Below, piece after piece: positions 1 through 64,000 of a stretch of 64,000 nt of DNA. The notes beneath the pieces were generated by a model. The model saw only the letters and a list, made by a program, of their open reading frames with translations, was not told the DNA's origin and did not search any database. Source of the stretch: Pholiota molesta (taxonomy: Eukaryota; Basidiomycota; Agaricomycetes; Agaricales; Strophariaceae); contig JACGCK010000079.1 in the NCBI GenBank assembly GCA_014925825.1, positions 143,029-207,028 on the forward strand. Reading direction: 5' to 3'. Position numbers and translations under genes: made by a program. The first letter of the stretch is position 1; the number at the start of each line of letters is the position of its first letter.

Positions 1-296
1 GATCTTTGCTGTGTTGTTGCTGTGCGGTTCTGCGTAATCAATCCAAGACCTTGCACAGAGGTGGCAAGCACTTGTACGTATTCTACATAGGACGCTCCAT
101 ATTTATCCAGAAGGACAGATGTACGATGCTTTGACTCAGGGCAAATGTATGTGGCATACTTTCGCACTTTCAGTACTTCCAAAATCGTCCTCGGAACGCA
201 CAACAGAATATGCATGTAATACAATCCATCGCTGAAGCCTAATGGTACAAGAAGGTGATAACAAACAGGGGATCTATCAATACGTGACCGCCGGTC

Positions 297-1289
297 TCAT
301 CGATCCACTACTCCGACTTTTTCATACATCACCCTCAATTCCGCGAGGCTCGGTCTCTCCTCCACCCTCTCCCTGGTGCACGCCAAGAATATATCAAGGA
401 AGGGTGGTGGCGGTGGAGTCATCTGCAAGACATGGTGGTTCGGCGGATTGTTGAAATAGCAAACCTCCCACAGCACGCCGCCGAGGGCGAATACGTCGCT
501 TGCGGGAGAGAACTTGGTCTCGTCCCACGGACGGAGCTCCGGAGGATGATATGTCGCGTATTTGCACTGCAGATCGCATAGAACGAGCGGCTCCGATTCG
601 AGGACGTTCCGTATGGTGAGATCGCGGTGGACGATGCCGAGGGAATGCAGATATGCGACGCCATCGATGATGTCGAGCATCCAGCGTTTGATGTTCTGGA
701 TCCTTCCTTGGTCTCGGTTGAAGAGGACAGTGTCGACGAAGGATCGAGCAAACTTTGGGAACACGAGAAGGCCATCTTCTGACCGACCTAGTAGTTCCAC
801 GACACGTGGGGACCCTTTGCATTGCAGCAGGTATTTGATTTCCTGCTTGTACGTTGGCGTCTTCGTGAAGTGTTTCTCGGTGTCGACGGTGATGAGGGGC
901 AGTTTGGCGATCTCCTGACTGCAGTCCTCGAGGTCCGAATCCGAGTCCTCTTCCATCGGTTTGTGTTCTGCTTCGCGGACGTCGTCACCTATGATCTCCA
1001 GGTCGCTATTATACCGCGGGAGATCGGCTTTCTGGCACAAGATGTCGCAGGCGAGGGTCCCTGGCCGCCCCTTGAGTTTGACGTAGTACTGCCCATCGGG
1101 TGCGTCGCCGTACCAAATCTCGCCGTCCGAGGTACGAATACGCATGTCTGCAATGGATGCGAGGTATGAGAAATTATCGCGTCGCTGAATGAGGTCTGCG
1201 CGGACGTGGTGAACGTATGCAGAGAATGCTGCGTCGTCCCAGGACGCGTCATTTCCAGGTGCCAGAGGTGGTGTATGCGATAAGCTCAT
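297..1289 (-). CDS. Divergent protein-kinase-like protein
   Basis: Single-exon frame of 330 residues from the ATG at 1289. The C-terminal half has a kinase fold signature: the catalytic loop VHRDLTIRNVL keeps the HRD aspartate and the asparagine, followed by a PPE motif and the SDVFALGGVLWEV helix typical of the C-lobe. The DFG motif is replaced by CDLQ, so one metal-binding feature is altered. No glycine-rich loop is evident, and the lysine/glutamate pair of the N-lobe is hard to place. The acidic stretch EEDSDSDLEDC lies in the middle. This resembles the divergent kinase-like proteins expanded in Agaricomycetes, and it may be a weak kinase or a pseudokinase. Substrate is unknown. An upstream in-frame TTG at 1301 is not a likely start. 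The gene sits just outside element 1, whose left LTR begins about 460 bp upstream of its start. Confidence 0.65.
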   Translation of the reverse strand: MSLSHTPPLAPGNDASWDDAAFSAYVHHVRADLIQRRDNFSYLASIADMRIRTSDGEIWYGDAPDGQYYVKLKGRPGTLACDILCQKADLPRYNSDLEIIGDDVREAEHKPMEEDSDSDLEDCSQEIAKLPLITVDTEKHFTKTPTYKQEIKYLLQCKGSPRVVELLGRSEDGLLVFPKFARSFVDTVLFNRDQGRIQNIKRWMLDIIDGVAYLHSLGIVHRDLTIRNVLESEPLVLCDLQCKYATYHPPELRPWDETKFSPASDVFALGGVLWEVCYFNNPPNHHVLQMTPPPPPFLDIFLACTRERVEERPSLAELRVMYEKVGVVDR

Positions 1290-1301
1290 TCTGGCGTGCA
1301 A

Positions 1302-1747
1302 CGGGGACTATCGATGGGTGAAAGTCAGGCTAGTTAAGACTGACTTTGGTTCCAACTTCAACTTGTCAGAAGAGAACAACCCCAATACGAAACGTGGAGA
1401 AACGAGACGAAGGACGAGGTGATACGGAAGACTCAGCTGAAGGTGGAAACGATGGAGATAAAAGGGCCAACAAAGGAGAACCTCATACGAGCAGCTAAGT
1501 CACTCTTTGTGGATGATGAACTTGTATGGCCGCTTGATGGCCGCTACATGCCTCGCTCTATTATCTAGGGCAGATCCCAAGCATCGATAATCTCTTAAAA
1601 GACTCAGCAATGACGGCGATACAAAAATTACGCATCAAATCACATATCTCGGCAGACTGGCACACATCGTCCATACAACTCGCAGGCAGGATTTTTGGGG
1701 ATTTCCAGAAACGAGTTGCCGTGTTGAATGACTGCCCACGTCGCTAA
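1302..1747. other. Intergenic, no gene seen
   Basis: Presumed upstream region of the kinase-like gene. I see no reading frame with recognisable motifs. It ends in CTAA, which is the target-site duplication of element 1. Confidence 0.5.
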
Positions 1748-2338
1748 TGAAGAAAGATCCTTTGTTACGGATCAGGGAAATAAAATTGAGGGTAGCTGCG
1801 AAGCAAGAAGTGACTTCGTCAACTTAGACTAGGCCCGGAGTGTTAAGTATAATAGAGATAAATTTTATTCGTTCGAAAGATGTGCGAGACGAGCGAGCTG
1901 AGGCGAGACGAAGTGCTAGTGAGATTTTTGGGGTGGAAATTCACTGGGTATTTTCGTAGCTACTACAGCGGCTTAAATACCAAAAAAAAAAAGTAAAATT
2001 TTTAAAGGATCAATTCGGATTCATGGAACCTCGTAGAACTCTCTATCTGAGGTACCATGTGGTAGAGAAATTCATGGAAAGAAAAAGAAATAACGGATGC
2101 ACTGGAAAAACAGTTCGGAGGCATAAAAAATGGAGAATTTGAAATACATATTACTTTTTGAGGAAATTCCGCGGGCGCTTGATCTCGTCGGCGTCCTAAA
2201 AATAGAACCCGTTCATCCTCGTCGATACGTCGTTGTCGTTCCGTCCTTCTGTGCGTAATCTTTGCGCGAGGTTTGCGCGATGCTCGCGTTAGCTCATGGT
2301 ATCGATGATCCGAGCCCGGACGGAGTGGCAGCTCCACA
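1748..2338 (-). repeat. Element 1 3' LTR
   Basis: 591 bp, TGAAGAAAG...GCTCCACA on the plus strand, matching 9241-9831 base for base as far as I can read. The adjoining internal sequence offers only a weak polypurine tract (GGGAGA on the element strand). Read in the plus direction this LTR lies 61 bp before the antisense ORF and could supply its promoter. Confidence 0.95.
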
Positions 2339-2399
2339 TCTCCCGGGAACGATTAAATACGGACCTCCGCGTCCGTGGTACCAAGGTCTCTGAAGCACC

Positions 2400-3068
2400 A
2401 TGTCTCACATCCTGCCCACGCCTGACGCTCCTGTCCCGGAACTTCAATACCCTGGAGTCGCTCAGCCTGAGCACTTTCACACCATCGAAGTCCGCGACCC
2501 TCGAGTCCTCTTAACGCTTCAGCACGCCATAGCCGCCGCTTTCGCCGATGAAAAGAACACCCTACGCCATGTCATTCAGAAAATTGACGCTCGTAGCGAC
2601 CGCATCGAATTCCTGCGTGACGAGTTCGAAAACCAACTTGAGAAGACGCTCCTCACCCGCGAAGTCGCTCGAATCGTCGGCGTACAGACCGGTACGAGCT
2701 TTCGTACGCTCGCGAAGGCCGTATACGCGTTAGCCCCGCTCAAGGCCCGATATGGCAGCGACGAGGTGGACCCCATCTTTGAACATGTCCTCGAGCTTTG
2801 CTCTTCGCAGCACCAGGCGAACTACTTCCGATACGAGTACTACGAAGAACCTGTCGCCTTCGGAAACACGGCTACCGCCCACATTAACAACGAAATGAGG
2901 CGAGTCATCTCCCGCATGAATGCCTTCCTTGACCATTTTGAAGGGCTCGCGAACCGTGGGAACGAAGACTTGGCGATGCTAGGGAATTCGGCAGCCGAAG
3001 CAATTGATGTCGATGTCTTTGGCGACTATGAGGATTCCGACGAGGCGAGGGGAGAAGTGAAGGAGTAA
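2400..3068 (+). CDS. Antisense accessory ORF inside element 1, function unknown
   Basis: A 222-residue frame on the strand opposite to gag-pol, between the pol stop (3241) and the 3' LTR. The ATG sits in a good fungal context (CACCATG), and an AATAAA lies 76 bp past the stop, so it has the parts of an independent plus-strand gene. The protein is soluble-looking, mostly helical by composition, acidic at its C-terminus (SDEARGEVKE), with no transmembrane segment, zinc knuckle or env-like feature. It covers no pol coding sequence, so it is not a shadow of a conserved frame. I do not recognise the family. By analogy with antisense ORFs described in some plant LTR elements it may be an accessory or regulatory protein driven by the LTR in reverse orientation; that is inference. 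Confidence 0.6.
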   Translation: MSHILPTPDAPVPELQYPGVAQPEHFHTIEVRDPRVLLTLQHAIAAAFADEKNTLRHVIQKIDARSDRIEFLRDEFENQLEKTLLTREVARIVGVQTGTSFRTLAKAVYALAPLKARYGSDEVDPIFEHVLELCSSQHQANYFRYEYYEEPVAFGNTATAHINNEMRRVISRMNAFLDHFEGLANRGNEDLAMLGNSAAEAIDVDVFGDYEDSDEARGEVKE

Positions 3069-3143
3069 CCAAGAGGAGAAAAAGTCGCGGGAAATTTTAT
3101 TAGGGGTTGAGACTTCGTAGAAAGAACTGAGAGGGGATAAAAA

Positions 3144-3149
3144 AATAAA
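3144..3149 (+). terminator. Poly(A) signal AATAAA downstream of the antisense ORF
   Basis: Canonical hexamer 76 bp past the stop at 3068 and before the pol stop at 3241, correctly placed to end a plus-strand transcript. The region is A/T rich, so chance occurrence is possible. Confidence 0.4.
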
Positions 3150-3240
3150 TTTATGTGTTGAAAAACTTTCGTTTGAGTGTTGATTGATCAATTAGGGATA
3201 CTAGCAATACTTTTGGGAGGGTTTGGCACGAGCCTGCTGC

Positions 3241-6200
3241 TCACTCATCATCGTCGTCGACGTCGCCTTCATTTGCTAACGCATCGAGTTCTTCGTCAGG
3301 CAGATCCACTAACTTTGTAACAGGGACGGCGTGCAAGTCTCGCGGATAATAAGGAAAAATCCTAAATGCTGCGTAGCGTAGCTTCGAGAGCGACCCATCG
3401 AGATCAGCAAGGATATAAGAACCGCCTTTCGTTCTGCGCACAACGACCATTGGTCCCAGATAACGAGGCTTCGTTTTGCTTCCCAAATCTTTGTCGACAA
3501 CAGAATTTCGCACGAGAACCAAGGAACCGGGCTTGAAGTCTATAGTCAGTTTCTGATTCAGAAATTCTTTCTCCTTGGCGGCTACAGCTGCCCAGCGCGC
3601 CGCTTGAACTCGCGCTCTGACAATTTCCAGCTCAAGCGGGCGTTTTTGTAACATTATAGCTCGTTGCGCAATGAGCTCCGTAGTTGAAATTTTATTATTC
3701 GGGCGGGGAGCCAGGTACGTTGCTTCAGCAAGATCGAATGGCAAGAGGGGTTCGACGCCATGAGCAAGATAGAATGGGGAATATCCCGTGTATTTATGAA
3801 TCGAAACGCGCTCTGCCCAGAATACCGAGGCAACCACATTAGGCCAGCGGGACTCATCCCCATCGGCAGCTTTAATGATGGACTCCCGGACATCAAAGTG
3901 GCGACGTTCAATAGGGCCCTGCGCTCGAGAATTATAGGGCGAGATGCGAATATAGTGGATGTGATACTTCTCCACAAGGTACTCCACCGCCTGAATGTAC
4001 TGGGGGGCGTTATCGGTAACGATCTCCTCTACTGCACCCCAGCGGCAGAGAATGTCATTAAAAATAAACTTCCCAATCGTCGTTGCATTTTCTTTTCGCA
4101 GCATTGTCCACTCAGGGTATGCCGTCAGAGAACATCGAGCGTGAACAATGTAACGGTATCCAGAAACCTTCGGCATAAGCATCGTGTCGATGTACACCTT
4201 GCGAAACAAACCGCGTGGAGCGGGCACTGTGGGCGGTACGTGAAGCACACGCAGCTGTCGGACTTGACATTCGTGGCACGTCCGGATGTACCACTTGACA
4301 TCCTGTTCCAGGAACGGCCACCAGAAACGCTGGAGGATATTCATCCTGACCGAGTAAACGCCTTTGTGTCCCAGATCGTCGTGGGCCTGTGCGATGAGTG
4401 CCAACCGCTTGGGTCGCTCTATGTACAGCTGATGCCGCCCAGAGGGGCTCTTTTTCCACAACTGTCCATCCTTCAGAAAGAAATCAGACACCTGCCGAAC
4501 AAAACGTGTGAACGCCTGATCATCCATGTCGGTCGGTCGTATGAGATTGTCCAGGAAGTCACGAATTTTCTCCAGCAGCTTGTCCCGTACGTCCCCCTTC
4601 TCATGCCGAGGGAGCTCGAGCCCGTCCATCTTGCTGGCGAGCATCTGTCGATCCTCCGATCCGGCCTGAGTAAATATAGCACAGTCTTCGATATCTATTA
4701 TTGGCGCCACGGTTCCTGAGCGTGGTTCTCCAATCAATTGATTGGTGACTTGTCGATTAAGTACTTCGATCGCGAAGCAGTTGGCATCATCAATCCATGA
4801 GTCTATGTCGTCACCATCCAAGTGATCGTCTTCTGAAGGGCGCCGACGCGAGAGTCCATCCGCCGCTGTGTGGTCTTTCCCGGGGACATGCCGAAGCGTG
4901 AAGTTGAATAGCAAAATTCCTGCCAACCAGCGGTTAGCTGCTGCATTTGGGACCATATCTGGGTTATTAATCATCCCCTTAATGTATTGGGCATCCACCT
5001 CGACCACAAGGTTTCGAACGCCTAGAATATAAAGCCGTACATCCTTGAGTGCCCGAAATAGGCCGTACAACTCAATTTTTGCCTGAGAGTAGCGCTGCTC
5101 CCGCTCATTCCACGTAATGGAACCGAACCTAGACGGATATCTGCGACCATCGTCTCCCATTTGCGAGAGCACATATCCCACCGCCATCCACGAAGAGTCA
5201 ACAGCCAGGATAACCTCGTTATCGGAGTCGTAGTCGATAGCACGTATCGCCGGACAATTTACTGCCAACATCTTCAATTTCTCCATTGCCAAGAGTTGCT
5301 CGTCACCAAACTCGAAAGCCACATTTTTCCGCGTCAAGTCAACCAGGGGTTTGGCGTGCTTAGCATAATCCTTGATGAACATTCGAATCGTCCCCAACGT
5401 TCCCAAGAAGCCACGAACATCGGTTATGTTTTCGCATACTGGCCAGTCGACAATCTTTTGCACACGCGACTCGAGAGGAACCCGTCCTTCGTACGTGCAG
5501 CGGTGTCCCACGATAACAGCCGTTTCCGAGCATAAGGTGGACTTTAAGCCAGAGAATGTCCCACCTGCATGCTTAATTCGCTGGATAACTCGGTTCACGT
5601 TATTAAGATGCTCCCATACAAAACGCCGTATTCCTCCATTTCCTGGGATTGTCTCGTACCCCCCATCTGGTAATTCATAACGAGTAGCCGGTCCTTTGAC
5701 TGGAATATCATCAACGAATGGGATAGTCACATGTGGTATCTCATCTTGCAGCAGAAATGTCGTATCGCCATGCTGTATTTGCATGGAATTCGTATACCCC
5801 ATTGGAATAGACGTCAACCGGAACGTTCCAAGAGGCGTCTGAAAGGTCGTTAAATCCCTTGATTTTACCGCAAGCTCGCGTTGATCAAAACCGACAAACA
5901 AATCGAACATCCCATAACAGCCACGTCCTCCAAACGATTCAACGTATGGCTCAACATGTGGCGGAAGCCCACTGTCCTTGATCGTAACCTGGTTGAGTGG
6001 TTGCAAATCGTGAACAATGCGAATCGATTTGCCGTCCTTCTTAGTCACAGCAAACCATCGCGAACGGTATGATGAATTCGATGGTTCATACACGCCCGAC
6101 GCTATCTTCGCCTTGATTACATCGACAACCTGATCAAAAACTCCCTGTGGTATTGGTATGTTCCGCAATACCCATGGCACATGTTCGACGGTTGGAATCA

Positions 6201-8835
6201 CAACCGGTTCGAAATAATCTGCAGAGAATTTCCCTTTCTCTGTCTCGTCCCATGCAAAGCCCTCTTCCTGGACTTTGATCACATAGTGGACCAGCTTTTC
6301 TTCCTCTGGCCAGAGGAATCCGTCTTCGTTCACTTTCATGGCTTCTTTTCGTTCAACTGTGTATCGACGCCCCGGCGTAAACTCTGGTGGGTGTTCTGGT
6401 AACTCCGGAAGATTTGCTAGTGGGTCCGATGGAAATTTCCGTACAATACGGAAGTCTTCTGGCAGCGTTGTAGCTACTGGCTTAACACGGTTCGCCACCT
6501 TCTTATAAACATATTGGTCTGCCGGAATCTCGGATACCTGAATCGTTTGTTCCCCTGCCTTCTCTCCATCGATTATTTCGATGTTGAAGACATGCTGAAT
6601 ATTCTCTATTGGTCCATGCATAAATTGCACTAGCGCTGGATTTAGTTCAGCTTCGTCGTGGTTCGAAACTTCGTCACTCGCATCCCATGTGGACTCGTCA
6701 TCATCGACTGAATATTCTGAGTCACTATCTGGGATGTCCACCAAGTCTGGAATTTCGTCTTCTTGAATTTCGTCGTCGACAACTTCTTCAGTTGCACATA
6801 CAATGCCTACGTCCACCAAGTTAATATGTCGTCCTCTCCGATCAGCTTCTCTTCGCTCCTTTGTTGGAATCGAAATGATCGCTCCGGTATTTGGATCCGT
6901 TAACGTGAGCCTTGATGATCCGTCGAACGAATGTTTTACTGTCGCTTCGGTCAAGGAATAGAACGGGAGTCCAAGTAATAATTCGTAGGGCGCATCGTCC
7001 ACAACTTGAACTTGAACATAGAATTTGTATCCTCCAATCGTAATCGGCAGATTGTGCAATAACCCCATAGTATCGTTGCTTGTTAAGTTGGCGGATTGCA
7101 TTCGCATAAGATGATCTGCCCTGACTGGGATGCCTAACTGTTCCCACTTGTCTCGTCGAAGCGCCAGGATCATCGATCCATTGTCTATTAAAGCCTCCAC
7201 TGAAACACCGCCTTCAAGCTCGACATCAATCGCTCGAAGCTGTTCCATGTGTTTTGCTACGACAAGGTTTTCAGGCGTATGTGGTAAGGAACATCCGTCC
7301 GAGTGTAAATGCTTCGGATACTGTGAGCTCCGCGTTTCCGCGACATGGTTGACGTTAATCGTGTTACTATTCGCCCCGGGTCCTACGCGCTTAGTTGATA
7401 TCAGGTCCCTGGTGTACTTCCTGATCTCGGGTGATATAGCCAACAGTTCATGCATCGTGAGCGTCATTGAACTATTCAGTCCTCTTCGGGCGACTGCTTC
7501 GATAATCTTTGGATCTTCGATTGCCGAAACGTATTTGTATTGAGAACCATTTTGGCCTGGTGTGGTGCCTTGTTTTTCATTCGATGTGTGCGTTCTAGTT
7601 GTGGGCGCTTGTTTTGCCGCTTCTTGCTTAGCCGCCCCGATTTCCGCTTCCTTGCTCGACATACTTCGAGTCGTGGGTCCCGTCGACTTTCCGTTGCCTT
7701 GAGCCCCAGATTTCTTCCGTACCTCCTCGGCTTTCTTCATTGCTGTAGCTGCAAGAGCCTCGTACATTTCTATATCCTCCATTTCGCGTTTTGTGGCGTA
7801 CGTCACCCCCGTATCAATATATTTTTCGTCAACTTCTTCAATCTTCGATGTTTCGATCGTATGAACCTCTACGACGTTGGTGGAAACCGTTCCCACAGTT
7901 GGATTCATCTTGCGCCAGTTATCTATTCTTTCCTTAATATCACGTCCCGGTGCTAGCCGCGGAGTCACTTTAGTTCCATCCGCCACGACAATTTGATTAT
8001 CTTGATCCCGTTTACACCATCCTTTCGAGATATAGTCGACCAATTTTAAACAGTCCCGAATAAAATGTTCTCGGTCTGAACAAAATGCGCATAGCATCTC
8101 GCGCAATTGCCTTGCTCGATAACCTCCATTGTCCGGCGAGAGATTTAATTTCTTTATAATTGTGGAGACTATAGTCTCTGCCCATTGACTGTCGTGTGAC
8201 CCTGACCCTAAGTTCGACATGTCGAAGACTTCCTTTTTAATTGTGGCGTCCTGAGCCTTCGTATCCGATGTCGATATTTGTCGAGGAACGATCATTACTG
8301 CTGCCGCATAGATTTCCGCAAGCGACCACGGATCGTCTGGGTGATGATCTGGATTTTTAATCCTCAGTTGTTCTCGAACGTGGCGTCTGAAGTCGACGTG
8401 AAGTCCTTGCATGAACAGTGTCGCTATTTCTCGTTCCGACAGGCGATCTTTCTTTTTAAGAAACATAGAGATTCTTAAGAAGGATCGGTAATATTCTCCG
8501 AAGTGATTTTGGTTCTTGACAGGTACCGCGGCGTTGTCTTCAACTAAAACTTGAAGGTCGTTAACAGAGTACTTTCGGTCACCATCCGCTCCCGGATATA
8601 ATTCTATAACAGCGCTTTTGAAAGCATTCCAAGTGTCTTTTCGTCCTTCGGTTTGTTGTTCCCATAACTCGCTATCGTTGGGATCGGCATACATAAGAGT
8701 CCATTCGATTATTTGTTTCTCCGACAGGGAGCATGCTTCTCCGAGTCTATGTACTTCGTTTAGGTAACGCGTCAACGAAGCCGCCTGCCCGTCAAATTTC
8801 GGGGCCGAGGAATGGTTCCTCGCTGGCATCGACAT
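3241..8835 (-). CDS. Gag-Pol polyprotein of element 1
   Basis: One frame of 1864 residues, with no frameshift between gag and pol. The start at 8835 is the first in-frame ATG; the frame is open for about 100 codons upstream but without ATG. In order: a retrotransposon gag domain (about residues 60-180); a CX2CX4HX4C zinc knuckle near 247-260; an aspartic protease whose active site reads IDNGS near 550 in place of the usual DTG/DSG; reverse transcriptase near 900-1080 with FVDD as its YxDD box near 1040; RNase H starting at LAVDSSW near 1210; the integrase HHCC finger (DDLGHKG...CHEC) near 1485-1525; and the integrase catalytic triad in YIDTM, VTDNA and IERRHF near 1550-1645. No chromodomain is seen at the acidic C-terminus. 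It would make the virus-like particle, the cDNA and the integration complex. Confidence 0.95.
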   Translation of the reverse strand: MSMPARNHSSAPKFDGQAASLTRYLNEVHRLGEACSLSEKQIIEWTLMYADPNDSELWEQQTEGRKDTWNAFKSAVIELYPGADGDRKYSVNDLQVLVEDNAAVPVKNQNHFGEYYRSFLRISMFLKKKDRLSEREIATLFMQGLHVDFRRHVREQLRIKNPDHHPDDPWSLAEIYAAAVMIVPRQISTSDTKAQDATIKKEVFDMSNLGSGSHDSQWAETIVSTIIKKLNLSPDNGGYRARQLREMLCAFCSDREHFIRDCLKLVDYISKGWCKRDQDNQIVVADGTKVTPRLAPGRDIKERIDNWRKMNPTVGTVSTNVVEVHTIETSKIEEVDEKYIDTGVTYATKREMEDIEMYEALAATAMKKAEEVRKKSGAQGNGKSTGPTTRSMSSKEAEIGAAKQEAAKQAPTTRTHTSNEKQGTTPGQNGSQYKYVSAIEDPKIIEAVARRGLNSSMTLTMHELLAISPEIRKYTRDLISTKRVGPGANSNTINVNHVAETRSSQYPKHLHSDGCSLPHTPENLVVAKHMEQLRAIDVELEGGVSVEALIDNGSMILALRRDKWEQLGIPVRADHLMRMQSANLTSNDTMGLLHNLPITIGGYKFYVQVQVVDDAPYELLLGLPFYSLTEATVKHSFDGSSRLTLTDPNTGAIISIPTKERREADRRGRHINLVDVGIVCATEEVVDDEIQEDEIPDLVDIPDSDSEYSVDDDESTWDASDEVSNHDEAELNPALVQFMHGPIENIQHVFNIEIIDGEKAGEQTIQVSEIPADQYVYKKVANRVKPVATTLPEDFRIVRKFPSDPLANLPELPEHPPEFTPGRRYTVERKEAMKVNEDGFLWPEEEKLVHYVIKVQEEGFAWDETEKGKFSADYFEPVVIPTVEHVPWVLRNIPIPQGVFDQVVDVIKAKIASGVYEPSNSSYRSRWFAVTKKDGKSIRIVHDLQPLNQVTIKDSGLPPHVEPYVESFGGRGCYGMFDLFVGFDQRELAVKSRDLTTFQTPLGTFRLTSIPMGYTNSMQIQHGDTTFLLQDEIPHVTIPFVDDIPVKGPATRYELPDGGYETIPGNGGIRRFVWEHLNNVNRVIQRIKHAGGTFSGLKSTLCSETAVIVGHRCTYEGRVPLESRVQKIVDWPVCENITDVRGFLGTLGTIRMFIKDYAKHAKPLVDLTRKNVAFEFGDEQLLAMEKLKMLAVNCPAIRAIDYDSDNEVILAVDSSWMAVGYVLSQMGDDGRRYPSRFGSITWNEREQRYSQAKIELYGLFRALKDVRLYILGVRNLVVEVDAQYIKGMINNPDMVPNAAANRWLAGILLFNFTLRHVPGKDHTAADGLSRRRPSEDDHLDGDDIDSWIDDANCFAIEVLNRQVTNQLIGEPRSGTVAPIIDIEDCAIFTQAGSEDRQMLASKMDGLELPRHEKGDVRDKLLEKIRDFLDNLIRPTDMDDQAFTRFVRQVSDFFLKDGQLWKKSPSGRHQLYIERPKRLALIAQAHDDLGHKGVYSVRMNILQRFWWPFLEQDVKWYIRTCHECQVRQLRVLHVPPTVPAPRGLFRKVYIDTMLMPKVSGYRYIVHARCSLTAYPEWTMLRKENATTIGKFIFNDILCRWGAVEEIVTDNAPQYIQAVEYLVEKYHIHYIRISPYNSRAQGPIERRHFDVRESIIKAADGDESRWPNVVASVFWAERVSIHKYTGYSPFYLAHGVEPLLPFDLAEATYLAPRPNNKISTTELIAQRAIMLQKRPLELEIVRARVQAARWAAVAAKEKEFLNQKLTIDFKPGSLVLVRNSVVDKDLGSKTKPRYLGPMVVVRRTKGGSYILADLDGSLSKLRYAAFRIFPYYPRDLHAVPVTKLVDLPDEELDALANEGDVDDDDE

Positions 8836-9220
8836 TTTTGGTGCTAGTGCTGGCGGTAACGGATCTATTTTGGTTATGAGGGCTGGTAAGCGTGGTCTCT
8901 TGGTTGCTAATTCTGCGAAATTAATTGCTCTTGATGGTTTCGACCAGTCGACTGGTACTAATCTAGGCGGCGTCGGCGAACCTTCTGTCGAGGAATCCGT
9001 TAGGTCTGAAGGCGAAGCGTTGTTATGTGGCGAATCCGTGACTATTGAGCGTTCGTTTGGTGTGTAGAAATGTTCGAAAATACTTGAATCACTGTTTGGT
9101 TCGTGCAGCGTTGAACAAAATCGAAGTTACGAGAACTGTACGAGAGCTTTTCTGAAAAGCTGGGTGGGAAGTATTTCCCTTTTGTTTTGAGGTGTGCTTG
9201 AACACTGAGGACCTAGAACC

Positions 9221-9238
9221 CCCTCGCGGTGGGCTCCA
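9221..9238 (-). other. Primer binding site of element 1
   Basis: On the element strand the sequence TGGAGCCCACCGCGAGGG starts 2 nt inside the 5' LTR and begins with TGG, as required to pair with a tRNA 3' CCA end. The plus strand therefore spells the 3' end of the priming tRNA. I cannot name the tRNA without a tRNA set for the organism. Confidence 0.7.
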
Positions 9239-9240
9239 GT

Positions 9241-9831
9241 TGAAGAAAGATCCTTTGTTACGGATCAGGGAAATAAAATTGAGGGTAGCTGCGAAGCAAG
9301 AAGTGACTTCGTCAACTTAGACTAGGCCCGGAGTGTTAAGTATAATAGAGATAAATTTTATTCGTTCGAAAGATGTGCGAGACGAGCGAGCTGAGGCGAG
9401 ACGAAGTGCTAGTGAGATTTTTGGGGTGGAAATTCACTGGGTATTTTCGTAGCTACTACAGCGGCTTAAATACCAAAAAAAAAAAGTAAAATTTTTAAAG
9501 GATCAATTCGGATTCATGGAACCTCGTAGAACTCTCTATCTGAGGTACCATGTGGTAGAGAAATTCATGGAAAGAAAAAGAAATAACGGATGCACTGGAA
9601 AAACAGTTCGGAGGCATAAAAAATGGAGAATTTGAAATACATATTACTTTTTGAGGAAATTCCGCGGGCGCTTGATCTCGTCGGCGTCCTAAAAATAGAA
9701 CCCGTTCATCCTCGTCGATACGTCGTTGTCGTTCCGTCCTTCTGTGCGTAATCTTTGCGCGAGGTTTGCGCGATGCTCGCGTTAGCTCATGGTATCGATG
9801 ATCCGAGCCCGGACGGAGTGGCAGCTCCACA
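9241..9831 (-). repeat. Element 1 5' LTR
   Basis: 591 bp, reads as identical to 1748-2338. It is followed by CTAA, the right copy of the target duplication. It drives gag-pol on the minus strand. Confidence 0.95.
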
Positions 9832-10040
9832 CTAATATATTCAAACCACAGTCTGGTAGCTTTCCCCAAGAGGGTTTTGACGCACCCAGTACTGATGACT
9901 TTTACTCTCTCTATTTTCACCGACTCTCATTGAATCACTTTATCTTGTAATCACCTCTTCGTACATTCTACATACCCGAACGGTCTATCGTGGTCAGTGC
10001 TTACCAACCTTAGTCTCTTGTAGACGTAGATAGATGTCAC

Positions 10041-10051
10041 ATTGTAACAAC
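10041..10051 (+). repeat. Left copy of 11 bp direct repeat (target duplication)
   Basis: ATTGTAACAAC, identical to 12125-12135, placed exactly at the left border of the dimeric element. Confidence 0.65.
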
Positions 10052-10987
10052 AAGCTTTATGCCCGCCGCTACGCGTCGGAGGTTCGCGCTTCGCGCTCAC
10101 CTCCTGCTTCGCTCTGGGCAACAGCTTGCCGGGGCTGCGCCCCTGGACCCCCTTTGAGTCGGCGCCTTGCGCCTCCGTACCTAGCCCTTAAAGAATAGAA
10201 TATGCTTAGAATTGCTTCTATGATTTTACGGTTGAATCATTGTTGAATCAGGTGCAAAAAAGTTGGAAATGGTAGGAATTGAGCCAAAAGAAATTGAGCA
10301 GAGTAAACTGGGTCAAGATCTCAATAGAAACATATTTCCAGCTCTATACTGGCCCAAAGTAAAAAGAAAAGAGAAGCAAATTTTTAAAGGCATATTGATG
10401 GTGCTTTGACTTAATCTATATATTTAAAAAAATATGTGGGCCAGAGCTGCGCCCTGGCCCATTCTTCTAAGAATAATACTGAAGTGTGAAAACATGACAA
10501 CTCTCCTACTAATTTACTAATTTACCCAATTAAAACTTCCCATTACTTATATTTATTTTACTTCTGAGAGATTTGGGCCAAAGCTTGCCCTGGCCCTCTT
10601 CATAAACTTTCCATGTCTACTAATTTATGTACCCTTTTGAGAAGACTCTGAAGTACCTCAAGTCAAACAATGTTATCCAATGCTATATTTGACAATGTTC
10701 CTGCAATTTCCAGCTTAGATTCAGCTTAGACTGGGGTATTATAATGGATGATTTTAATTCAAGCTAACAGTATATAAAACACACAGGCCGGACTCAGAGG
10801 ATGTGTAAGAAAGATGTTGGGAAGACGTGCAGATTTAGCGCAGATCGAACGCGAACATTGTGCGAAGACGCGGCCATGGTGAGACGCGCGCGCCGGTGCA
10901 CAGCCACTATTACGTAACTATTACGTAACTAAGAGCCCCACCCTCTGTTCATATCTTTGACAAGCTTTATGCCCGCCGCTACGCGTC

Positions 10988-11014
10988 GGAGGTGAGCGCG
11001 AAGCGCTCACCTCC
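10988..11014. repeat. Perfect 12 bp inverted repeat in unit 2 of the dimer
   Basis: GGAGGTGAGCGC, a 3 nt loop GAA, then the exact reverse complement. The equivalent site in unit 1 (10078-10104) keeps the outer GGAGGT...ACCTCC arms but carries the inner GC block in the opposite orientation, as if the hairpin had flipped. Confidence 0.8.
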
Positions 11015-11600
11015 TGCTTTGCTCTGGGCAACAGCTTGCCGGGGCTGCGCCCCTGGACCCCCTTTGAGTTGGCGCCTTGCGCCTCCGTACATAGCCCTTC
11101 AAAATAGAATTTGCTTAAAATTGCTTCTATGGTTTTACAGTTGAATCAGGTGCCAAAAAAAGGTTGGAATTGAGTCCAAAAATTGTGCAGACTAAACCAA
11201 TTCAAGGTCTCAAAAGAATTACATTTCCAGCTCTGTACTGGCCAAAAATAAAAATAAAGAGAAGCAAGTTTTAAGAGGCATATTGATGGTGCGTTGACTT
11301 GTTCTCTATATTTTTAAAAATATGTGGGCCAGAGTAAACCCTGGCCCTCTTTATAGACTACCCATATCTACTAATTTATATACCCTGTTGAGAAGACTTT
11401 AAAGTATCTCAGATCAATCAATGTTTTATCCACTATTTTACCCAATTCAAAACCTCCCATCATATTTTGCTTTTGAGAATTTTTGGGCCAGAGCTTCACC
11501 CTGGCCCTTTTCCAAAGATTAGAACTATTCAGTAAATACTATACCTTTGATCCCACTATTTCAACTGAGCATACTTCTTCGAAAAAAGCTAATCCTTTAT

Positions 11601-11887
11601 GATGTACTACCTTTTAAAACTCAGTAGTTTTTCAAAATTTGAGTAGCTGGAATTGAGCTATAATGAGGAAAAAATTGTCAAGAGAGAACATTTAAACACT
11701 GTAAAAGCGAAGTAAATCTATTTACATGTTAAGTTTTGCTAAGATGTACTACCTTATAATACTCAGTGGTTTTTCAAAATTTGCGTAGCTGGAATTGAGC
11801 TATAACATAAGAAGAAAATAGTAAAGAGAGAACATTTAAACACTGTAAAAGTGAAGTAAATCTATTTACATGTTAAGTTTTCGCTAA
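11601..11887 (+). repeat. Tandem duplication of about 142 bp
   Basis: 11601-11742 and 11743-11887 are direct copies, each starting GATGTACTACCTT and ending AAGTTTT(C)GCTAA, with scattered substitutions and small indels. It accounts for most of the extra length of unit 2 of the dimer. Confidence 0.85.
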
Positions 11888-12124
11888 TAAAACCCCTCAA
11901 TCAGTGGTAGTAATAAGAATTCTCAAGAAATAGATTTTTTAGGAGAGAAACAGCGAGAATTGAGCGAGAATGCGGTCCAATGGATGTGCAGACAGGGGAA
12001 GCGAGCCCGCGGAAAGGGAAAGAGCGAGGAAAGTGTACAGCCACTATTACGTAAAATTATTACTTAAGCAAAAGACCGTTCTCTCTTAATATCTTTGATT
12101 GATGATTGATGATTCATATCTTTG

Positions 12125-12135
12125 ATTGTAACAAC
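12125..12135 (+). repeat. Right copy of 11 bp direct repeat (target duplication)
   Basis: ATTGTAACAAC, identical to 10041-10051, directly after the ATATCTTTG end of unit 2. Confidence 0.65.
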
Positions 12136-14602
12136 GCAGCTGACCCAGATGTTGGACCGGATCAATCCGTCATGTCCTTCTTTCCTTTCGTCAAGTTACC
12201 CTCCTTCCACAGTTACACTCTCCTTACACCTCTGCATCAGTCAGAATCTCGACTTCAACATCGTATTGTGACCGTTGCCGCCGTGATCACATTCCACCCG
12301 CCTTCATCGCCAGATTCACGTCCTTTGTGTGCAAAACGCACCTACCACTCATGCGCACGCAACCCGGCGGTGCGTCCAATCCAGCTTCGTCTTCGTCTTC
12401 GCCCGCTAATACTATTTCGTTGTGTTCTCTCCTCTCCCGCCTCACCCTCAGCTGCCAGCGCACCAATGTCATTCCAGTGTTGCTCGTCGCTGAACGTCAC
12501 ACAGTCAACGGCGTCCTTCCTCCTTCAAGTTCAAAGTTTCCGCTTTACCGGCACCCACAATCTATTCCAATGTTAGGAATCGCGAGGCCCACCCTTCTCA
12601 CTCTCATCGGCCGTGCTCCTCCCGTCGTTCGATGCATGCACGCCCGTTCCCGCGTACTCTCGCGAGCGCGCAGGCAGGCCAAATCTTGGACTTTCCGCGC
12701 GCCCTCCGTTCTCGCCTCGAGTTCAAACACCAGCTCGTTCCAATCGCCCCACACCTGCTGCTATCCTGCATATCCAGATATACTGGACCCCTTGGACCGC
12801 CCGAGATCCTGTGAATGCGGTTCTCGAGTCTCGACCACGCGCTTCCTTCTCATTCGGATCACTGTCTTTACACGATGCGATGCACCACGGCGTATCCGCA
12901 CCTCGCTCACTTAGATGGCCGACCTGCTCTAGGATGCGCGGGCTGGCAGGGCTTGGATAAGGCGTCGAGCGCGCTGTGCGGACTGGCTGAGCACACGATG
13001 GCAGGAGCCAAGGATGATGATTCGGTCTGCGTGACTGCGAGTGTCTACATACGGACCAGAGCCCACTACTACAACGTTGAGGCTGACGCCTCTGGTTGTA
13101 TACCATGCAGATCTGTCTATTCTATTATCCAACCTACATGTCGCAGGGCCTTGCTTGCACCGGCCCCATTCGTGCCCTCCACTTGCGCTGACTCGATTTC
13201 TATGCTCATGGCGGAGACGCTGGCCTCGATCTTCTTAGCTCCTTCGATCAATCTGAACACCTGCGATGATGTTGTTTTTCAGTACGACTAGCACGACCAT
13301 TGACTCTTTATAGCGTATACTCTTCGCCTTGCCCTCTCTGGGATGGGGACGCTGATTCGATTTGGGCCCAGTGCATGAAGAGGCCGCCCAGGGTGTCGCG
13401 GCTGTGCCACTGTCTCTCCCATATACGCCGTGACGCTCGTTTCGTGCTACTTGGTACCGGTATGTCGTGCGTGGTCGCTATGTTACTCTCGCAATCGCCG
13501 CACGAGTCGGTCTGGTGCTGCTTCCTTTGTCTATACCACTATACTGGTCTTGGGTCCACAAATGGCTACACGTGGGCGATGGAGGCTACTTCATGCACTG
13601 TTAATGTCTTGATGAGTTACTGCTATCAGCGACGTTGTCGACTCAAGTCTCATTGCGGTCTAACGAATAAAGCGTAGCTGTCTCTGCCTCTGCCAATAGT
13701 TTACGCGTGCAGCCCTACATTTTCTGGCTGTGGGTATGTCTGGAGATTGGCGATGAACTCCAGATCGACTTACGACAATGCTCCAGCGAGTCTATGTGGT
13801 GTGCTTTAGATGGTTTCATGTAATCAGGCGCGTTGTCAGATTAAAGCTCGCATATATGCCAGGATTTATAATTCGCCTGTGCTTGGCGCTAGACCAACCC
13901 GATTTTCCCTTTCCTGTGTACGGTTACCTGTATGATTCTCGCACTCTGGCTCTGCTTGCTGTAAACCCATTCATTACGGAATGGTTATATCGATTGAATA
14001 AGCTCATGCAAACTCAATCGCGTCAAGGAAAGTATCACGCACTGGAGGGAGCGCATCGTCAGTCAAATATGCGATATATCTCTGTAATCAAAGTGCATTT
14101 CTAGCATCCAAGTGCCAAGTACCACTTTAGCCTCACGATTACGCGCCCTTCATATCTATCCACATCATCGAGAAGGCTTGAGTCTTCTTTCCCATAATCT
14201 CTCCCCTCTGAAAATGGCAGAACGGCAGAGGCGGTGTAATTTTGGTCCTGGATGCAGTGTGTAGTTCCACCTGCTGAAAAGTTGAATGCTGTGGGCACCG
14301 AGCACCGGGCGCGGTGAAGGTGTGTAAAGCCATAACAATGCCTCGGTGATTGCATACTAGCGAGCATACATTGCCTCTCATGGCAGTGCGGTTCTATTGC
14401 TAATCAATATTGTATTATAACATAACACTTGAGCAGTTTACATAATTTGCACTCGTATACTCGCGTGCGAGGCCGTGTAGATTAGCGCCCATACTGGGAA
14501 GCTGTGTAATGGCATATGTATATAGCGTTAATTTCGAAATCAAATGCGCAGATTTCGCGCCCAACTCTCCTCCATTCACGCCACCCCCAGCGAATATCGA
14601 AT
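12136..14602. other. Long stretch without a supported gene
   Basis: Open frames up to about 195 codons occur on both strands, but they overlap each other, have no recognisable domain and low-complexity Ser/Arg/Pro composition typical of chance frames in GC-rich DNA. Upstream sequence of NACHT gene A (TATA-like GTATATAGC near 14518) lies at the right edge. Confidence 0.4.
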
Positions 14603-17600
14603 ATGACGTCCCAAGGAAACCAGAATTTTTTCGCCGACGCCAGAAACGTCGTCATTTCAGGTGGGATGTTCACCAACGTAAAATCGTCTAGTTCCACGCG
14701 AGATGTCAACGGTGAACAACTTGTTCGACATACAAATATTTCAGCTCATGTGATATTATTCACGATAGCCTTTCAACTTCTCCTGCAGAACATATCTGAA
14801 GGCGCTGTGTACAATGCTGCTGAGCGAGGCGATCCGCCTAGATGCCATCCCCAGACTCGTATGGCGATCCGTGCTGAAATCATGGAATGGGTCACAGCGC
14901 CGCGTGGGATGCGCAAACTGATCCTCTGGATGTATGGCCCAGCTGGCTCTGGCAAGACCGCGATCGCGCAAAGCATGGCGGAGGAGTGCGCACGACGCGG
15001 CCTCCTCGCTGCCTCGTTCTTTTTTTGGCGAACGGCCGCCGGGCGGAACGATGCCTCCCGCTTCGTTGCTACGATCGCATACCAACTCTCCCGATATATT
15101 CCTCAGATGGAGGAACACCTTTTGACAGCGATTGAGCGCGATCCGACAATCTTTCACCTGTCACTTTCGACTCAGATGCGCGTGCTTGTTATTGACCCTC
15201 TGAAGCTTGCAGTACCATCCTTGTCTACGGCCATGTTTGCGATCGTGGATGGAGTCGACGAATGTGGACCCGATGGACGATCCCAGTCCGAACTCTTGCA
15301 TCTGCTGGCGTCCCTCGCCTCCGAATTTCAGCATCTCCCCCTCATTTTTCTTATCTCCAGCCGTCCAGAATATGAAATCCGTGAAGTGTTCAATGGAAAT
15401 CTCTTGAACACCCTGACAAAGGTTGTGGTACTCGATAACAGCTACAAGCCTGATGAAGACATCAAGCGGTATTTCAAGTCCACATTTCGCAAAATATGCA
15501 AAGAGCATCGCCGACTGGGCCGCCATCTTCCTTTGCCATGGCCAACTGCAGGGGATGTCGATTCCCTCATATCCAAAGCATCTGGACAGTTTATCTTCGC
15601 TGCAACAGTCATGAGGTTTATCGATTCTCCTCGGCACAACCCTGCAGACCGGATGAACATTATCCTGCGGCTGTCAACTGGGGGAAACGAAACACCATTC
15701 GCCCTACTCGATGAGCTATATCACTTCGTTCTGCATTCCGTCGCTGATGTCGAAAAGGTTTTGGATATCTTGGCGTTAATTTTTCTGGACTACGAGAGCA
15801 TCGGCAACCTGAATGAGGCTGAGGAGCTGCTAGGCATTGAATTCCGAAGCACATTGATTGATATGCATTCCCTTTTGCACATTCCACCATCTTCCGATGC
15901 TGGTTTGCCGAGAGTGCCGACAGTCTATCATGCCTCACTGGAGGATTTCCTGATGGATCGATCACGATCGCGTCAGTACTATATTGGCGAAAGTGAAGGA
16001 TATCTTCGCCTTAGTCGGTACTGCTTGAAGGCCATGAAAAGGTTTTCACATTTTGAATACCTCATGCTGCAAGATGTGGTATTGTATTTTGGCCTTTATG
16101 CCAAACAATCATCTGCGAATGACAATTTAGCGAATGATTTTGCAGAGTTTGATCTGAGGGCAATATTGGAAGGAATTTCTGACTTCAAAACCGATCTATA
16201 TGACACAAATTGGCAGGGTTTTTTTGATGGTGCAAATAATCTGGTCAGTATTAACAATTTTGAATAATGCAAAGCACTGATATCCAGGCAGGTAGGATCA
16301 GATCGGCTTGATATTGTTCTCCGACTGCAGAACGACTTTGACATGTTCTTGCTCGATCGCATTGCACAATACCCTCCATTGTTCCGGACCCACTTTCCTG
16401 CTCTACTTTCTCTTCTTGATTGTGGTGGTGGTGGCTATGGTGACTTATTCCGCATATTACTTTTGGGTGCAAATAACTCGGCAGAGGAGCACATCGAGTT
16501 CCTCAATCTTGATATGAGGCTGCTGAACATCTTCGAGGCTAGCTCTCTAAATAACTATGAGACATGGAAGACATTGTTCCAAGATAAATCCAGGGCCGGA
16601 GAATGCTTCGTAGATGGCAAGAGCTATGCGGCACTGGGCAAGGCAATAGTCAGTGCCATCTATTCTGAGTATGCTGCCTTCATATACCGCATCATTGGGA
16701 GTTGATTAATTCTGTTTTCAGGCCAGGAGAAAGGAACCGTCAATTTAGGGTTGAAAAAAATGCAGACAAGCTATACGTGGAAGATGTATGCTATCCACAA
16801 ATACGAATACACTTCCGTCATACGTACAACATGTTTCATGTCATGGGCGGTGTATTCGAAAGGGCTTCGATAAACTGGGAGTTGGCCAATTTTCTGCGCG
16901 AGCGCGCCGTTCAGTACAGAGATGACGAGGAACCCATCCCAGGAAGGAGTTTCATTGCGCAAGCGAGCATAAGATATATCCAAGTAGGTGCCTCTGAAAT
17001 TCTTAAAATTCGATGGCTCTGACGAATATCTCGATTGGCATCTCTTTAGCGGTGTGGGCTCCCATTTCTGGAACATTCGCACCAGCCAGATATGAACCAA
17101 TGCGCGATTTGCGACCTCTGCGATGACGCTGTTGTCGTGGAGGATATTCCAGATATTCCAATGGAGCCGACGCCACCTCCACCGTCAATAGAGGATATCG
17201 AAGACTCATCCTCAGACTCCGAATCCAAGGCGCACAACACTAGCGACGCTCTTTCCATTGGGCGAGAGGAGGTTGTTACTCCGATTCCCTTTGCATCCCA
17301 TCTTCCTCCAATATCAGAATGGTACGAATCCACCGCCACTACATCTACACGGCCATCCACGTCCTATGCTCCATCTTGTTTAGAATTCGATGTACAGAAT
17401 TCGGTAACCATTCCTTCTGTTCAACACGAGGCATCGACTACCCGGGTCTCCTCTTCATCGACACCTCTTCCCTCAATATCGGAATGGTATCGACGCATCG
17501 ACACCTTGTCTGCGCCGCAATCGAAGCGAAAACGCGCAGATGCCTTGGCAGGTCCGACTGCAACCTATCTATTTGAAGGATTCGAAGCAGACAAGCGACG

Positions 17601-17610
17601 AAAGGCCTGA
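14603..17610 (+). CDS. NACHT NTPase (NLR-like) gene A
   Basis: Predicted exons 14603-14711, 14769-16243, 16292-16668, 16722-16983 and 17086-17610, giving 915 residues in frame throughout. Exon 1 encodes the Gly-rich motif ARNVVISGGMFTNV. Exon 2 holds the NACHT ATPase: Walker A GPAGSGKT at about 93-100 and Walker B FAIVDGVDE near 200, then a helical region. Exons 3-4 encode a domain conserved between the cluster members (DIVLRLQN...FRILLLG...SRAGE.FVDG). Exon 5 is a disordered tail with a Cys cluster (CAICDLC), two copies of a PxISEWY motif and basic KRKR and KRRK patches that could be nuclear signals. The family is the STAND/NLR type linked to fungal self/non-self and death signalling; ligand and partner are unknown. 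The first intron (57 nt) has a weak GTGAAC donor and its length is a multiple of three, so retention would add 19 residues without breaking the frame. Confidence 0.8.
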
Positions 17611-19932
17611 GGGCAAGTATCGTCGGGGGGGAGGTAGATTGTTTATATTAGTGAAGCGAGTGCGACTATTTTGTATGCGAATACTTTTCTACACAATGAT
17701 GTGAAAACGGCTCGAAGTGTTGTGACGTCTCAACAAGCTAGGATACTCGGCAAATTTTACCGCATCCACAAGATAAAGGCCAGACTCGCCGACTGTGACG
17801 TCCCCACATTCGGGGAACTTTCCGCTTCGGTAAAAGGGGGATTGTTGTAGAAGAAGGAAGACACTGATACGCCCGTCTGAGTTACCCCCAGGAGAACATC
17901 TAACAAGCAAAGCGCGAGAGAATGATAGGAAGGAGTTGTCAAAGAGCGCAGTGTTATGGCGGAGGAAGGTCAAAGCGGGCCTACCAAATGCCGTAACCGC
18001 TTCGATCTCTCTCTTCAAGCGTACAATAACAAGCACCATTCGAGTTTTGGATAGATAGAACAGCGCCCATGCTAGTGCAATGTAATCATCGTCATAATAA
18101 AAGCAAGAAGAAAAAACGAAAGAAACACACCCCATTGTCCAGATACACCATACACCTGCGATGCCATACGCCCACGTCCTCCTTCCAAGAATCCTGAGCT
18201 TCCCGCATCTTCCAAGGCCGGTGATTCCTTGAGCTGCACGCTCATTCCGAGGCCGGGTCGGCTTCATAGGCTCACAGCGAAGGAGCCACAATTGGGTGTG
18301 ACGTGTCAGAAAATGCGATCGCGGCCAGGGCATGAGGTATGTGCATGAGGCTCGATGGGCGATGGGCGACGTTCGAGTCAGCGGCCTCGCATCCAAACTC
18401 CACTCCATCTCCGCCCTGTTACCGTATCCTCCGCCGCGTTATGTAAATGTCTGTGTCCAGAGTGCAGTAGGAGGGAACGCTGGCGCCGGAGGCCAAAAGT
18501 AATGCTGGGCCATTGAAGGTGCGAAGCCCAGGAGGCAGACCTGGGTCGAACTACCAGATGTAAAGCAGAGCAGATCGTGCCGTGTAGTGTCTGCGCATAC
18601 ATGTTAATCCATAGAGCTGGAACGAGTTGTGCAGGAGAAGGCTGGAGAAGGGATAGAAAGAGGATGGCCGCCGTAGCCGCCAAGAGTCGCCACATCGCTG
18701 CATGAATTCGGACCGCATCGCACCGATGGCGGTCCGAACTGTCCCACACCTGCTTCGTCCTCACCTGCCACTGCTCTTTTCACGATTCCCGACATTCTCT
18801 TCATCTCCCCCACCGCCTTCGGGGCATTCTCTTCTCATTTTCGCTACTCGTTTAAGAACGTTCAGTGCTCAGCGCTCCGCGCCGACGCCAGCCTTCAATT
18901 TCAAAATGAACGTTGAACGGTTGAACGTTGGGCGCTCAATGTCAACTTCCACCTTCAACCCCCGGAATGCCAGCGTAACGAGAGACAAGACGGTCAGGCA
19001 CGTGTGCATGCCCACCAGAGCACTCGGAGGAGATTATGCGCTGGACAGGAACGGGTGCCAATTGCATGGCTCTGGTGAGCTGCTGTCATTATTTCGTCAT
19101 TTTACTGCTTCCTGAAAGCCTCACTAGTCGCTCTTCGAGGCATGTTTACTCTACCGTCCCTTGAGCTTCGTGAGCTTGACATCCTGCCGACATCCTTGCC
19201 AGTTTACAACAATTCTTGTGTCACGGCGCCTATTACGCGTGTTTGGCGCGTGCAACGACTCCCGATCTTCATCCCCGCCTGTCAACTCTCCCTTTGACAT
19301 TCCCCCACCCTGCTCATGGACAATTGCCATTTCCTTGCACTGCTTGTCTCTGAGATCTGAATGTCGAACGTCCATCCTCAATGATACTGGTTCGTTTCTC
19401 ATATTTCCTCCTCTCAAAAACCTACTCTAACGCTAGGAATCACGATAGGATGCTTTGCAGCATGTAAGCACGTATGGCACGTCACGACGAGCGGAGGACG
19501 CCTACCTGGTCGCATTGTGAGCGCACGGCTCTCGAATTCGTCCCAGACCCAGCCGTTGAATCGCACCTTACCGGCGCGCGGCACGCGGCGTAGCCGCTGA
19601 TTACTTGCAGAGTACTCTATGCACGTTCTCGACTAGCTTGAGTACAAGAACCTGAAGGGGATGAAGTCTATGGAAGTCGTCGATGTGGGCGCCGGCGCGG
19701 TGCAGCGAGCGGCGAGCACGGTGGAGGTTGTACAGCTGGTGATCTGACTGGCTGCATCTGTGACCGTAATGTTCGAAATTTCGACGTTGTTCAAAGGTGC
19801 GAGGTCGACAGTCATCTTCATTTTGCTGCCGTCCAACTTGGACGCCCTGAACACTAAAATAGGTTGATAGAAGAACTTTTCAACGGCCGATTTTCCAGTG
19901 AATTCTCCAACTTCTCTCATGCAGTGTCGAAC
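17611..19932. other. Stretch without a supported gene
   Basis: Contains minus-strand frames at 17689-18408 (239 codons) and 19633-19920 (95 codons) that show no recognisable motif and have no matching exon partners. Part of it (about 19390-19500) is a dispersed repeat with an inverted copy near 39.1-39.3 kb. Confidence 0.4.
19390..19500 (+). repeat. Dispersed repeat, copy 1
   Basis: The reverse complement of this segment aligns with 39120-39240 around the shared core ATTCCTAGCGTTAG, with roughly three quarters of bases matching by eye over about 100 bp. The nature of the repeat is unknown. Confidence 0.45.
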
Positions 19933-20053
19933 ATGGCATCAGCACGCAACCAACATATACATATCTTTTCTGGCGCACGAAATACAATCATACACGGCGG
20001 AACATTCACAAACGTGGCTGGCAATATGACTATCAACACGATGGAGCGTTACG
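19933..20053 (+). pseudogene. Orphan first exon of a NACHT/NLR gene
   Basis: A 121 nt exon from an ATG to a canonical donor (TACG|GTAACC), in phase 1 exactly like the first exons of NACHT genes A, B, D and E. It encodes the family motif GARNTIIHGGTFTNVAGN. No NACHT exon follows on the plus strand: the next sequence is the 3' end of gene B on the opposite strand, which starts only about 10 bp further on. It is therefore a fragment left by rearrangement or, if read through, a short stand-alone motif protein (frame open to 20262). A stand-alone motif peptide would be of interest in amyloid-type signalling, but there is no sign it is expressed. Confidence 0.6.
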
Positions 20054-20085
20054 GTAACCCGGCCAATCTACGCTTACTTCCGCAA

Positions 20086-22442
20086 CTATTCGCCGGCCTT
20101 CTGTGGGTTCCACATATTATTTGTCCTGAACACGCGCTCGCGCAGAAAATTGTCCAAGTCCCAGTCTGTCGAAGCATTCTTGAGGGCGGCGCCCATGATC
20201 GCAAACTCTTTGTTACGTATGTATATTTGTGTTGTTGGATAGCGTCCATCTTCCACATATAGATTGGTTGAATACCTGGTTATATCATTTACAAACCTAA
20301 TTGTGTGGCTCCTTTCTCCGGACCTGAGAAATAGAATCAGTCAGCTCTCAATGGTGCGGTATAGTGTATAAAAACAGCATACTTGGAATAGATGACACCG
20401 ATTATTGCTTTGGCCAGCGCCGCATAGCTCTCGCCATCTACAAAGTAGTCTCCGGCCCTGGATTTATCTAGAAACAACGACTCGTATATCATATACGCCG
20501 ATTCCTTGATTTCATTGAAAGCCTCGAAGACGTTCAACAGCCTCTTATCAAGATTGAGGAACTCGGTGTACTCCTCTGCCGAATTACTTGTACCCAGAAG
20601 TAATATGCGGAATATGTCACCAGGAAAATCGTACCGAAGAAGACACAGTAGAACAGGAATGTGGCTCCGGAGCGATGGAGGGTATTGTGAGATACGTTCG
20701 AGCAAGAACATGTCGAAGTCGTTCTGCAATCGGAGAACAATGTCAAGCCGATCCAATCCTACCTGCCTATATATCAGTTTTTTTTTGCATTAATTAAGAT
20801 TGTTAGGACTAACCAGTTTCTTCGCACCATCAAAAAACCGCTGCCAATCTATGTTATATAGATCGTTTTTTAAGTCGGAAATTCCTTCCAATACTGCCCT
20901 CAGATCAAATTGTGCAAGATTGTGTGCTGAATCTTCACTTGCAGGTGATTGTTCTGCGTGATAGCTGAAATGCCCTACCACATTCATGAGGTGTTGAATA
21001 TGCGGAAATCCTCCGATGGTCGTCAAACAGCGCCGACTAATGCGAAGATGTCCCTCACTTCTGCCAATGTAGTACTGATGCGATCGTGATTGGTCCATCA
21101 GGAAGTCCTCAAGTGAGGCATGATGGACTGTCGGCAAATTAGCAAAGATGTCGGAGGGTGGTGGAACGCAAACAAGGGAATGCATATCGACCAATGCGCT
21201 TCGAAATTCAATGCCTAGTATCTCCTCAGCCGTATCCAGATGGTGCGAATATTTGCGGTGCAGAAAGAGGAATGTTAAAATATCCAAAACCTTTTCAATA
21301 TCAGCAATGGTATCCAGAATGGAGCGATATAATGCATCGAGTAGCGTAAATGGTGTTTCATTTCCGCTAGTTGACAGCCGCAGGACAATGTTCATCCGGT
21401 CTACAGGGTTGTACCGAGGAGAATCGATAAATTTCGTTACTGTGGCGGCGAAGATAAACTGCCCAGATGCTTTGGATACAAGGGAATGGACATCGCCTGC
21501 AGCTGGCCATGGCCAAGGGAGACGGCGGCCTAGTCGGCAATGCTCCTTGGAAATTTTGCGAAATGTGGAATCGAAATACCGTTTAATATCTTCATCTGGC
21601 TTGTAGTTGTTGTCGAGTACCAGGACTTTCTTAAGAGGGTTCAACAGGTTCTGATTAAATGCTTCGCGAATCTCGTATTCCGGACGACTGGCGATAAGAA
21701 AAATAATGGGGAGATGCTGAAGTTCGGAGGCGAGGGACGCCAGCAGATGCAAGAGTTCGGACTGGGATCGTCCATTGGGTCCACATTCGTCGACTCCATC
21801 CACGATCGCGAACATGGCCGTAGACAAGGATGGTGCTGCAAGCTTAAGAGGGTCAATTACAAGCACGCGCATTTGAGTCGAAAGTGACAGGTGAAAGATT
21901 GTCGGATCGCGCTCAATCGCTGTCAAAAGGTGTTCTTCCATCTGAGGAATATAACGGGAGAGTTGGTATGCTATTGTTGCAATGAACCGGGAGGCGTCGT
22001 TCCGCCCAGAGGCCGTACGCCAGAAAAAGAACGAGGCAGCGAGGATCTTGCGTTCTGCGCATTCCTCTGCAATGCTTTGCGCGATGGCAGTCTTTCCAGA
22101 GCCAGCCGGGCCATACATCCAGAGGATCAGTTTGCGCATCCCACGGGGCGCTGTGACCCATTCCATGATTTCAGCACGGATCGCCTCACGAGTGTGCGGA
22201 TGGCATCTAGGCGGATCGCCACGCTCAGCACCGTTGTAGACGGCGCCCATGGATATATTCCCGAGAAGAAGTTTGAAGCCTGCAGCGGAGATGATGTGTG
22301 AGCGCTAGCCATGTTATTCGTCAATCAAGAGAAGTTTACCCTCGCGCGTGGAATTGGAGGCCTGTATGTTAATAAATGTTCCACCGGAGATGGCGACGTT
22401 CCTAGCGTTGGCGAAGAACTGCTGGCTTCCATGGGATGGCAT
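20086..22442 (-). CDS. NACHT NTPase (NLR-like) gene B, shortened C-terminus
   Basis: Predicted exons (minus) 22442-22340, 22279-20814, 20762-20383 and 20323-20086, giving 728 residues in frame. Exon 1 encodes ARNVAISGGTFINI. Exon 2 has Walker A GPAGSGKT and Walker B FAIVDGVDECG and is very close to gene A. In exon 4 the conserved ANFLRERxVQYRD block is lost: after NFLRERV a short indel relative to gene A shifts the frame, and the protein ends 14 residues later at TAG (20086-20088). Similarity to gene A continues at DNA level to about 20065, in the wrong frame, and stops where the orphan exon of the opposite strand begins. The tail exon with the Cys cluster is absent. The ATPase core is intact, so the product may still act as a sensor lacking its tail, or be on the way to becoming a pseudogene. 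Confidence 0.75.
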
Positions 22443-23045
22443 ATTTAGTGAGGTGGGGGGTGGCTAGATCGAAAAGGGAGAGTTGGAGGCTCAAGTTCAA
22501 GAGGTTCCTTTTACCCAGTAACACTATATATTGACACATGGCGCTATACATACCGTCAGTGTACAGCCAAATTGCACGGCCTCAAATGAGATCCACGTAC
22601 ATTAACGTTAACGCTTATAGATATCTGCCAGTAATAATATATATTGCCTTATTTTCCCCGCCCTAACAGCGTCGAGAATATAGCGATGCAAGGCAGTGTA
22701 CGCCTGTCAATATGAATCCACCAACAGATCCCACGTTTAAAGTGCTAACACACCTTCATCGTTTCATGAACAACTACCACAAGCTTGAAACTGTATGTAC
22801 AGTAGCATAGAGGAAGAGAATTATTACCGAATTCTGTCTAACGAAGGAATTTTGAAAGGAATCGGTGGTCCGATGAACCAAAAATACCTGCAATGACACG
22901 GGTGACAGCCGCCTCCTGCTCAAAACATTCTTACTGTATCACTGCCTTATCATTGCGAAATGCCTAAGTGCGTGACGGAAGGGGATCAACGAAGCGTGAG
23001 TGAGATGTCATTTTCTTCGAAACTATACGAGCTAACATCGCTTAC
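22443..23045. other. Intergenic between NACHT genes B and C
   Basis: Upstream of gene B and downstream of the last recognisable exon of gene C. No gene or family motif is seen; no tail exon for gene C could be found here. Confidence 0.5.
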
Positions 23046-25408
23046 TTTGAGATATCCCATACTTGCTTTAGCAATACTCTCGAGTACACTCGCTTTCCCA
23101 ACTCTATCGAGCCTTGGAATTGGCTGTGCATTATCACGTCGTCTAAACTGAATGACGTGCTCGCGCAGAGTGTTAGCAAGGTCCAAATCTATCCACGCTC
23201 GGGCCAGGATGTCAAACCACCAGAGGTCCACATCCTCAAGTGTCACGAACATAGCCGGCGTGAAGCCATCCGGTTTACAGCAATCTTCACGGCGATGAGC
23301 CTCATCAAATGGCCTAACATGGGGTCGGTAAACACTTGCAGACGACATCTGAGCGGTATGGAGACTTACAGGTTTCCAAGCAATACATCGATGATTGCCT
23401 TCGCCAGAATTACATAGCTCCCCCCATACACGACGTATCCCCCCGCTCTCGCGCTATCCACGAGCAGCTCCCTAACAACCACACCCGTACTCCATGCATC
23501 GGAATGCACCACCGATATCCGTAACAAGCCCCTGTCGAGCCGCCGGAGCCTGCGAACCTCTCCCGCGGATCCACAGGCGCCACGGAGCAGGATGTCGAAC
23601 ATGTCCCTGGATCCTGGGCCGTCCAACAGCAAAACTGGGACGTACGGCTGGAGCAACGCAGGATATCGACGGATGCGGTCGAGGATGAAAGAATAGAACT
23701 CGCGTTGCAAGCGGGGGAACACATCCTCGCGCCCACCGCCCTGCTCGAGATTCATTGCTTTTTCCATGCATTACCAGAGATAATGGCAGCTCACCTGTCG
23801 TTTTATACAGTCCATAAAGCCGCTCCAATTCGGATAATGTATATCAGCCCAGATAATCGAAATTCCCTCCAACGACGCCCTCAGATCAAACCGCGCCAGG
23901 TCATCGACCACTTCTGCATTAGCGAGTGCTTCCAGGTGCGCGCAATGGCCGATGAACGCATACACTGCAACCCGGGTCCGGATCCTTGACTGCGCCCCGC
24001 TGCGGAGGACCTTCAGCCAGCGCCGACAGAGGTACGCATGGCCACGCGCATCATTCACATAGCACCCGCGCGCGCGCACGGTCTCTCAGGAAGTCATACA
24101 GCGACGCATGGCAGATCCGCGGCAGCGCATCCTCCGCGGGCGGCGGGACGAACAGCAGGGAGTGCACCACGGCCGTGCGGATATCAAAGCCAAGCAGTTC
24201 GTCCGCCTTCTCTAGGCCCAGGCGCCGCCCGCCGGGGCCGGCCAGCAGCAGCAGCGCCAGCACTTGGAGAACGCGCTCGAGGTCGGCGACGGACCCCAGG
24301 ATGAAGCAGTACAGCGCATCCAGGAGCGCGAACGGTGTTTCGTTTCCTGCGCTGACGATGCCCAGGATAATCTCCAGCCGATTCGCAGGGTCGTAGCGCG
24401 GAGAGTCGATAAACTTGATGACGGTAGCGGCGAAGACAAACTGGCCAGAGGCTTTGGATACCAGCAGATCGACATCGTGTTCAGCCGGCCATGGCGCGCG
24501 TGACAACGAGATATGCTCTTGTCGGATCTTGCGGATTATGGAGTCGAAGTACACCTTAATGTCCTTGTCGGGCGCATACTGATCGTCCAAGACCAGCGAT
24601 TTCGTGAGCGCGCTGAAGGCATTCCGGTTGAACGCCGTGCGGATCTCGTACTCCGGGCGGCTAGCGATGAGGAACACGATAGGGACACCCCTCAGCTCGC
24701 CCACCGCCGCGCCTAGCACGCGGAGCAGCTCCGCGTGTGCCTGGTCATCCGGGCCACACTCGACCACGCCATCCACCACCGCAAGCCTTGTCGGGCTCCG
24801 CAGCGGCACCGCCCTCAGCGGCTCCACGACCAGCACGCGCATCTGCGTCGACAGCGCGCGCGGGAGAACACGGACGGGTCCTTCTCCACCGCGGTCAGCA
24901 GCCGGTCCATCTGGAGAGCTGATACGCGAGCGTCGCCACGAAGCGCGCGGCCGTGTCCCGCCCGTGGGCGAGGCGCCCGAAGAAGAAGGCGGCGGCGAGG
25001 CGGCCCTCCTGCTCGCATGCCTCCGCGATGCTCTGGGCGATGGCGGTCTTGCCAGACGCGGCGGGCCGTACATCCAGGTGATTACGTTCTCGTGGACGCC
25101 AGGGGTTTTGATCCATTGCATGAGCTCGTCGAGGATCGCTACGCGGGTGTGGGGGTGGCATTTCGGTGGATCGCCGCGCTCGGCAGAGTCGTGAAAGGCG
25201 CCGGGAGTGATGTTGGCCAACAGGCGCTTTAGGCCTACATGGAATAAGGGTGGTTAAATAATGCGAATTACGGCGATGACTTGCTTACCAGGGCGCTCTT
25301 TTGTGTTCATGGTCATATTGCCGCCCACATTTGCGAAGGTTCCGCCGTAGATGATAGGGTTCTGTCGCTATCAAGGATATGCTGGCTGCTTTCTGACGCT
25401 ATTTTCAT
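23046..25408 (-). pseudogene. NACHT NTPase (NLR-like) gene C, multiply frameshifted
   Basis: The exon plan of the family is recognisable: exon 1 25408-25289 (motif IIYGGTFANVGGN), exon 2 from 25234, then the exon 3 and 4 equivalents ending near 23744, 23366 and 23046. Exon 1 needs one extra base to join its start to the motif. In exon 2 the frame breaks in the Walker A region (ASGKT is in another frame than the preceding MYGP), again after LAYQLS where about 13 bp are missing against gene A, again near FSRA, and again in a GCGCGCG run at the DRARAR segment. Walker B reads VDGVVECG, losing the first acidic residue of the DE pair. Several of the indels fall in G/C runs, so assembly errors cannot be ruled out, but the 13 bp loss and the Walker B change are real differences. 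GC content is clearly higher than in its neighbours. Confidence 0.75.
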
Positions 25409-27707
25409 GGCGTTGGAAGGAAGGCAAAGGATGGGGGCCGAAAATCGGGCGCACTCTAGGCAAGGAGCTTTATGTGGGCCCATATTATATTTAATATCAA
25501 GCAGCGTTCTTCCGCACCGCCTTTCACTGCAGTCGTGAAATACGAACAGCCAATTGGCATAAATTATGGCAGGATAGCATAGCAAATAGAATCGACATAA
25601 CCAAATATACTACTCACAGCGCCCAGGGACTAGTAAACACAGAAAGCAAGTGTTCCCTCTATTGACCGACGCAACATTCCAAGTTGGCAGAAGCACAATG
25701 GTTGATTAGAAGCGAGTATCGTGCAGGCCGTATAAGAGGCACCATAGCGAACATTCCACAGGTGGCCGTTCATCGTTACTAGTAAGGGTCGGTTTCGCGA
25801 TGCATAAGACGGCTGTGACGATGAAGATCGAGTAATATTAGACGCGTCAACCACGCACAATAGGTGCCATGGGCATACAAAGTTGTAAAGCTGTATCGTG
25901 AGGAATTCGGGAGGAGGTCAAGCTCATGGAGCTCAAGTAGGCATCCGCCAGATAGTCGGACTAGCGGATGGCGAGTGGGATGCAGGAGGAGAGGACAGAG
26001 GGGACGGGTTGATCCGGCAATTTCCTCGGCAATTCCCAGGTTCTCCGTACCGTCCCCTCCCGCTCTCACGATTCACTTCGTAACTCCTCCACCAGAGCTA
26101 TTCTCACAACATTGCTCACAATGTAACCTACATCGCCCATGGGCCCTGGGGCCCGGGGATCCGTCCCGACGTTGGTATTCGAAGGGTTACACGCACGCGT
26201 TATGCTTTATGTTTCGTCTGACTGACACTCTGACCACCTTGGCCGCTCGCTTGCACATGTCCTCCCTCTGAAGACCTGCCTCTACGGATCCGTTCAAGCT
26301 TCCTACGTGTTTCCAGCTCTACAATACCAAGCGGGGCCCACCCAAACCATACCCTGGATCTGAGGAGTCGTGCTCCTCGATTTCGTCTTCACGCGTTTCC
26401 TGGACACAGGACTGATATCTCTTCAGCCCCATTTTTTTGGTACCCTTCCTTCCCGTTTATTTTTCCCCGACTCGTCTACTCAGACCTCCGTCCTTTGATG
26501 GTTTTCCGCTGCCGAACCATGTCGATGAATGCTCCCAGCTCTCCAATGCCGTGACGTTACACGTTCAACGGCGATTGGAGGTTTTAGTGGTTATGGAAAG
26601 CAGCGGCTGGATACGATCATCCGTTACGTGGCGTTCTGTGCAAAGGAAACTGAGAGCACATGAATTGCACCCCGGGAGAGGTGAGTTCACCAACCATCTG
26701 TACTGCCCTCGTCGACGAAGACTGCAATGTGCAACTGCAGCTGGGGTCAAGATGGTAAACTCTGGTTGGCACCCAGAACATAAGACGACGATCGTCCCTC
26801 ATTGAACGGCCTGTGATGCCCAACCCGCAGGTTCCACTCGTCCGAGCCAGCACTCTGCCCCTCTGCCTCTCGTGCTTGTTGCGTCTACCAAGTCTCTCTT
26901 GCCGATGGTGGTAACGCTGAGAGGTTCAGCGTTGTTATAGAAGGACATTATGTGGCCCGCCGGAGGCTTTGAGTTGATTTATCAGCCGTCGTGCCCAATA
27001 GAAATTTATGGCGGCGTCCATGTCATGCTTTGAGCATATCACCGCGTCTTGGATCTTGCATGTATCGCGTCGTTTCGGTTATATTCTTGGCCCTAGGTCA
27101 CCTTCTTGCATACCCGAAGCTGCAATCGCAATCAGCCCCAGAAAAAATTGCTCGAGAACGATATTAAAGCAGTGATCGAATTTAGTTAGAATCGATGCGA
27201 TACCGGGGCAGTCCAATATGCTGATCAATGCGAGCTCTCCCTGGACGCGCTCGTGATAAGTTTGGGCGAAGATCTGCTTTGAGCTCCACTGAGATCATGA
27301 CAGTGATATCTGGTGCCTCATTGTGTTCAACTCATTTACATTTAGATATTTTAGTATGTTACTTTTATTGCGCGCTCGTCGTGATGCTGAATCCATAACC
27401 ACACAATCAGACCAAGATCGTCCTTGGCTTCCGAACTTCTTGTACCGGGAGGGCGGAAATTATCAACCGTCTCCATATATAAGACTTTGGCTAGGACTTT
27501 GGCCAAATTCCTTTTGTAACTCCTTTTGGAACCAACTAAAATACAAATTCAATAGCCCTATTGACAAACCGTATCCATATGCTAAAAGTGTCCGCAGAAA
27601 CTCGTATATAGTGTACAAATTATACAGCGACTCATAAAGTTCATCATACATACTGGCCAACAAAAGCAAACCACAAAATCGAGACGCTTTGCCTACTGGT
27701 CAGAACA
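25409..27707. other. Stretch without a supported gene
   Basis: Only short unsupported frames on both strands. A 35-codon frame at about 27060 starts with a hydrophobic, signal-peptide-like run but has no continuation I can join. Confidence 0.4.
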
Positions 27708-30700
27708 TCAAATGGGTTTCCATCTCGGCTTTTCGGGGGTCTTCCCCTTGGTCGATTTTTGTTGGGCAGACTGCCCCTGTCTCCCTTCAGGCTTGGATAG
27801 ACTACCTGTGGATGCCTGGGCGGACATCGGCGCGGATGGGCTATACGGTGAAAGGGAGGAATTCGAAGGAGTGGCGTTTGAAGGCCGAGCGCGAGAGGTA
27901 GTTGATTTTGGAAGGCGAAGGGCAGCGGACGTTGATGTCGAAGGCTCAGCGGACCGGGGGCGAGTGATATTATGCGCCCCAGGCGAGGCCGCAGATGTTG
28001 ACGGCAATTTCGAATTGCGGCGGGTAGCGGAGGAAGAAACGATTGCAGCGCGGCCGCGCGTAGCAGTCAAAGAGCGAGGGACATTGGGAACACGAGAAGA
28101 TGAAGCGACATCAGTCGCAACAAGTGATACCGTAGGAATTTTTGGCGGCGTATATTCCAGTGAGCTAGGTTGACCAGATTGTGATGCGACGGGTTCATCG
28201 GGCGTGGAAATCGTATAGTGCGTGGTTTCTTCGGGTTCGGGTGATGGTGTAGGAAATGTCGGTTCGAAGTTCGCGCATATCGGACACTCTGCCTGGTGTT
28301 CGTGCTCGGGAACAGAAATGCCGCATTTCTAATAAAGAAGCGTCGCGGGTCAGTGATCTCGGTGAACGAACATAAACACCACATACCTTGATGTATATTA
28401 GAGCAACATCGGCCAGTATATGCCTTCCTGCATTGATGGGATCGTTATCGTCGTCCTTGTGCTGGACAGCGACCTCCCACAAAAGTCGTGCCAACTTGGG
28501 GTCTTTTGGCGCAGCAGCAAAAATCAGGGGAAAGTACGGCAAGTTCTCGTGTTCTATCTTGAGTGTCGAAAGCCACTTCGATCCAAGCGAGCCAGAATCA
28601 TCGACATACTCGCGCTTCCCGACCACAATTGGAATACGGTCGTTACCGCTTTAATATTATTTGGCATTAGATGTCAAAATTCCCTTTACAGCACAACATT
28701 GGTAGGCATACCTTCGATAAAGCACCTTTACAATCGCTTCCGCCAGTTCCCCAAACTTGACTTGATCCGCAAAGTAAATCCCAGCGCGGGAAGAATCAGT
28801 GAAGAAGTTTTGAAGAGTACTGCGTTTGTTAACTTGCGCATGGTCCATAAACAACGTTTTCTGGAACCGGAATAATTCCATGTCTAGCTTCCTGAGATGA
28901 ATCGCGTCGGAAGGAGGAAGACCATGCATCAAAATGGCGAAGATATCAGGTAAAGATATGACAGCAATATAATATTTGCCTGGAAGTCCCCAGATGGCGG
29001 AGATATGGCGCTGGATAAATTCAGGATATTGTCGGTATCGGTTACGAATCCAGTCGTCAAACTCATCTCTTAATCGTCGATGTAAGTCCGTATTGATTTC
29101 ACTACACTGTCATAAGTAGCATCTTCAGCAATATAGGCAAGGCTGATCGAGTAGCAGGTAAGTCATACCTCGGTTCGTAAATGGTCGAAGAAAGCGTCCC
29201 ATTTTGTATGATAGAACGCTTCCAGTGGGATATTCGAGAGGAAGTTCGTTAGAGAAAAATTCATCAAATCGGTTACAAGGTCTTCCGTATTGGCGACTTC
29301 AAGATAGTGATTTAGGAATCCATCTAATATTCCAGAGAAACGGAGTTCCTTTTGACGCCCTTCATACTCCTTTTTTGACGCGGTAGTGAGGTACCTGAAG
29401 AGACGTCGAGCGAGGTCTGTATGTCGTAACGTAGCGTCAAGAAAGAAGCGCTCTGTACGGCTTTTATCCATGAGAAAGTCGTACAGAGATGCGTGGTACA
29501 GACGGAGCTTATTGTTTTTGTTGCTGCCGTCCGATGTCGGTACTTGAATGAGGGCATGCATATCGGTGAGAACAGCCGCAACGTCTCCAGGTTCGTATCC
29601 CAGAAGGGTTTCAATAAAATCAACAGACAAATAAGTGCCGTAACCGGTTTGCAAGAAGACAAGCGAGAGGATCTCAAGGACTCGAGTTATATCCTCGACA
29701 GAGGACAGAATGAGATCGTATAAAGAATCTAGCTGCGCAAACGGGGTATCCTTTCCGCGATCAGCCAAGCCGAGGATGATTTTGAGCTGCTTCGTTGGAT
29801 TGCGCCGCGGAGAATCGATGTATTTCATGACTGTCGAAGCGTAGATAAATTGACCAGATGCCTTTCGAACGAGATAGTCGATGTCCTCTTGGCTCGGCCA
29901 GGGTACCGGGAAAGTGTTGCAGGAGAGGTGTAGCTCTCTGATCTCGTTGAATTTCGAGGACAGGAAGATAAGGATGTCGTTGTCGGGTTGATAATGTTCG
30001 TCGAGCGCCAGTCCCTGCGTCAAGGACTGTAGAGGCTCTCTGTTAAACGTTTGTCGAATGATGTGTTCGGATCTGCTAGCGACGAGGAAGATGAGCGGGA
30101 TGTGTAGTTGTTGAATGGATGTGGATAGAGCTTGTAGGAGCTCTTTCTGCGCCGTTTCTCCACGGGCTTCATCCAAACCATCTATAATAACGAGTCCGGG
30201 TTGGGCGACAGCAGTTTGCGTGAGAGCGCCGGCGGCATCGTTAAGAGGTTTAATGACCAGCGCTTGCATCTGGCTCAAGAGCGTGCGGGAGAAGACGAGA
30301 GGGTCCTGTTCTACAGCGATTGCAATGTGTGCACGAACCTCAGGAATTGATATGGAGAGCTGATAGGATATGGATGCAATGAATTGCGAGGTGTCATTGC
30401 GCCCAATGCCGGTGCGAGAGAAGAAGAAGGATGCGACAAGGAGCCCTTCTTGGGCAAAGATCTCAGCGATAGTTTGTGCAATCGCAGACTTGCCAGACCC
30501 CGCTGGACCATATATCCACATGATCAACTTCTTGCGAAGTTCTGGGTTCCGTACCCAGTGTTGAATTTCCGCGAGGATCGCCAAGCGTGTCTGGGGATAA
30601 CATTTCGGAGGATCGCCTCGCTCGGCTGCGTCGTAAAAGGCTCCGGGAGCGACGTTCTGTTGGAGGAGATCGAGACCTACGTAAAACATATGAACAATTG

Positions 30701-30854
30701 ATTAATATTCATTGCTTAGACTCTCAGAATGAGTACGATATGTACCTCGGTTACTGCTGGCTTTTGACTCTCCGATATGGAAATGGGCGTCGCCTCGAAG
30801 AACGTTTGCGAACTGACCGCCTTCGATTACAGGCTGATACGCTTTGTCGAACAT
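27708..30854 (-). CDS. NACHT NTPase (NLR-like) gene D, divergent member
   Basis: Predicted exons (minus) 30854-30746, 30676-29169, 29106-28712, 28648-28387 and 28328-27708, giving 964 residues in frame. Exon 1 is short and encodes the motif VIEGGQFANVLRGDAHF. The NACHT part has Walker A GPAGSGKS (about 93-100) and Walker B LVIIDGLDEA. The middle domain is related to that of genes A, B and E but distant. The last exon starts KCGISVPEHEHQAECPIC, a possible Cys/His metal site, and continues as a Ser/Thr/Pro-rich basic disordered tail of about 180 residues. It is the most diverged member, so the cluster is not only a recent tandem expansion. All five exons keep the phases seen in gene E. Confidence 0.8.
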
Positions 30855-33800
30855 CGCGCAGCGCGCGGACGGCACAGGATGGAGGGAAAACCGAGAAGAC
30901 TGTTACTGATAATCGATAATCACAGCCTCGGTGTCACCCATCCTTGACACATTGACATGAGAATCCGGACGGCCTTGGTGCTTTGGGGGCCGGTTATGCG
31001 GCGTCTGTTCTGCTGATCTAAATCAGTTGGTTATGCTTGCCATTAGCCTGTGATGCGCTCGGTGTCGTGGCAGAAAGTCCTCTTGCAGTTTTGACCTGGA
31101 TAGGTTGACGAAGCGACTCCCTTCAACAACAAGCACGGTATAGTAGTGGCCTCCCGAGCTGACCGCGACTGGATTAGATTAGATATCATAGGTAGCACAG
31201 CCTGTCCGTATGTAGACACGCGCGGTGTTGTGAGGAATCCATCTTGCCTTGCCTCCTGCCGCAGCGGGCTTGCCTAGCGCGCGCCTGCTCGACGCGTTCC
31301 CGAGCTTCGCCAGACCGCATCAGATTGGCCTACTTCAACGGGCAGGATCAAACGCGTATTGCGTTCCAACTCCAAGAAATATAGGGTCAGGGAAAGGTAC
31401 CTACGTTGTACATGACAGCCGAATTATTACTTGCTGATAAAATCCCTGTCTTTGAGGCACTCCTTGGTCGCTCAGAGAAAGAAATCCTCAAGTAAATACA
31501 TATATCCTTCAACCATACAACAACCACATCGCTCACGATACATATTCTCTCAACTCGCCAATAGTGCCCGCCCTCCCGCAACCGCGCACACATTCCAGCT
31601 GGCCAAGTGGATGGAGGGGCGGACGCGTGCCTCGCTTCGCCGGCGTCAACGACGTCCTTCAAGGTCCATCGCACCCGCGATGCGCGCCACGTCACATTGT
31701 TGACACCAACCATGGAATCACGCTTCGCGCAAGCAGATACTGGGGCACGGCGCAGACCCAGGGGCGGAGAATGGTCAGGCGCCGTAAAACGACGGGAGGA
31801 GGCTGATGGCATGCGTAGAAGGGGGACGGAACGGAAGTGAAGGTGGCAGAGTGCGACGCCGCGGGTGCCGTGTTCACGATGCGACAATGGCTACCTGGAA
31901 AATAAGATGACGTTTGCGATTGGTACCAGTTGGTTCAATGAGCGCAGCAGCCCAATTCAATGAGCGTGTTGTGTCGTAGTTCCTCGCACTCAGCCGCCGT
32001 GAATCGCATTCGTTCGTTGGAGAGCGGGAGTTGAGCCTCATTCAACGTTGCTTTAAAAGCGGTCGTGACAGAGACTCCAATCAAGGGTGCTCCAGTTCGG
32101 CCCACCTGCATGCACGCCGCTCCGCGGCGCTATCAACATGGGTAAGCAAAGAGCCGCGACCACGACGCACAAGCGCAGGGCAATGATAGGATGGGTGCTA
32201 GACGAGGGCTCGCAAAGGCGGCGCGGTCGGGCCTAGCGGCGCCGTGCGCTACGCACTCAGAGACAGCGGCAGAGATGTTCTACAATTGAAGGTCGGACAA
32301 GAGCGGATTCCAAAGATGATCTGAAGCAAGCGAGTGCGGGGTCGCCAGTCGTACGAGTTGGACCTTAAACGAGGACGTAGAAAGACTCGGTGTGCGATAG
32401 AGCACGGTCAGTGACGACGTTGAGACAGAGTTGCATTCGACACATGCCAACCAAGTTGGCCTAGCAGGCCCCAACCAACCACTCATATCTGCGCTCAGCG
32501 TCGCATATAAGTTCGGCTAGTTCAAAAGATAGTGTGGGTGGGCCGGGTATTATTTGGGGCGTGCGCAGGAGATGCGACTCGGTAGAGGTCAGAGACTGGG
32601 ATTCGTCAGGCCTGATGACAATGGGCGGTAGACATGCGCTATCTTGCGTATCGTCAGTGATACCCTAGTCTGATTCTCGCCGACACACCCAGCACCCTTG
32701 AGTGCTCTGCTCATCTTACGCGGTGTTTCGAGTGTGCTTACGCGTCTTGTGCATCCCGTCCGTTCACTTGTGAAGCTTGTGCAGATTAGAGTCAAATTAG
32801 AGTGGAGGTGGCAAACAAGTGGGGCAAGGGGAAGGAAGAACGCCAAGGCAGGCCAAGGCTCAATCCGTGGTGTTGGGGTTTGTTTATTTCAGGGCCTCCA
32901 ACGACGCACCATCTACGCCGTCACCACCCTTTCCTACCGACATCCCGAGTCCTCCGTGCGTGATGCGCGTCCATGTTGTTTCGTGTCGCGGTGCGGTGCA
33001 TCTGCCCACTATTTATATTCCCACCGTTTGACGGTTTTTGTTTTGTTTTTGTTCATCATCGTCCTTGTCCTCAAACGTTCATCGACATCGTTCAACGTTC
33101 AACACCCTTGTCATCCCTCGATGCCTTTCCAAGAAAGGCCCTTGTCCTCCATCTCCCCTTTGGACTCGAGGCCTCCGTGCGCATTTCACGCACAACCGCA
33201 GCACGTCCGTCGCAGATCCCTTGTTAAGCAACCTCCCATCGTCAGAATCATCGTCGCCAGCTCTCTGCAAGACGACCTTCGCGGCAGTCCCTCCAACTTC
33301 ATGCACATGGACCACGGCGCGGCGTACATGGTGACGATCTCATAGTCATCCATAAGCTCCATGACGCCTGGTCTCTGCCAGGCGCCCGTCCCCACCACTT
33401 CTATTCCTTAGCGAATACACTACACGCCCTTAGTTGTCTGCAAGCCCGATTCCCCAGATCCCTTGAATGCATGCTCACCGCAGCCTATGCGATCACATAT
33501 CCGGGGGAAAGGGAAGATTCCTGGCCGAAGCTTGCATGGCCCGGGTTTGTGTTATCGGTGGTCCATTTGGGATGTAAGGTGTGTGTTTTTTGCGTCTCAT
33601 GTCTCGCTCGTCTATCCATAATTAATTTCTCTGTTTGTCTGGCTAGTGCACTATCTCATGCTCCGGCAGGCGGGCGGTGCTGGTCCTCTTGGACGTGTTG
33701 GGGAGGGGATCAAGTGGGCAAACATGGTGCGATGGACATAGTTGATGGGCAAACCGGCTTCAGGCCCTCTGGCGTGAACTTCGGATGAAAATGGCTCTAT

Positions 33801-34177
33801 AATCCCATCGCCGCGAGAGCGATCATTGGAAGGAGAATTGGTAATATTACTAATAAAACTACAAGATATGTACATAAGGAACATGAAATAAAAGTACGTA
33901 AGAAATTCGAGGGCGTTCGTTGAGTCCAAAAAAAAGAAAGATGAATGCCACGGAGCTAATTGGCAAGGAAGAAACAAGCAAAGATAATATGGAATGCCGG
34001 GGATGTATGTAGCTGACGAGATACTAGTATTTAGAGCAGGGATGACTCGACGATTCGGTGGAGACAGGGCATAGGGCGAGGATGCGCGAGAAGGACTCGA
34101 GAGCGGAGTATGTAGGCGAATGCGAGGAGTGCGAGGTAAAGGAAATAGGCGATCCCACGGAAGCGATGTGGGGTGAT
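30855..34177. other. Stretch without a supported gene
   Basis: Overlapping frames of up to 215 codons (for example 32698-33345 on plus) lack domains and run across each other on both strands. Short GTTCAACGTT-type words recur here and near 18.9 and 37.6 kb, suggesting eroded repeats. Confidence 0.4.
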
Positions 34178-36950
34178 TTACCTCAGGTACTTGTAAGAAA
34201 ATGGCGGTTCGCCAACGAATGAAGACACGATAGCGCCGTCTGGCGCAACTGAGATATCCAGTTTATGCGTGAAGGGGTAAGCTGGAATACCATCAACCAT
34301 GCCCACTGCCGCGCGGAAGTCGTCGATATCTTGTATTGATGGAAAAGGTAGCGGCGGGGGACCTGGCACGACGATAGCGCCTTCGCAATTGTCGCAAATC
34401 GCGCATTTGTTCATATCTGGCTGGTGCGAATGTTCCAGAAATGGGAGCCCACACCGCTAGAGAAATGCCGATCGAGATATTCGTTAACGAACCATCGAAA
34501 TTTGGGAATTTCAGGGGCACATACTTGTATATATTGGATGCTCGCTTCAGCAATTGTCTTCCGTCCTAAAATGGGTTCCATGTCATCTCTGTACTGAACG
34601 GTGCGCTCGCGTAAAAAATTGGCCAAGTCCCAGTCTGTCGAAGCCTTTCCGAGTACGTTGTACATGAGAATAAAGGATTTGTCATCGATGCGCATCATTG
34701 GTCCATCTTCAAGTTCCACATAAAGCACGTTTCCAAACTTTGCAAACCCAAGTTGACGGGTCACTTCTCTGCGCCTAAAAAAGAGAATTAGTCAACTCTC
34801 AATAATGCAGTATATGAAGGCAGCACACCTTGAATAGATGGCACTGACTATTGCCTTGGCCAGTCCCACAAAGCTCTCGCCATCTACGAAGTATTCTCCG
34901 GCCCTGGATTGATCTTGAAACAATGACGCATATAGCTCATCTCTAATTTGATTGTAAGCCCTGTAAATGCTCAACAGCCTTTTATCGAAATCGAGGAACT
35001 CGGTGTACTCCTCTTCTGAGTTACTTGCACCCAGAAGTAATATACGGAACAAGTCACCAGGGCCATCAGCACAATGAAGAAGACATAGTAAAACAGGAAT
35101 GTGCGTCCGGAGAGATGAAGGATATTGTGCAATACGATCCAGCAAGAACATGTCAAAGTTGTTCTGTAATCGGAGAACAATATCAGGACGAACCGATCCC
35201 ACCTATCTACAAATCAGCTCTGTGTTAATTAAGATTGTTAAGACTGACCAGATTCTTTGAACTATTAAAGAAACTCCCCCCATTCGCAATATATAGACCA
35301 TTTTTCAAGTCCCAAATTCCTTTCAATACCGCCCTCAGATCGAACTGTGCAAGGTCATTCGCTAAATCCTCACTCGCAGGTGATCGATTCGCATGATAGC
35401 TAAAAACGGTTACCACAGCATTGTCAGTCCCAAACTCCATGGGATGTGGAAGATGTGGAAGCCCAATGCTGATGGTCCTTAAGCAGCGTCGACTGATTCG
35501 AAGGTGCCCCTCGTTTCTGCCGATATAGTACTGACGCGATCGCGATCGGTCCATCAGGAAATCTTCAAGTGAGGCATGATAGACTGTCGGCAATTTAGCT
35601 GGAGGATAGTTGTGGTCGGGTCGTGGAACACACAACAGGGAATGCATATCGATTAATGTGCTTCGGAACTCGATGCCTAGTAGCTCCTCAGCATCATCCA
35701 AAAGATTATGTGAAAATAATAATTTTCCGTTGTCCAGAAAGAGAAATGCCAAAATATCCAGAACCTTTTCGACATCAGCGACGGAACCCAGGATGGAGCG
35801 ATATAGCTCGTCGAGTAGGGCGAATGGTGTTTCATTTTCACTAGCCGACAGCCGCAGGACAACGTTCATCCGATCTACAGGGTTGTGCCGAGGAGAATCG
35901 ATAAATCTCGTAACTGTTGCAGCGAAGATAAACTGTCCAGACGCTTTGGAAACGAGGGAATCGACATTGCTTGCAGTTGGCCATGGTGAAGGGAAACGGC
36001 GCCCTTGTCGGCGATGCTCGTCATAGATGTTGCGAAATGTGGAATCGAAATAGACCTTGATATCTTCATCTGGCTTGTAGTTGTTATCAAGTACCAGCAC
36101 TTTCGTAAGGGTGTTCAAAAGGTTCTCGTTGAACGCCTCGCGAATCTCGTATTCTGGACGGCAAGCTATGAGGAAAATGAGGGGAAAATCTTGCAATTCG
36201 GACGCGAGGGATGCTAGCAGATGCAAGAGCTCCGACTGAGATCGTGCATTCGGACCGCACTCGTCGACTCCATCCACGACGGCGAACATGGGCATGGGTA
36301 AGGATTCAGGTGGGACAGCAAGCTTTAGAGGTTCGATCACGAGCACGCGCATCTGCGTTGAAAGGGACCGAGAGAATATTGTCGGATCCTGCTCAATTGC
36401 GGCGATGAGGTGCTCCTCCACCTGAGGCAGAAACCGGGAGAGTTGGTATGCAATCGTGGCAACGAATCGTGAGGTGTCGTTCCGACCAATCGCAGTTCGC
36501 CAGAAAAAGAATGAGGCGGCGATAAGGCCGAGTCGTGCGCACTCCTCTGCGATGCTTTGGGCGATGGCGGTTTTGCCAGACCCAGCCGGGCCATACATCC
36601 AAAGAATGAGTTTGCGCATCGCGGGGGGTGCTCTGATCCATTCCATGATTTCAGCACGAATGGCTATGCGGGTCTGTGGGTGGCATCTAGGAGGATCGCC
36701 GCGCTCAGCGGCGTCGTGAAAGGCGCCTGTAGCAATGTTGTCCAACAGTCGCTTTAGCCCTATATTGATACGTGGAACATTGGTTGAGTAAGTGATCGAA
36801 TCATTTGACGATTTGCTTACCAGGACGCTCAGCCGTGGTTTGGTTAATGGTCGCGTTATAATTACCCCCCACATTTGTGAAATTTCCACTACCGATAGTG
36901 AACTCGCGTGCACCTTGAAAGAACTGTTGGCTACGATTTGACGAGGCCAT
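34178..36950 (-). CDS. NACHT NTPase (NLR-like) gene E
   Basis: Predicted exons (minus) 36950-36821, 36759-35249, 35202-34829, 34774-34525 and 34420-34178, giving 835 residues in frame. Exon 1 encodes FQGAREFTIGSGNFTNVGGN. Exon 2 has Walker A GPAGSGKT and Walker B FAVVDGVDECG. Exons 3-4 carry the shared domain (DIVLRLQN..., SRAGEYFVDG, DLANFLRERTVQYRD). The last exon starts PDMNKCAICDNC, the same acceptor and Cys cluster as gene A, but its tail is only about 80 residues and lacks the SEWY repeats. It is closest to genes A and B. Probable cytosolic STAND ATPase of the fungal NLR type; ligand unknown. Confidence 0.82.
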
Positions 36951-39900
36951 GTTCCGTCTTGCAGGGTGAAGGAAGAAACAGGGGAATTGTTTACTACACC
37001 ACGAACAAGGCTGTTCAACCTTTATAGTCGCGTTCTTTTGCGCGTGCCCAAATCATCCGTTATTGTAGACACAAAAGTAGTGAATGTGTTGCAGATCTTT
37101 TTCGTGTCACAGGTGTTCGTATCAAGCGCGCGATGAAAGGACACATAGTTCATGGCCGGCCTCAAGGCATTGAATAGCCGTTCCTAAAGTAAATCACGCA
37201 CAAGAGGTGTTTCGATCCATTTCGCGCTGGATCTAGCCTTCGCAGGGTTGCAACAATGATTGATATAATCCAATATGTTTTGAAACAGCCCGATATCCAT
37301 GCATGCCGGGCAGGTGCAATGCCTTACCAGCGTCTAATTTAAATTCTCAATATATCTTCAGCACACAGTGCAAAGTGTCGTTTACTCGTCCCCGCCACGA
37401 CTTCTCATCCTTTAAATGAAGACACGCCGCTACAATGCCGACAAAGCTGTAAACAAGGTGTGCAGGTGTGCAATCAAACAAGTCTTAGTGGGGGACAATG
37501 TGTTGATGTAACACGCTGCATCGATAACTGTGCGGTGCCATAGTCGTGTTTACCACATGGTGTTGAGATTTCCGGTTCAAAGAGCTATTTGGGGTCCATG
37601 GACTGGCCCTCGTCCACGTTCAACGTTCATCGTTGGTGTTGTTTTTGGCACGCACGCAGCAAAGGGCCGCAATCTCACCACGTAAATGTGCTTTCATTCA
37701 GAAAGAGCGGTCGAGAGCCAAAAGAATCTGGTGCGACATGAGGAGCGTGAGCAACAGTGAGACGCAGAACTATACACTGTGCCAGGAAGCGAAATCATCC
37801 ATCCTGCTTTATGTGGTCATGCAGCTTTCAATGAGAAGCACAAGCGCCCATATAATGGAAGATGGATGTGATGTATTCATATTGATCCCATCCATGCGTG
37901 GTAGTTTGGTGGGAAGCGGAATAAGGAAGCGTAGTGAATTGACGTGAACGAAGCATTGTAAGGGAGGAAGACATCGCGATGCTGCCAGCGAGCATCACTG
38001 ATCATGAGGGCAGAACGTCCGAAAAAAGAAACGGCGACTAAGATTCATGTGATTGTTTAGCAGGAACAACCAAATTCAACCGGCTCTTCAGCCGAGCGGC
38101 CTACATCGAAGGTTGCTGACAAGATGCCCGCAAAAATCGACCAAGTGAAGACGTTCGATGACACCATTGCCTCTTCATGTGAGGAGATATGAAATGTATC
38201 TTCTGCATATCGGTGACATGGGATATCAGCAACTATGAGCGAGGAAAAGAAGAACGTACGTCGATACCAGTGTATATTCACAACAGGCAGCATCGCCATC
38301 CCGCAAGATATCGCTCTTCCCACATCCTACGACAATCAGCACGTACGATAACTGCACACATCCGATGTGCGTGTCTTGATTTGCCAGCGGTACATGTCCC
38401 ATACGTGGGACACAAGCAAAGTCCAGGCAGAAGACAGCGACAGGGGCGCGCCAGGCCAACGTGGTCATGCATGGTGGTAAGTACTCAAAAAAAAGGCAGA
38501 GCGGGGCGAGGCGCTGCTCGTGCAGAGCACTATGGGCCATGATCGTCGGCCACAGGTGAGAGATAACAGAGAAATCCAAATTGTGGGCATCAGCGCCCAC
38601 AGACCAGTCCGTACCGTCCTCGGAGATCGTGTTCAACGGGAGGGCTCGAGCTATATCATGCTTGCGGACGAGGGACTGGTTCTGGGGGAAGCGAGGCAGG
38701 TTACAAAAGCCGATGGAAGATGAGCTGTGGTGCTGGGAGGATACCTTGCCTGTTGGAGGATACTCTTGGAGCGCCGCCATCGGAAAAGCTCTTGAAGACG
38801 AATGTCGAGGGGCTGAGTGGCTGAAAGCACAAAAAGACGAAGTACAACAAAGTAGCGAAGAGTACCGAAGACGGCGCTGTATCCGAAGGAGAGGAGCACG
38901 GTGCGCAGGTGCTGCGGGATATAGATATGTGTATGCGCAGCAAAGCGAGCCGAGACTGGTATGTATGTAGGAGGTCGGTCGATGCTCGGAAGATTGTCCG
39001 CCCCAAACGTGACGGAAGACAGTGGTGCACACTCGAAAGTTTTACTTGTCCCTGGGTCTGGATACCTAGCCATGTCCAAGAATTTTCATGTCGGAGCTTC
39101 TGAACCATAATACATGTCCCAAATCATCCCCGTCGTGCTGTGTCATGCGTGCGTACAGGCTACAAAGCGTCCTGTTGTAATTCCTAGCGTTAGGGTAGGT
39201 TTTTGAGGGGAAGAACATGGATACTGACAGGTATTTCGAACGATGGACAGTCAGAAAAAAGCAATACGAATGAGACGACAGTTGTGGGAGGATGAGGAAA
39301 ACGAGTGACGAAGAGAAAATCTGGAGGCGGGGACGAAGATTGGCTTATTTAACCCTAACCTCAGCGGCAGCCGAAGCACGACCCGACCCAGCGTAGCACC
39401 TTGGCCTCAACTCGTATCCATCTCATTCTGCCCACGGAACTGGCAGGCCTCTCTGCCTTGACTTCCCCATGGATCCGTTGTGAATGCCACAATTCGCTCC
39501 GCATCTAAGCAGGCAGCCTTTCTCCCTTCCTGATCATGTTCCTCATTCGCCAGAGCTATCTCTGCTTCGACGCCGCCCGCCATTAACAAGCACGGCTTAT
39601 AAGCTCGATTAAAGGCGGCACCACCCCAAGCGCGCGTCCCAGAGTCACGAACTGCCATCTTGAACCGAACGTCACGGTGTAGTATCATGCTGTGAGCAGG
39701 TTCTCTGGCTCCGCTGTGGAAGGCTGTGGATGTTCTAAATATGATACACAGCTCATTCGCGACAACGAACCGACCATTTGGAAAGGTGGATGATCACTTG
39801 ATGATGGACACACGCTACACGGCAAGACGTCATGATGAGAAAGAAGAACGCAACTTCCATCAGTGCATCTCTGTGGGCGCTTTTTCACTCGAGCATCAGC

Positions 39901-40058
39901 CGTCTTGAATGATGGAGACAGAGCGCCGCAGGTAAGAGGTTCTTCACTTCTACTGTCTTCCCACCTTTGTAATCCCGCGCCGATTCTAGATATAACTAGT
40001 GGATCGCATCAGGTCGAACTACACCCATCCCCACAGTCCACATCCCAGGGTTGAAAGA
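36951..40058. other. Stretch without a supported gene
   Basis: Largest frame is 38226-39032 on minus (268 codons), of low complexity, overlapped by frames on both strands and without domains. Contains the second copy of the dispersed repeat at about 39120-39240. Confidence 0.4.
39120..39240 (-). repeat. Dispersed repeat, copy 2 (inverted relative to 19.4 kb)
   Basis: Contains ATTCCTAGCGTTAG followed by GGTAGGTTTTTGAG, matching the reverse complement of 19390-19500 with scattered differences. Confidence 0.45.
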
Positions 40059-42162
40059 ATGACACAGCTAGAGACTTATACGCTGAAAGGTTGAACACTA
40101 CATCCCATTTCCACCTTGTCGATGACTCTAACACCAGTTCCCAGGATCTATTAAAGTCGTCGAACGGTTTTTCGTTCTCCCACTCAACTACAATGAGCCT
40201 GAAGGAGCGACTATACAAGTGTTTGTGCGTCACTTAATACCTACGGATAAGGCGAAAACAGTGGAGGAACAATCCAAGTTGCCTTACCGTGCGTCTCTTT
40301 CGAGTAATTGTCCTGCACAAATTAGCTTACCGAATACGAATGGAAGTCCTGTATCTACAAGGTGGGACACCATAGTACATATCTTCAGTTGTTGCCATCT
40401 CCTAAGACGACACAGGAGGACCTGGAGTCGAGGTGGATCTAACTAGCATTCTCGGAATTGCCGGCGTCGTGAGCTATATCTAATTTCTGAAATTGATGGG
40501 TCTCTGACCTTGCGCTTCAGCTCCATGACGCAGGATATCAAGTGAGAGGTTCACTTGAATGATAATCCGCTTTTTGATCTGGATTCATCGCAGACTCTAT
40601 GGATGGATCCGCGCGGAACTGGGTTGAGTACGCCTTTCACAGCAGATCTAGTCAAAGGAAAGTCAGACCAAGAGCTCTTCGACTACGTGCTCAATTTTCG
40701 CGCGGACACAATTGGTGTGTGCTTTTTCTCACTCCTTCGCAATCATATTCCTTGTTCAACTCGCTCTTATAGTACGCGACTGTGAAAAGATCAGAGAAAT
40801 CCTTCTCGGAAATCAGGAAGACCCGGAGAAGCAGAAGTGGACGATACTCGGACAAAGCTTCGGAGGATTTTGCGCGTTAACGTATCTTTCCTTCTATCCT
40901 CAAGGCTTGAAAGAGGTGTTTATAACCGCAGGACTTGCTCCGCTCGTGGACCATCCCGATGAGGTTCTTCGTTCGGTGCAAGGTCTGTCTTCTTCCTCCA
41001 TGACTTCACAAGGTAACCAAGATTGAAGATATTATTAGTGAAAGTCTACGAGAGAAACGCCGTCTATTACGAGAAATACCCAGCGGATATCAAGAGAGTG
41101 AATATAGTCTATTTTTCTCTCTATATTTTATACTCACAACTCCAAGGTTCGCAATATTCTGCGTTATTTGGACGCTAACAAAGTCATCATGCCTACTGGA
41201 GGTTACCTGAGTGTGAATAGATTCCTTCAGATAGGCGCGGAACTTGGTATGCATGGTGAGAGCGCACTTTCCCGTTTACCACATCATCTACTAAGTCCCA
41301 CCCCCAGGTGGAATCGATCGAATCCACCGTAGGTGCTTCTATTCACAAGGAGTAATTTACTGATTGACATCCAATTCGCAGAACTTGTCTTTCGCGCGAC
41401 GAATGATTTACAACTGTTCGGGAAACTTTCGTATGGGCTCATGCAAAACTTGCAAGCTGTCCAGAGGTATGACACCAACCCATTCTTTGCTATCATATAC
41501 GAGGCCATATACTGTCAGGGGTACGTTTCGAACCTTTCCGAAATGCTTCTCCAATCTAATTGGTCCTTAGAAAAGCATCGAATTGGTCTGCGCAGAGAAT
41601 TTTGAAGGACTACAAGGAACATGACTGGTCTCAGATGAAAGAAGAAGACGAGACGAAACCAGTATACTTCCTAGGAGAACTGGTATGTTTTCTTAATACC
41701 GATATCAAGGCGTGCTATATTGATACCGCTGCAGGTTCTTCCTGATATGTTCGAGGATTACGCGAATCTCAGACCTCTGAAGGGAGTAGCTGAGTTACTC
41801 GCTAAATACGACAGTTGGCCAGATCTTTACGACTTGGAACAGCTTGCGCGGAACAAGGTCAAAGTCAGCGCAGCCACGTAAGCTCAACATCTATATTTCT
41901 CTACTATTCTCTAATAAATATCAAACACCATACTTAGGTATGTCGACGACATGTAAGTGGAATGTTTCCGAATTCAAATTCATATGCCTGAGTATTTGAA
42001 CAATGCAGGTACATAGAATATGGTAGAGCTCAGGACACTGCGGCTGCGGTCGCGAACCTGAAGCAGTTTATCACCAACCAATACTTCCACAGCGGGTTAA
42101 GGGTAGATCCCGGTACCATTATCAAGAATTTGCTGGCTTTATCGAAGCGAGAATATGACTAG
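40059..42162 (+). CDS. Prolyl aminopeptidase (proline iminopeptidase), peptidase family S33
   Basis: Fifteen exons can be joined in frame: 40059-40089, 40145-40288, 40347-40361, 40416-40468, 40521-40541, 40594-40714, 40773-40982, 41039-41097, 41147-41255, 41308-41328, 41382-41520, 41571-41682, 41735-41877, 41938-41952, 42009-42162. They give 448 residues, a usual fungal length. The alpha/beta hydrolase signature is complete: LYLQGGPG oxyanion region, WMDPRGTGLSTP, nucleophile serine in GQSFGG, aspartate in YVDDMY and histidine in FHSGLR. The enzyme releases N-terminal proline from peptides. Four exons are only 15 or 21 nt long; every one is needed to keep the family motifs in frame. No signal peptide is seen, so it is probably cytosolic. 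Confidence 0.88.
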
Positions 42163-42457
42163 AAAAACAATGTATATTCGTGGTCTGTTTATGTAAAATT
42201 GGAGTCTAACAGCAATACAAAGTTTGTCAACTGCTTGATTATGAACAAACCTGGTCGTAGACGATCGTGCGATGAACATCCAAGGTACTCCATTATCGCT
42301 CCCCGTGGATCCAGCCAAGGGTTTTTCATGAGTCTGATGGAAAAAGAACGTGCCACGCATTATCAATGTCATTTTCTTTCTTCAACCCGGTCTCGGCGTG
42401 CTCGATAGCAAGCTGCATACGAAAAGGCTTGAGTCAATATTCAGATTCTGCAAATAG

Positions 42458-43237
42458 TCACCCCACCTCCAGCAGCTTCGCCGCATTCTCATTCTTCACC
42501 ACCCCCGCGGCCTGCTGCTTCCTCAGCTTAACCGCCACCTCTTCCGGGGACTGGATGTACGAGTTCAGCAGCGCCACGATCCGCGAGCCGCCCGTGAGCA
42601 GCTGGATGCACGCGCCCGTCACCCGGACCTCCGCCGCGGGGCTATCCGCGCGCGCGTCCAGGCCCTGCGCGATGTGCGCGTTCTGGTCCGCGCTCGACGT
42701 CAGGCTGTGCCGGAACGACAGCCCGGAGAGCAGCGAGTGGATCAGGAACGTGTTCGCGGGCCCAAAAGTACGCGTGTCCGCGTCCAGCCCGCGCGGGTGG
42801 CGCGCCGCGAGCTCGCGGTTGAACAGCTCCAGGAGCGTGAGGTTGCCGATCTGCGGCGCGTCCGGGGCGTCGCGCACGGCGGCGAGCGCGGCGGCGAGGG
42901 TGTGCGCGCGCCAGGGGTCCGCCTCCGCGGCGGACGTGTAGTAGGTCATGAGGTCGACGACTGCGGGGTAGGCGGGGTGCTCGTTGAGGAGCTTCAGCAG
43001 CGCCGCTGCGGGATCGGGCTGGGCGAAGGCGTTGCAGAAGTGCGCCTCGGCGTCGGGGAAGGATTGGTCGGGCATGCGCATGCGGCGGGTGAAGAGAGCC
43101 CCGGAAGGGAGGTGCATGCGCGCAGCGGCCGCTGGGAAGCACGCTATCGTGCTTTGTGATTGCCTGGTGGATGATGGCATGAATATTGGACCGCTCCCTT
43201 CTTTTTGAGGGTTTAGAGGCTTACGCATGGAGGCCAT
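42458..43237 (-). CDS. Conserved-looking hypothetical protein
   Basis: Single-exon frame of 259 residues from ATG 43237; a second ATG 19 codons in (MPSSTRQ) is an alternative start. Strong GC3 bias (very high GC from 42550 to 43100) and a globular, Ala/Leu-rich sequence with motifs such as LLELFNRELAARHP and FGPANTFLIHSLLSGL argue for a real gene. I do not recognise a family. It converges on the prolyl aminopeptidase gene with about 300 bp between the stops. Confidence 0.6.
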   Translation of the reverse strand: MASMRKPLNPQKEGSGPIFMPSSTRQSQSTIACFPAAAARMHLPSGALFTRRMRMPDQSFPDAEAHFCNAFAQPDPAAALLKLLNEHPAYPAVVDLMTYYTSAAEADPWRAHTLAAALAAVRDAPDAPQIGNLTLLELFNRELAARHPRGLDADTRTFGPANTFLIHSLLSGLSFRHSLTSSADQNAHIAQGLDARADSPAAEVRVTGACIQLLTGGSRIVALLNSYIQSPEEVAVKLRKQQAAGVVKNENAAKLLEVG

Positions 43238-43364
43238 AGTCAGCGTCAGCTGGGTTTACGCTTGACATTCGTGTTCTGGTGTGGAAGCTTGTTTCACAAA
43301 TGAGACGCTCAAACATAGTCGTCCCAAGGAGGACAGCAAGTGACACAGTTATTCATCGCCATCG

Positions 43365-43801
43365 ATTCAAAAATTTCGTTGCTCAGGCGTAACGCCTTCG
43401 CAATAGAGCTTCTTACCTACCATTTCTTTCGCTGTTTGAGTTGAGGACCCTCTCTTGATCCACGACGAAAAAATCTTTGGGTTACCCATGATGATGTGCC
43501 AACCGCGGAAGGAAATGCTGAACGACTCCATCCGATCACAAGACCGCCAAATTCGTCATTGGAAAACAGTCGGTGACGCCTAGAAGCTTGATTAGATATA
43601 ACACGGCGGTGCAGAAAAGCTTCGGGTATCTTCAAAAGCGCCAACACGGCAGTATTGCATACACTCGATCGTAGGAGCAAACATTATCTATAGCGCCTCC
43701 GCAGCAGAGATATACAAAACTAATCACAGAGGGTCCTTCTATCAGCAGTGCAGAACGGATTGACCACCAGCGCGACGCACCATTATTCCCTCGAATGAAC
43801 G
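43365..43801 (-). repeat. Extra copy of the LSm6 3' region (tandem duplication)
   Basis: Aligned with 43850-44272: the same order of ATTCAAAAATT, TAACGCCTTCGC, CTTCTTACCTACCATT, CCAACCGCGGAAGGAAATGC and CACTCGATCGTAG words, with substitutions and small indels. It includes a decayed copy of the last LSm6 coding exon at 43688-43719, still with an AG acceptor and a TAG stop. Confidence 0.85.
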
Positions 43802-43849
43802 ATGGCAAGTGATAGGATACATTTCACAATTCAGCATCGCCATCGATTC

Positions 43850-44272
43850 AAAAATTCCGTTGTTCCGGCATAACGCCTTCGCGATATAGCTTCTTACCTA
43901 CCATTGCTTTCGCTGTTGAGTTGAGGGCTATCTCTTCATCCACGACGTGAATTTTTTTTGGGTTACCCATGATGACGTTCCAACCGCGGAAGGAAATGCT
44001 GAACGACTCCATCCGATCACAAGACCGTCAAATTCATGGCATATGCGTTGGAAAGCAGTCGGTGACGACTCAGGAACCCGATATACGCCGCGGTGTAGAA
44101 AACTTTGGGTATCTTCAACAGTGGCAATATCATACACTCGATCGTAGCAGCAGCCATTATCTATAGTGCCTCCGCAGCAGAGATATACAGGACTAGTCAA
44201 ACAAACCCTATCAGCATTCGCAGAAGGGATTGACGACGAGCGCGACGCACCGTTATTCCCTCTAATGAACGA
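43850..44272 (-). repeat. LSm6 3' region, resident copy of the duplication
   Basis: Holds the true last exon and 3' flank of LSm6. The partner copy lies immediately downstream at 43365-43801. Confidence 0.85.
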
Positions 44273-44578
44273 ATCCCCGTATCTGTTCGTGATCACGCCA
44301 TTCACATGCTCCTCCGTCTGCTCCAGCGCGATGTTCATAAACCCGTCCAGACACGACAGAACGCCTGCATCCATCCATCCATCCATACGTGATTCTGCAC
44401 ATGACGAGCGAAGGGGGGAAAAGTATGTACCTTTGTAGTCGACCCCCGAGGTCAGGCGCACGATGACCCGCTTGCCCACGACGCCCTTCAGGAAGTCCGT
44501 GGGCGATCCCGTGTGCGTCTGCACTGGGGGAGGTGGGGGCGGCGATTGGTCGGACGGCGGGCGAGGGCTTTCGTCCAT
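44161..44578 (-). CDS. LSM6: U6 snRNA-associated Sm-like protein LSm6
   Basis: Exons (minus) 44578-44431, 44364-44251 and 44192-44161 give 97 residues in frame. The Sm fold is nearly textbook LSm6: FLKGVVGKRVIVRLTSGVDY, GVLSCLDGFMNIALEQTEEH, YGDSFIRGNN, and VLYISA in the last exon. The N-terminus carries a Pro-rich extension of about 20 residues (PPPPPP). LSm6 is a subunit of the LSm2-8 ring on U6 snRNA in the nucleus and of the LSm1-7 ring in mRNA decapping in the cytoplasm. The last exon has only ten codons; an inexact duplicate of it lies about 470 bp downstream and could in principle act as an alternative terminal exon. Confidence 0.93.
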
Positions 44579-45261
44579 GGTCGGGAGGATATGGTTCAAG
44601 TGCGAAGCGCCGTGCAAGCACTCGCTCGAGTTTCGCGAACGCGTGTTTGTGTGTGTTAGGCTAGGGCGTTTTCTCAAACCTTGGCAAAATGTCAAGCTCC
44701 GACCGGCAAATGCCTTCTTGAACTAACCCTGTTGGTTGATTTGATTCCGCTCGTTGGTTTCTTTCCCTTCAGCTTCAGCACATACTTGGCAGATACTTAC
44801 AGCGTTCTTCGATGGCCACTGACAGAAACAAAGATTCTCTATTCGAAATGCGACCCCGATAGGAGATCTCCCACCGTGCCAACGTAGTAGCGTGTCATCA
44901 ATCTTTCATTAATTTGCCTGAATCAATAGATCCGTGCTGACAGTTGGCGCGCAAAAGCAACTACACCGATGCTCTCCTCTGATGCGCTCCTCCGATAGCG
45001 CTCACAACCCACCCAGCTATTGGGCTTCTGGGTTTGAATAGGCGCTCGTCGCTTGAGACGTCATTCAGTGACCGCCTTGAAATGCGACATCACGTGATTT
45101 ATGTCGCCAGATGTCGCCATCTGAGCACCATCCAAACTCATCCTTGGAAGACAGGGTGACGCATAAAAATATGGGACGGGCTTTTCGATTTCGTCTCTCG
45201 AAGGGCTACTCTCAACGCACTGCACTTGCGTATTCTACATTGTAACCGGCAAACCCTCCCC
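44579..45261. other. Divergent intergenic region
   Basis: Upstream of LSm6 (minus) and of the F-box-like gene (plus), so probably holds both promoters. No gene seen. Confidence 0.5.
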
Positions 45262-46230
45262 ATGGACAAACTCCCCACCGAACTCCACGCGTATATCTGC
45301 CAAACGGCGTGCGTCGACGACGGGGCTACTATTCGCTCGCTAAACCGGGTCTCCAAATACTTTCATGAAGTCTCCAGGCCTTACCTGTACCACACCGTCT
45401 CTGCCTTTGGCATAGATCAAGTTCTGACTCTCCTCGAACGGCTCGAACGCACCCCAGCGCAGATGCGCTGCATCCGCCATCTCTTCCTGTCCGACACCGC
45501 GTCGTCCGAGCCCACCCCCACTGCACCCACCGCGCCCGCGCCCCCCTCCAGCCCCCCGCCCCGCCTCACGGACACCCAGACGCAGGCCGTCGCGCGCCTC
45601 CTCGCCCTCGCCGCGCCCACGGCCACCTCCCTCGCCCTCGTCGCGCACGCGCCGCTCTCCAGCACCGCGCTCATCGCGCGCGTCTTCCGCACGCCCTTCC
45701 CCGCGCTGCGCCGCCTCGCGGTCGCGGGCTTCTACCCCTTCCCCTCCGCCGCGGGGCGGTTCCCCGCGTTGCGCGAGCTCCGGCTCAGTGGGCACCGCAA
45801 CCCGCACGGGCTGCTCCAGATGGGCGCGCTGGAGGACGCGTTCCCCGGGCTGGAGACGCTGGCGATCGCGGGGCTCGGCGCCGCGGGCGGGTTCGTGATC
45901 GAGCTCGAGGAGGCGCTTGCGGGGCGGGAGGGGGCAGACGGCCTGGGTGCGTTCGCGGTGCCGACGAACCTGCCGCGCACGCTGCGGGAGATTACGCTGC
46001 AGGCGGCGCCGGAGCCCGTCGCGGTGGTGCCCGCGGACGCGGAGTATCCGGACACGGTGGTGATGAAGGACCGGATCCTGGTGGCGCGCCTCGATGCGCT
46101 GAGGGCGCGGACGGCGAAGGCGGAGGCGGAGGGGGTGCGGGTGACGGTGCTGGAGAGGGGCGTGACGCAGATTTCGCCGGACGATGTGAGGCGGGAGTGG
46201 ATAGCGGATATTGCTAGAGGAGATTGTTGA
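45262..46230 (+). CDS. F-box-like protein
   Basis: Single-exon frame of 322 residues from ATG 45262; an upstream in-frame TTG at 45226 is not a likely start. The N-terminus LPTELHAYICQ...IRSLNRVSKYFHEVSRPYLY has the spacing of an F-box or F-box-like helix pair as found in the large basidiomycete families. The remainder is Leu/Ala-rich with irregular repeats (LRRLAVAGFYPFPS, LRELRLSGHRN, LETLAIAGLG) that suggest degenerate leucine-rich repeats. Such proteins recruit substrates to SCF ubiquitin ligases through Skp1; the target is unknown. Coding GC rises sharply after the N-terminal 80 codons. Confidence 0.65.
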   Translation: MDKLPTELHAYICQTACVDDGATIRSLNRVSKYFHEVSRPYLYHTVSAFGIDQVLTLLERLERTPAQMRCIRHLFLSDTASSEPTPTAPTAPAPPSSPPPRLTDTQTQAVARLLALAAPTATSLALVAHAPLSSTALIARVFRTPFPALRRLAVAGFYPFPSAAGRFPALRELRLSGHRNPHGLLQMGALEDAFPGLETLAIAGLGAAGGFVIELEEALAGREGADGLGAFAVPTNLPRTLREITLQAAPEPVAVVPADAEYPDTVVMKDRILVARLDALRARTAKAEAEGVRVTVLERGVTQISPDDVRREWIADIARGDC

Positions 46231-46478
46231 TTTTAGGGCCCACGGAGGTATATACCCGCTGTCCAGAGAATACCCATAGATGCCTTATGATTTTAGAAAG
46301 CCTTTAGAAAGCATTTGTAACGACCGATTTACGAACGACGATTTGTGTGCGCACCCATTCCGTTTGAGTTTGGTTGTTCGTTGAGGGAATGCTTGGTCGT
46401 GTTTGCCGCAATATCACATTTCTTGACATCAAACTCTCACCTGCTTTCTCCCGCTGACCCCGACGCTCCGCCTCTACA

Positions 46479-47744
46479 ATGCCCAAGAGCGCTCGCAAAA
46501 AGAGTACATCGACCACACGCAAAGCTGCAGCGCACGCCCGCCCCCAACGCCCCGCCCCAGCCCAAAAACCCACCATCAAAACCGAAGACGCGCCCGCCGC
46601 ACCCCCACCTGAGGAACCCATCCATTCTCCCACCCTCTCCCCACACGTAGCTGAACCTCTCCCCTCCCTAGGTCAGAACACACATATACCAGCCGATGCA
46701 CCCCGCGCACTTCGACGAGCTCGCGGCGATCTGGGGGCGCGACCCGCGCGTGCCCTCGGTGACGTCGCGCCGCGCGTGGGCGCTCGCGCGCGCGCTCGAC
46801 CCCGCGAGCGTGCACAGGTGGTGGTACCGCCGGCGCGCGGCGCACGAGAAGATGTTCAGAGTGCGCCTCCCGCTGGATGCGTATGAGCTGGACGTGGGCG
46901 TGCCGCCGGTGATTGTGTTCAAGGTGGAGGACGACGACGAGAAGGTCGGGGATGCGGACCCGCTTTCGGAGCCTGTTTCTGCTGATACGTGTGTCGATGC
47001 TGCTTCTGCTGGCCTATCGGATAACACGCTCGGCTCTGGGATAGATTCTGCGTCTCTTGCGAAATCTGTGCATATACTTGGCAAGGACGTCGAAAAAGGC
47101 GCATATATTCACCTCCCATCGTCGCCAACACTCCGCTTCTCGTCTCGGCTCCCTTCGTCACCTCAGACCAGCCCTCACCGGCGCCGACTGAGCTCACTCC
47201 CTCCCAGCTCCCCGCCTCCGCCGCTCTCATCGCCGCCCCCTGCTCGCTGCTCCCTCTTCCTGCCAACCTCCGAATCGGGCTATGACTCTGGGCCCGCTTG
47301 CCTTTGGCTGGATGATGTCGATCGGGAAAGAGGTGACATTCCTTTCTTTCTATCTGCACCCCCCCCCCCTCCTCCTCCTTTGAACCGCATCTCAGTGCGC
47401 ATATATCTAATCCTCCTTCTCACTCATGCCCGCTTCTCCCTGATACAGCTCTACCTTTGCTCCCGGAACATCATACGGATCTAAAGTCCTGTGCCTCGGC
47501 GCCCGTCGTTCCGCTCCCGCGCTTCTTCTGCGGCTCTTTCGCGGAGTGCTATGATCTGATGCTGATGGGCGCTGCGGACGCGGACGGGCGACACGCCGCG
47601 GATCTGGATCTGGAAGCGCTGCGTGCTGCGTGCGAGGAGCCGGCGCCGTGGTGTCTTGCGGGCATGCGCATCGCGTATGATGGGTCGCTGGTCGGGGTTT
47701 GTTCGTGGTGTGACGTTGAGATGTTGACGCCGAGCGCTGGGTGA
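46479..47744 (+). CDS. Homeodomain-like protein
   Basis: Exons 46479-46646, 46693-47332 and 47449-47744 join in frame to 367 residues; the first intron would be 46 nt (GTAGCT...ACCAG). The N-terminus is basic and Pro-rich (KSARKKSTSTTRKAAA). Residues about 58-110 read as a homeodomain: helix 1 FDELAAIWGRDPRVPS, helix 2 VTSRRAWALARALD, recognition helix PASVHRWWYRRRAAHEK, with WWYRRR where the classical form has WFxNRR. A Ser/Pro-rich disordered region follows and the C-terminus ends in a CSWCD motif. It is likely a DNA-binding regulator. No mating-type locus markers are seen beside it. The exact first exon is uncertain. Confidence 0.55.
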
Positions 47745-48695
47745 TTGTATGCGGTATCGGACGCTGGTTTGCTATGGATCTGCTTCTGGTGTCGTGTTGC
47801 GTATGACGTTGCTGTATTTCGCTGCTTGTCGATTGCACCTTTGGACGGGCTGTTACTGGATGTGGTATTCTTGCGTTTTTCGTTGGAGTCGCTCTTAATT
47901 CTCTCTGCTCCTTGGGCGCTCTGGGCTGTCCTGCTTCTGATGTAGTATCTTTGAATGATTGAATTTGATGATACATACACTGGGCGTTTGGTGTCTACAC
48001 ATGACTCGCAGAGACGCGTTGCAGGTTCCCTCTTGTGCCTCGGCCCCCAGCCATAGAGCTGCGTCTGTTTTTCTGCGGCTCTTTGGGAGAGTGCTGCGTC
48101 GCTGGCGCTGCGGGAGGGCAATGAACAGCTGATTCCGAGGGGCGGCGTGCGGAATCGGCGCCTTGGTGCCGTCAAGGGGGCTTACGCCTCGCGTAGGACG
48201 GAGCGTTGTAGGGCTTCGTGTGCGGTGTTGTGGCGATGGGATGTGGACGGGAAGCGCTGGTTGATGGTGTGTGTCGCTCTTCTCTCTTCCTTTGATAAGG
48301 GGTCATTGACTTATGGAGAGTCCTACTATTTATAAAGGGTGCATTGAGAAAGATTGGTACACCGCGCCAATAATGGCGTTATCAATGATCTGGCAATTTT
48401 GTCTGTATAAGCTGGTTGGGCAGCTCTGCTTTTTCTGCATCGCCGCTCCAGCGCTCACGAACGCCCGGCCTCTGAAGTATGGTATGTTGAAAAAATTGCA
48501 TTTTGATGATCCATAAATAACATAATTGTGGGCATTTCGTGTATACATACTTATAGCAAGGGCTGTCGTAATAGAGCATAACGCTTGAAAAACAAAAAAC
48601 AAAAAAAAAAAGAATAAACGTGTGTGGGTGATTTGCCAGCTAGGCGCTAATCGTGGACTTCAATCTTCGGTAAAGAAAAAAAAATACATCCCAGC
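47745..48695. other. Intergenic, no gene seen
   Basis: Downstream of both the homeodomain-like gene (plus) and the next gene (minus). Frames here are overlapping and without motifs. Confidence 0.5.
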
Positions 48696-50062
48696 CTACT
48701 CAGCGCCTCTGCGCCGAATCACATACTTCCCGGATGCCTCTCCTCCTTTCGAGTCCGTGCTCTGTGGCATGTAAATCCAATCCTGTGCCGTCTGCTTAGA
48801 CAGCAGAAGCGCCTCCTGCACCAGCTCGGAGTCCAGGTCCGCGGGCAGCTCCCAGTCCGGCTTCACGACGTTCGCGAAGCCCGAGAACGACGCCGAGCGC
48901 CGGCGGGTGGCCTTGTGCTCGACCGCGCGCTCGCTGGACGTGCGCAATGTGGTCTCCGTGGGGCGCGCTTTCGGGGCGCGTGCCAGGAGGCTGAGCGCCC
49001 TGCTCTTCTTGAGGAGCGCCTTCTTCTCCTTCGTGGCGGTGGAGGCGATGGAGGGCCGGAGGGATTGCGCGCTCGTTGGGCGCGCAGGCGAGGCGCGGTG
49101 GCGGCTGAACAGGGACGTTGCGGCGGGCTTCGGGGTCTCCGGCCGAACGGGGGCGGCGACGACCTTCAGAGACGTGGACTCGGAGGCGGTCGCAGGCTGC
49201 GCGTTACGGAACCCGAACTTGTTCTGGATGAATTTGTACACCGCGTTCGGGCGCTTGGGGAGAGGCGCCGCGGCTTCGTCGCCGACGTCGTTGACAAGGA
49301 CTGTCGCGCTGTCGCCTTCGCCTTCAAGTACACGCGCCGCGGTGTCAGCGGAGAGGCCCGCGTTGTTGATGCGGGTGGCTTCCTTCATATCCATAACGCG
49401 GCGTGTGCGCCTCAGGCTCACGGCGCGGAGTGAGGTTGTACGCTTCGCAGGGCGGATTGGCGCAAACGTCACGGTGCTGTTGGGCCCCTAGCGGAGTTTC
49501 CTGAAGCTCTGGCGCTGTCTGTTTCGTCGGTATTGATGGGAGACGGCACCGAAGGCGACGGAGCAGTTGAAGGTCGCTGCTGCTCCAGCTGGGCGACAAG
49601 TCTCTTGAGCCCATTCCGAGCCCTTCGGGCATCTTGCATATAAACGATTTCGTCCTCGTCGCCGCTTTCTAGCGTATACCCAGGCGGCGGACCAGCGGTG
49701 TCTTGATACTGCCACTCCACCCGCGCATCAATGACTCCGGGGTACGCGTGAGCTGTGGCAGAAGCTGAAGCCACCGACGGCCCGCTGTCCATCCCCGCAA
49801 ACGACGCGAAATTCCAGGTCGTTCTCGGGGGCAGGATCTCGGTGAAGTCTCCGTCGGGGTGGAAGACCATGTTCACGCATTCCTGGGAGTTTGCGGGAGA
49901 GGTGGCACGGCTCCGCACGTAGACCCCCGTGAGGGAGACGGACGACGACGCGGCTTGTGCGCGAAGATCGTCGAGAGAGGATCGAGACAATTTGGTGACG
50001 AGCCGAGAGGAGTCGATGGGCTCGGGGATGTGGGCTGGGAAGGTGAAGGTGGATGTCGCCAT
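48696..50062 (-). CDS. Hypothetical protein, two exons
   Basis: Two frames join by a 62 nt intron (exon 1 50062-49550, exon 2 49487-48696; donor G|GTGCCG, acceptor GCTAG) into 434 residues. Without the intron exon 1 stops at 49469. The N-terminal half is globular (ECVNMVFHPDGDFTEILPP, TTWNFASFAG, VEWQYQD); the C-terminal half is basic and low-complexity, with possible nuclear signals (RRTRRVMDMK, KATRRRSAS) and ends KYVIRRRGAE. I do not recognise a family. The donor is weak, so the join is the main doubt; the alternative is two separate short proteins. Confidence 0.5.
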
Positions 50063-50837
50063 TACAAGGAGGGGGTGTCGCTGAGGATGGGGGTGGTGGG
50101 TGGCAACGCGAAGAACTGGAGGAGTAGACGCGTTATAGCCTGCATTTTATGTGGCCTTCGGTTGATGTTTGTATTTGTGTTCGTAAAATGTGGCCCACTT
50201 GACAATAGGAAATGAGATGGTGCTTTGCTTCGATTGCTTGATTTGCTTTGCTTCCGAGTCGATTGCTTTACCTTTTATGGCACTCTTCAAGCACTCTTAT
50301 GTTCGTCATGCATCCTACATTCTGAGAATATCCGCAAGTCAATCCGCCTCTACAAAGGCAGGTTACTTTTAACATGCAATTACCTTCATGGTTCAGTTGG
50401 TCGGTTGCTTGACGGCTTGCACGCTTTTACCCACGCCACACAACCGCATACACCGTAGATACTGTGCTGCAGCGGCCTTGACATCAATTGAAGGAGCAAC
50501 TCAAAAACCTCAATTGGGATTTGTCTATTCGTCAATTTTGATTTGGTTATCAGCTACGTATATACCGAAAATAGTGGCATTTGCGCTTGATTTGCGCTTG
50601 ACTGAATTTTGCTCCTCTGTGCTCTGCACTCCGACAAGAACGCAGTTACGTGTATTGCCCATTATTAACGACGGGCACTTAACGTCCTTTTTATCTTGTG
50701 CGGCCTCTGAACGTTGGGATTATTAGGCTTGTACTGTATTCAAGCTTGACAGCTGCTGCGTATCTTGTCTTGCGGGGTGGGTCTCTGAAAAGCTGTGGTA
50801 CATGTTTTCCTAATGTGAACATCCCTAAGGGTGGATC
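50063..50837. other. Intergenic region ending in a remnant of the M43 gene
   Basis: Upstream of the hypothetical gene on its left. The last about 60 bp read in one frame as a KSCGT...NVNIPKGG segment that resembles the stretch just before the catalytic domain of fungal M43 proteases, and the M43 sequence resumes after element 2 at 61430. Confidence 0.4.
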
Positions 50838-51028
50838 TGTAAAGCGGCGCTTTACGGGTAGTTCTTAAGCTGTACAAACTAAGCCAGAACCAATATAATT
50901 GGTAGACTACGTGGTACAAGCAAAAGATCTACTGTCTGATTACAAATGCAAGTACTTAAATAGTGGCATCACCGAGGGTGATGCCAAACAAGATATAATA
51001 TGATGCGTCACGGGGCACGCCCGTGACA
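50838..51028 (-). repeat. Element 2 3' LTR (191 bp) with four hairpins
   Basis: TGTAAAGC...CGTGACA. Hairpins: 50839-50855 (GTAAAGC stem), 50889-50903 (ACCAAT stem), 50965-50985 (GGCATCACC stem, 9 bp) and 51007-51027 (GTCACGGG stem, 8 bp). Reads as identical to 61239-61429. Confidence 0.93.
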
Positions 51029-51030
51029 TA

Positions 51031-51039
51031 CCCCCCCTT
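51031..51039 (-). other. Polypurine tract of element 2
   Basis: AAGGGGGGG on the element strand, 2 nt from the 3' LTR, the expected site for plus-strand priming. Directly beside it at 51040-51058 is an 8 bp inverted repeat (GAGATCGC, loop TGC, reverse complement). Confidence 0.75.
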
Positions 51040-51119
51040 GAGATCGCTGCGCGATCTCTAACAAAATTTAACAAGAATATGGCAAGTCCATATGATGATG
51101 ATTGGTTGCAGGAGGACTG

Positions 51120-53075
51120 TTAGTCCTCCATGTGTGGTTGTGATGGTGGGGGTGGGTCGTCGTGGTCGTTCGCGTGGTTTTCGCCCCCATCGTCCGTGTT
51201 CTCCATGACGGCGTCCTGCGTGCCATCGAGCGTTGTATCATTCGTGTTAACGAGTGAAGATGTAGTGCTAGCAACCGCGTTAGCGGTTGCATCGTCACTG
51301 CTGCTCGTGGGCAACGCGGCAGGAGGTGGGGGCGGAGGCGGCGGTGCGATTGCGGTGTTGGTGGTAATGGCTGTTGCAGCCAGCAATCTCGCACGTAACT
51401 CCGCGACACCCGCGTCGGCGTCGTTGCGCGAGCGCCCGGATAGGTAGCGGCGATATGGTGTATCGCCTGTCAGCAGCCATCCTCGCGCGTTGAGACTAAA
51501 CACCCCTCGTTGTTCCTCGGTGTCGAGGATTATATGCATACGGAGGATCTCGTCCTCCGTTGGGTGCCTCCAGCCATCCCATGCGGGTATCGCAGGCGGG
51601 GCGCCATATTGGTCAAGTCGGTGCAGGCGCTCATTGTCCTGCTCATCCAGTAGTGCCCTATCGAGGGCCGATCCATGGTAGTGCTGGTCCAAGAATTGCA
51701 GCCCGTACAGATATGCGTGATCGACCCAATCGGTTGGGATGCAGTTATGAATGAGGACTTGGATGATGTCCTCAATCGTCATATTCGACGCATGGCGGTC
51801 GTCGATGACTAGGCGCTGGAACACGAACTGCGGGCCAGCTTGGGGGTGCATTGGTGCGCCTGGATTGTTGACGTTGTGCGCGGCAACAGCATCCGTGTAA
51901 CGGAAAGGCATTGCAGTCAGTGCGGCGTACAGCCGCATGAAGACTGATCGCGCGTGGGAGTTGGCGGGGGCCAGCATCCTTCCGAGGCCATAACCGAACA
52001 GGGAGCGACGATGGATGCGGTAGGAGTGGTCCATGACCACCCCCAGGAATGGGTTGGATGAACCTGGCCGTCCATGTAGCATGATGTATTGACCCATGAC
52101 GTCCTGGTTCAACGATTCACGGGGATCAGGTGTGGGCATGCCCGCACCTCGTGTGCTGTTGGATGGGTTGCTCACTATTGCTCGAGAGAAGTCGCGTGCT
52201 ATGGGTGCAGGTCCCATAAAGTGTGGCCCCACATCTGGTTGGTAGCTCTGGTTGAATCCAGAATCCATGAACGCGGCCATGGTGCGATCCCATAACGCTG
52301 GGTGTATGCGCCCGATGACGGTGTGGAACTCGGTTAGGAGGCAGTAGGCCTCCATACGCACCGTGTCATCCAGACGAGCGTTGGCGGCAATCGTCATGAG
52401 ACGATCGAGCTCCTCTGGATTGCGTGGGACGCCCCTTGGAACACGCGAGTAGAGGGGGTGCCCATGAACAGGGCGGTACCCTGATTGATTCTGCATCTCG
52501 AATTGAGACGCCACAGCCGCACTCTGGCCAACATACACGATGTTGGTGCGGGCCGAGTAGTAGATCCTCTGTCTCGGCCACATCCCGAGCATGGCGTTGT
52601 TACGCTCAATTGAGTTTGAGGGTGGTATCCTTACCACCCCAAGTCCGTCTGGAACACGTCCAGACATTTGTCGTTCGACTCGTCGTCTCTTCTCGGCGAG
52701 GGCTTTAGCCCTCAGCTCCTTCTCTTCCTTCACGTCGCGATTGTGCTTTCGGCGATTCCTGAGGTCCGCCTCTGATGGCCAGTTACCGCCCTGCGCGCGA
52801 GCAATGCTTTGTGGGTCTTCGTCCCACAACTCAACAGACTCATCGCTCGAGCTTTCGTCGGAGTCGCGAGGGGGCGATGCCCGCTCGATTGTTGGGTCGT
52901 TCTCGACGGCAGGCGGGGCGGGGTAGCTGGGTGGCATCGTGACGAGTGTCACTGGTCCGAATCCCCTTGGTACGAACGGGATGTACGCATCCGTGTCCAT
53001 CTTGATGTCCTCTTCGTACGCTGAGGGTGGGTCCCTCGTTTCGTATCGCGGCTGGCGCGACGACGACGCGCGCAT
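51120..53075 (-). CDS. Element 2 downstream ORF, 651 residues, function unknown
   Basis: Starts at ATG 53075 and lies between pol and the 3' LTR on the pol strand. The N-terminus is acidic and charged, followed by a basic helical stretch (RNRRKHNRDVKEEKELRAKA). Residues about 180-560 look globular (EELDRLMTIAANARLDDTVR, LLTEFHTVIGR, LYGLQFLDQHYHGSALDRAL). The C-terminus is a Pro run and an acidic Ser/Thr/Asn tail. There is no zinc knuckle, protease or transmembrane segment. Its size, conservation-like composition and position mark it as an accessory element gene, not a shadow. I do not recognise the family. Confidence 0.7.
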   Translation of the reverse strand: MRASSSRQPRYETRDPPSAYEEDIKMDTDAYIPFVPRGFGPVTLVTMPPSYPAPPAVENDPTIERASPPRDSDESSSDESVELWDEDPQSIARAQGGNWPSEADLRNRRKHNRDVKEEKELRAKALAEKRRRVERQMSGRVPDGLGVVRIPPSNSIERNNAMLGMWPRQRIYYSARTNIVYVGQSAAVASQFEMQNQSGYRPVHGHPLYSRVPRGVPRNPEELDRLMTIAANARLDDTVRMEAYCLLTEFHTVIGRIHPALWDRTMAAFMDSGFNQSYQPDVGPHFMGPAPIARDFSRAIVSNPSNSTRGAGMPTPDPRESLNQDVMGQYIMLHGRPGSSNPFLGVVMDHSYRIHRRSLFGYGLGRMLAPANSHARSVFMRLYAALTAMPFRYTDAVAAHNVNNPGAPMHPQAGPQFVFQRLVIDDRHASNMTIEDIIQVLIHNCIPTDWVDHAYLYGLQFLDQHYHGSALDRALLDEQDNERLHRLDQYGAPPAIPAWDGWRHPTEDEILRMHIILDTEEQRGVFSLNARGWLLTGDTPYRRYLSGRSRNDADAGVAELRARLLAATAITTNTAIAPPPPPPPPAALPTSSSDDATANAVASTTSSLVNTNDTTLDGTQDAVMENTDDGGENHANDHDDPPPPSQPHMED

Positions 53076-53146
53076 GTTTCGTCGCGGTTGTGAGGGTCCG
53101 GCCCTCTCTACGCGCTCGTCGTGTGGTGCTGGTGGTAGGGCATGCC

Positions 53147-53917
53147 CTACAGGTGGGTTGGGTGTTGGGTGTACGAGGACCCTCCGTCCTCGCTGGCTTG
53201 GAAGTCACGCCGTTTTGGGGGGCGTTGTTCTTCATCGCGGTCCTCTTCGGATGGCGCTTCTCGTTTGCGGCCCTTCCTGAGAGTCGCATTCGCTGTGCGG
53301 AGGTGGTCCACCTCCGCTCGGGCTGCTTCCAGGCGCAGGAGGATCTCGTTGATGAGGATGGCCGTCTCATCATCGGGCTCGTCTCCTTCTAGGGACATCG
53401 AGATCCCTGCTCTGAGTAGCCGCTCATTGAGGCGCTTGGTTGCCTCGTCCTCGTCATCCTGTGGCGCTGAGTCCACACTCCGTGCTCTCTGTTTCCCCTT
53501 GTTCTTCCTAGGGGGCGTTCTGTTGCCATTGTCCCTAGGGGGAGGGGGTTGGTCTGATTGCGTGCGCGTCAGGCTCGGGCCGGGTGCGTTTCTCGTGGGT
53601 GGAGGATGGTATCCTCCATGGTTTGGTGGTGGGGGGTGGTAGGATCCACCTGGTTGATTGTATGAGGGATGGGGTTGCCCCATCGTTGGTGGTGGTGGAT
53701 GGGATTGTCCCATCATCGGTGGTCCAGGAGGGTAGTACCCTCCAAATGGATTTTGGTATGTGGGGGCCGTTTGCTGGAAGGGGTCGGAAAAGTGGCGCTG
53801 AGCGCCCCCGTTCCCCCCCCTACCAGATCCAGCCCCGCCTCGGATCTGCTGTCCGCGGCTCCGGCCGCGTCCGCCTCGCTGTCCACGCCCTTGCTGCCAG
53901 TCGCCGCGCTGTGCCAT
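53147..53917 (-). CDS. Element 2 accessory ORF with RGG-rich N-terminus
   Basis: 256 residues from ATG 53917; the frame is open to 54037 without an earlier ATG. The N-terminal 50 residues are Arg/Gly/Gln-rich (RGGRGRSRGQQ), a composition typical of RNA-binding disordered regions. A Pro/Gly/Tyr-rich low-complexity part with MMGQSHPPPP-type repeats follows, then a charged coiled-coil-like segment (EILLRLEAARAEVDHLRTANATLRK). It begins about 150 bp after the pol stop and ends about 70 bp before the next ORF in another frame. An RNA-binding or condensate-forming accessory protein is plausible, by composition only. Confidence 0.6.
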   Translation of the reverse strand: MAQRGDWQQGRGQRGGRGRSRGQQIRGGAGSGRGGNGGAQRHFSDPFQQTAPTYQNPFGGYYPPGPPMMGQSHPPPPTMGQPHPSYNQPGGSYHPPPPNHGGYHPPPTRNAPGPSLTRTQSDQPPPPRDNGNRTPPRKNKGKQRARSVDSAPQDDEDEATKRLNERLLRAGISMSLEGDEPDDETAILINEILLRLEAARAEVDHLRTANATLRKGRKREAPSEEDRDEEQRPPKRRDFQASEDGGSSYTQHPTHL

Positions 53918-54070
53918 AGTTGGAATGAGTGGGTAGGCGATGGGGTGTGGTGGGTGGGTGTTGTATAAGGAGGGATGCAGGGCCTTGTCGATTTCGACGC
54001 GATTAAATTTTTGGAACTCCGTCCAAATCGTTCTCACGATTGCGGTCTCGTGATCGCGTGTCGGGCCGGC

Positions 54071-57000
54071 TCATGTCCGCTTAGATAGCTGCGAGGGCCG
54101 TCTAGCGCCCTGCATTTCGAGGTATCGGTCCAAGGCCTCTAGGTCCTTGCATTCGGCATGGGGTTCCCATGTAGTGTCGCCGGCACTCCATCGAATCTCA
54201 TATTCGATGTGGCCATCAGTTGTCCACCGATGGCCCAGTATATCGTCTACGAACCATTCCTGATCGTCGGCAGCGCCGAAGTCATAGGGCTCTGGCTGAG
54301 CCCTGTTAGGGAATAGCGCGTCATCGGATGGGTGGTAGGGCCTCAGTAGCGAGGCATGGAATGTAGGATTAATCCTGCGTGTTTGCAAAGCTGTAGGCAA
54401 TTGCAAAGTGTATGTCGATGTCTTGGGGTATGCCATCAATACACGATATGGTCCAATGTATTTCGGGCAGAGCTTCCGCGCTCTGCTCTTTGCTATTTTC
54501 AAATTCTTGGTCGATAAATATACCAAGTCTCCTGTTGCGAGGGCAAGTTCCTCGCCACGACGTTTATTTGAGTGATGTGTTTGTAGCGCGCGCGCTTCAA
54601 TAATCGCGTCATGCGCCTCGGCTAGGTGCTCGAGGGCAGCCTCTGCGAAGGACCTAATACCCTTCGCGACGCCCTCGTTACTTCGAATTTCGCGGATCAT
54701 GGAGGGCATGTATCCTCCATTCAGTTCGAACGGTGCATATTTCGTGGTTTCCGATATGCTCGCGTTTATCGCGAATTCGGTCATTGCCACTTTATCAACC
54801 CAGTTTTTCTGGTTTGCATGGACCAGAGTGCGGAAAATTTGTCCAACGTTCTTATTGGCACGCTCAGTCTGTCCATCAGTCTGCGGATGGAATGATGTCG
54901 ACATTAATAGGCGCGTGCCTAATATCTTATGTAGCTCACGCCACCATCGCGAAGTGAACTTCGAGTCTCGATCGCTGACGATCGTGCTTGGTAGGCCGTG
55001 TAGCCTCACGATTTCTCGTAGGTATATCCATGAAAGTTCTGATGCCGTTGTGGTTGTGTTCACTGGTATTAAGTGAACCATACTTGTCATTCGGCATATA
55101 ATTACCCAAAGGTAGTTAAATCCTTTGGATTCAGGGAATGGACCAATGAAGTCCATTCCTATCGAGTCCCAAGGTTTAGTTGGTACGGGCAGTGTGTGGA
55201 GCTTTCCAGCGGGTGGTCGTGTTGAGGTCTTCGACCTCTGACATGACTCGCACGTTCGACAGAACTCGCGCACGTCCTTGGCGATCTGTGGCCACCAATA
55301 CCATCTCCGTATGTATTCGGATGTGCGTTGTTCGCCGAAATGACCGACAACTTCGTGGGCCTGAGTGAGAACCTTGGTTATGAGTTCGCGCTCGCGTGGT
55401 ACGCACGTTACGCGGTTTTCGTTATGGTTCGTGAACCATATTATCCCATCCTTTATTTCAAAGGCGGGATGTTCTGATGGCTGGTCCATGACCAGCGAGA
55501 ACAGTTTGTCGTTGGCATATGCTGCTTTTATTTTTGTGATGAACTCGTCATCATTTGGCAGCTTTGGCGCGGGCACATTATTCCTGTTGAATAGTGCCTC
55601 TCCGAGGCTCATGTCCTCGTGGTTCGCTCCGGCAGAACTCGCGCGGGTCGCCATATCACTATCGTGATCCAAGTCATTGAGGCCCTCGGCCTCTTTCATC
55701 TCTTGCGCTTCGTGTTCGCGCTCTTCGCGCTTGTCATTCAGGCGCCTACTGCGTCGCAGTTCCCTAGCTTGCATCGCCCTCAGCTCGACTACGCGCTCCT
55801 TAATCTCTCGAGTCCGTTCAACCGGGAGATCTTCTCCTTCCGGATCAATTCTTGCGTCTGCGCGAACGTATTCATGGGGCTCGTAGACGTCGGCGCTAGT
55901 ATCGTTCTCGTAGTATCGAGATAAGCAGTCCGCCGCCTTGTTATATTCCCCTTTGATGTATGTGATGTCAAAGTCGAATCGCGACATGTAATCCGTCCAT
56001 CGGCGTTGCCGATGGGATAAGTTCACCTGTGTCTTGAAGAATTCAAGAGCTTTATGGTCTGTGATGACATGTAGGCGGTGTCCTACTAGCTTGTCCTCCC
56101 ACTTTATTAGGGATTCTAGTATGGCCAGTGTCTCGAGCTCATGTACAGCATAGTTTTGCTGGGCGCTAGTGAACTTTTTGGACATGAATCCGGCGGGTCT
56201 GCATTGTTGCCAGGATGGACCTTGTCCATACATTGCTCCAACGCCCGTTTTCGACGCATCGCATATGAGCCATATAGGCTCACCGGATTTCGGGTCGATG
56301 GGTCGTATGATCGGCGTCTTGCAGCATATTCGTTTGATCATGTCAAAGCATCGCTGATGTAGTGGTCTCCAGTGGAATGGCGCGCCATTCATTGTCATCG
56401 CGAGGAGAGGCCCGGTATAGGCAGATATATTGGGTAGGAAATTTCCTACATAGTTGACTAGCCCAACGAATCGTTGGATGTCGTTGTAATTCCGCGGTAC
56501 TCGCCATTCGCGTATGCGTGATAACTTGTCCGCGTCAGGGTGTATTCCTTGGTCGTCGATGATATGACCAAGGCAATCGATTCTTTCGGCGTATAATTCG
56601 CACTTTTTCCATTTCAAAAACAGCTGACTAGCGCGTAAGCGCTCGAATACATATTTGAGGTGTCTTTCATGTTCCTCGACACTATCTGAGAAGATGAATA
56701 TGTCATCCAGATATACGTGCATGAAGCGGCCGATGGCGTCCCTGAATATGGACGTCATTAGGCGCTGGAATGTGGCAGGGGCATTGCAGTCGCCCTGCTG
56801 TATAACGTTGCTAACGTATGTCCCAGCAATTGTTGCAAATGCCGTTTTATGTACATCTTCAGGGCGTACCCTGACTTGTTCATATGCATCGGCCAGATCG
56901 ATTTTCGATCTGATCTTTCCTCGCGCGACGTCCTCACGTATGACGTCTTGGTCGGGTAGAGGCGTAACATCCTTTACTGTGTTGTCGTTTCGTAGTCGTG

Positions 57001-58021
57001 CATCGACTACTGTACGAAGGCGTCCATCCTTCTTGGGGATGCACATAATCGGTGCGGCCTGTGCGCACGATTTGGCTTCCCACCATCCTGCGTTCACGTA
57101 TCGGTTGAGTTTTTCGTAGAACTCGTCTCGTAGTGATAGTGGGCATCGAGGCATGTGGTACGCGTACCGCTTGTTTTCCTCAATTAGATGAATTTCATGG
57201 TTTACTTCTCTGAAGGGGGGTAGAACCTCCTTGACGCCTTGTACCATATCATGAAACTCGTCATGCCATTGTTGGCGTAATCGAGGATAGTCTTCCTCGG
57301 AAAGGCCTGTCGCTTTTCCTTTTCCTTTTCTGTCCGGCTTCTTGTCCGGAGGCTGTTTCCGTTTGGGTTCATCGAATCTTGCACGCAATTTTTGAATGGA
57401 TGTGCTCCATTCGTCTACTGGTGTCTCCAGTCTGACTACTGATTGTGCATGCAGTCGTTCGCGTTCCGTGTTATCAGGGTACCAAGTCCCTGTGAATTCT
57501 TGAGTTGAGGATATTTCGTCGTCCTCTGGTGTTCGATAACACTCTCCGCGAGGTCTGAACCTCGCCCAATCATTTGTTCTCATATCTGATACCATGGCGT
57601 TCCATTCTGTCGGCATTCGTGGATCGGGCATCCACTCGAATTGTGGTGGTGGTGTCGGTCTATCCCAGAACGACTGTCGTTCTTTCGGAACTTGGTCTTC
57701 CTGGATTTCTTTGGCCAGGTTGTCCATGCGTCTTTGGTCCTCCTCATCTGTTACAAGGTCTTCGACCTTGACTCGTGATGACGTAGGTTGGCAGTATGGT
57801 ATTTCCATACTTTTTGGGACAGGTTTTGCATGTTTCTTGTGTGTTTTGTTGTGGGTTTTCTTACCCATATCGTTTTTTCTGTCCTTATCCCCCCCCTTGG
57901 GAAGAGATAAGAACTCTTCCTCACTCAGCAACATGTTTGGGTGGTCGACAGGGAGAGATGGCATTTTAAGTCCATCTCCGGCGTCCGCGATATCCTCCAC
58001 AGTCGCTTTCGGGGTAGGCAG
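54071..58021 (-). CDS. Pol of element 2: RT, RNase H, integrase, chromodomain
   Basis: About 1317 codons after the UGA at 58022-58024, in the same frame as gag-protease; the first ATG is at 57964 (MPSLPVDHPN). After a charged linker come reverse transcriptase (MCIPKKDGRLRTVVDAR, YLDD box near 57.0-56.7 kb), RNase H (CDASKTGVGAMYG), the integrase HHCC finger (HEVVGHFGEQ...CESCQ), the catalytic core (GMDFIGPFPES, VSDRDSKFTS, TDGQTERANK) and a C-terminal chromodomain (EWFVDDILGHRW...YEIRWSAGDTTWEPHAEC). The chromodomain identifies a chromovirus and would steer integration to particular histone marks. All catalytic motifs are intact. Confidence 0.95.
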   Translation of the reverse strand: MPTPKATVEDIADAGDGLKMPSLPVDHPNMLLSEEEFLSLPKGGDKDRKNDMGKKTHNKTHKKHAKPVPKSMEIPYCQPTSSRVKVEDLVTDEEDQRRMDNLAKEIQEDQVPKERQSFWDRPTPPPQFEWMPDPRMPTEWNAMVSDMRTNDWARFRPRGECYRTPEDDEISSTQEFTGTWYPDNTERERLHAQSVVRLETPVDEWSTSIQKLRARFDEPKRKQPPDKKPDRKGKGKATGLSEEDYPRLRQQWHDEFHDMVQGVKEVLPPFREVNHEIHLIEENKRYAYHMPRCPLSLRDEFYEKLNRYVNAGWWEAKSCAQAAPIMCIPKKDGRLRTVVDARLRNDNTVKDVTPLPDQDVIREDVARGKIRSKIDLADAYEQVRVRPEDVHKTAFATIAGTYVSNVIQQGDCNAPATFQRLMTSIFRDAIGRFMHVYLDDIFIFSDSVEEHERHLKYVFERLRASQLFLKWKKCELYAERIDCLGHIIDDQGIHPDADKLSRIREWRVPRNYNDIQRFVGLVNYVGNFLPNISAYTGPLLAMTMNGAPFHWRPLHQRCFDMIKRICCKTPIIRPIDPKSGEPIWLICDASKTGVGAMYGQGPSWQQCRPAGFMSKKFTSAQQNYAVHELETLAILESLIKWEDKLVGHRLHVITDHKALEFFKTQVNLSHRQRRWTDYMSRFDFDITYIKGEYNKAADCLSRYYENDTSADVYEPHEYVRADARIDPEGEDLPVERTREIKERVVELRAMQARELRRSRRLNDKREEREHEAQEMKEAEGLNDLDHDSDMATRASSAGANHEDMSLGEALFNRNNVPAPKLPNDDEFITKIKAAYANDKLFSLVMDQPSEHPAFEIKDGIIWFTNHNENRVTCVPRERELITKVLTQAHEVVGHFGEQRTSEYIRRWYWWPQIAKDVREFCRTCESCQRSKTSTRPPAGKLHTLPVPTKPWDSIGMDFIGPFPESKGFNYLWVIICRMTSMVHLIPVNTTTTASELSWIYLREIVRLHGLPSTIVSDRDSKFTSRWWRELHKILGTRLLMSTSFHPQTDGQTERANKNVGQIFRTLVHANQKNWVDKVAMTEFAINASISETTKYAPFELNGGYMPSMIREIRSNEGVAKGIRSFAEAALEHLAEAHDAIIEARALQTHHSNKRRGEELALATGDLVYLSTKNLKIAKSRARKLCPKYIGPYRVLMAYPKTSTYTLQLPTALQTRRINPTFHASLLRPYHPSDDALFPNRAQPEPYDFGAADDQEWFVDDILGHRWTTDGHIEYEIRWSAGDTTWEPHAECKDLEALDRYLEMQGARRPSQLSKRT

Positions 58022-58024
58022 TCA
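58022..58024 (-). promoter_or_regulatory. In-frame UGA between gag-protease and pol: candidate readthrough site
   Basis: The frame reads AAG GAG TGA CTG CCT ACC CCG and continues open into pol with no shift. UGA followed by CU is the leaky context known for programmed stop readthrough. No AUG lies near enough for efficient separate initiation of pol (first is 19 codons on). Confidence 0.6.
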
Positions 58025-59608
58025 CTCCTTAACTTTCTCGGAGGCTCTGTACCTCCTCAAACGACCATCTGTGTCCTTTAATTGGACGCGCGTCGCTGCC
58101 AGTGCTTTACCGTCGATAATAACTTCGTTTGTAACGAAGTTAAGGATGACCTTATGCTGTCGCATAAAAGGAGTGCCTACGATCATGTCGTAGCGATCAA
58201 AGTTAGCGATGTCGACATATATCGTCGACATTTTCCCGAAGATGTCGATGAGGACATCCGCTCCGTATTTAATCATTGATCGACTCCCGACTGTGCCTAA
58301 TTGGAGGATGTGTGGGTCTAATAGGGTGTCCACCACGATGTCTGCGACATGCGCAAACGTTGGTGTGATACCAGTTGTGGTGCTTCCTGAGTCCCAGAGG
58401 ACCCATGCATCCATGCCACCGACCTTCAAGTATGTCGCGAGACATTCTTTGTCCTCGTTGCGTACAACAGGTCGGACACGGCTATTGTTCGAGGTACGCA
58501 CGCGTACCCTCCGCATAAGGATTTCCTCCTTAGTGGCGCTTGCGTTAACCGCAGATAAGCGATCGCGGGTTGCGGGGACTGGGTCCTCATTTCTGTCGGC
58601 AGGGGATACAGTCATCGCCCGCATGAAATCTGAGGAACCCTCAGATTGGTAACCCTCGACCTCGATGTCGGTGAAGGTCTGGCCTTCATCGTGGTCTTCC
58701 GCACATGCTTCGCAGTCACTCGCGCAGCTGTCTGCGTCGTCGCCATCGTTCGCTGTCGCGTCTCCATTATCCGAGGGCGTGTCCTCGGAATGGGCTGCCC
58801 GTACATGGACCCTCTTGTTCTTTGGGGGTTGTGGGCAGTCTTTGGAGAAGTGTCCTTCACCTCCGCAGTTGAAGCATGTCAGGGTATTGCCACTGCCAGA
58901 GGCTCTGTTCCACGTTTTGTTACGTGGAGCCTCCTGGCTTGGGTTATCTTTCAGCGGCGTTTTCGTCGCGGTTGGTTGAGAGGGTCGATCCTCCCTTGGC
59001 GATGTATGATTTGCGCGTCGATGTGTTTTCTGCGAGCCCGGGCGACGGCGATCGGTCGTCGCCTCATTGGGCTTTGCGGTCGACGGCGCGGTGTGTATTC
59101 TCGCTCGGCGATTGTAATAATCATCTGTCTTGACTCGTGATTCATGTGCTATAGCGAAGGCAATGAAGTCCTCCATAGTGTGAGCTTCAGGTGATAATCC
59201 TCGCTCGCGGAGGAGCTCAGTTCGCATGTCCTTAGGTATTCCTTCAAGGAATACTTCGATGAATGAGAAATCATCGGGGTAGGCAGCCATGTTTGTGGCG
59301 AACCCAATGAGTTCGTCATAGTATGCTTGTACTCCGCGAGATGCGGAGTACTTGGCTTTCCTGAAGCCCTCGCGTGCATCCTGCATTGTCGTAGCATGGA
59401 TAAATCGGTTGTATAAAGCTATTATTACAGCTTCGAACGTCCAACCGAGTTTGGTACGACTAACACTGAGTACATGACGAATATACCACTCGTGGGCTTC
59501 CCCACCTAGGTGTTCGCCGAGTATTATTACTCGCATGCGGTCTAATTCTTTTCCTCCTAGCTGGCGCACCGCCATCTTGTAGGCTAAATCTGATAGCCAG
59601 TTTTCCAA
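58022..59608 (-). CDS. Gag-protease of element 2
   Basis: Gag core (YTGSSKFADLENWLSDLAYK, HEWYIRHVLSVSRTKLGW, AYYDELIGFA), a Pro/Arg-rich basic linker, a CFNCGGEGHFSKDC zinc knuckle (CX2CX4HX4C), an acidic spacer, and an aspartic protease with WDSGSTTT. No ATG opens this frame; the frame itself begins just after a TAA near 59655, where an upstream frame (59584 to about 59862, containing MEQRLTTLIHEALSVRIS and KFNQKLTPVK) would join by a -1 shift on an A run at about 59639. So the true start is upstream and reached by frameshifting, splicing, or is lost by mutation. The first 10-20 residues of the gag domain straddle this break. Confidence 0.85.
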   Translation of the reverse strand: MENWLSDLAYKMAVRQLGGKELDRMRVIILGEHLGGEAHEWYIRHVLSVSRTKLGWTFEAVIIALYNRFIHATTMQDAREGFRKAKYSASRGVQAYYDELIGFATNMAAYPDDFSFIEVFLEGIPKDMRTELLRERGLSPEAHTMEDFIAFAIAHESRVKTDDYYNRRARIHTAPSTAKPNEATTDRRRPGSQKTHRRANHTSPREDRPSQPTATKTPLKDNPSQEAPRNKTWNRASGSGNTLTCFNCGGEGHFSKDCPQPPKNKRVHVRAAHSEDTPSDNGDATANDGDDADSCASDCEACAEDHDEGQTFTDIEVEGYQSEGSSDFMRAMTVSPADRNEDPVPATRDRLSAVNASATKEEILMRRVRVRTSNNSRVRPVVRNEDKECLATYLKVGGMDAWVLWDSGSTTTGITPTFAHVADIVVDTLLDPHILQLGTVGSRSMIKYGADVLIDIFGKMSTIYVDIANFDRYDMIVGTPFMRQHKVILNFVTNEVIIDGKALAATRVQLKDTDGRLRRYRASEKVKE

Positions 59609-59881
59609 GTCAGCGAACTTGGATGAACCGGTGTATTTTTCACCGGTGTCAGTTTCTGATTAAATTTGACACCATCAGGATAAGATATCCTGACGCTAAG
59701 AGCTTCATGAATCAGTGTAGTGAGCCGTTGCTCCATGATGGATCGGTGACGATCCGAAGCTTCAACTACGCCAGGGGCGTCGTGGCGAGGTCCGAGCGAC
59801 CTCGGTGTTGAGTATCCTCGACTAAAATGTCGATTGGTTGCGGGAGCGGTGCCGAGGTCCAAGACCTCGCTGTCTCTTGGC

Positions 59882-61138
59882 TCAAGCTGAACCGTACTGC
59901 TGACTTTGGGGTATGGTCCCGTGGGCCATACTTCCGTCGTTCCTCACGATATTCGTCGCGTCGTTCTTCGCGGTAGTTATCACGTCGTTCTTCGCGATAT
60001 CGTCGCGTCGTTCTTCACGGTAGTTATCACGTCGTTCTTCGCGATAGTCGTCGCGTCGGTCAGGACTGATTATCCTTTCCGGGAGGTCGTTGACCTCCTC
60101 GAATTTAACCTGTGTCGGTGCATCATTTCCTAATGATTCTCCTGGATAATCCAGGTCGTATGCGTTTGGTCCTCGTAACTCGACGCCCTGGTCATCGATT
60201 AACGATTCACCAGTTCTATTAATGTCGTCTCGCCTGAGGCGTTGGTAGGCGACTCTGTCCTTCCAATTCATAGCCCTCGGCGTTCTTACGGTAACGTTTG
60301 GGTACGTTACCCGATTATCCGTGTTGGGGGCTTCGCCCACATTGTTGGTTGCGGTATATAATGGTACCGCGCTCGTCTCGCGAGCTTGTAGGCGGTTAGA
60401 CGCAGCGCGTCGTCTCTGGTACTGTTCGTTCGTTTCGTCCCATCGTCGTGGTTCGTCGAGACCCGCCCTTGCCATTTCCAACGTGGGGGATGAGTGCGTA
60501 AATGGTTCTCCGACCATTTGTGATGCCGTGGGAGGGGACGTGGTCGTTGACCCTCCTCGATGTGTCAGTGTTGGTACCACTGATGGTGTTTGGATCAAGA
60601 CGGGGGACATTGGTGTGGATGCCCTTGAACTCCTCTTGTCGTTTCGAATCAATTCGTATCGCTTCGCGATACGTGTCAAGGTCACGATGATTAGAGATAT
60701 CCATCTCTCTGATCCCTCAGGTATATGTTGACCTGAGTGGTGTATAGCTTGTATGACGTACTGCGTCGCCATTGCTCGCAGTACTTGTCGTCGATCATCT
60801 CGATCGACGTTGTGTATATTCCATACAAGCTCGATCTGGTCTTCAAGACCATTCGTTAGTCTGGCGAGATCGACGCCATCGTCGATATCGTGCGATCGTT
60901 GACCGATCGCCTCAGATCCCTCGGTTGATGTCCGAGGTTGTGGCTGCCTGATATCTCTCATCAGGAAAGAGCCACGATCGCTCTCTGCGCCCACAGCTGA
61001 GAGCTGCGATGCGGTGCCTGCAGGACGAGTCCTGCTGGGCGACGTTGTGGTAGTACCCACGTACTCCGGTGTTGCTGGCACTGGAGTGCGTGGGTCCTCG
61101 GAGTTCCCACCTGTTGACAGGTGGTCACCTTCTGCCAT
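59882..61138 (-). CDS. Upstream ORF of element 2, 418 residues
   Basis: Starts at ATG 61138, 100 bp inside the 5' LTR, preceded by a hairpin-rich leader. The protein is polar and mostly disordered, with a small globular-looking part (DQIELVWNIHNVDRDDRRQV, ERWISLIIVTLTRIAKRYEL). Near the C-terminus a tandem repeat of about 48 bp codes for YREERRD units (about 59.95-60.06 kb); one copy lacks a C present in its neighbour, which shifts the frame so that the end reads IAKNDVITTAKND. It may be the N-terminal part of Gag separated by that deletion and by the break before 59608. Function otherwise unknown. Confidence 0.55.
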   Translation of the reverse strand: MAEGDHLSTGGNSEDPRTPVPATPEYVGTTTTSPSRTRPAGTASQLSAVGAESDRGSFLMRDIRQPQPRTSTEGSEAIGQRSHDIDDGVDLARLTNGLEDQIELVWNIHNVDRDDRRQVLRAMATQYVIQAIHHSGQHIPEGSERWISLIIVTLTRIAKRYELIRNDKRSSRASTPMSPVLIQTPSVVPTLTHRGGSTTTSPPTASQMVGEPFTHSSPTLEMARAGLDEPRRWDETNEQYQRRRAASNRLQARETSAVPLYTATNNVGEAPNTDNRVTYPNVTVRTPRAMNWKDRVAYQRLRRDDINRTGESLIDDQGVELRGPNAYDLDYPGESLGNDAPTQVKFEEVNDLPERIISPDRRDDYREERRDNYREERRDDIAKNDVITTAKNDATNIVRNDGSMAHGTIPQSQQYGSA

Positions 61139-61238
61139 TCTGTTACGTGAAATTTTCACGGGGTGTGTTCAAGAATAGATCTTGATTTTCCTTCGGTAAG
61201 GAAGGGTCTTTCCAAGTTATTTGGAAGGCTTAAAAAAG

Positions 61239-61429
61239 TGTAAAGCGGCGCTTTACGGGTAGTTCTTAAGCTGTACAAACTAAGCCAGAACCAATATAAT
61301 TGGTAGACTACGTGGTACAAGCAAAAGATCTACTGTCTGATTACAAATGCAAGTACTTAAATAGTGGCATCACCGAGGGTGATGCCAAACAAGATATAAT
61401 ATGATGCGTCACGGGGCACGCCCGTGACA
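61239..61429 (-). repeat. Element 2 5' LTR (191 bp)
   Basis: Reads as identical to 50838-51028, including the four hairpins. The leader inside it (61160-61238) adds three more: CAAGA/TCTTG, TTCCTT/AAGGAA and TTCCAA/TTGGAA. Confidence 0.93.
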
Positions 61430-62431
61430 AGATGGAATTGAATCTACAGGCTCCTCAGCCGTCATTCATGTCTACTTCCACATCATCACCTCAAGCACAG
61501 GTGCTGGTCAACTCTCGTAAGTCTATCAATATGATTGATATGCGCAACACTGACATTCTCTCATAAAAACTCACTCTTGAACGTCAGGCTCACTGATGTC
61601 CACAACCAAATCCAAGTCATTAATTCGGATTATGCATCCACGGGGATTTCTTTCAATCTGAAGAGCATCACGACGACGGTTAATGACGATTGGTTTACAA
61701 ACTGTGGACCGGGAACGTCAGATTCTTTCTAGATTGAATTGTCGCATTCTCAACTCATAATCCACCCATAGTTCTCAGAACACTGCAATGAAGCAAGCCC
61801 TTCGAAAGGGTGGTGCCGGAGATCTCAACGTATTTACTGTCAGGTATCCAGATTTCCCCGCATACTTGGTTCGCTTCCCAGGCTGACAACACCTCGTTCA
61901 GCTTCACAGGCTCATTTGCCGGGCTGCTCGGTTATTCTACCTTCCCAATTACAGTTGCAGGCAACATGGCAGATGATGGTGTCGTCATCCTCTATAGCAC
62001 TCTCCCCGGGGGCAGAACAGCACCTTACAACCTGGGCGAACGCTGACCCATGAATCGGACATTGGCACGGTCTCTATCACACTTTTCAGGTAAGTACCAG
62101 ATTTTCACCTCTATTGATGCGATGACTGAGTGGCCGGGTATCTGGCTAGGGTGGATGCTCGGGTGACGGAGATTATGTTTCGGACACGCCTGCAGAAGCC
62201 AGTCCCGCTAGCGGATGCCCCCAATCTCGCGACACATGTTCAGGCCCCGGAACTGATCCATTCCGTGAGCTGTCTCTCTGCTAGCACATACAAGCTCGTT
62301 GACTTATGGAACCTCTATCAGATAATTATATGGACTATGCAAACGACTCCTGTATGACCAATTTTACGCCTCTTCAAGCCACTCGCATGAAGTCACAGCT
62401 TACGACATATAGAGGCATCAATTTTTCATGA
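61430..62431 (+). pseudogene. M43-type secreted metalloprotease, disrupted
   Basis: Exon pieces of a fungal M43 (pappalysin-like) peptidase follow in order: SSAVIHVYFHIITSSTGAG with a GTAAGT donor; IQVINSDYASTGISFNLKSI and DDWFTNCGPGT; AMKQALRKGGAGDLNVFTV; GLLGYSTFPITVAGN, DDGVVILYSTLPGG, APYNLG; then [18 protein letters not shown] and NYMDYANDSCMTNFTP to a TGA at 62429-62431. The zinc site that should read HEVGHW is broken: one G is missing after CATGAA, giving HESDIGT. Further stops interrupt the exon with the Met-turn region. The 5' part is cut off by element 2. Family members are secreted zinc endopeptidases; this copy should be inactive. Confidence 0.75.
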
Positions 62432-62725
62432 GATCATTTCAGTACATGTCGAGACGTAGCATGGACCAAAAGTGTCGGATTTTCTTGTTGGTTGGACTAG
62501 AACCGCATCGACAACAATGCAAAATGATAACCACTTGCTAAACGGCTGAACTATCTACATAAATATGGTAATAAACACGGAAGGATCGACCTCCAGAGTC
62601 TCTAGAACAGTACGTCGGCGTGCTAAAGGAATTGAAAGAAGTTTGCCTAGGTCCGGGAATAGTTTGCAAGATGAGCATAGCCAAACTGGACAATACACTG
62701 ATGCTTGAAATCAGTACAAAGTGGT
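62432..62725. other. Convergent intergenic, no gene seen
   Basis: Short A/T-richer spacer between the ends of the M43 remnant (plus) and the GH16-like gene (minus). Confidence 0.5.
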
Positions 62726-64000
62726 TTAATTACACCCGTTAGCTGATAGGCTGTTCTTGGGCCATGGCTGCCCGAAATCCGACCAGACCGTCAAGTTAGG
62801 GTTTGTGTAAGCTTCCATGTAGCTGTGTTATTGCAATAGTTAGTATATAATGTATCGTCAAGCACGATATCGAGCACGTACGTGTTGATGTAATCCTTGG
62901 TAGGGAATCCGTCTGGGCTGCAGCCGACGTTGATTTGGTCTTCCGCTGATACACACGGATGTAATCAACCAGCATTGTTACCGGGAATTTGAGGTTGGTA
63001 GTGTCAATTGTACCGAAGCTTTCAGAGATGCCAAGATTAGTGATGAGATACTAAAAGATGCAATATGTCAATAGATATTCTAAGAGGTATCGACAACGAA
63101 ATTACCATTGGCTCTTGTGGAATTGAACGGCGACCAATCTCAACGGAGCTATCTGCCACCAACGCTGATGAATAAAGCGTCCAAGCCCGGACCTCGTTGA
63201 TCCAAGTGATATAAGCATTATCAAATGGAGAAGAAATTAAATCATATAGATAGTAAGATTTAGTGGTGCCATTTACCCGGGTTGATATTCGAAACCATAC
63301 AGCGCGAAGCACGTTCCGGGTATCTCGTAGCAATCTGGGTTTGTCAGTCCCAATCCACTTGCCGTTTGTTGGTAGCGACCTGACAAAACGATTAGTAACA
63401 TGGGCACGAAGTAAATAGATGGTACACACTTCCTCGATATGGGTTCAAGACAGTCCTCTCAGGATCGTCGAATGCCGTGGTAGTGTTGTCCTTCACGATT
63501 GAATACTTCGCCTGTATAATTAAGTTAGACCGACATCTGTCCTTCATGCATATTTAGTATTGCGCACGTTGAATGGGGCAAATTGAGCAGACAAAGAGAC
63601 CTGAGAAAAGATTAGTTCGAATCCATAGAAAAATACGAGAATTAGCCCTACATATCCTATGCCATCTGTCACAGTTGCTTCAAGAGCATCGATTTCGGGG
63701 CTGCACGGCCAACATATGTTCCGTCCGATTTCATGGGCCAGGGTGCGATTCTCCAGGACAAGTACAAGCGGCTGAAGAAAGTCAGTGGTACCCTCGACTT
63801 GGTTCAGGTAAGAGCGCATACATAACCGCTGGCCTGCAAGGTATGACTGGTATGAATTAGCGATCCAAATATTGAATCAATCTACTGCATAGTTCCTCAC
63901 TAGATAGCCATTTGCTTTAGGATCACCGCCCTCAGTAGCTGCGATAGGAGTGGCCGAATTAGGGTACGTTTGGTTGGGCAGTGTCCCCACATCGCAGCTG
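62726..64000 (-). CDS. SKN1/KRE6-like GH16 protein (beta-glucan synthesis), 3' part, frame damaged
   Basis: The 5' part lies beyond the right edge. Recognisable pieces in order: CDVGTLPNQTYPNSATP at the edge; GQRLSACTCPGESHPGP across a 50 nt intron; GTYVGRAAP and the GH16 active-site segment EIDALEATVTDG; SAQFAPFN; DPERTVLNPYRG; RYQQTASGLGLTNPDCYE; YGFEYQPG; AYITWINEVRAWTLYSSAL; RSIPQEPM; TNLGISESFG; FPVTMLVDYIRVYQ; DGFPTKDYINTY; EAYTNPNLTVWSDFGQPWP, with a TAA at 62726-62728. Members are Golgi/ER membrane proteins for beta-1,6-glucan and cell wall assembly. Two single-base C losses lie around GTYVGRAAP, both in C runs, and the join to GQRL is off by one base. That means either a decaying gene or homopolymer errors in the assembly. 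Confidence 0.75.

Follow-up and report, generated by a model that had tools for sequence, protein, structure and literature searches.

More than 100 short perfect hairpins lie along the whole length of a Ty3/gypsy retrotransposon of Pholiota molesta, far beyond what its coding sequences need, and comparison with relatives suggests that evolution maintains them. The excess, the conservation of stems, their turnover, the capped stem length and the short loops together are the pattern that has been named GORS in RNA viruses. We think that this is probably a recently multiplied chromovirus-type Ty3/gypsy element, the nucleic acid of which is weakly selected, hairpin by hairpin, for local self-folding throughout. 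The element lies in a stretch of 64,000 nucleotides, here called the window.

A reading of the sequence alone had placed the hairpin-rich region at 51029 to 61238. This region was confirmed as the interior of an element that extends, with its LTRs, over 50838-61429 (Table 1). The pol domains follow the order RT, RNase H, integrase, with RVT_1, RT_RNaseH, Integrase_H2C2, rve and SH3_Tf2-1 all above the Pfam cut-offs, and a weak C-terminal chromodomain match (PF00385, 20.1 bits vs the curated 25.1). These domains, including the H2C2-finger integrase, together with the CCHC knuckle and LTRs that begin with TG and end with CA, liken the element to the Ty3/gypsy chromoviruses of basidiomycetes. It differs from them in the two ORFs downstream of pol, a position in which ORFs are unusual, and in its hairpin-saturated nucleic acid. 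The two LTRs are identical, and their flanks, inspected for a target-site duplication, differ (GGATC and AGATG). Pol has at least 120 homologues; the few that bear an organism name among the matches listed come from Agrocybe, Mycena, Phanerochaete, Phlebia and Trametes.

Table 1. Features of the hairpin-saturated element and three example hairpins (window positions; "vs" gives the mean of synonymous shuffles)
Feature	Positions	Strand	Remarks
Whole hairpin-saturated Ty3/gypsy element, LTR to LTR	50838..61429	-	128 hairpins (stem 6+, loop 0-10)
3' LTR (sense orientation), 191 bp	50838..51028	-	4 hairpins
5' LTR (sense orientation), 191 bp	61239..61429	-	100% identical to 50838-51028
First ORF, 425 aa	59882..61159	-	no Pfam match; 20 hairpins vs 3.2
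gag/PR ORF	58022..59608	-	CCHC zinc knuckle; protease match slightly under cut-off; 16 hairpins vs 3.6
pol: RT, RNase H, integrase, weak chromodomain	54071..58000	-	44 hairpins vs 8.7
296-aa ORF downstream of pol	53147..54037	-	no Pfam match; 10 hairpins vs 2.8
651-aa ORF downstream of pol	51120..53075	-	no Pfam match; 7 homologues; 17 hairpins vs 5.5
Example hairpin (stem 10 bp, loop 1 base)	53297..53317	.	
Example hairpin (stem 10 bp, loop 3 bases)	58120..58142	.	
Example hairpin within pol (stem 9 bp, loop 7 bases)	55135..55159	.	stem unchanged in L009

All 24 hairpins listed in the sequence-only reading are present, each with a stem at least as long as claimed; those at 53299, 56033, 58121 and 60141 are one or two pairs longer, and the one at 58210 is displaced by one base. 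Hairpin density is 12.1 per kb in the element vs 2.2 per kb in the rest of the window, a ratio of 5.4. The six 2-kb bins from 50001 to 62000 contain 15, 19, 24, 20, 23 and 27 hairpins vs 3.3-4.8 in dinucleotide shuffles, while the other 26 bins contain 1-12 and the adjoining bin 62001-64000 contains 2. With 100 synonymous-codon shuffles per ORF and stems of at least 6 bp, observed counts exceed the shuffle mean in all five ORFs of the element, and four host ORFs stay at shuffle level (3 vs 3.3, 4 vs 3.0, 5 vs 3.3 and 6 vs 3.7). The ORF of element 1, also in the window, has 16 such hairpins vs 12.5, and 10 vs 3.6 for stems of at least 7 bp (maximum among 100 shuffles, 8). The density is above both controls proposed for it, the codon shuffles and element 1. 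The accompanying remark that the trait was not noticed in element 1 or in the host genes holds for the host ORFs and has to be relaxed for element 1, which shows an excess in stems of 7 bp and more only.

Stems are mostly 6-8 bp long, with a maximum of 10. Enrichment is 10- to 18-fold at the loop optimum of 3-6 bases (stems of 7 bp and more, seven sequences pooled) and scatters about 1-fold (0-3) for loops of 14-40, so the hairpin geometry matters. The gaps between hairpins are random (CV 1.00), as expected if the amount of folding alone matters. The stems had been described as unrelated in sequence, and indeed they form no single palindromic family, but they share 5' arms that are G-rich near the loop. 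This bias is in part a coding-sequence effect, since chance hairpins are also G-rich there; a single motif or an inserted palindromic family was rejected as an explanation because only a bias exists, which the coding null partly reproduces.

The folding-energy excess (MFED), calculated over the 10.6 kb of the element in 350-nt windows with 10 dinucleotide shuffles each, is 17.8% for the sense and 14.1% for the antisense strand, above the 3% threshold of GORS. Nine relatives reach 7.7-13.3% in sense; in most of them sense and antisense differ little or not at all, and they are equal in the relatives L014 and L012. Values near zero were obtained for element 1 (-1.0%), for four of six copia elements and, in host DNA, for one gene and a stretch of 10 kb. 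In element 1, stems of 7 bp and more are in excess although its MFED is nil.

All DNA comparisons were made inside one fungal genome, and searches of viral_contigs and genome_contigs found no relatives in other genomes. In its own genome, the hairpin excess is common to related Ty3/gypsy families, to a varying degree, and neither the six copia elements nor the two host genes that were analysed show it. For L014, L021-L023 and L026, density was calculated over spans that take in inserted or unmatched DNA. The distant families L028 and L029 have an excess of 6-bp stems only, with stems of 7 bp and more at 3 vs 1.9 and 1 vs 2.3. L019, L021 and L022 are near-identical copies, and the pol core of L019 is poor in perfect hairpins (2 in 3.1 kb), which indicates that perfect hairpins are dispensable for multiplication. 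A wider stretch of L019 contains 7 perfect hairpins vs 5.7, and the whole locus 7 perfect 7-bp stems vs 2.0. These three copies were considered as hairpin-free relatives, which was rejected because the L019 core, low in perfect hairpins as it is, is structured (MFED 8.1%). A DNA transposon is nested in L021 and L022, and its hairpins were set aside. Low- and high-folding families within one genome form a natural comparison set for the purpose of such folding.

Stem conservation was judged against a matched null, in which the same substitutions are placed randomly within classes of base and codon position (400 draws). In a relative with 82% identity (L009 joined with L025), 41 of 101 hairpins are still perfect vs 7.8 expected, a number that none of the 400 draws equalled, and 133 stem changes vs 245 expected correspond to 0.54 of the null rate. 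For L010, 17 of 42 hairpins are perfect vs 2.5. A base-only null gives 127 perfect hairpins vs 22.0 in five comparisons of the window clade and 72 vs 15.6 in six of the L011 clade, with summed stem changes at 0.51 and 0.55 of expectation; these clade sums count both directions and are not independent. All four LTR hairpins have a counterpart in the L009 LTR, one with a compensated pair and one with an outer pair lost. At about 73% identity, represented by L011, 4 of 44 hairpins survive vs 0.6 under the null, and in the reverse direction 5 of 28 vs 0.4. Here the stem changes are 156 vs 168 expected, and 87 vs 105 in reverse, and on the former count stems are not generally slow sites. Conservation is also weak in other families at 72-80% identity: from L015 to L023, 2 of 14 and 0 of 5 hairpins remain perfect vs 0.7 and 0.1 (stem changes 29 vs 37 and 14 vs 17), and from L027 to L029 it is 1 of 20 vs 0.3 (57 vs 73). 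Alignments with L028 pair opposite strands and were left out of these family comparisons. Stems that are not conserved between related copies, the outcome named beforehand as speaking against the trait, are thus not seen at 82% identity and largely seen at 73%.

The loss ratio of 0.35 corresponds to a scaled selection near 1.8, from which a 6-fold enrichment is predicted, and the observed density ratio is 5.4; three further comparisons predict 7.1, 7.8 and 9.5. Density and retention thus roughly fit a single selection strength. A lower mutability of paired bases was rejected, as a stem rate of about 0.54 would yield only an about 2-fold excess at balance and not 5.4. Compensatory stem substitutions, which had been suggested as a check, are not in excess, with 30 double changes vs 28.0 and 18 vs 27.7 expected. 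Five Watson-Crick double changes in pol are striking only under a uniform-rate expectation; with codon-position rates the null is 2.4, and they were discarded as proof of structure. Over the whole element there are 12 such changes vs 9.2 expected.

Genome-wide self-folding has been a topic in work on animal and plant RNA viruses. According to PMC7642675 and PMC3950689, GORS viruses, including coronaviruses and HCV, have a genome-wide MFED above the 3% threshold and sequential short stem-loops of limited duplex length; it is present in some families only, and paired sites are less variable, with positions and partners poorly conserved between relatives. Further hallmarks of GORS are persistence in the host or reduced innate recognition, and a compact RNA that probes do not reach. 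The element resembles what is described there in an MFED above 3% across its full length, in randomly spaced stem-loops of 6-10 bp throughout, in stem sites that vary less, in hairpin positions that turn over by about 73% identity, and in a trait present in some Ty3 families and not in the copia elements sampled. It differs in being an LTR retrotransposon of a fungus, with replication via cDNA, and in the 5.4-fold density of perfect Watson-Crick stems; it may also differ in its lack of visible G-U tolerance and in an antisense excess nearly equal to that in sense. None of the papers listed in literature searches bears a title about genome-wide selection of hairpins in LTR retrotransposons, and the self-folding seen here is of the order of the level quoted for SARS-CoV-2 (15%, PMC7642675), with methods that differ in detail.

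Of the causes put forward in the sequence-only reading, selection for a highly folded genomic RNA is supported as far as folding is concerned, because stems beat the matched null, density and retention fit together and the excess is GORS-like over the whole element; the molecule that folds could be, but need not be, the genomic RNA. Each hairpin would be weakly selected, so that the nucleic acid folds locally over its whole length. The benefit may be that single-stranded intermediates (genomic RNA and/or cDNA) are shielded from host recognition or from pairing with other strands, as in RNA silencing; the stems would stay short enough not to become a dsRNA substrate.

The other cause put forward, recurrent template switching, would mean that the reverse transcriptase switches template within quasi-palindromes and so perfects them. 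Quasi-palindrome correction mutations are described for yeast DNA in PMC3820800, and a template-switch origin of hairpins in RNA genes is proposed in PMC8794818. Such a process would yield Watson-Crick perfection whatever the mismatch type, as in the perfect reverse-complement arms of the element, and the abundance of G in the 5' arms is reminiscent of the asymmetry of G-C over C-G discussed in PMC8794818. It should, however, compensate as often as revert and so leave the full stem rate, but 0.51-0.55 was found, and compensated doubles are not in excess. Moreover, where the element and L009 differ at two or more stem sites of a hairpin, the changes affect both arms in 15 of 18 cases rather than one copied arm. 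We therefore regard this origin as unlikely. Of the hairpins of the element and of L009, 16 of 38 and 19 of 42 are broken in the other copy, with one to four stem sites differing. The stem differences fall on third codon positions in 30 of 33 and 36 of 46 cases, which is neutral on template switching because all differences share this bias (401 of 486). Among seven near-identical copies, some stem substitutions break a hairpin and others complete one. Another unlikely explanation is that the hairpins are dispersed sites for packaging or protein binding with a putative motif (GAGG or ATGG in the 5' arm, some 7 bases from GG to CC). The element encodes a CCHC zinc knuckle, and the words are enriched (GAGG-N7-CCTC 14 vs 0.2 and AGG-N7-CCT 21 vs 1.4 in the element, GAGG 7 vs 0.2 in L009, ATGG-N7-CCAT 14 vs 0.9 in L011, L014 and L012 together), but these are only 14 sites against 128 hairpins, synonymous-shuffled chance hairpins have the same bias in weaker form, the 22 top words listed for L015 with L023 include neither of them, and hairpin placement is random. 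That composition, codon use or conserved protein motifs produce the hairpins as a side effect is highly improbable: chance hairpins in the same coding sequences do have G-rich 5' arms, but dinucleotide and synonymous shuffles remain far under the observed counts, by which codon use and dinucleotides were rejected as the cause, and the non-coding parts (14 hairpins in 634 bp) are denser than the coding parts.

If local folding is selected, the molecule concerned could also be DNA, or both strands equally, with perfect Watson-Crick arms needed and wobble useless. This would apply either to a putative folded single-stranded cDNA or to RNA of both senses at once; we consider it possible rather than likely. 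RNA helices should tolerate G-U pairs, but here G-U fares no better than other mismatches, so that the folded molecule may be RNA or cDNA, of either strand. Enrichment is 14- to 18-fold for perfect Watson-Crick stems, 2.3- to 3.0-fold for stems with one internal G-U and 2.8- to 6.2-fold for stems with one A-C. In the window clade, substitutions to G-U are retained at 0.34 and to A-C at 0.52 of the null. Among near-hairpins in five sequences, A-C, which the minus strand would show as a G-T wobble, is enriched 6.4-fold (70 vs 10.9) vs 2.4-fold for G-U (19 vs 8.0). The L011 clade, in which G-U is not less tolerated than A-C (0.61 vs 0.56), does not confirm the antisense or cDNA reading drawn from these near-hairpins. 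The similar folding excess of the two strands also favours DNA or both strands, but the sense MFED of the element exceeds the antisense. Only tentatively, strict Watson-Crick self-complementarity may be selected in the cDNA minus strand, or in the two strands at once, as a DNA-level or double-strand counterpart of GORS by which the retrotransposon keeps its replication intermediate folded, with a strength that differs among sister families. The wobble-free and almost strand-symmetric folding, if upheld, would point to cDNA or both strands. In three ORFs compared, DNA parameters give a larger excess over synonymous shuffles than RNA parameters, in line with a DNA molecule; for pol, the folding z is -15.2 in sense and -12.2 in antisense with DNA parameters, and -12.5 and -9.1 with RNA parameters.

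All 24 hairpins listed in the sequence-only reading are present in the sequence, and in 2-kb bins the excess begins and ends with element 2, a minus-strand Ty3/gypsy retrotransposon. Counting perfect stems of at least 6 bp with loops of 0-10 bases, the element holds 128 hairpins in 10.6 kb (12.1 per kb) and the rest of the window 120 in 53.4 kb (2.2 per kb). All five element ORFs lie above their synonymous shuffles (100 per ORF; z 5.1 to 13.0), and the four host ORFs do not exceed theirs, in line with the reading, which had not noticed the trait in host genes. The non-coding parts are denser than the coding ones (14 hairpins in 634 bp of one LTR and three spacers). Stems are 6 to 10 bp long; with seven sequences pooled, stems of at least 7 bp are enriched 10- to 18-fold with loops of 3-6 bases, and their enrichment scatters round 1-fold (0-3) with loops of 14-40 bases. 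Hairpins are placed at random (coefficient of variation of the gap lengths, 1.00).

In element 1 (ORF 3241-8835), where the reading had not noticed the trait, stems of at least 6 bp (16 vs 12.5 shuffled, z 1.1) and MFED, the folding excess over shuffles, are both at expectation, but stems of at least 7 bp are not: these number 10 against a mean of 3.6 and a maximum of 8 in 100 synonymous shuffles, so that by this count element 1 is not wholly free of the trait. In the adjoining AT-rich stretch 9832-12000 there are 12 hairpins where 6.1 are expected, together with direct repeats that match one another at 92-94%. The ORFs at 14516-16267 and 20790-22250 are of the NACHT / NPHP3_N type, and parts of the latter recur elsewhere in the window at 61-83% identity.

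Features of the hairpin-rich retrotransposon (window coordinates)
Feature	Position	Strand	Basis
LTRs, 191 bp each, mutually identical	50838-51028 and 61239-61429	-	100% identity
ORF downstream of pol, 651 aa, no Pfam match	51120-53075	-	
ORF downstream of pol, no Pfam match	53147-54037	-	
pol	54071-58000	-	model matches: RT, RNase H, H2C2, integrase core; chromodomain match below cut-off
ORF upstream of pol, CCHC knuckle and protease match just below cut-off	58022-59608	-	
ORF upstream of pol, no Pfam match	59882-61159	-	

Beside the identical LTRs, no matching target-site duplication was seen in the flanks at 50838 and 61429. The 651-aa ORF has just 7 homologues among 8000 candidates scored, one of them 865 aa long and 100% identical. 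Protein relatives number 1394, the best 120 of which reach up to 79% identity; the few of these 120 that carry an organism name come from basidiomycetes. Within the element's own genome (65.6 Mb, 625 contigs) there are at least eight copies without interruption that share 99-100% identity over pol, counting that of the window, one more such copy split in two pieces, and at least 16 further related places at 67-86% identity (17 counting one separate piece). Differences among the near-identical copies are largely one-base indels, often in homopolymers, which look like assembly or read error; one copy (L006) carries an 11-bp insertion repeating part of the adjoining sequence.

In pol, where shuffles give 1.5-2.6 hairpins per kb, the eight copies of the window type reach a density of 11.1-11.7, the interrupted copy (L026) 8.1, and the relatives L009, L010 and L025 (84-86% identical) 10.3-11.8. 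Among the other related loci it is 8.0 (L014), 7.0 (L011), 5.3-6.5 (L012, L013, L015-L018, L020, L024), 4.5 (L023), 3.5 (L021), 3.3 (L022) and 0.6 (L019). L021 and L022 are otherwise ~99% identical to L019, which lacks their nested DNA transposon; L023 has a related insert at a different site. This transposon, non-autonomous, ~0.9 kb long and with terminal inverted repeats, lies within pol (L021:2445-3345), its counterpart in L023 (~0.9 kb) is 81% identical, and its own hairpins are plentiful. Three distant Ty3 families (L027-L029; 39-41% amino-acid identity) have 5.2-6.2 hairpins per kb (z 3.9-5.5), the excess being limited to 6-bp stems in two of the three. No hairpin excess was found in six copia elements (z -0.9 to 1.1) or two host CCT genes (z -0.3 and 0.1). 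By density and MFED, then, folding characterizes a group of Ty3 families, and the window element is the extreme among those measured.

MFED (%), folding in excess of dinucleotide shuffles, from windows of 350 bases
Sequence	Sense/antisense
Window element	17.8/14.1
L009	13.3/11.4
L011	11.3/12.4
L014	10.5/10.5
L012	8.7/8.7
L015	7.7/8.7
L019 core	8.1/6.2
L027-L029	10.4-11.9/10.2-10.8
Element 1	-1.0/-1.8
Four of six copia elements	-2.0 to 3.9
One host gene and 10-kb host stretch	-0.7 to 1.6

Stem conservation was assessed by counting the hairpins of one copy whose stems are still perfect in a second copy; the null redistributes the observed substitutions at random over sites matched for base and codon position. 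Stems are conserved in close relatives: 41 of 101 hairpins of the window element are perfect in L009 plus L025 (9092 aligned sites, 1601 differences) vs 7.8 in the null, with 0 of 400 draws as high and 133 stem changes vs 245 expected; for L010 the values are 17 of 42 vs 2.5, and 49 vs 113. Under a second null, matched by base only and with both directions of each pair counted, so that the sums are not independent, five comparisons in the window clade retain 127 vs 22.0 (stem rate 0.51) and six in the L011 clade 72 vs 15.6 (0.55). At ~73% identity, from the window element to L011, conservation mostly fails and a small remainder is kept (4 of 44 vs 0.6; stem changes 156 vs 168), as in the reverse direction (5 of 28 vs 0.4; 87 vs 105). 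Since stem changes are here near the null, these sites do not generally evolve slowly; positions turn over, leaving a small shared remainder. Conservation is likewise weak in other families at 72-80% identity: L015 to L023 (2 of 14 and 0 of 5 perfect; stem changes 29 vs 37 and 14 vs 17), L015 to L019 (2 of 21 vs 0.5; 64 vs 75) and L027 to L029 (1 of 20 vs 0.3; 57 vs 73). By the standard population-genetic relation, which ties loss rate to scaled selection, a loss ratio of 0.35 gives a scaled selection of ~1.8 and predicts a 6.2-fold enrichment; another three comparisons imply 7.1 to 9.5, and the observed density ratio is 5.4. Local folding is maintained in amount; its positions are largely free and its stems remain short.

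Recurrent template switching had been proposed as a mutational cause of the palindromes. According to two papers (PMC8794818, PMC3820800), it either reverts a stem mutation or copies it onto the other arm, from which we reason that stems should evolve at an unreduced rate and contain many compensated pairs. Contrary to this, stem sites are slowed by half, and the anticipated compensatory substitutions show no excess (30 vs 28.0 and 18 vs 27.7 in the null). Between the window element and L009, 16 of 38 and 19 of 42 hairpins are broken in the other copy, differing at one to four stem sites, and where more than one site differs both arms are altered in 15 of 18. Template switching is therefore disfavoured as the cause. 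Stem differences fall at third codon positions in 30 of 33 and 36 of 46 cases, as do 401 of all 486 differences.

If the folded molecule were sense RNA, stems bearing G-U should greatly outnumber those bearing any other mismatch, and this tolerance was not found in eight pooled sequences: perfect stems are enriched 14- to 18-fold, those with one G-U 2.3- to 3.0-fold, with one A-C 2.8- to 6.2-fold and with other mismatches 1.3- to 5.4-fold. A stricter count in five sequences gave 19 vs 8.0 for G-U and 70 vs 10.9 for A-C, and the latter surplus would be consistent with minus-strand G-T wobble. A substitution test favoured A-C in the window clade (0.52 vs 0.34 for G-U), but the L011 clade showed no such preference (0.56 vs 0.61). 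In the window element MFED is higher for sense than for antisense; in most relatives the two differ little or not at all. The folded molecule may therefore be RNA or cDNA, of either strand.

The window element resembles the genome-wide self-folding known from RNA viruses (GORS) in being folded over its whole genome, with MFED above 3%, short duplexes, less variable paired sites, poorly conserved positions and patchy occurrence among families. As the wobble test did not show the G-U tolerance expected of RNA, we call the trait GORS-like. Our search, which lay mostly outside subscription journals, found no prior report of genome-wide hairpin folding in LTR retrotransposons. The benefit of folding may be that it compacts single-stranded intermediates and shields them, whether from host recognition, RNA silencing for instance, or from pairing with other strands. 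The near-identical copies L019, L021 and L022 have few perfect hairpins in the pol core, which speaks against perfect hairpins being essential.

Counted from the loop, pairs two to four of the stems are rich in G on the sense 5' arm (GAGG, ATGG), and GAGG-N7-CCTC occurs 14 times vs 0.2 expected; a weaker form of this bias appears in the coding null too. Among 75 three-base loops pooled from nine loci, the closing pair is C-G in 30 and G-C in 8, as if hairpin stability were selected.
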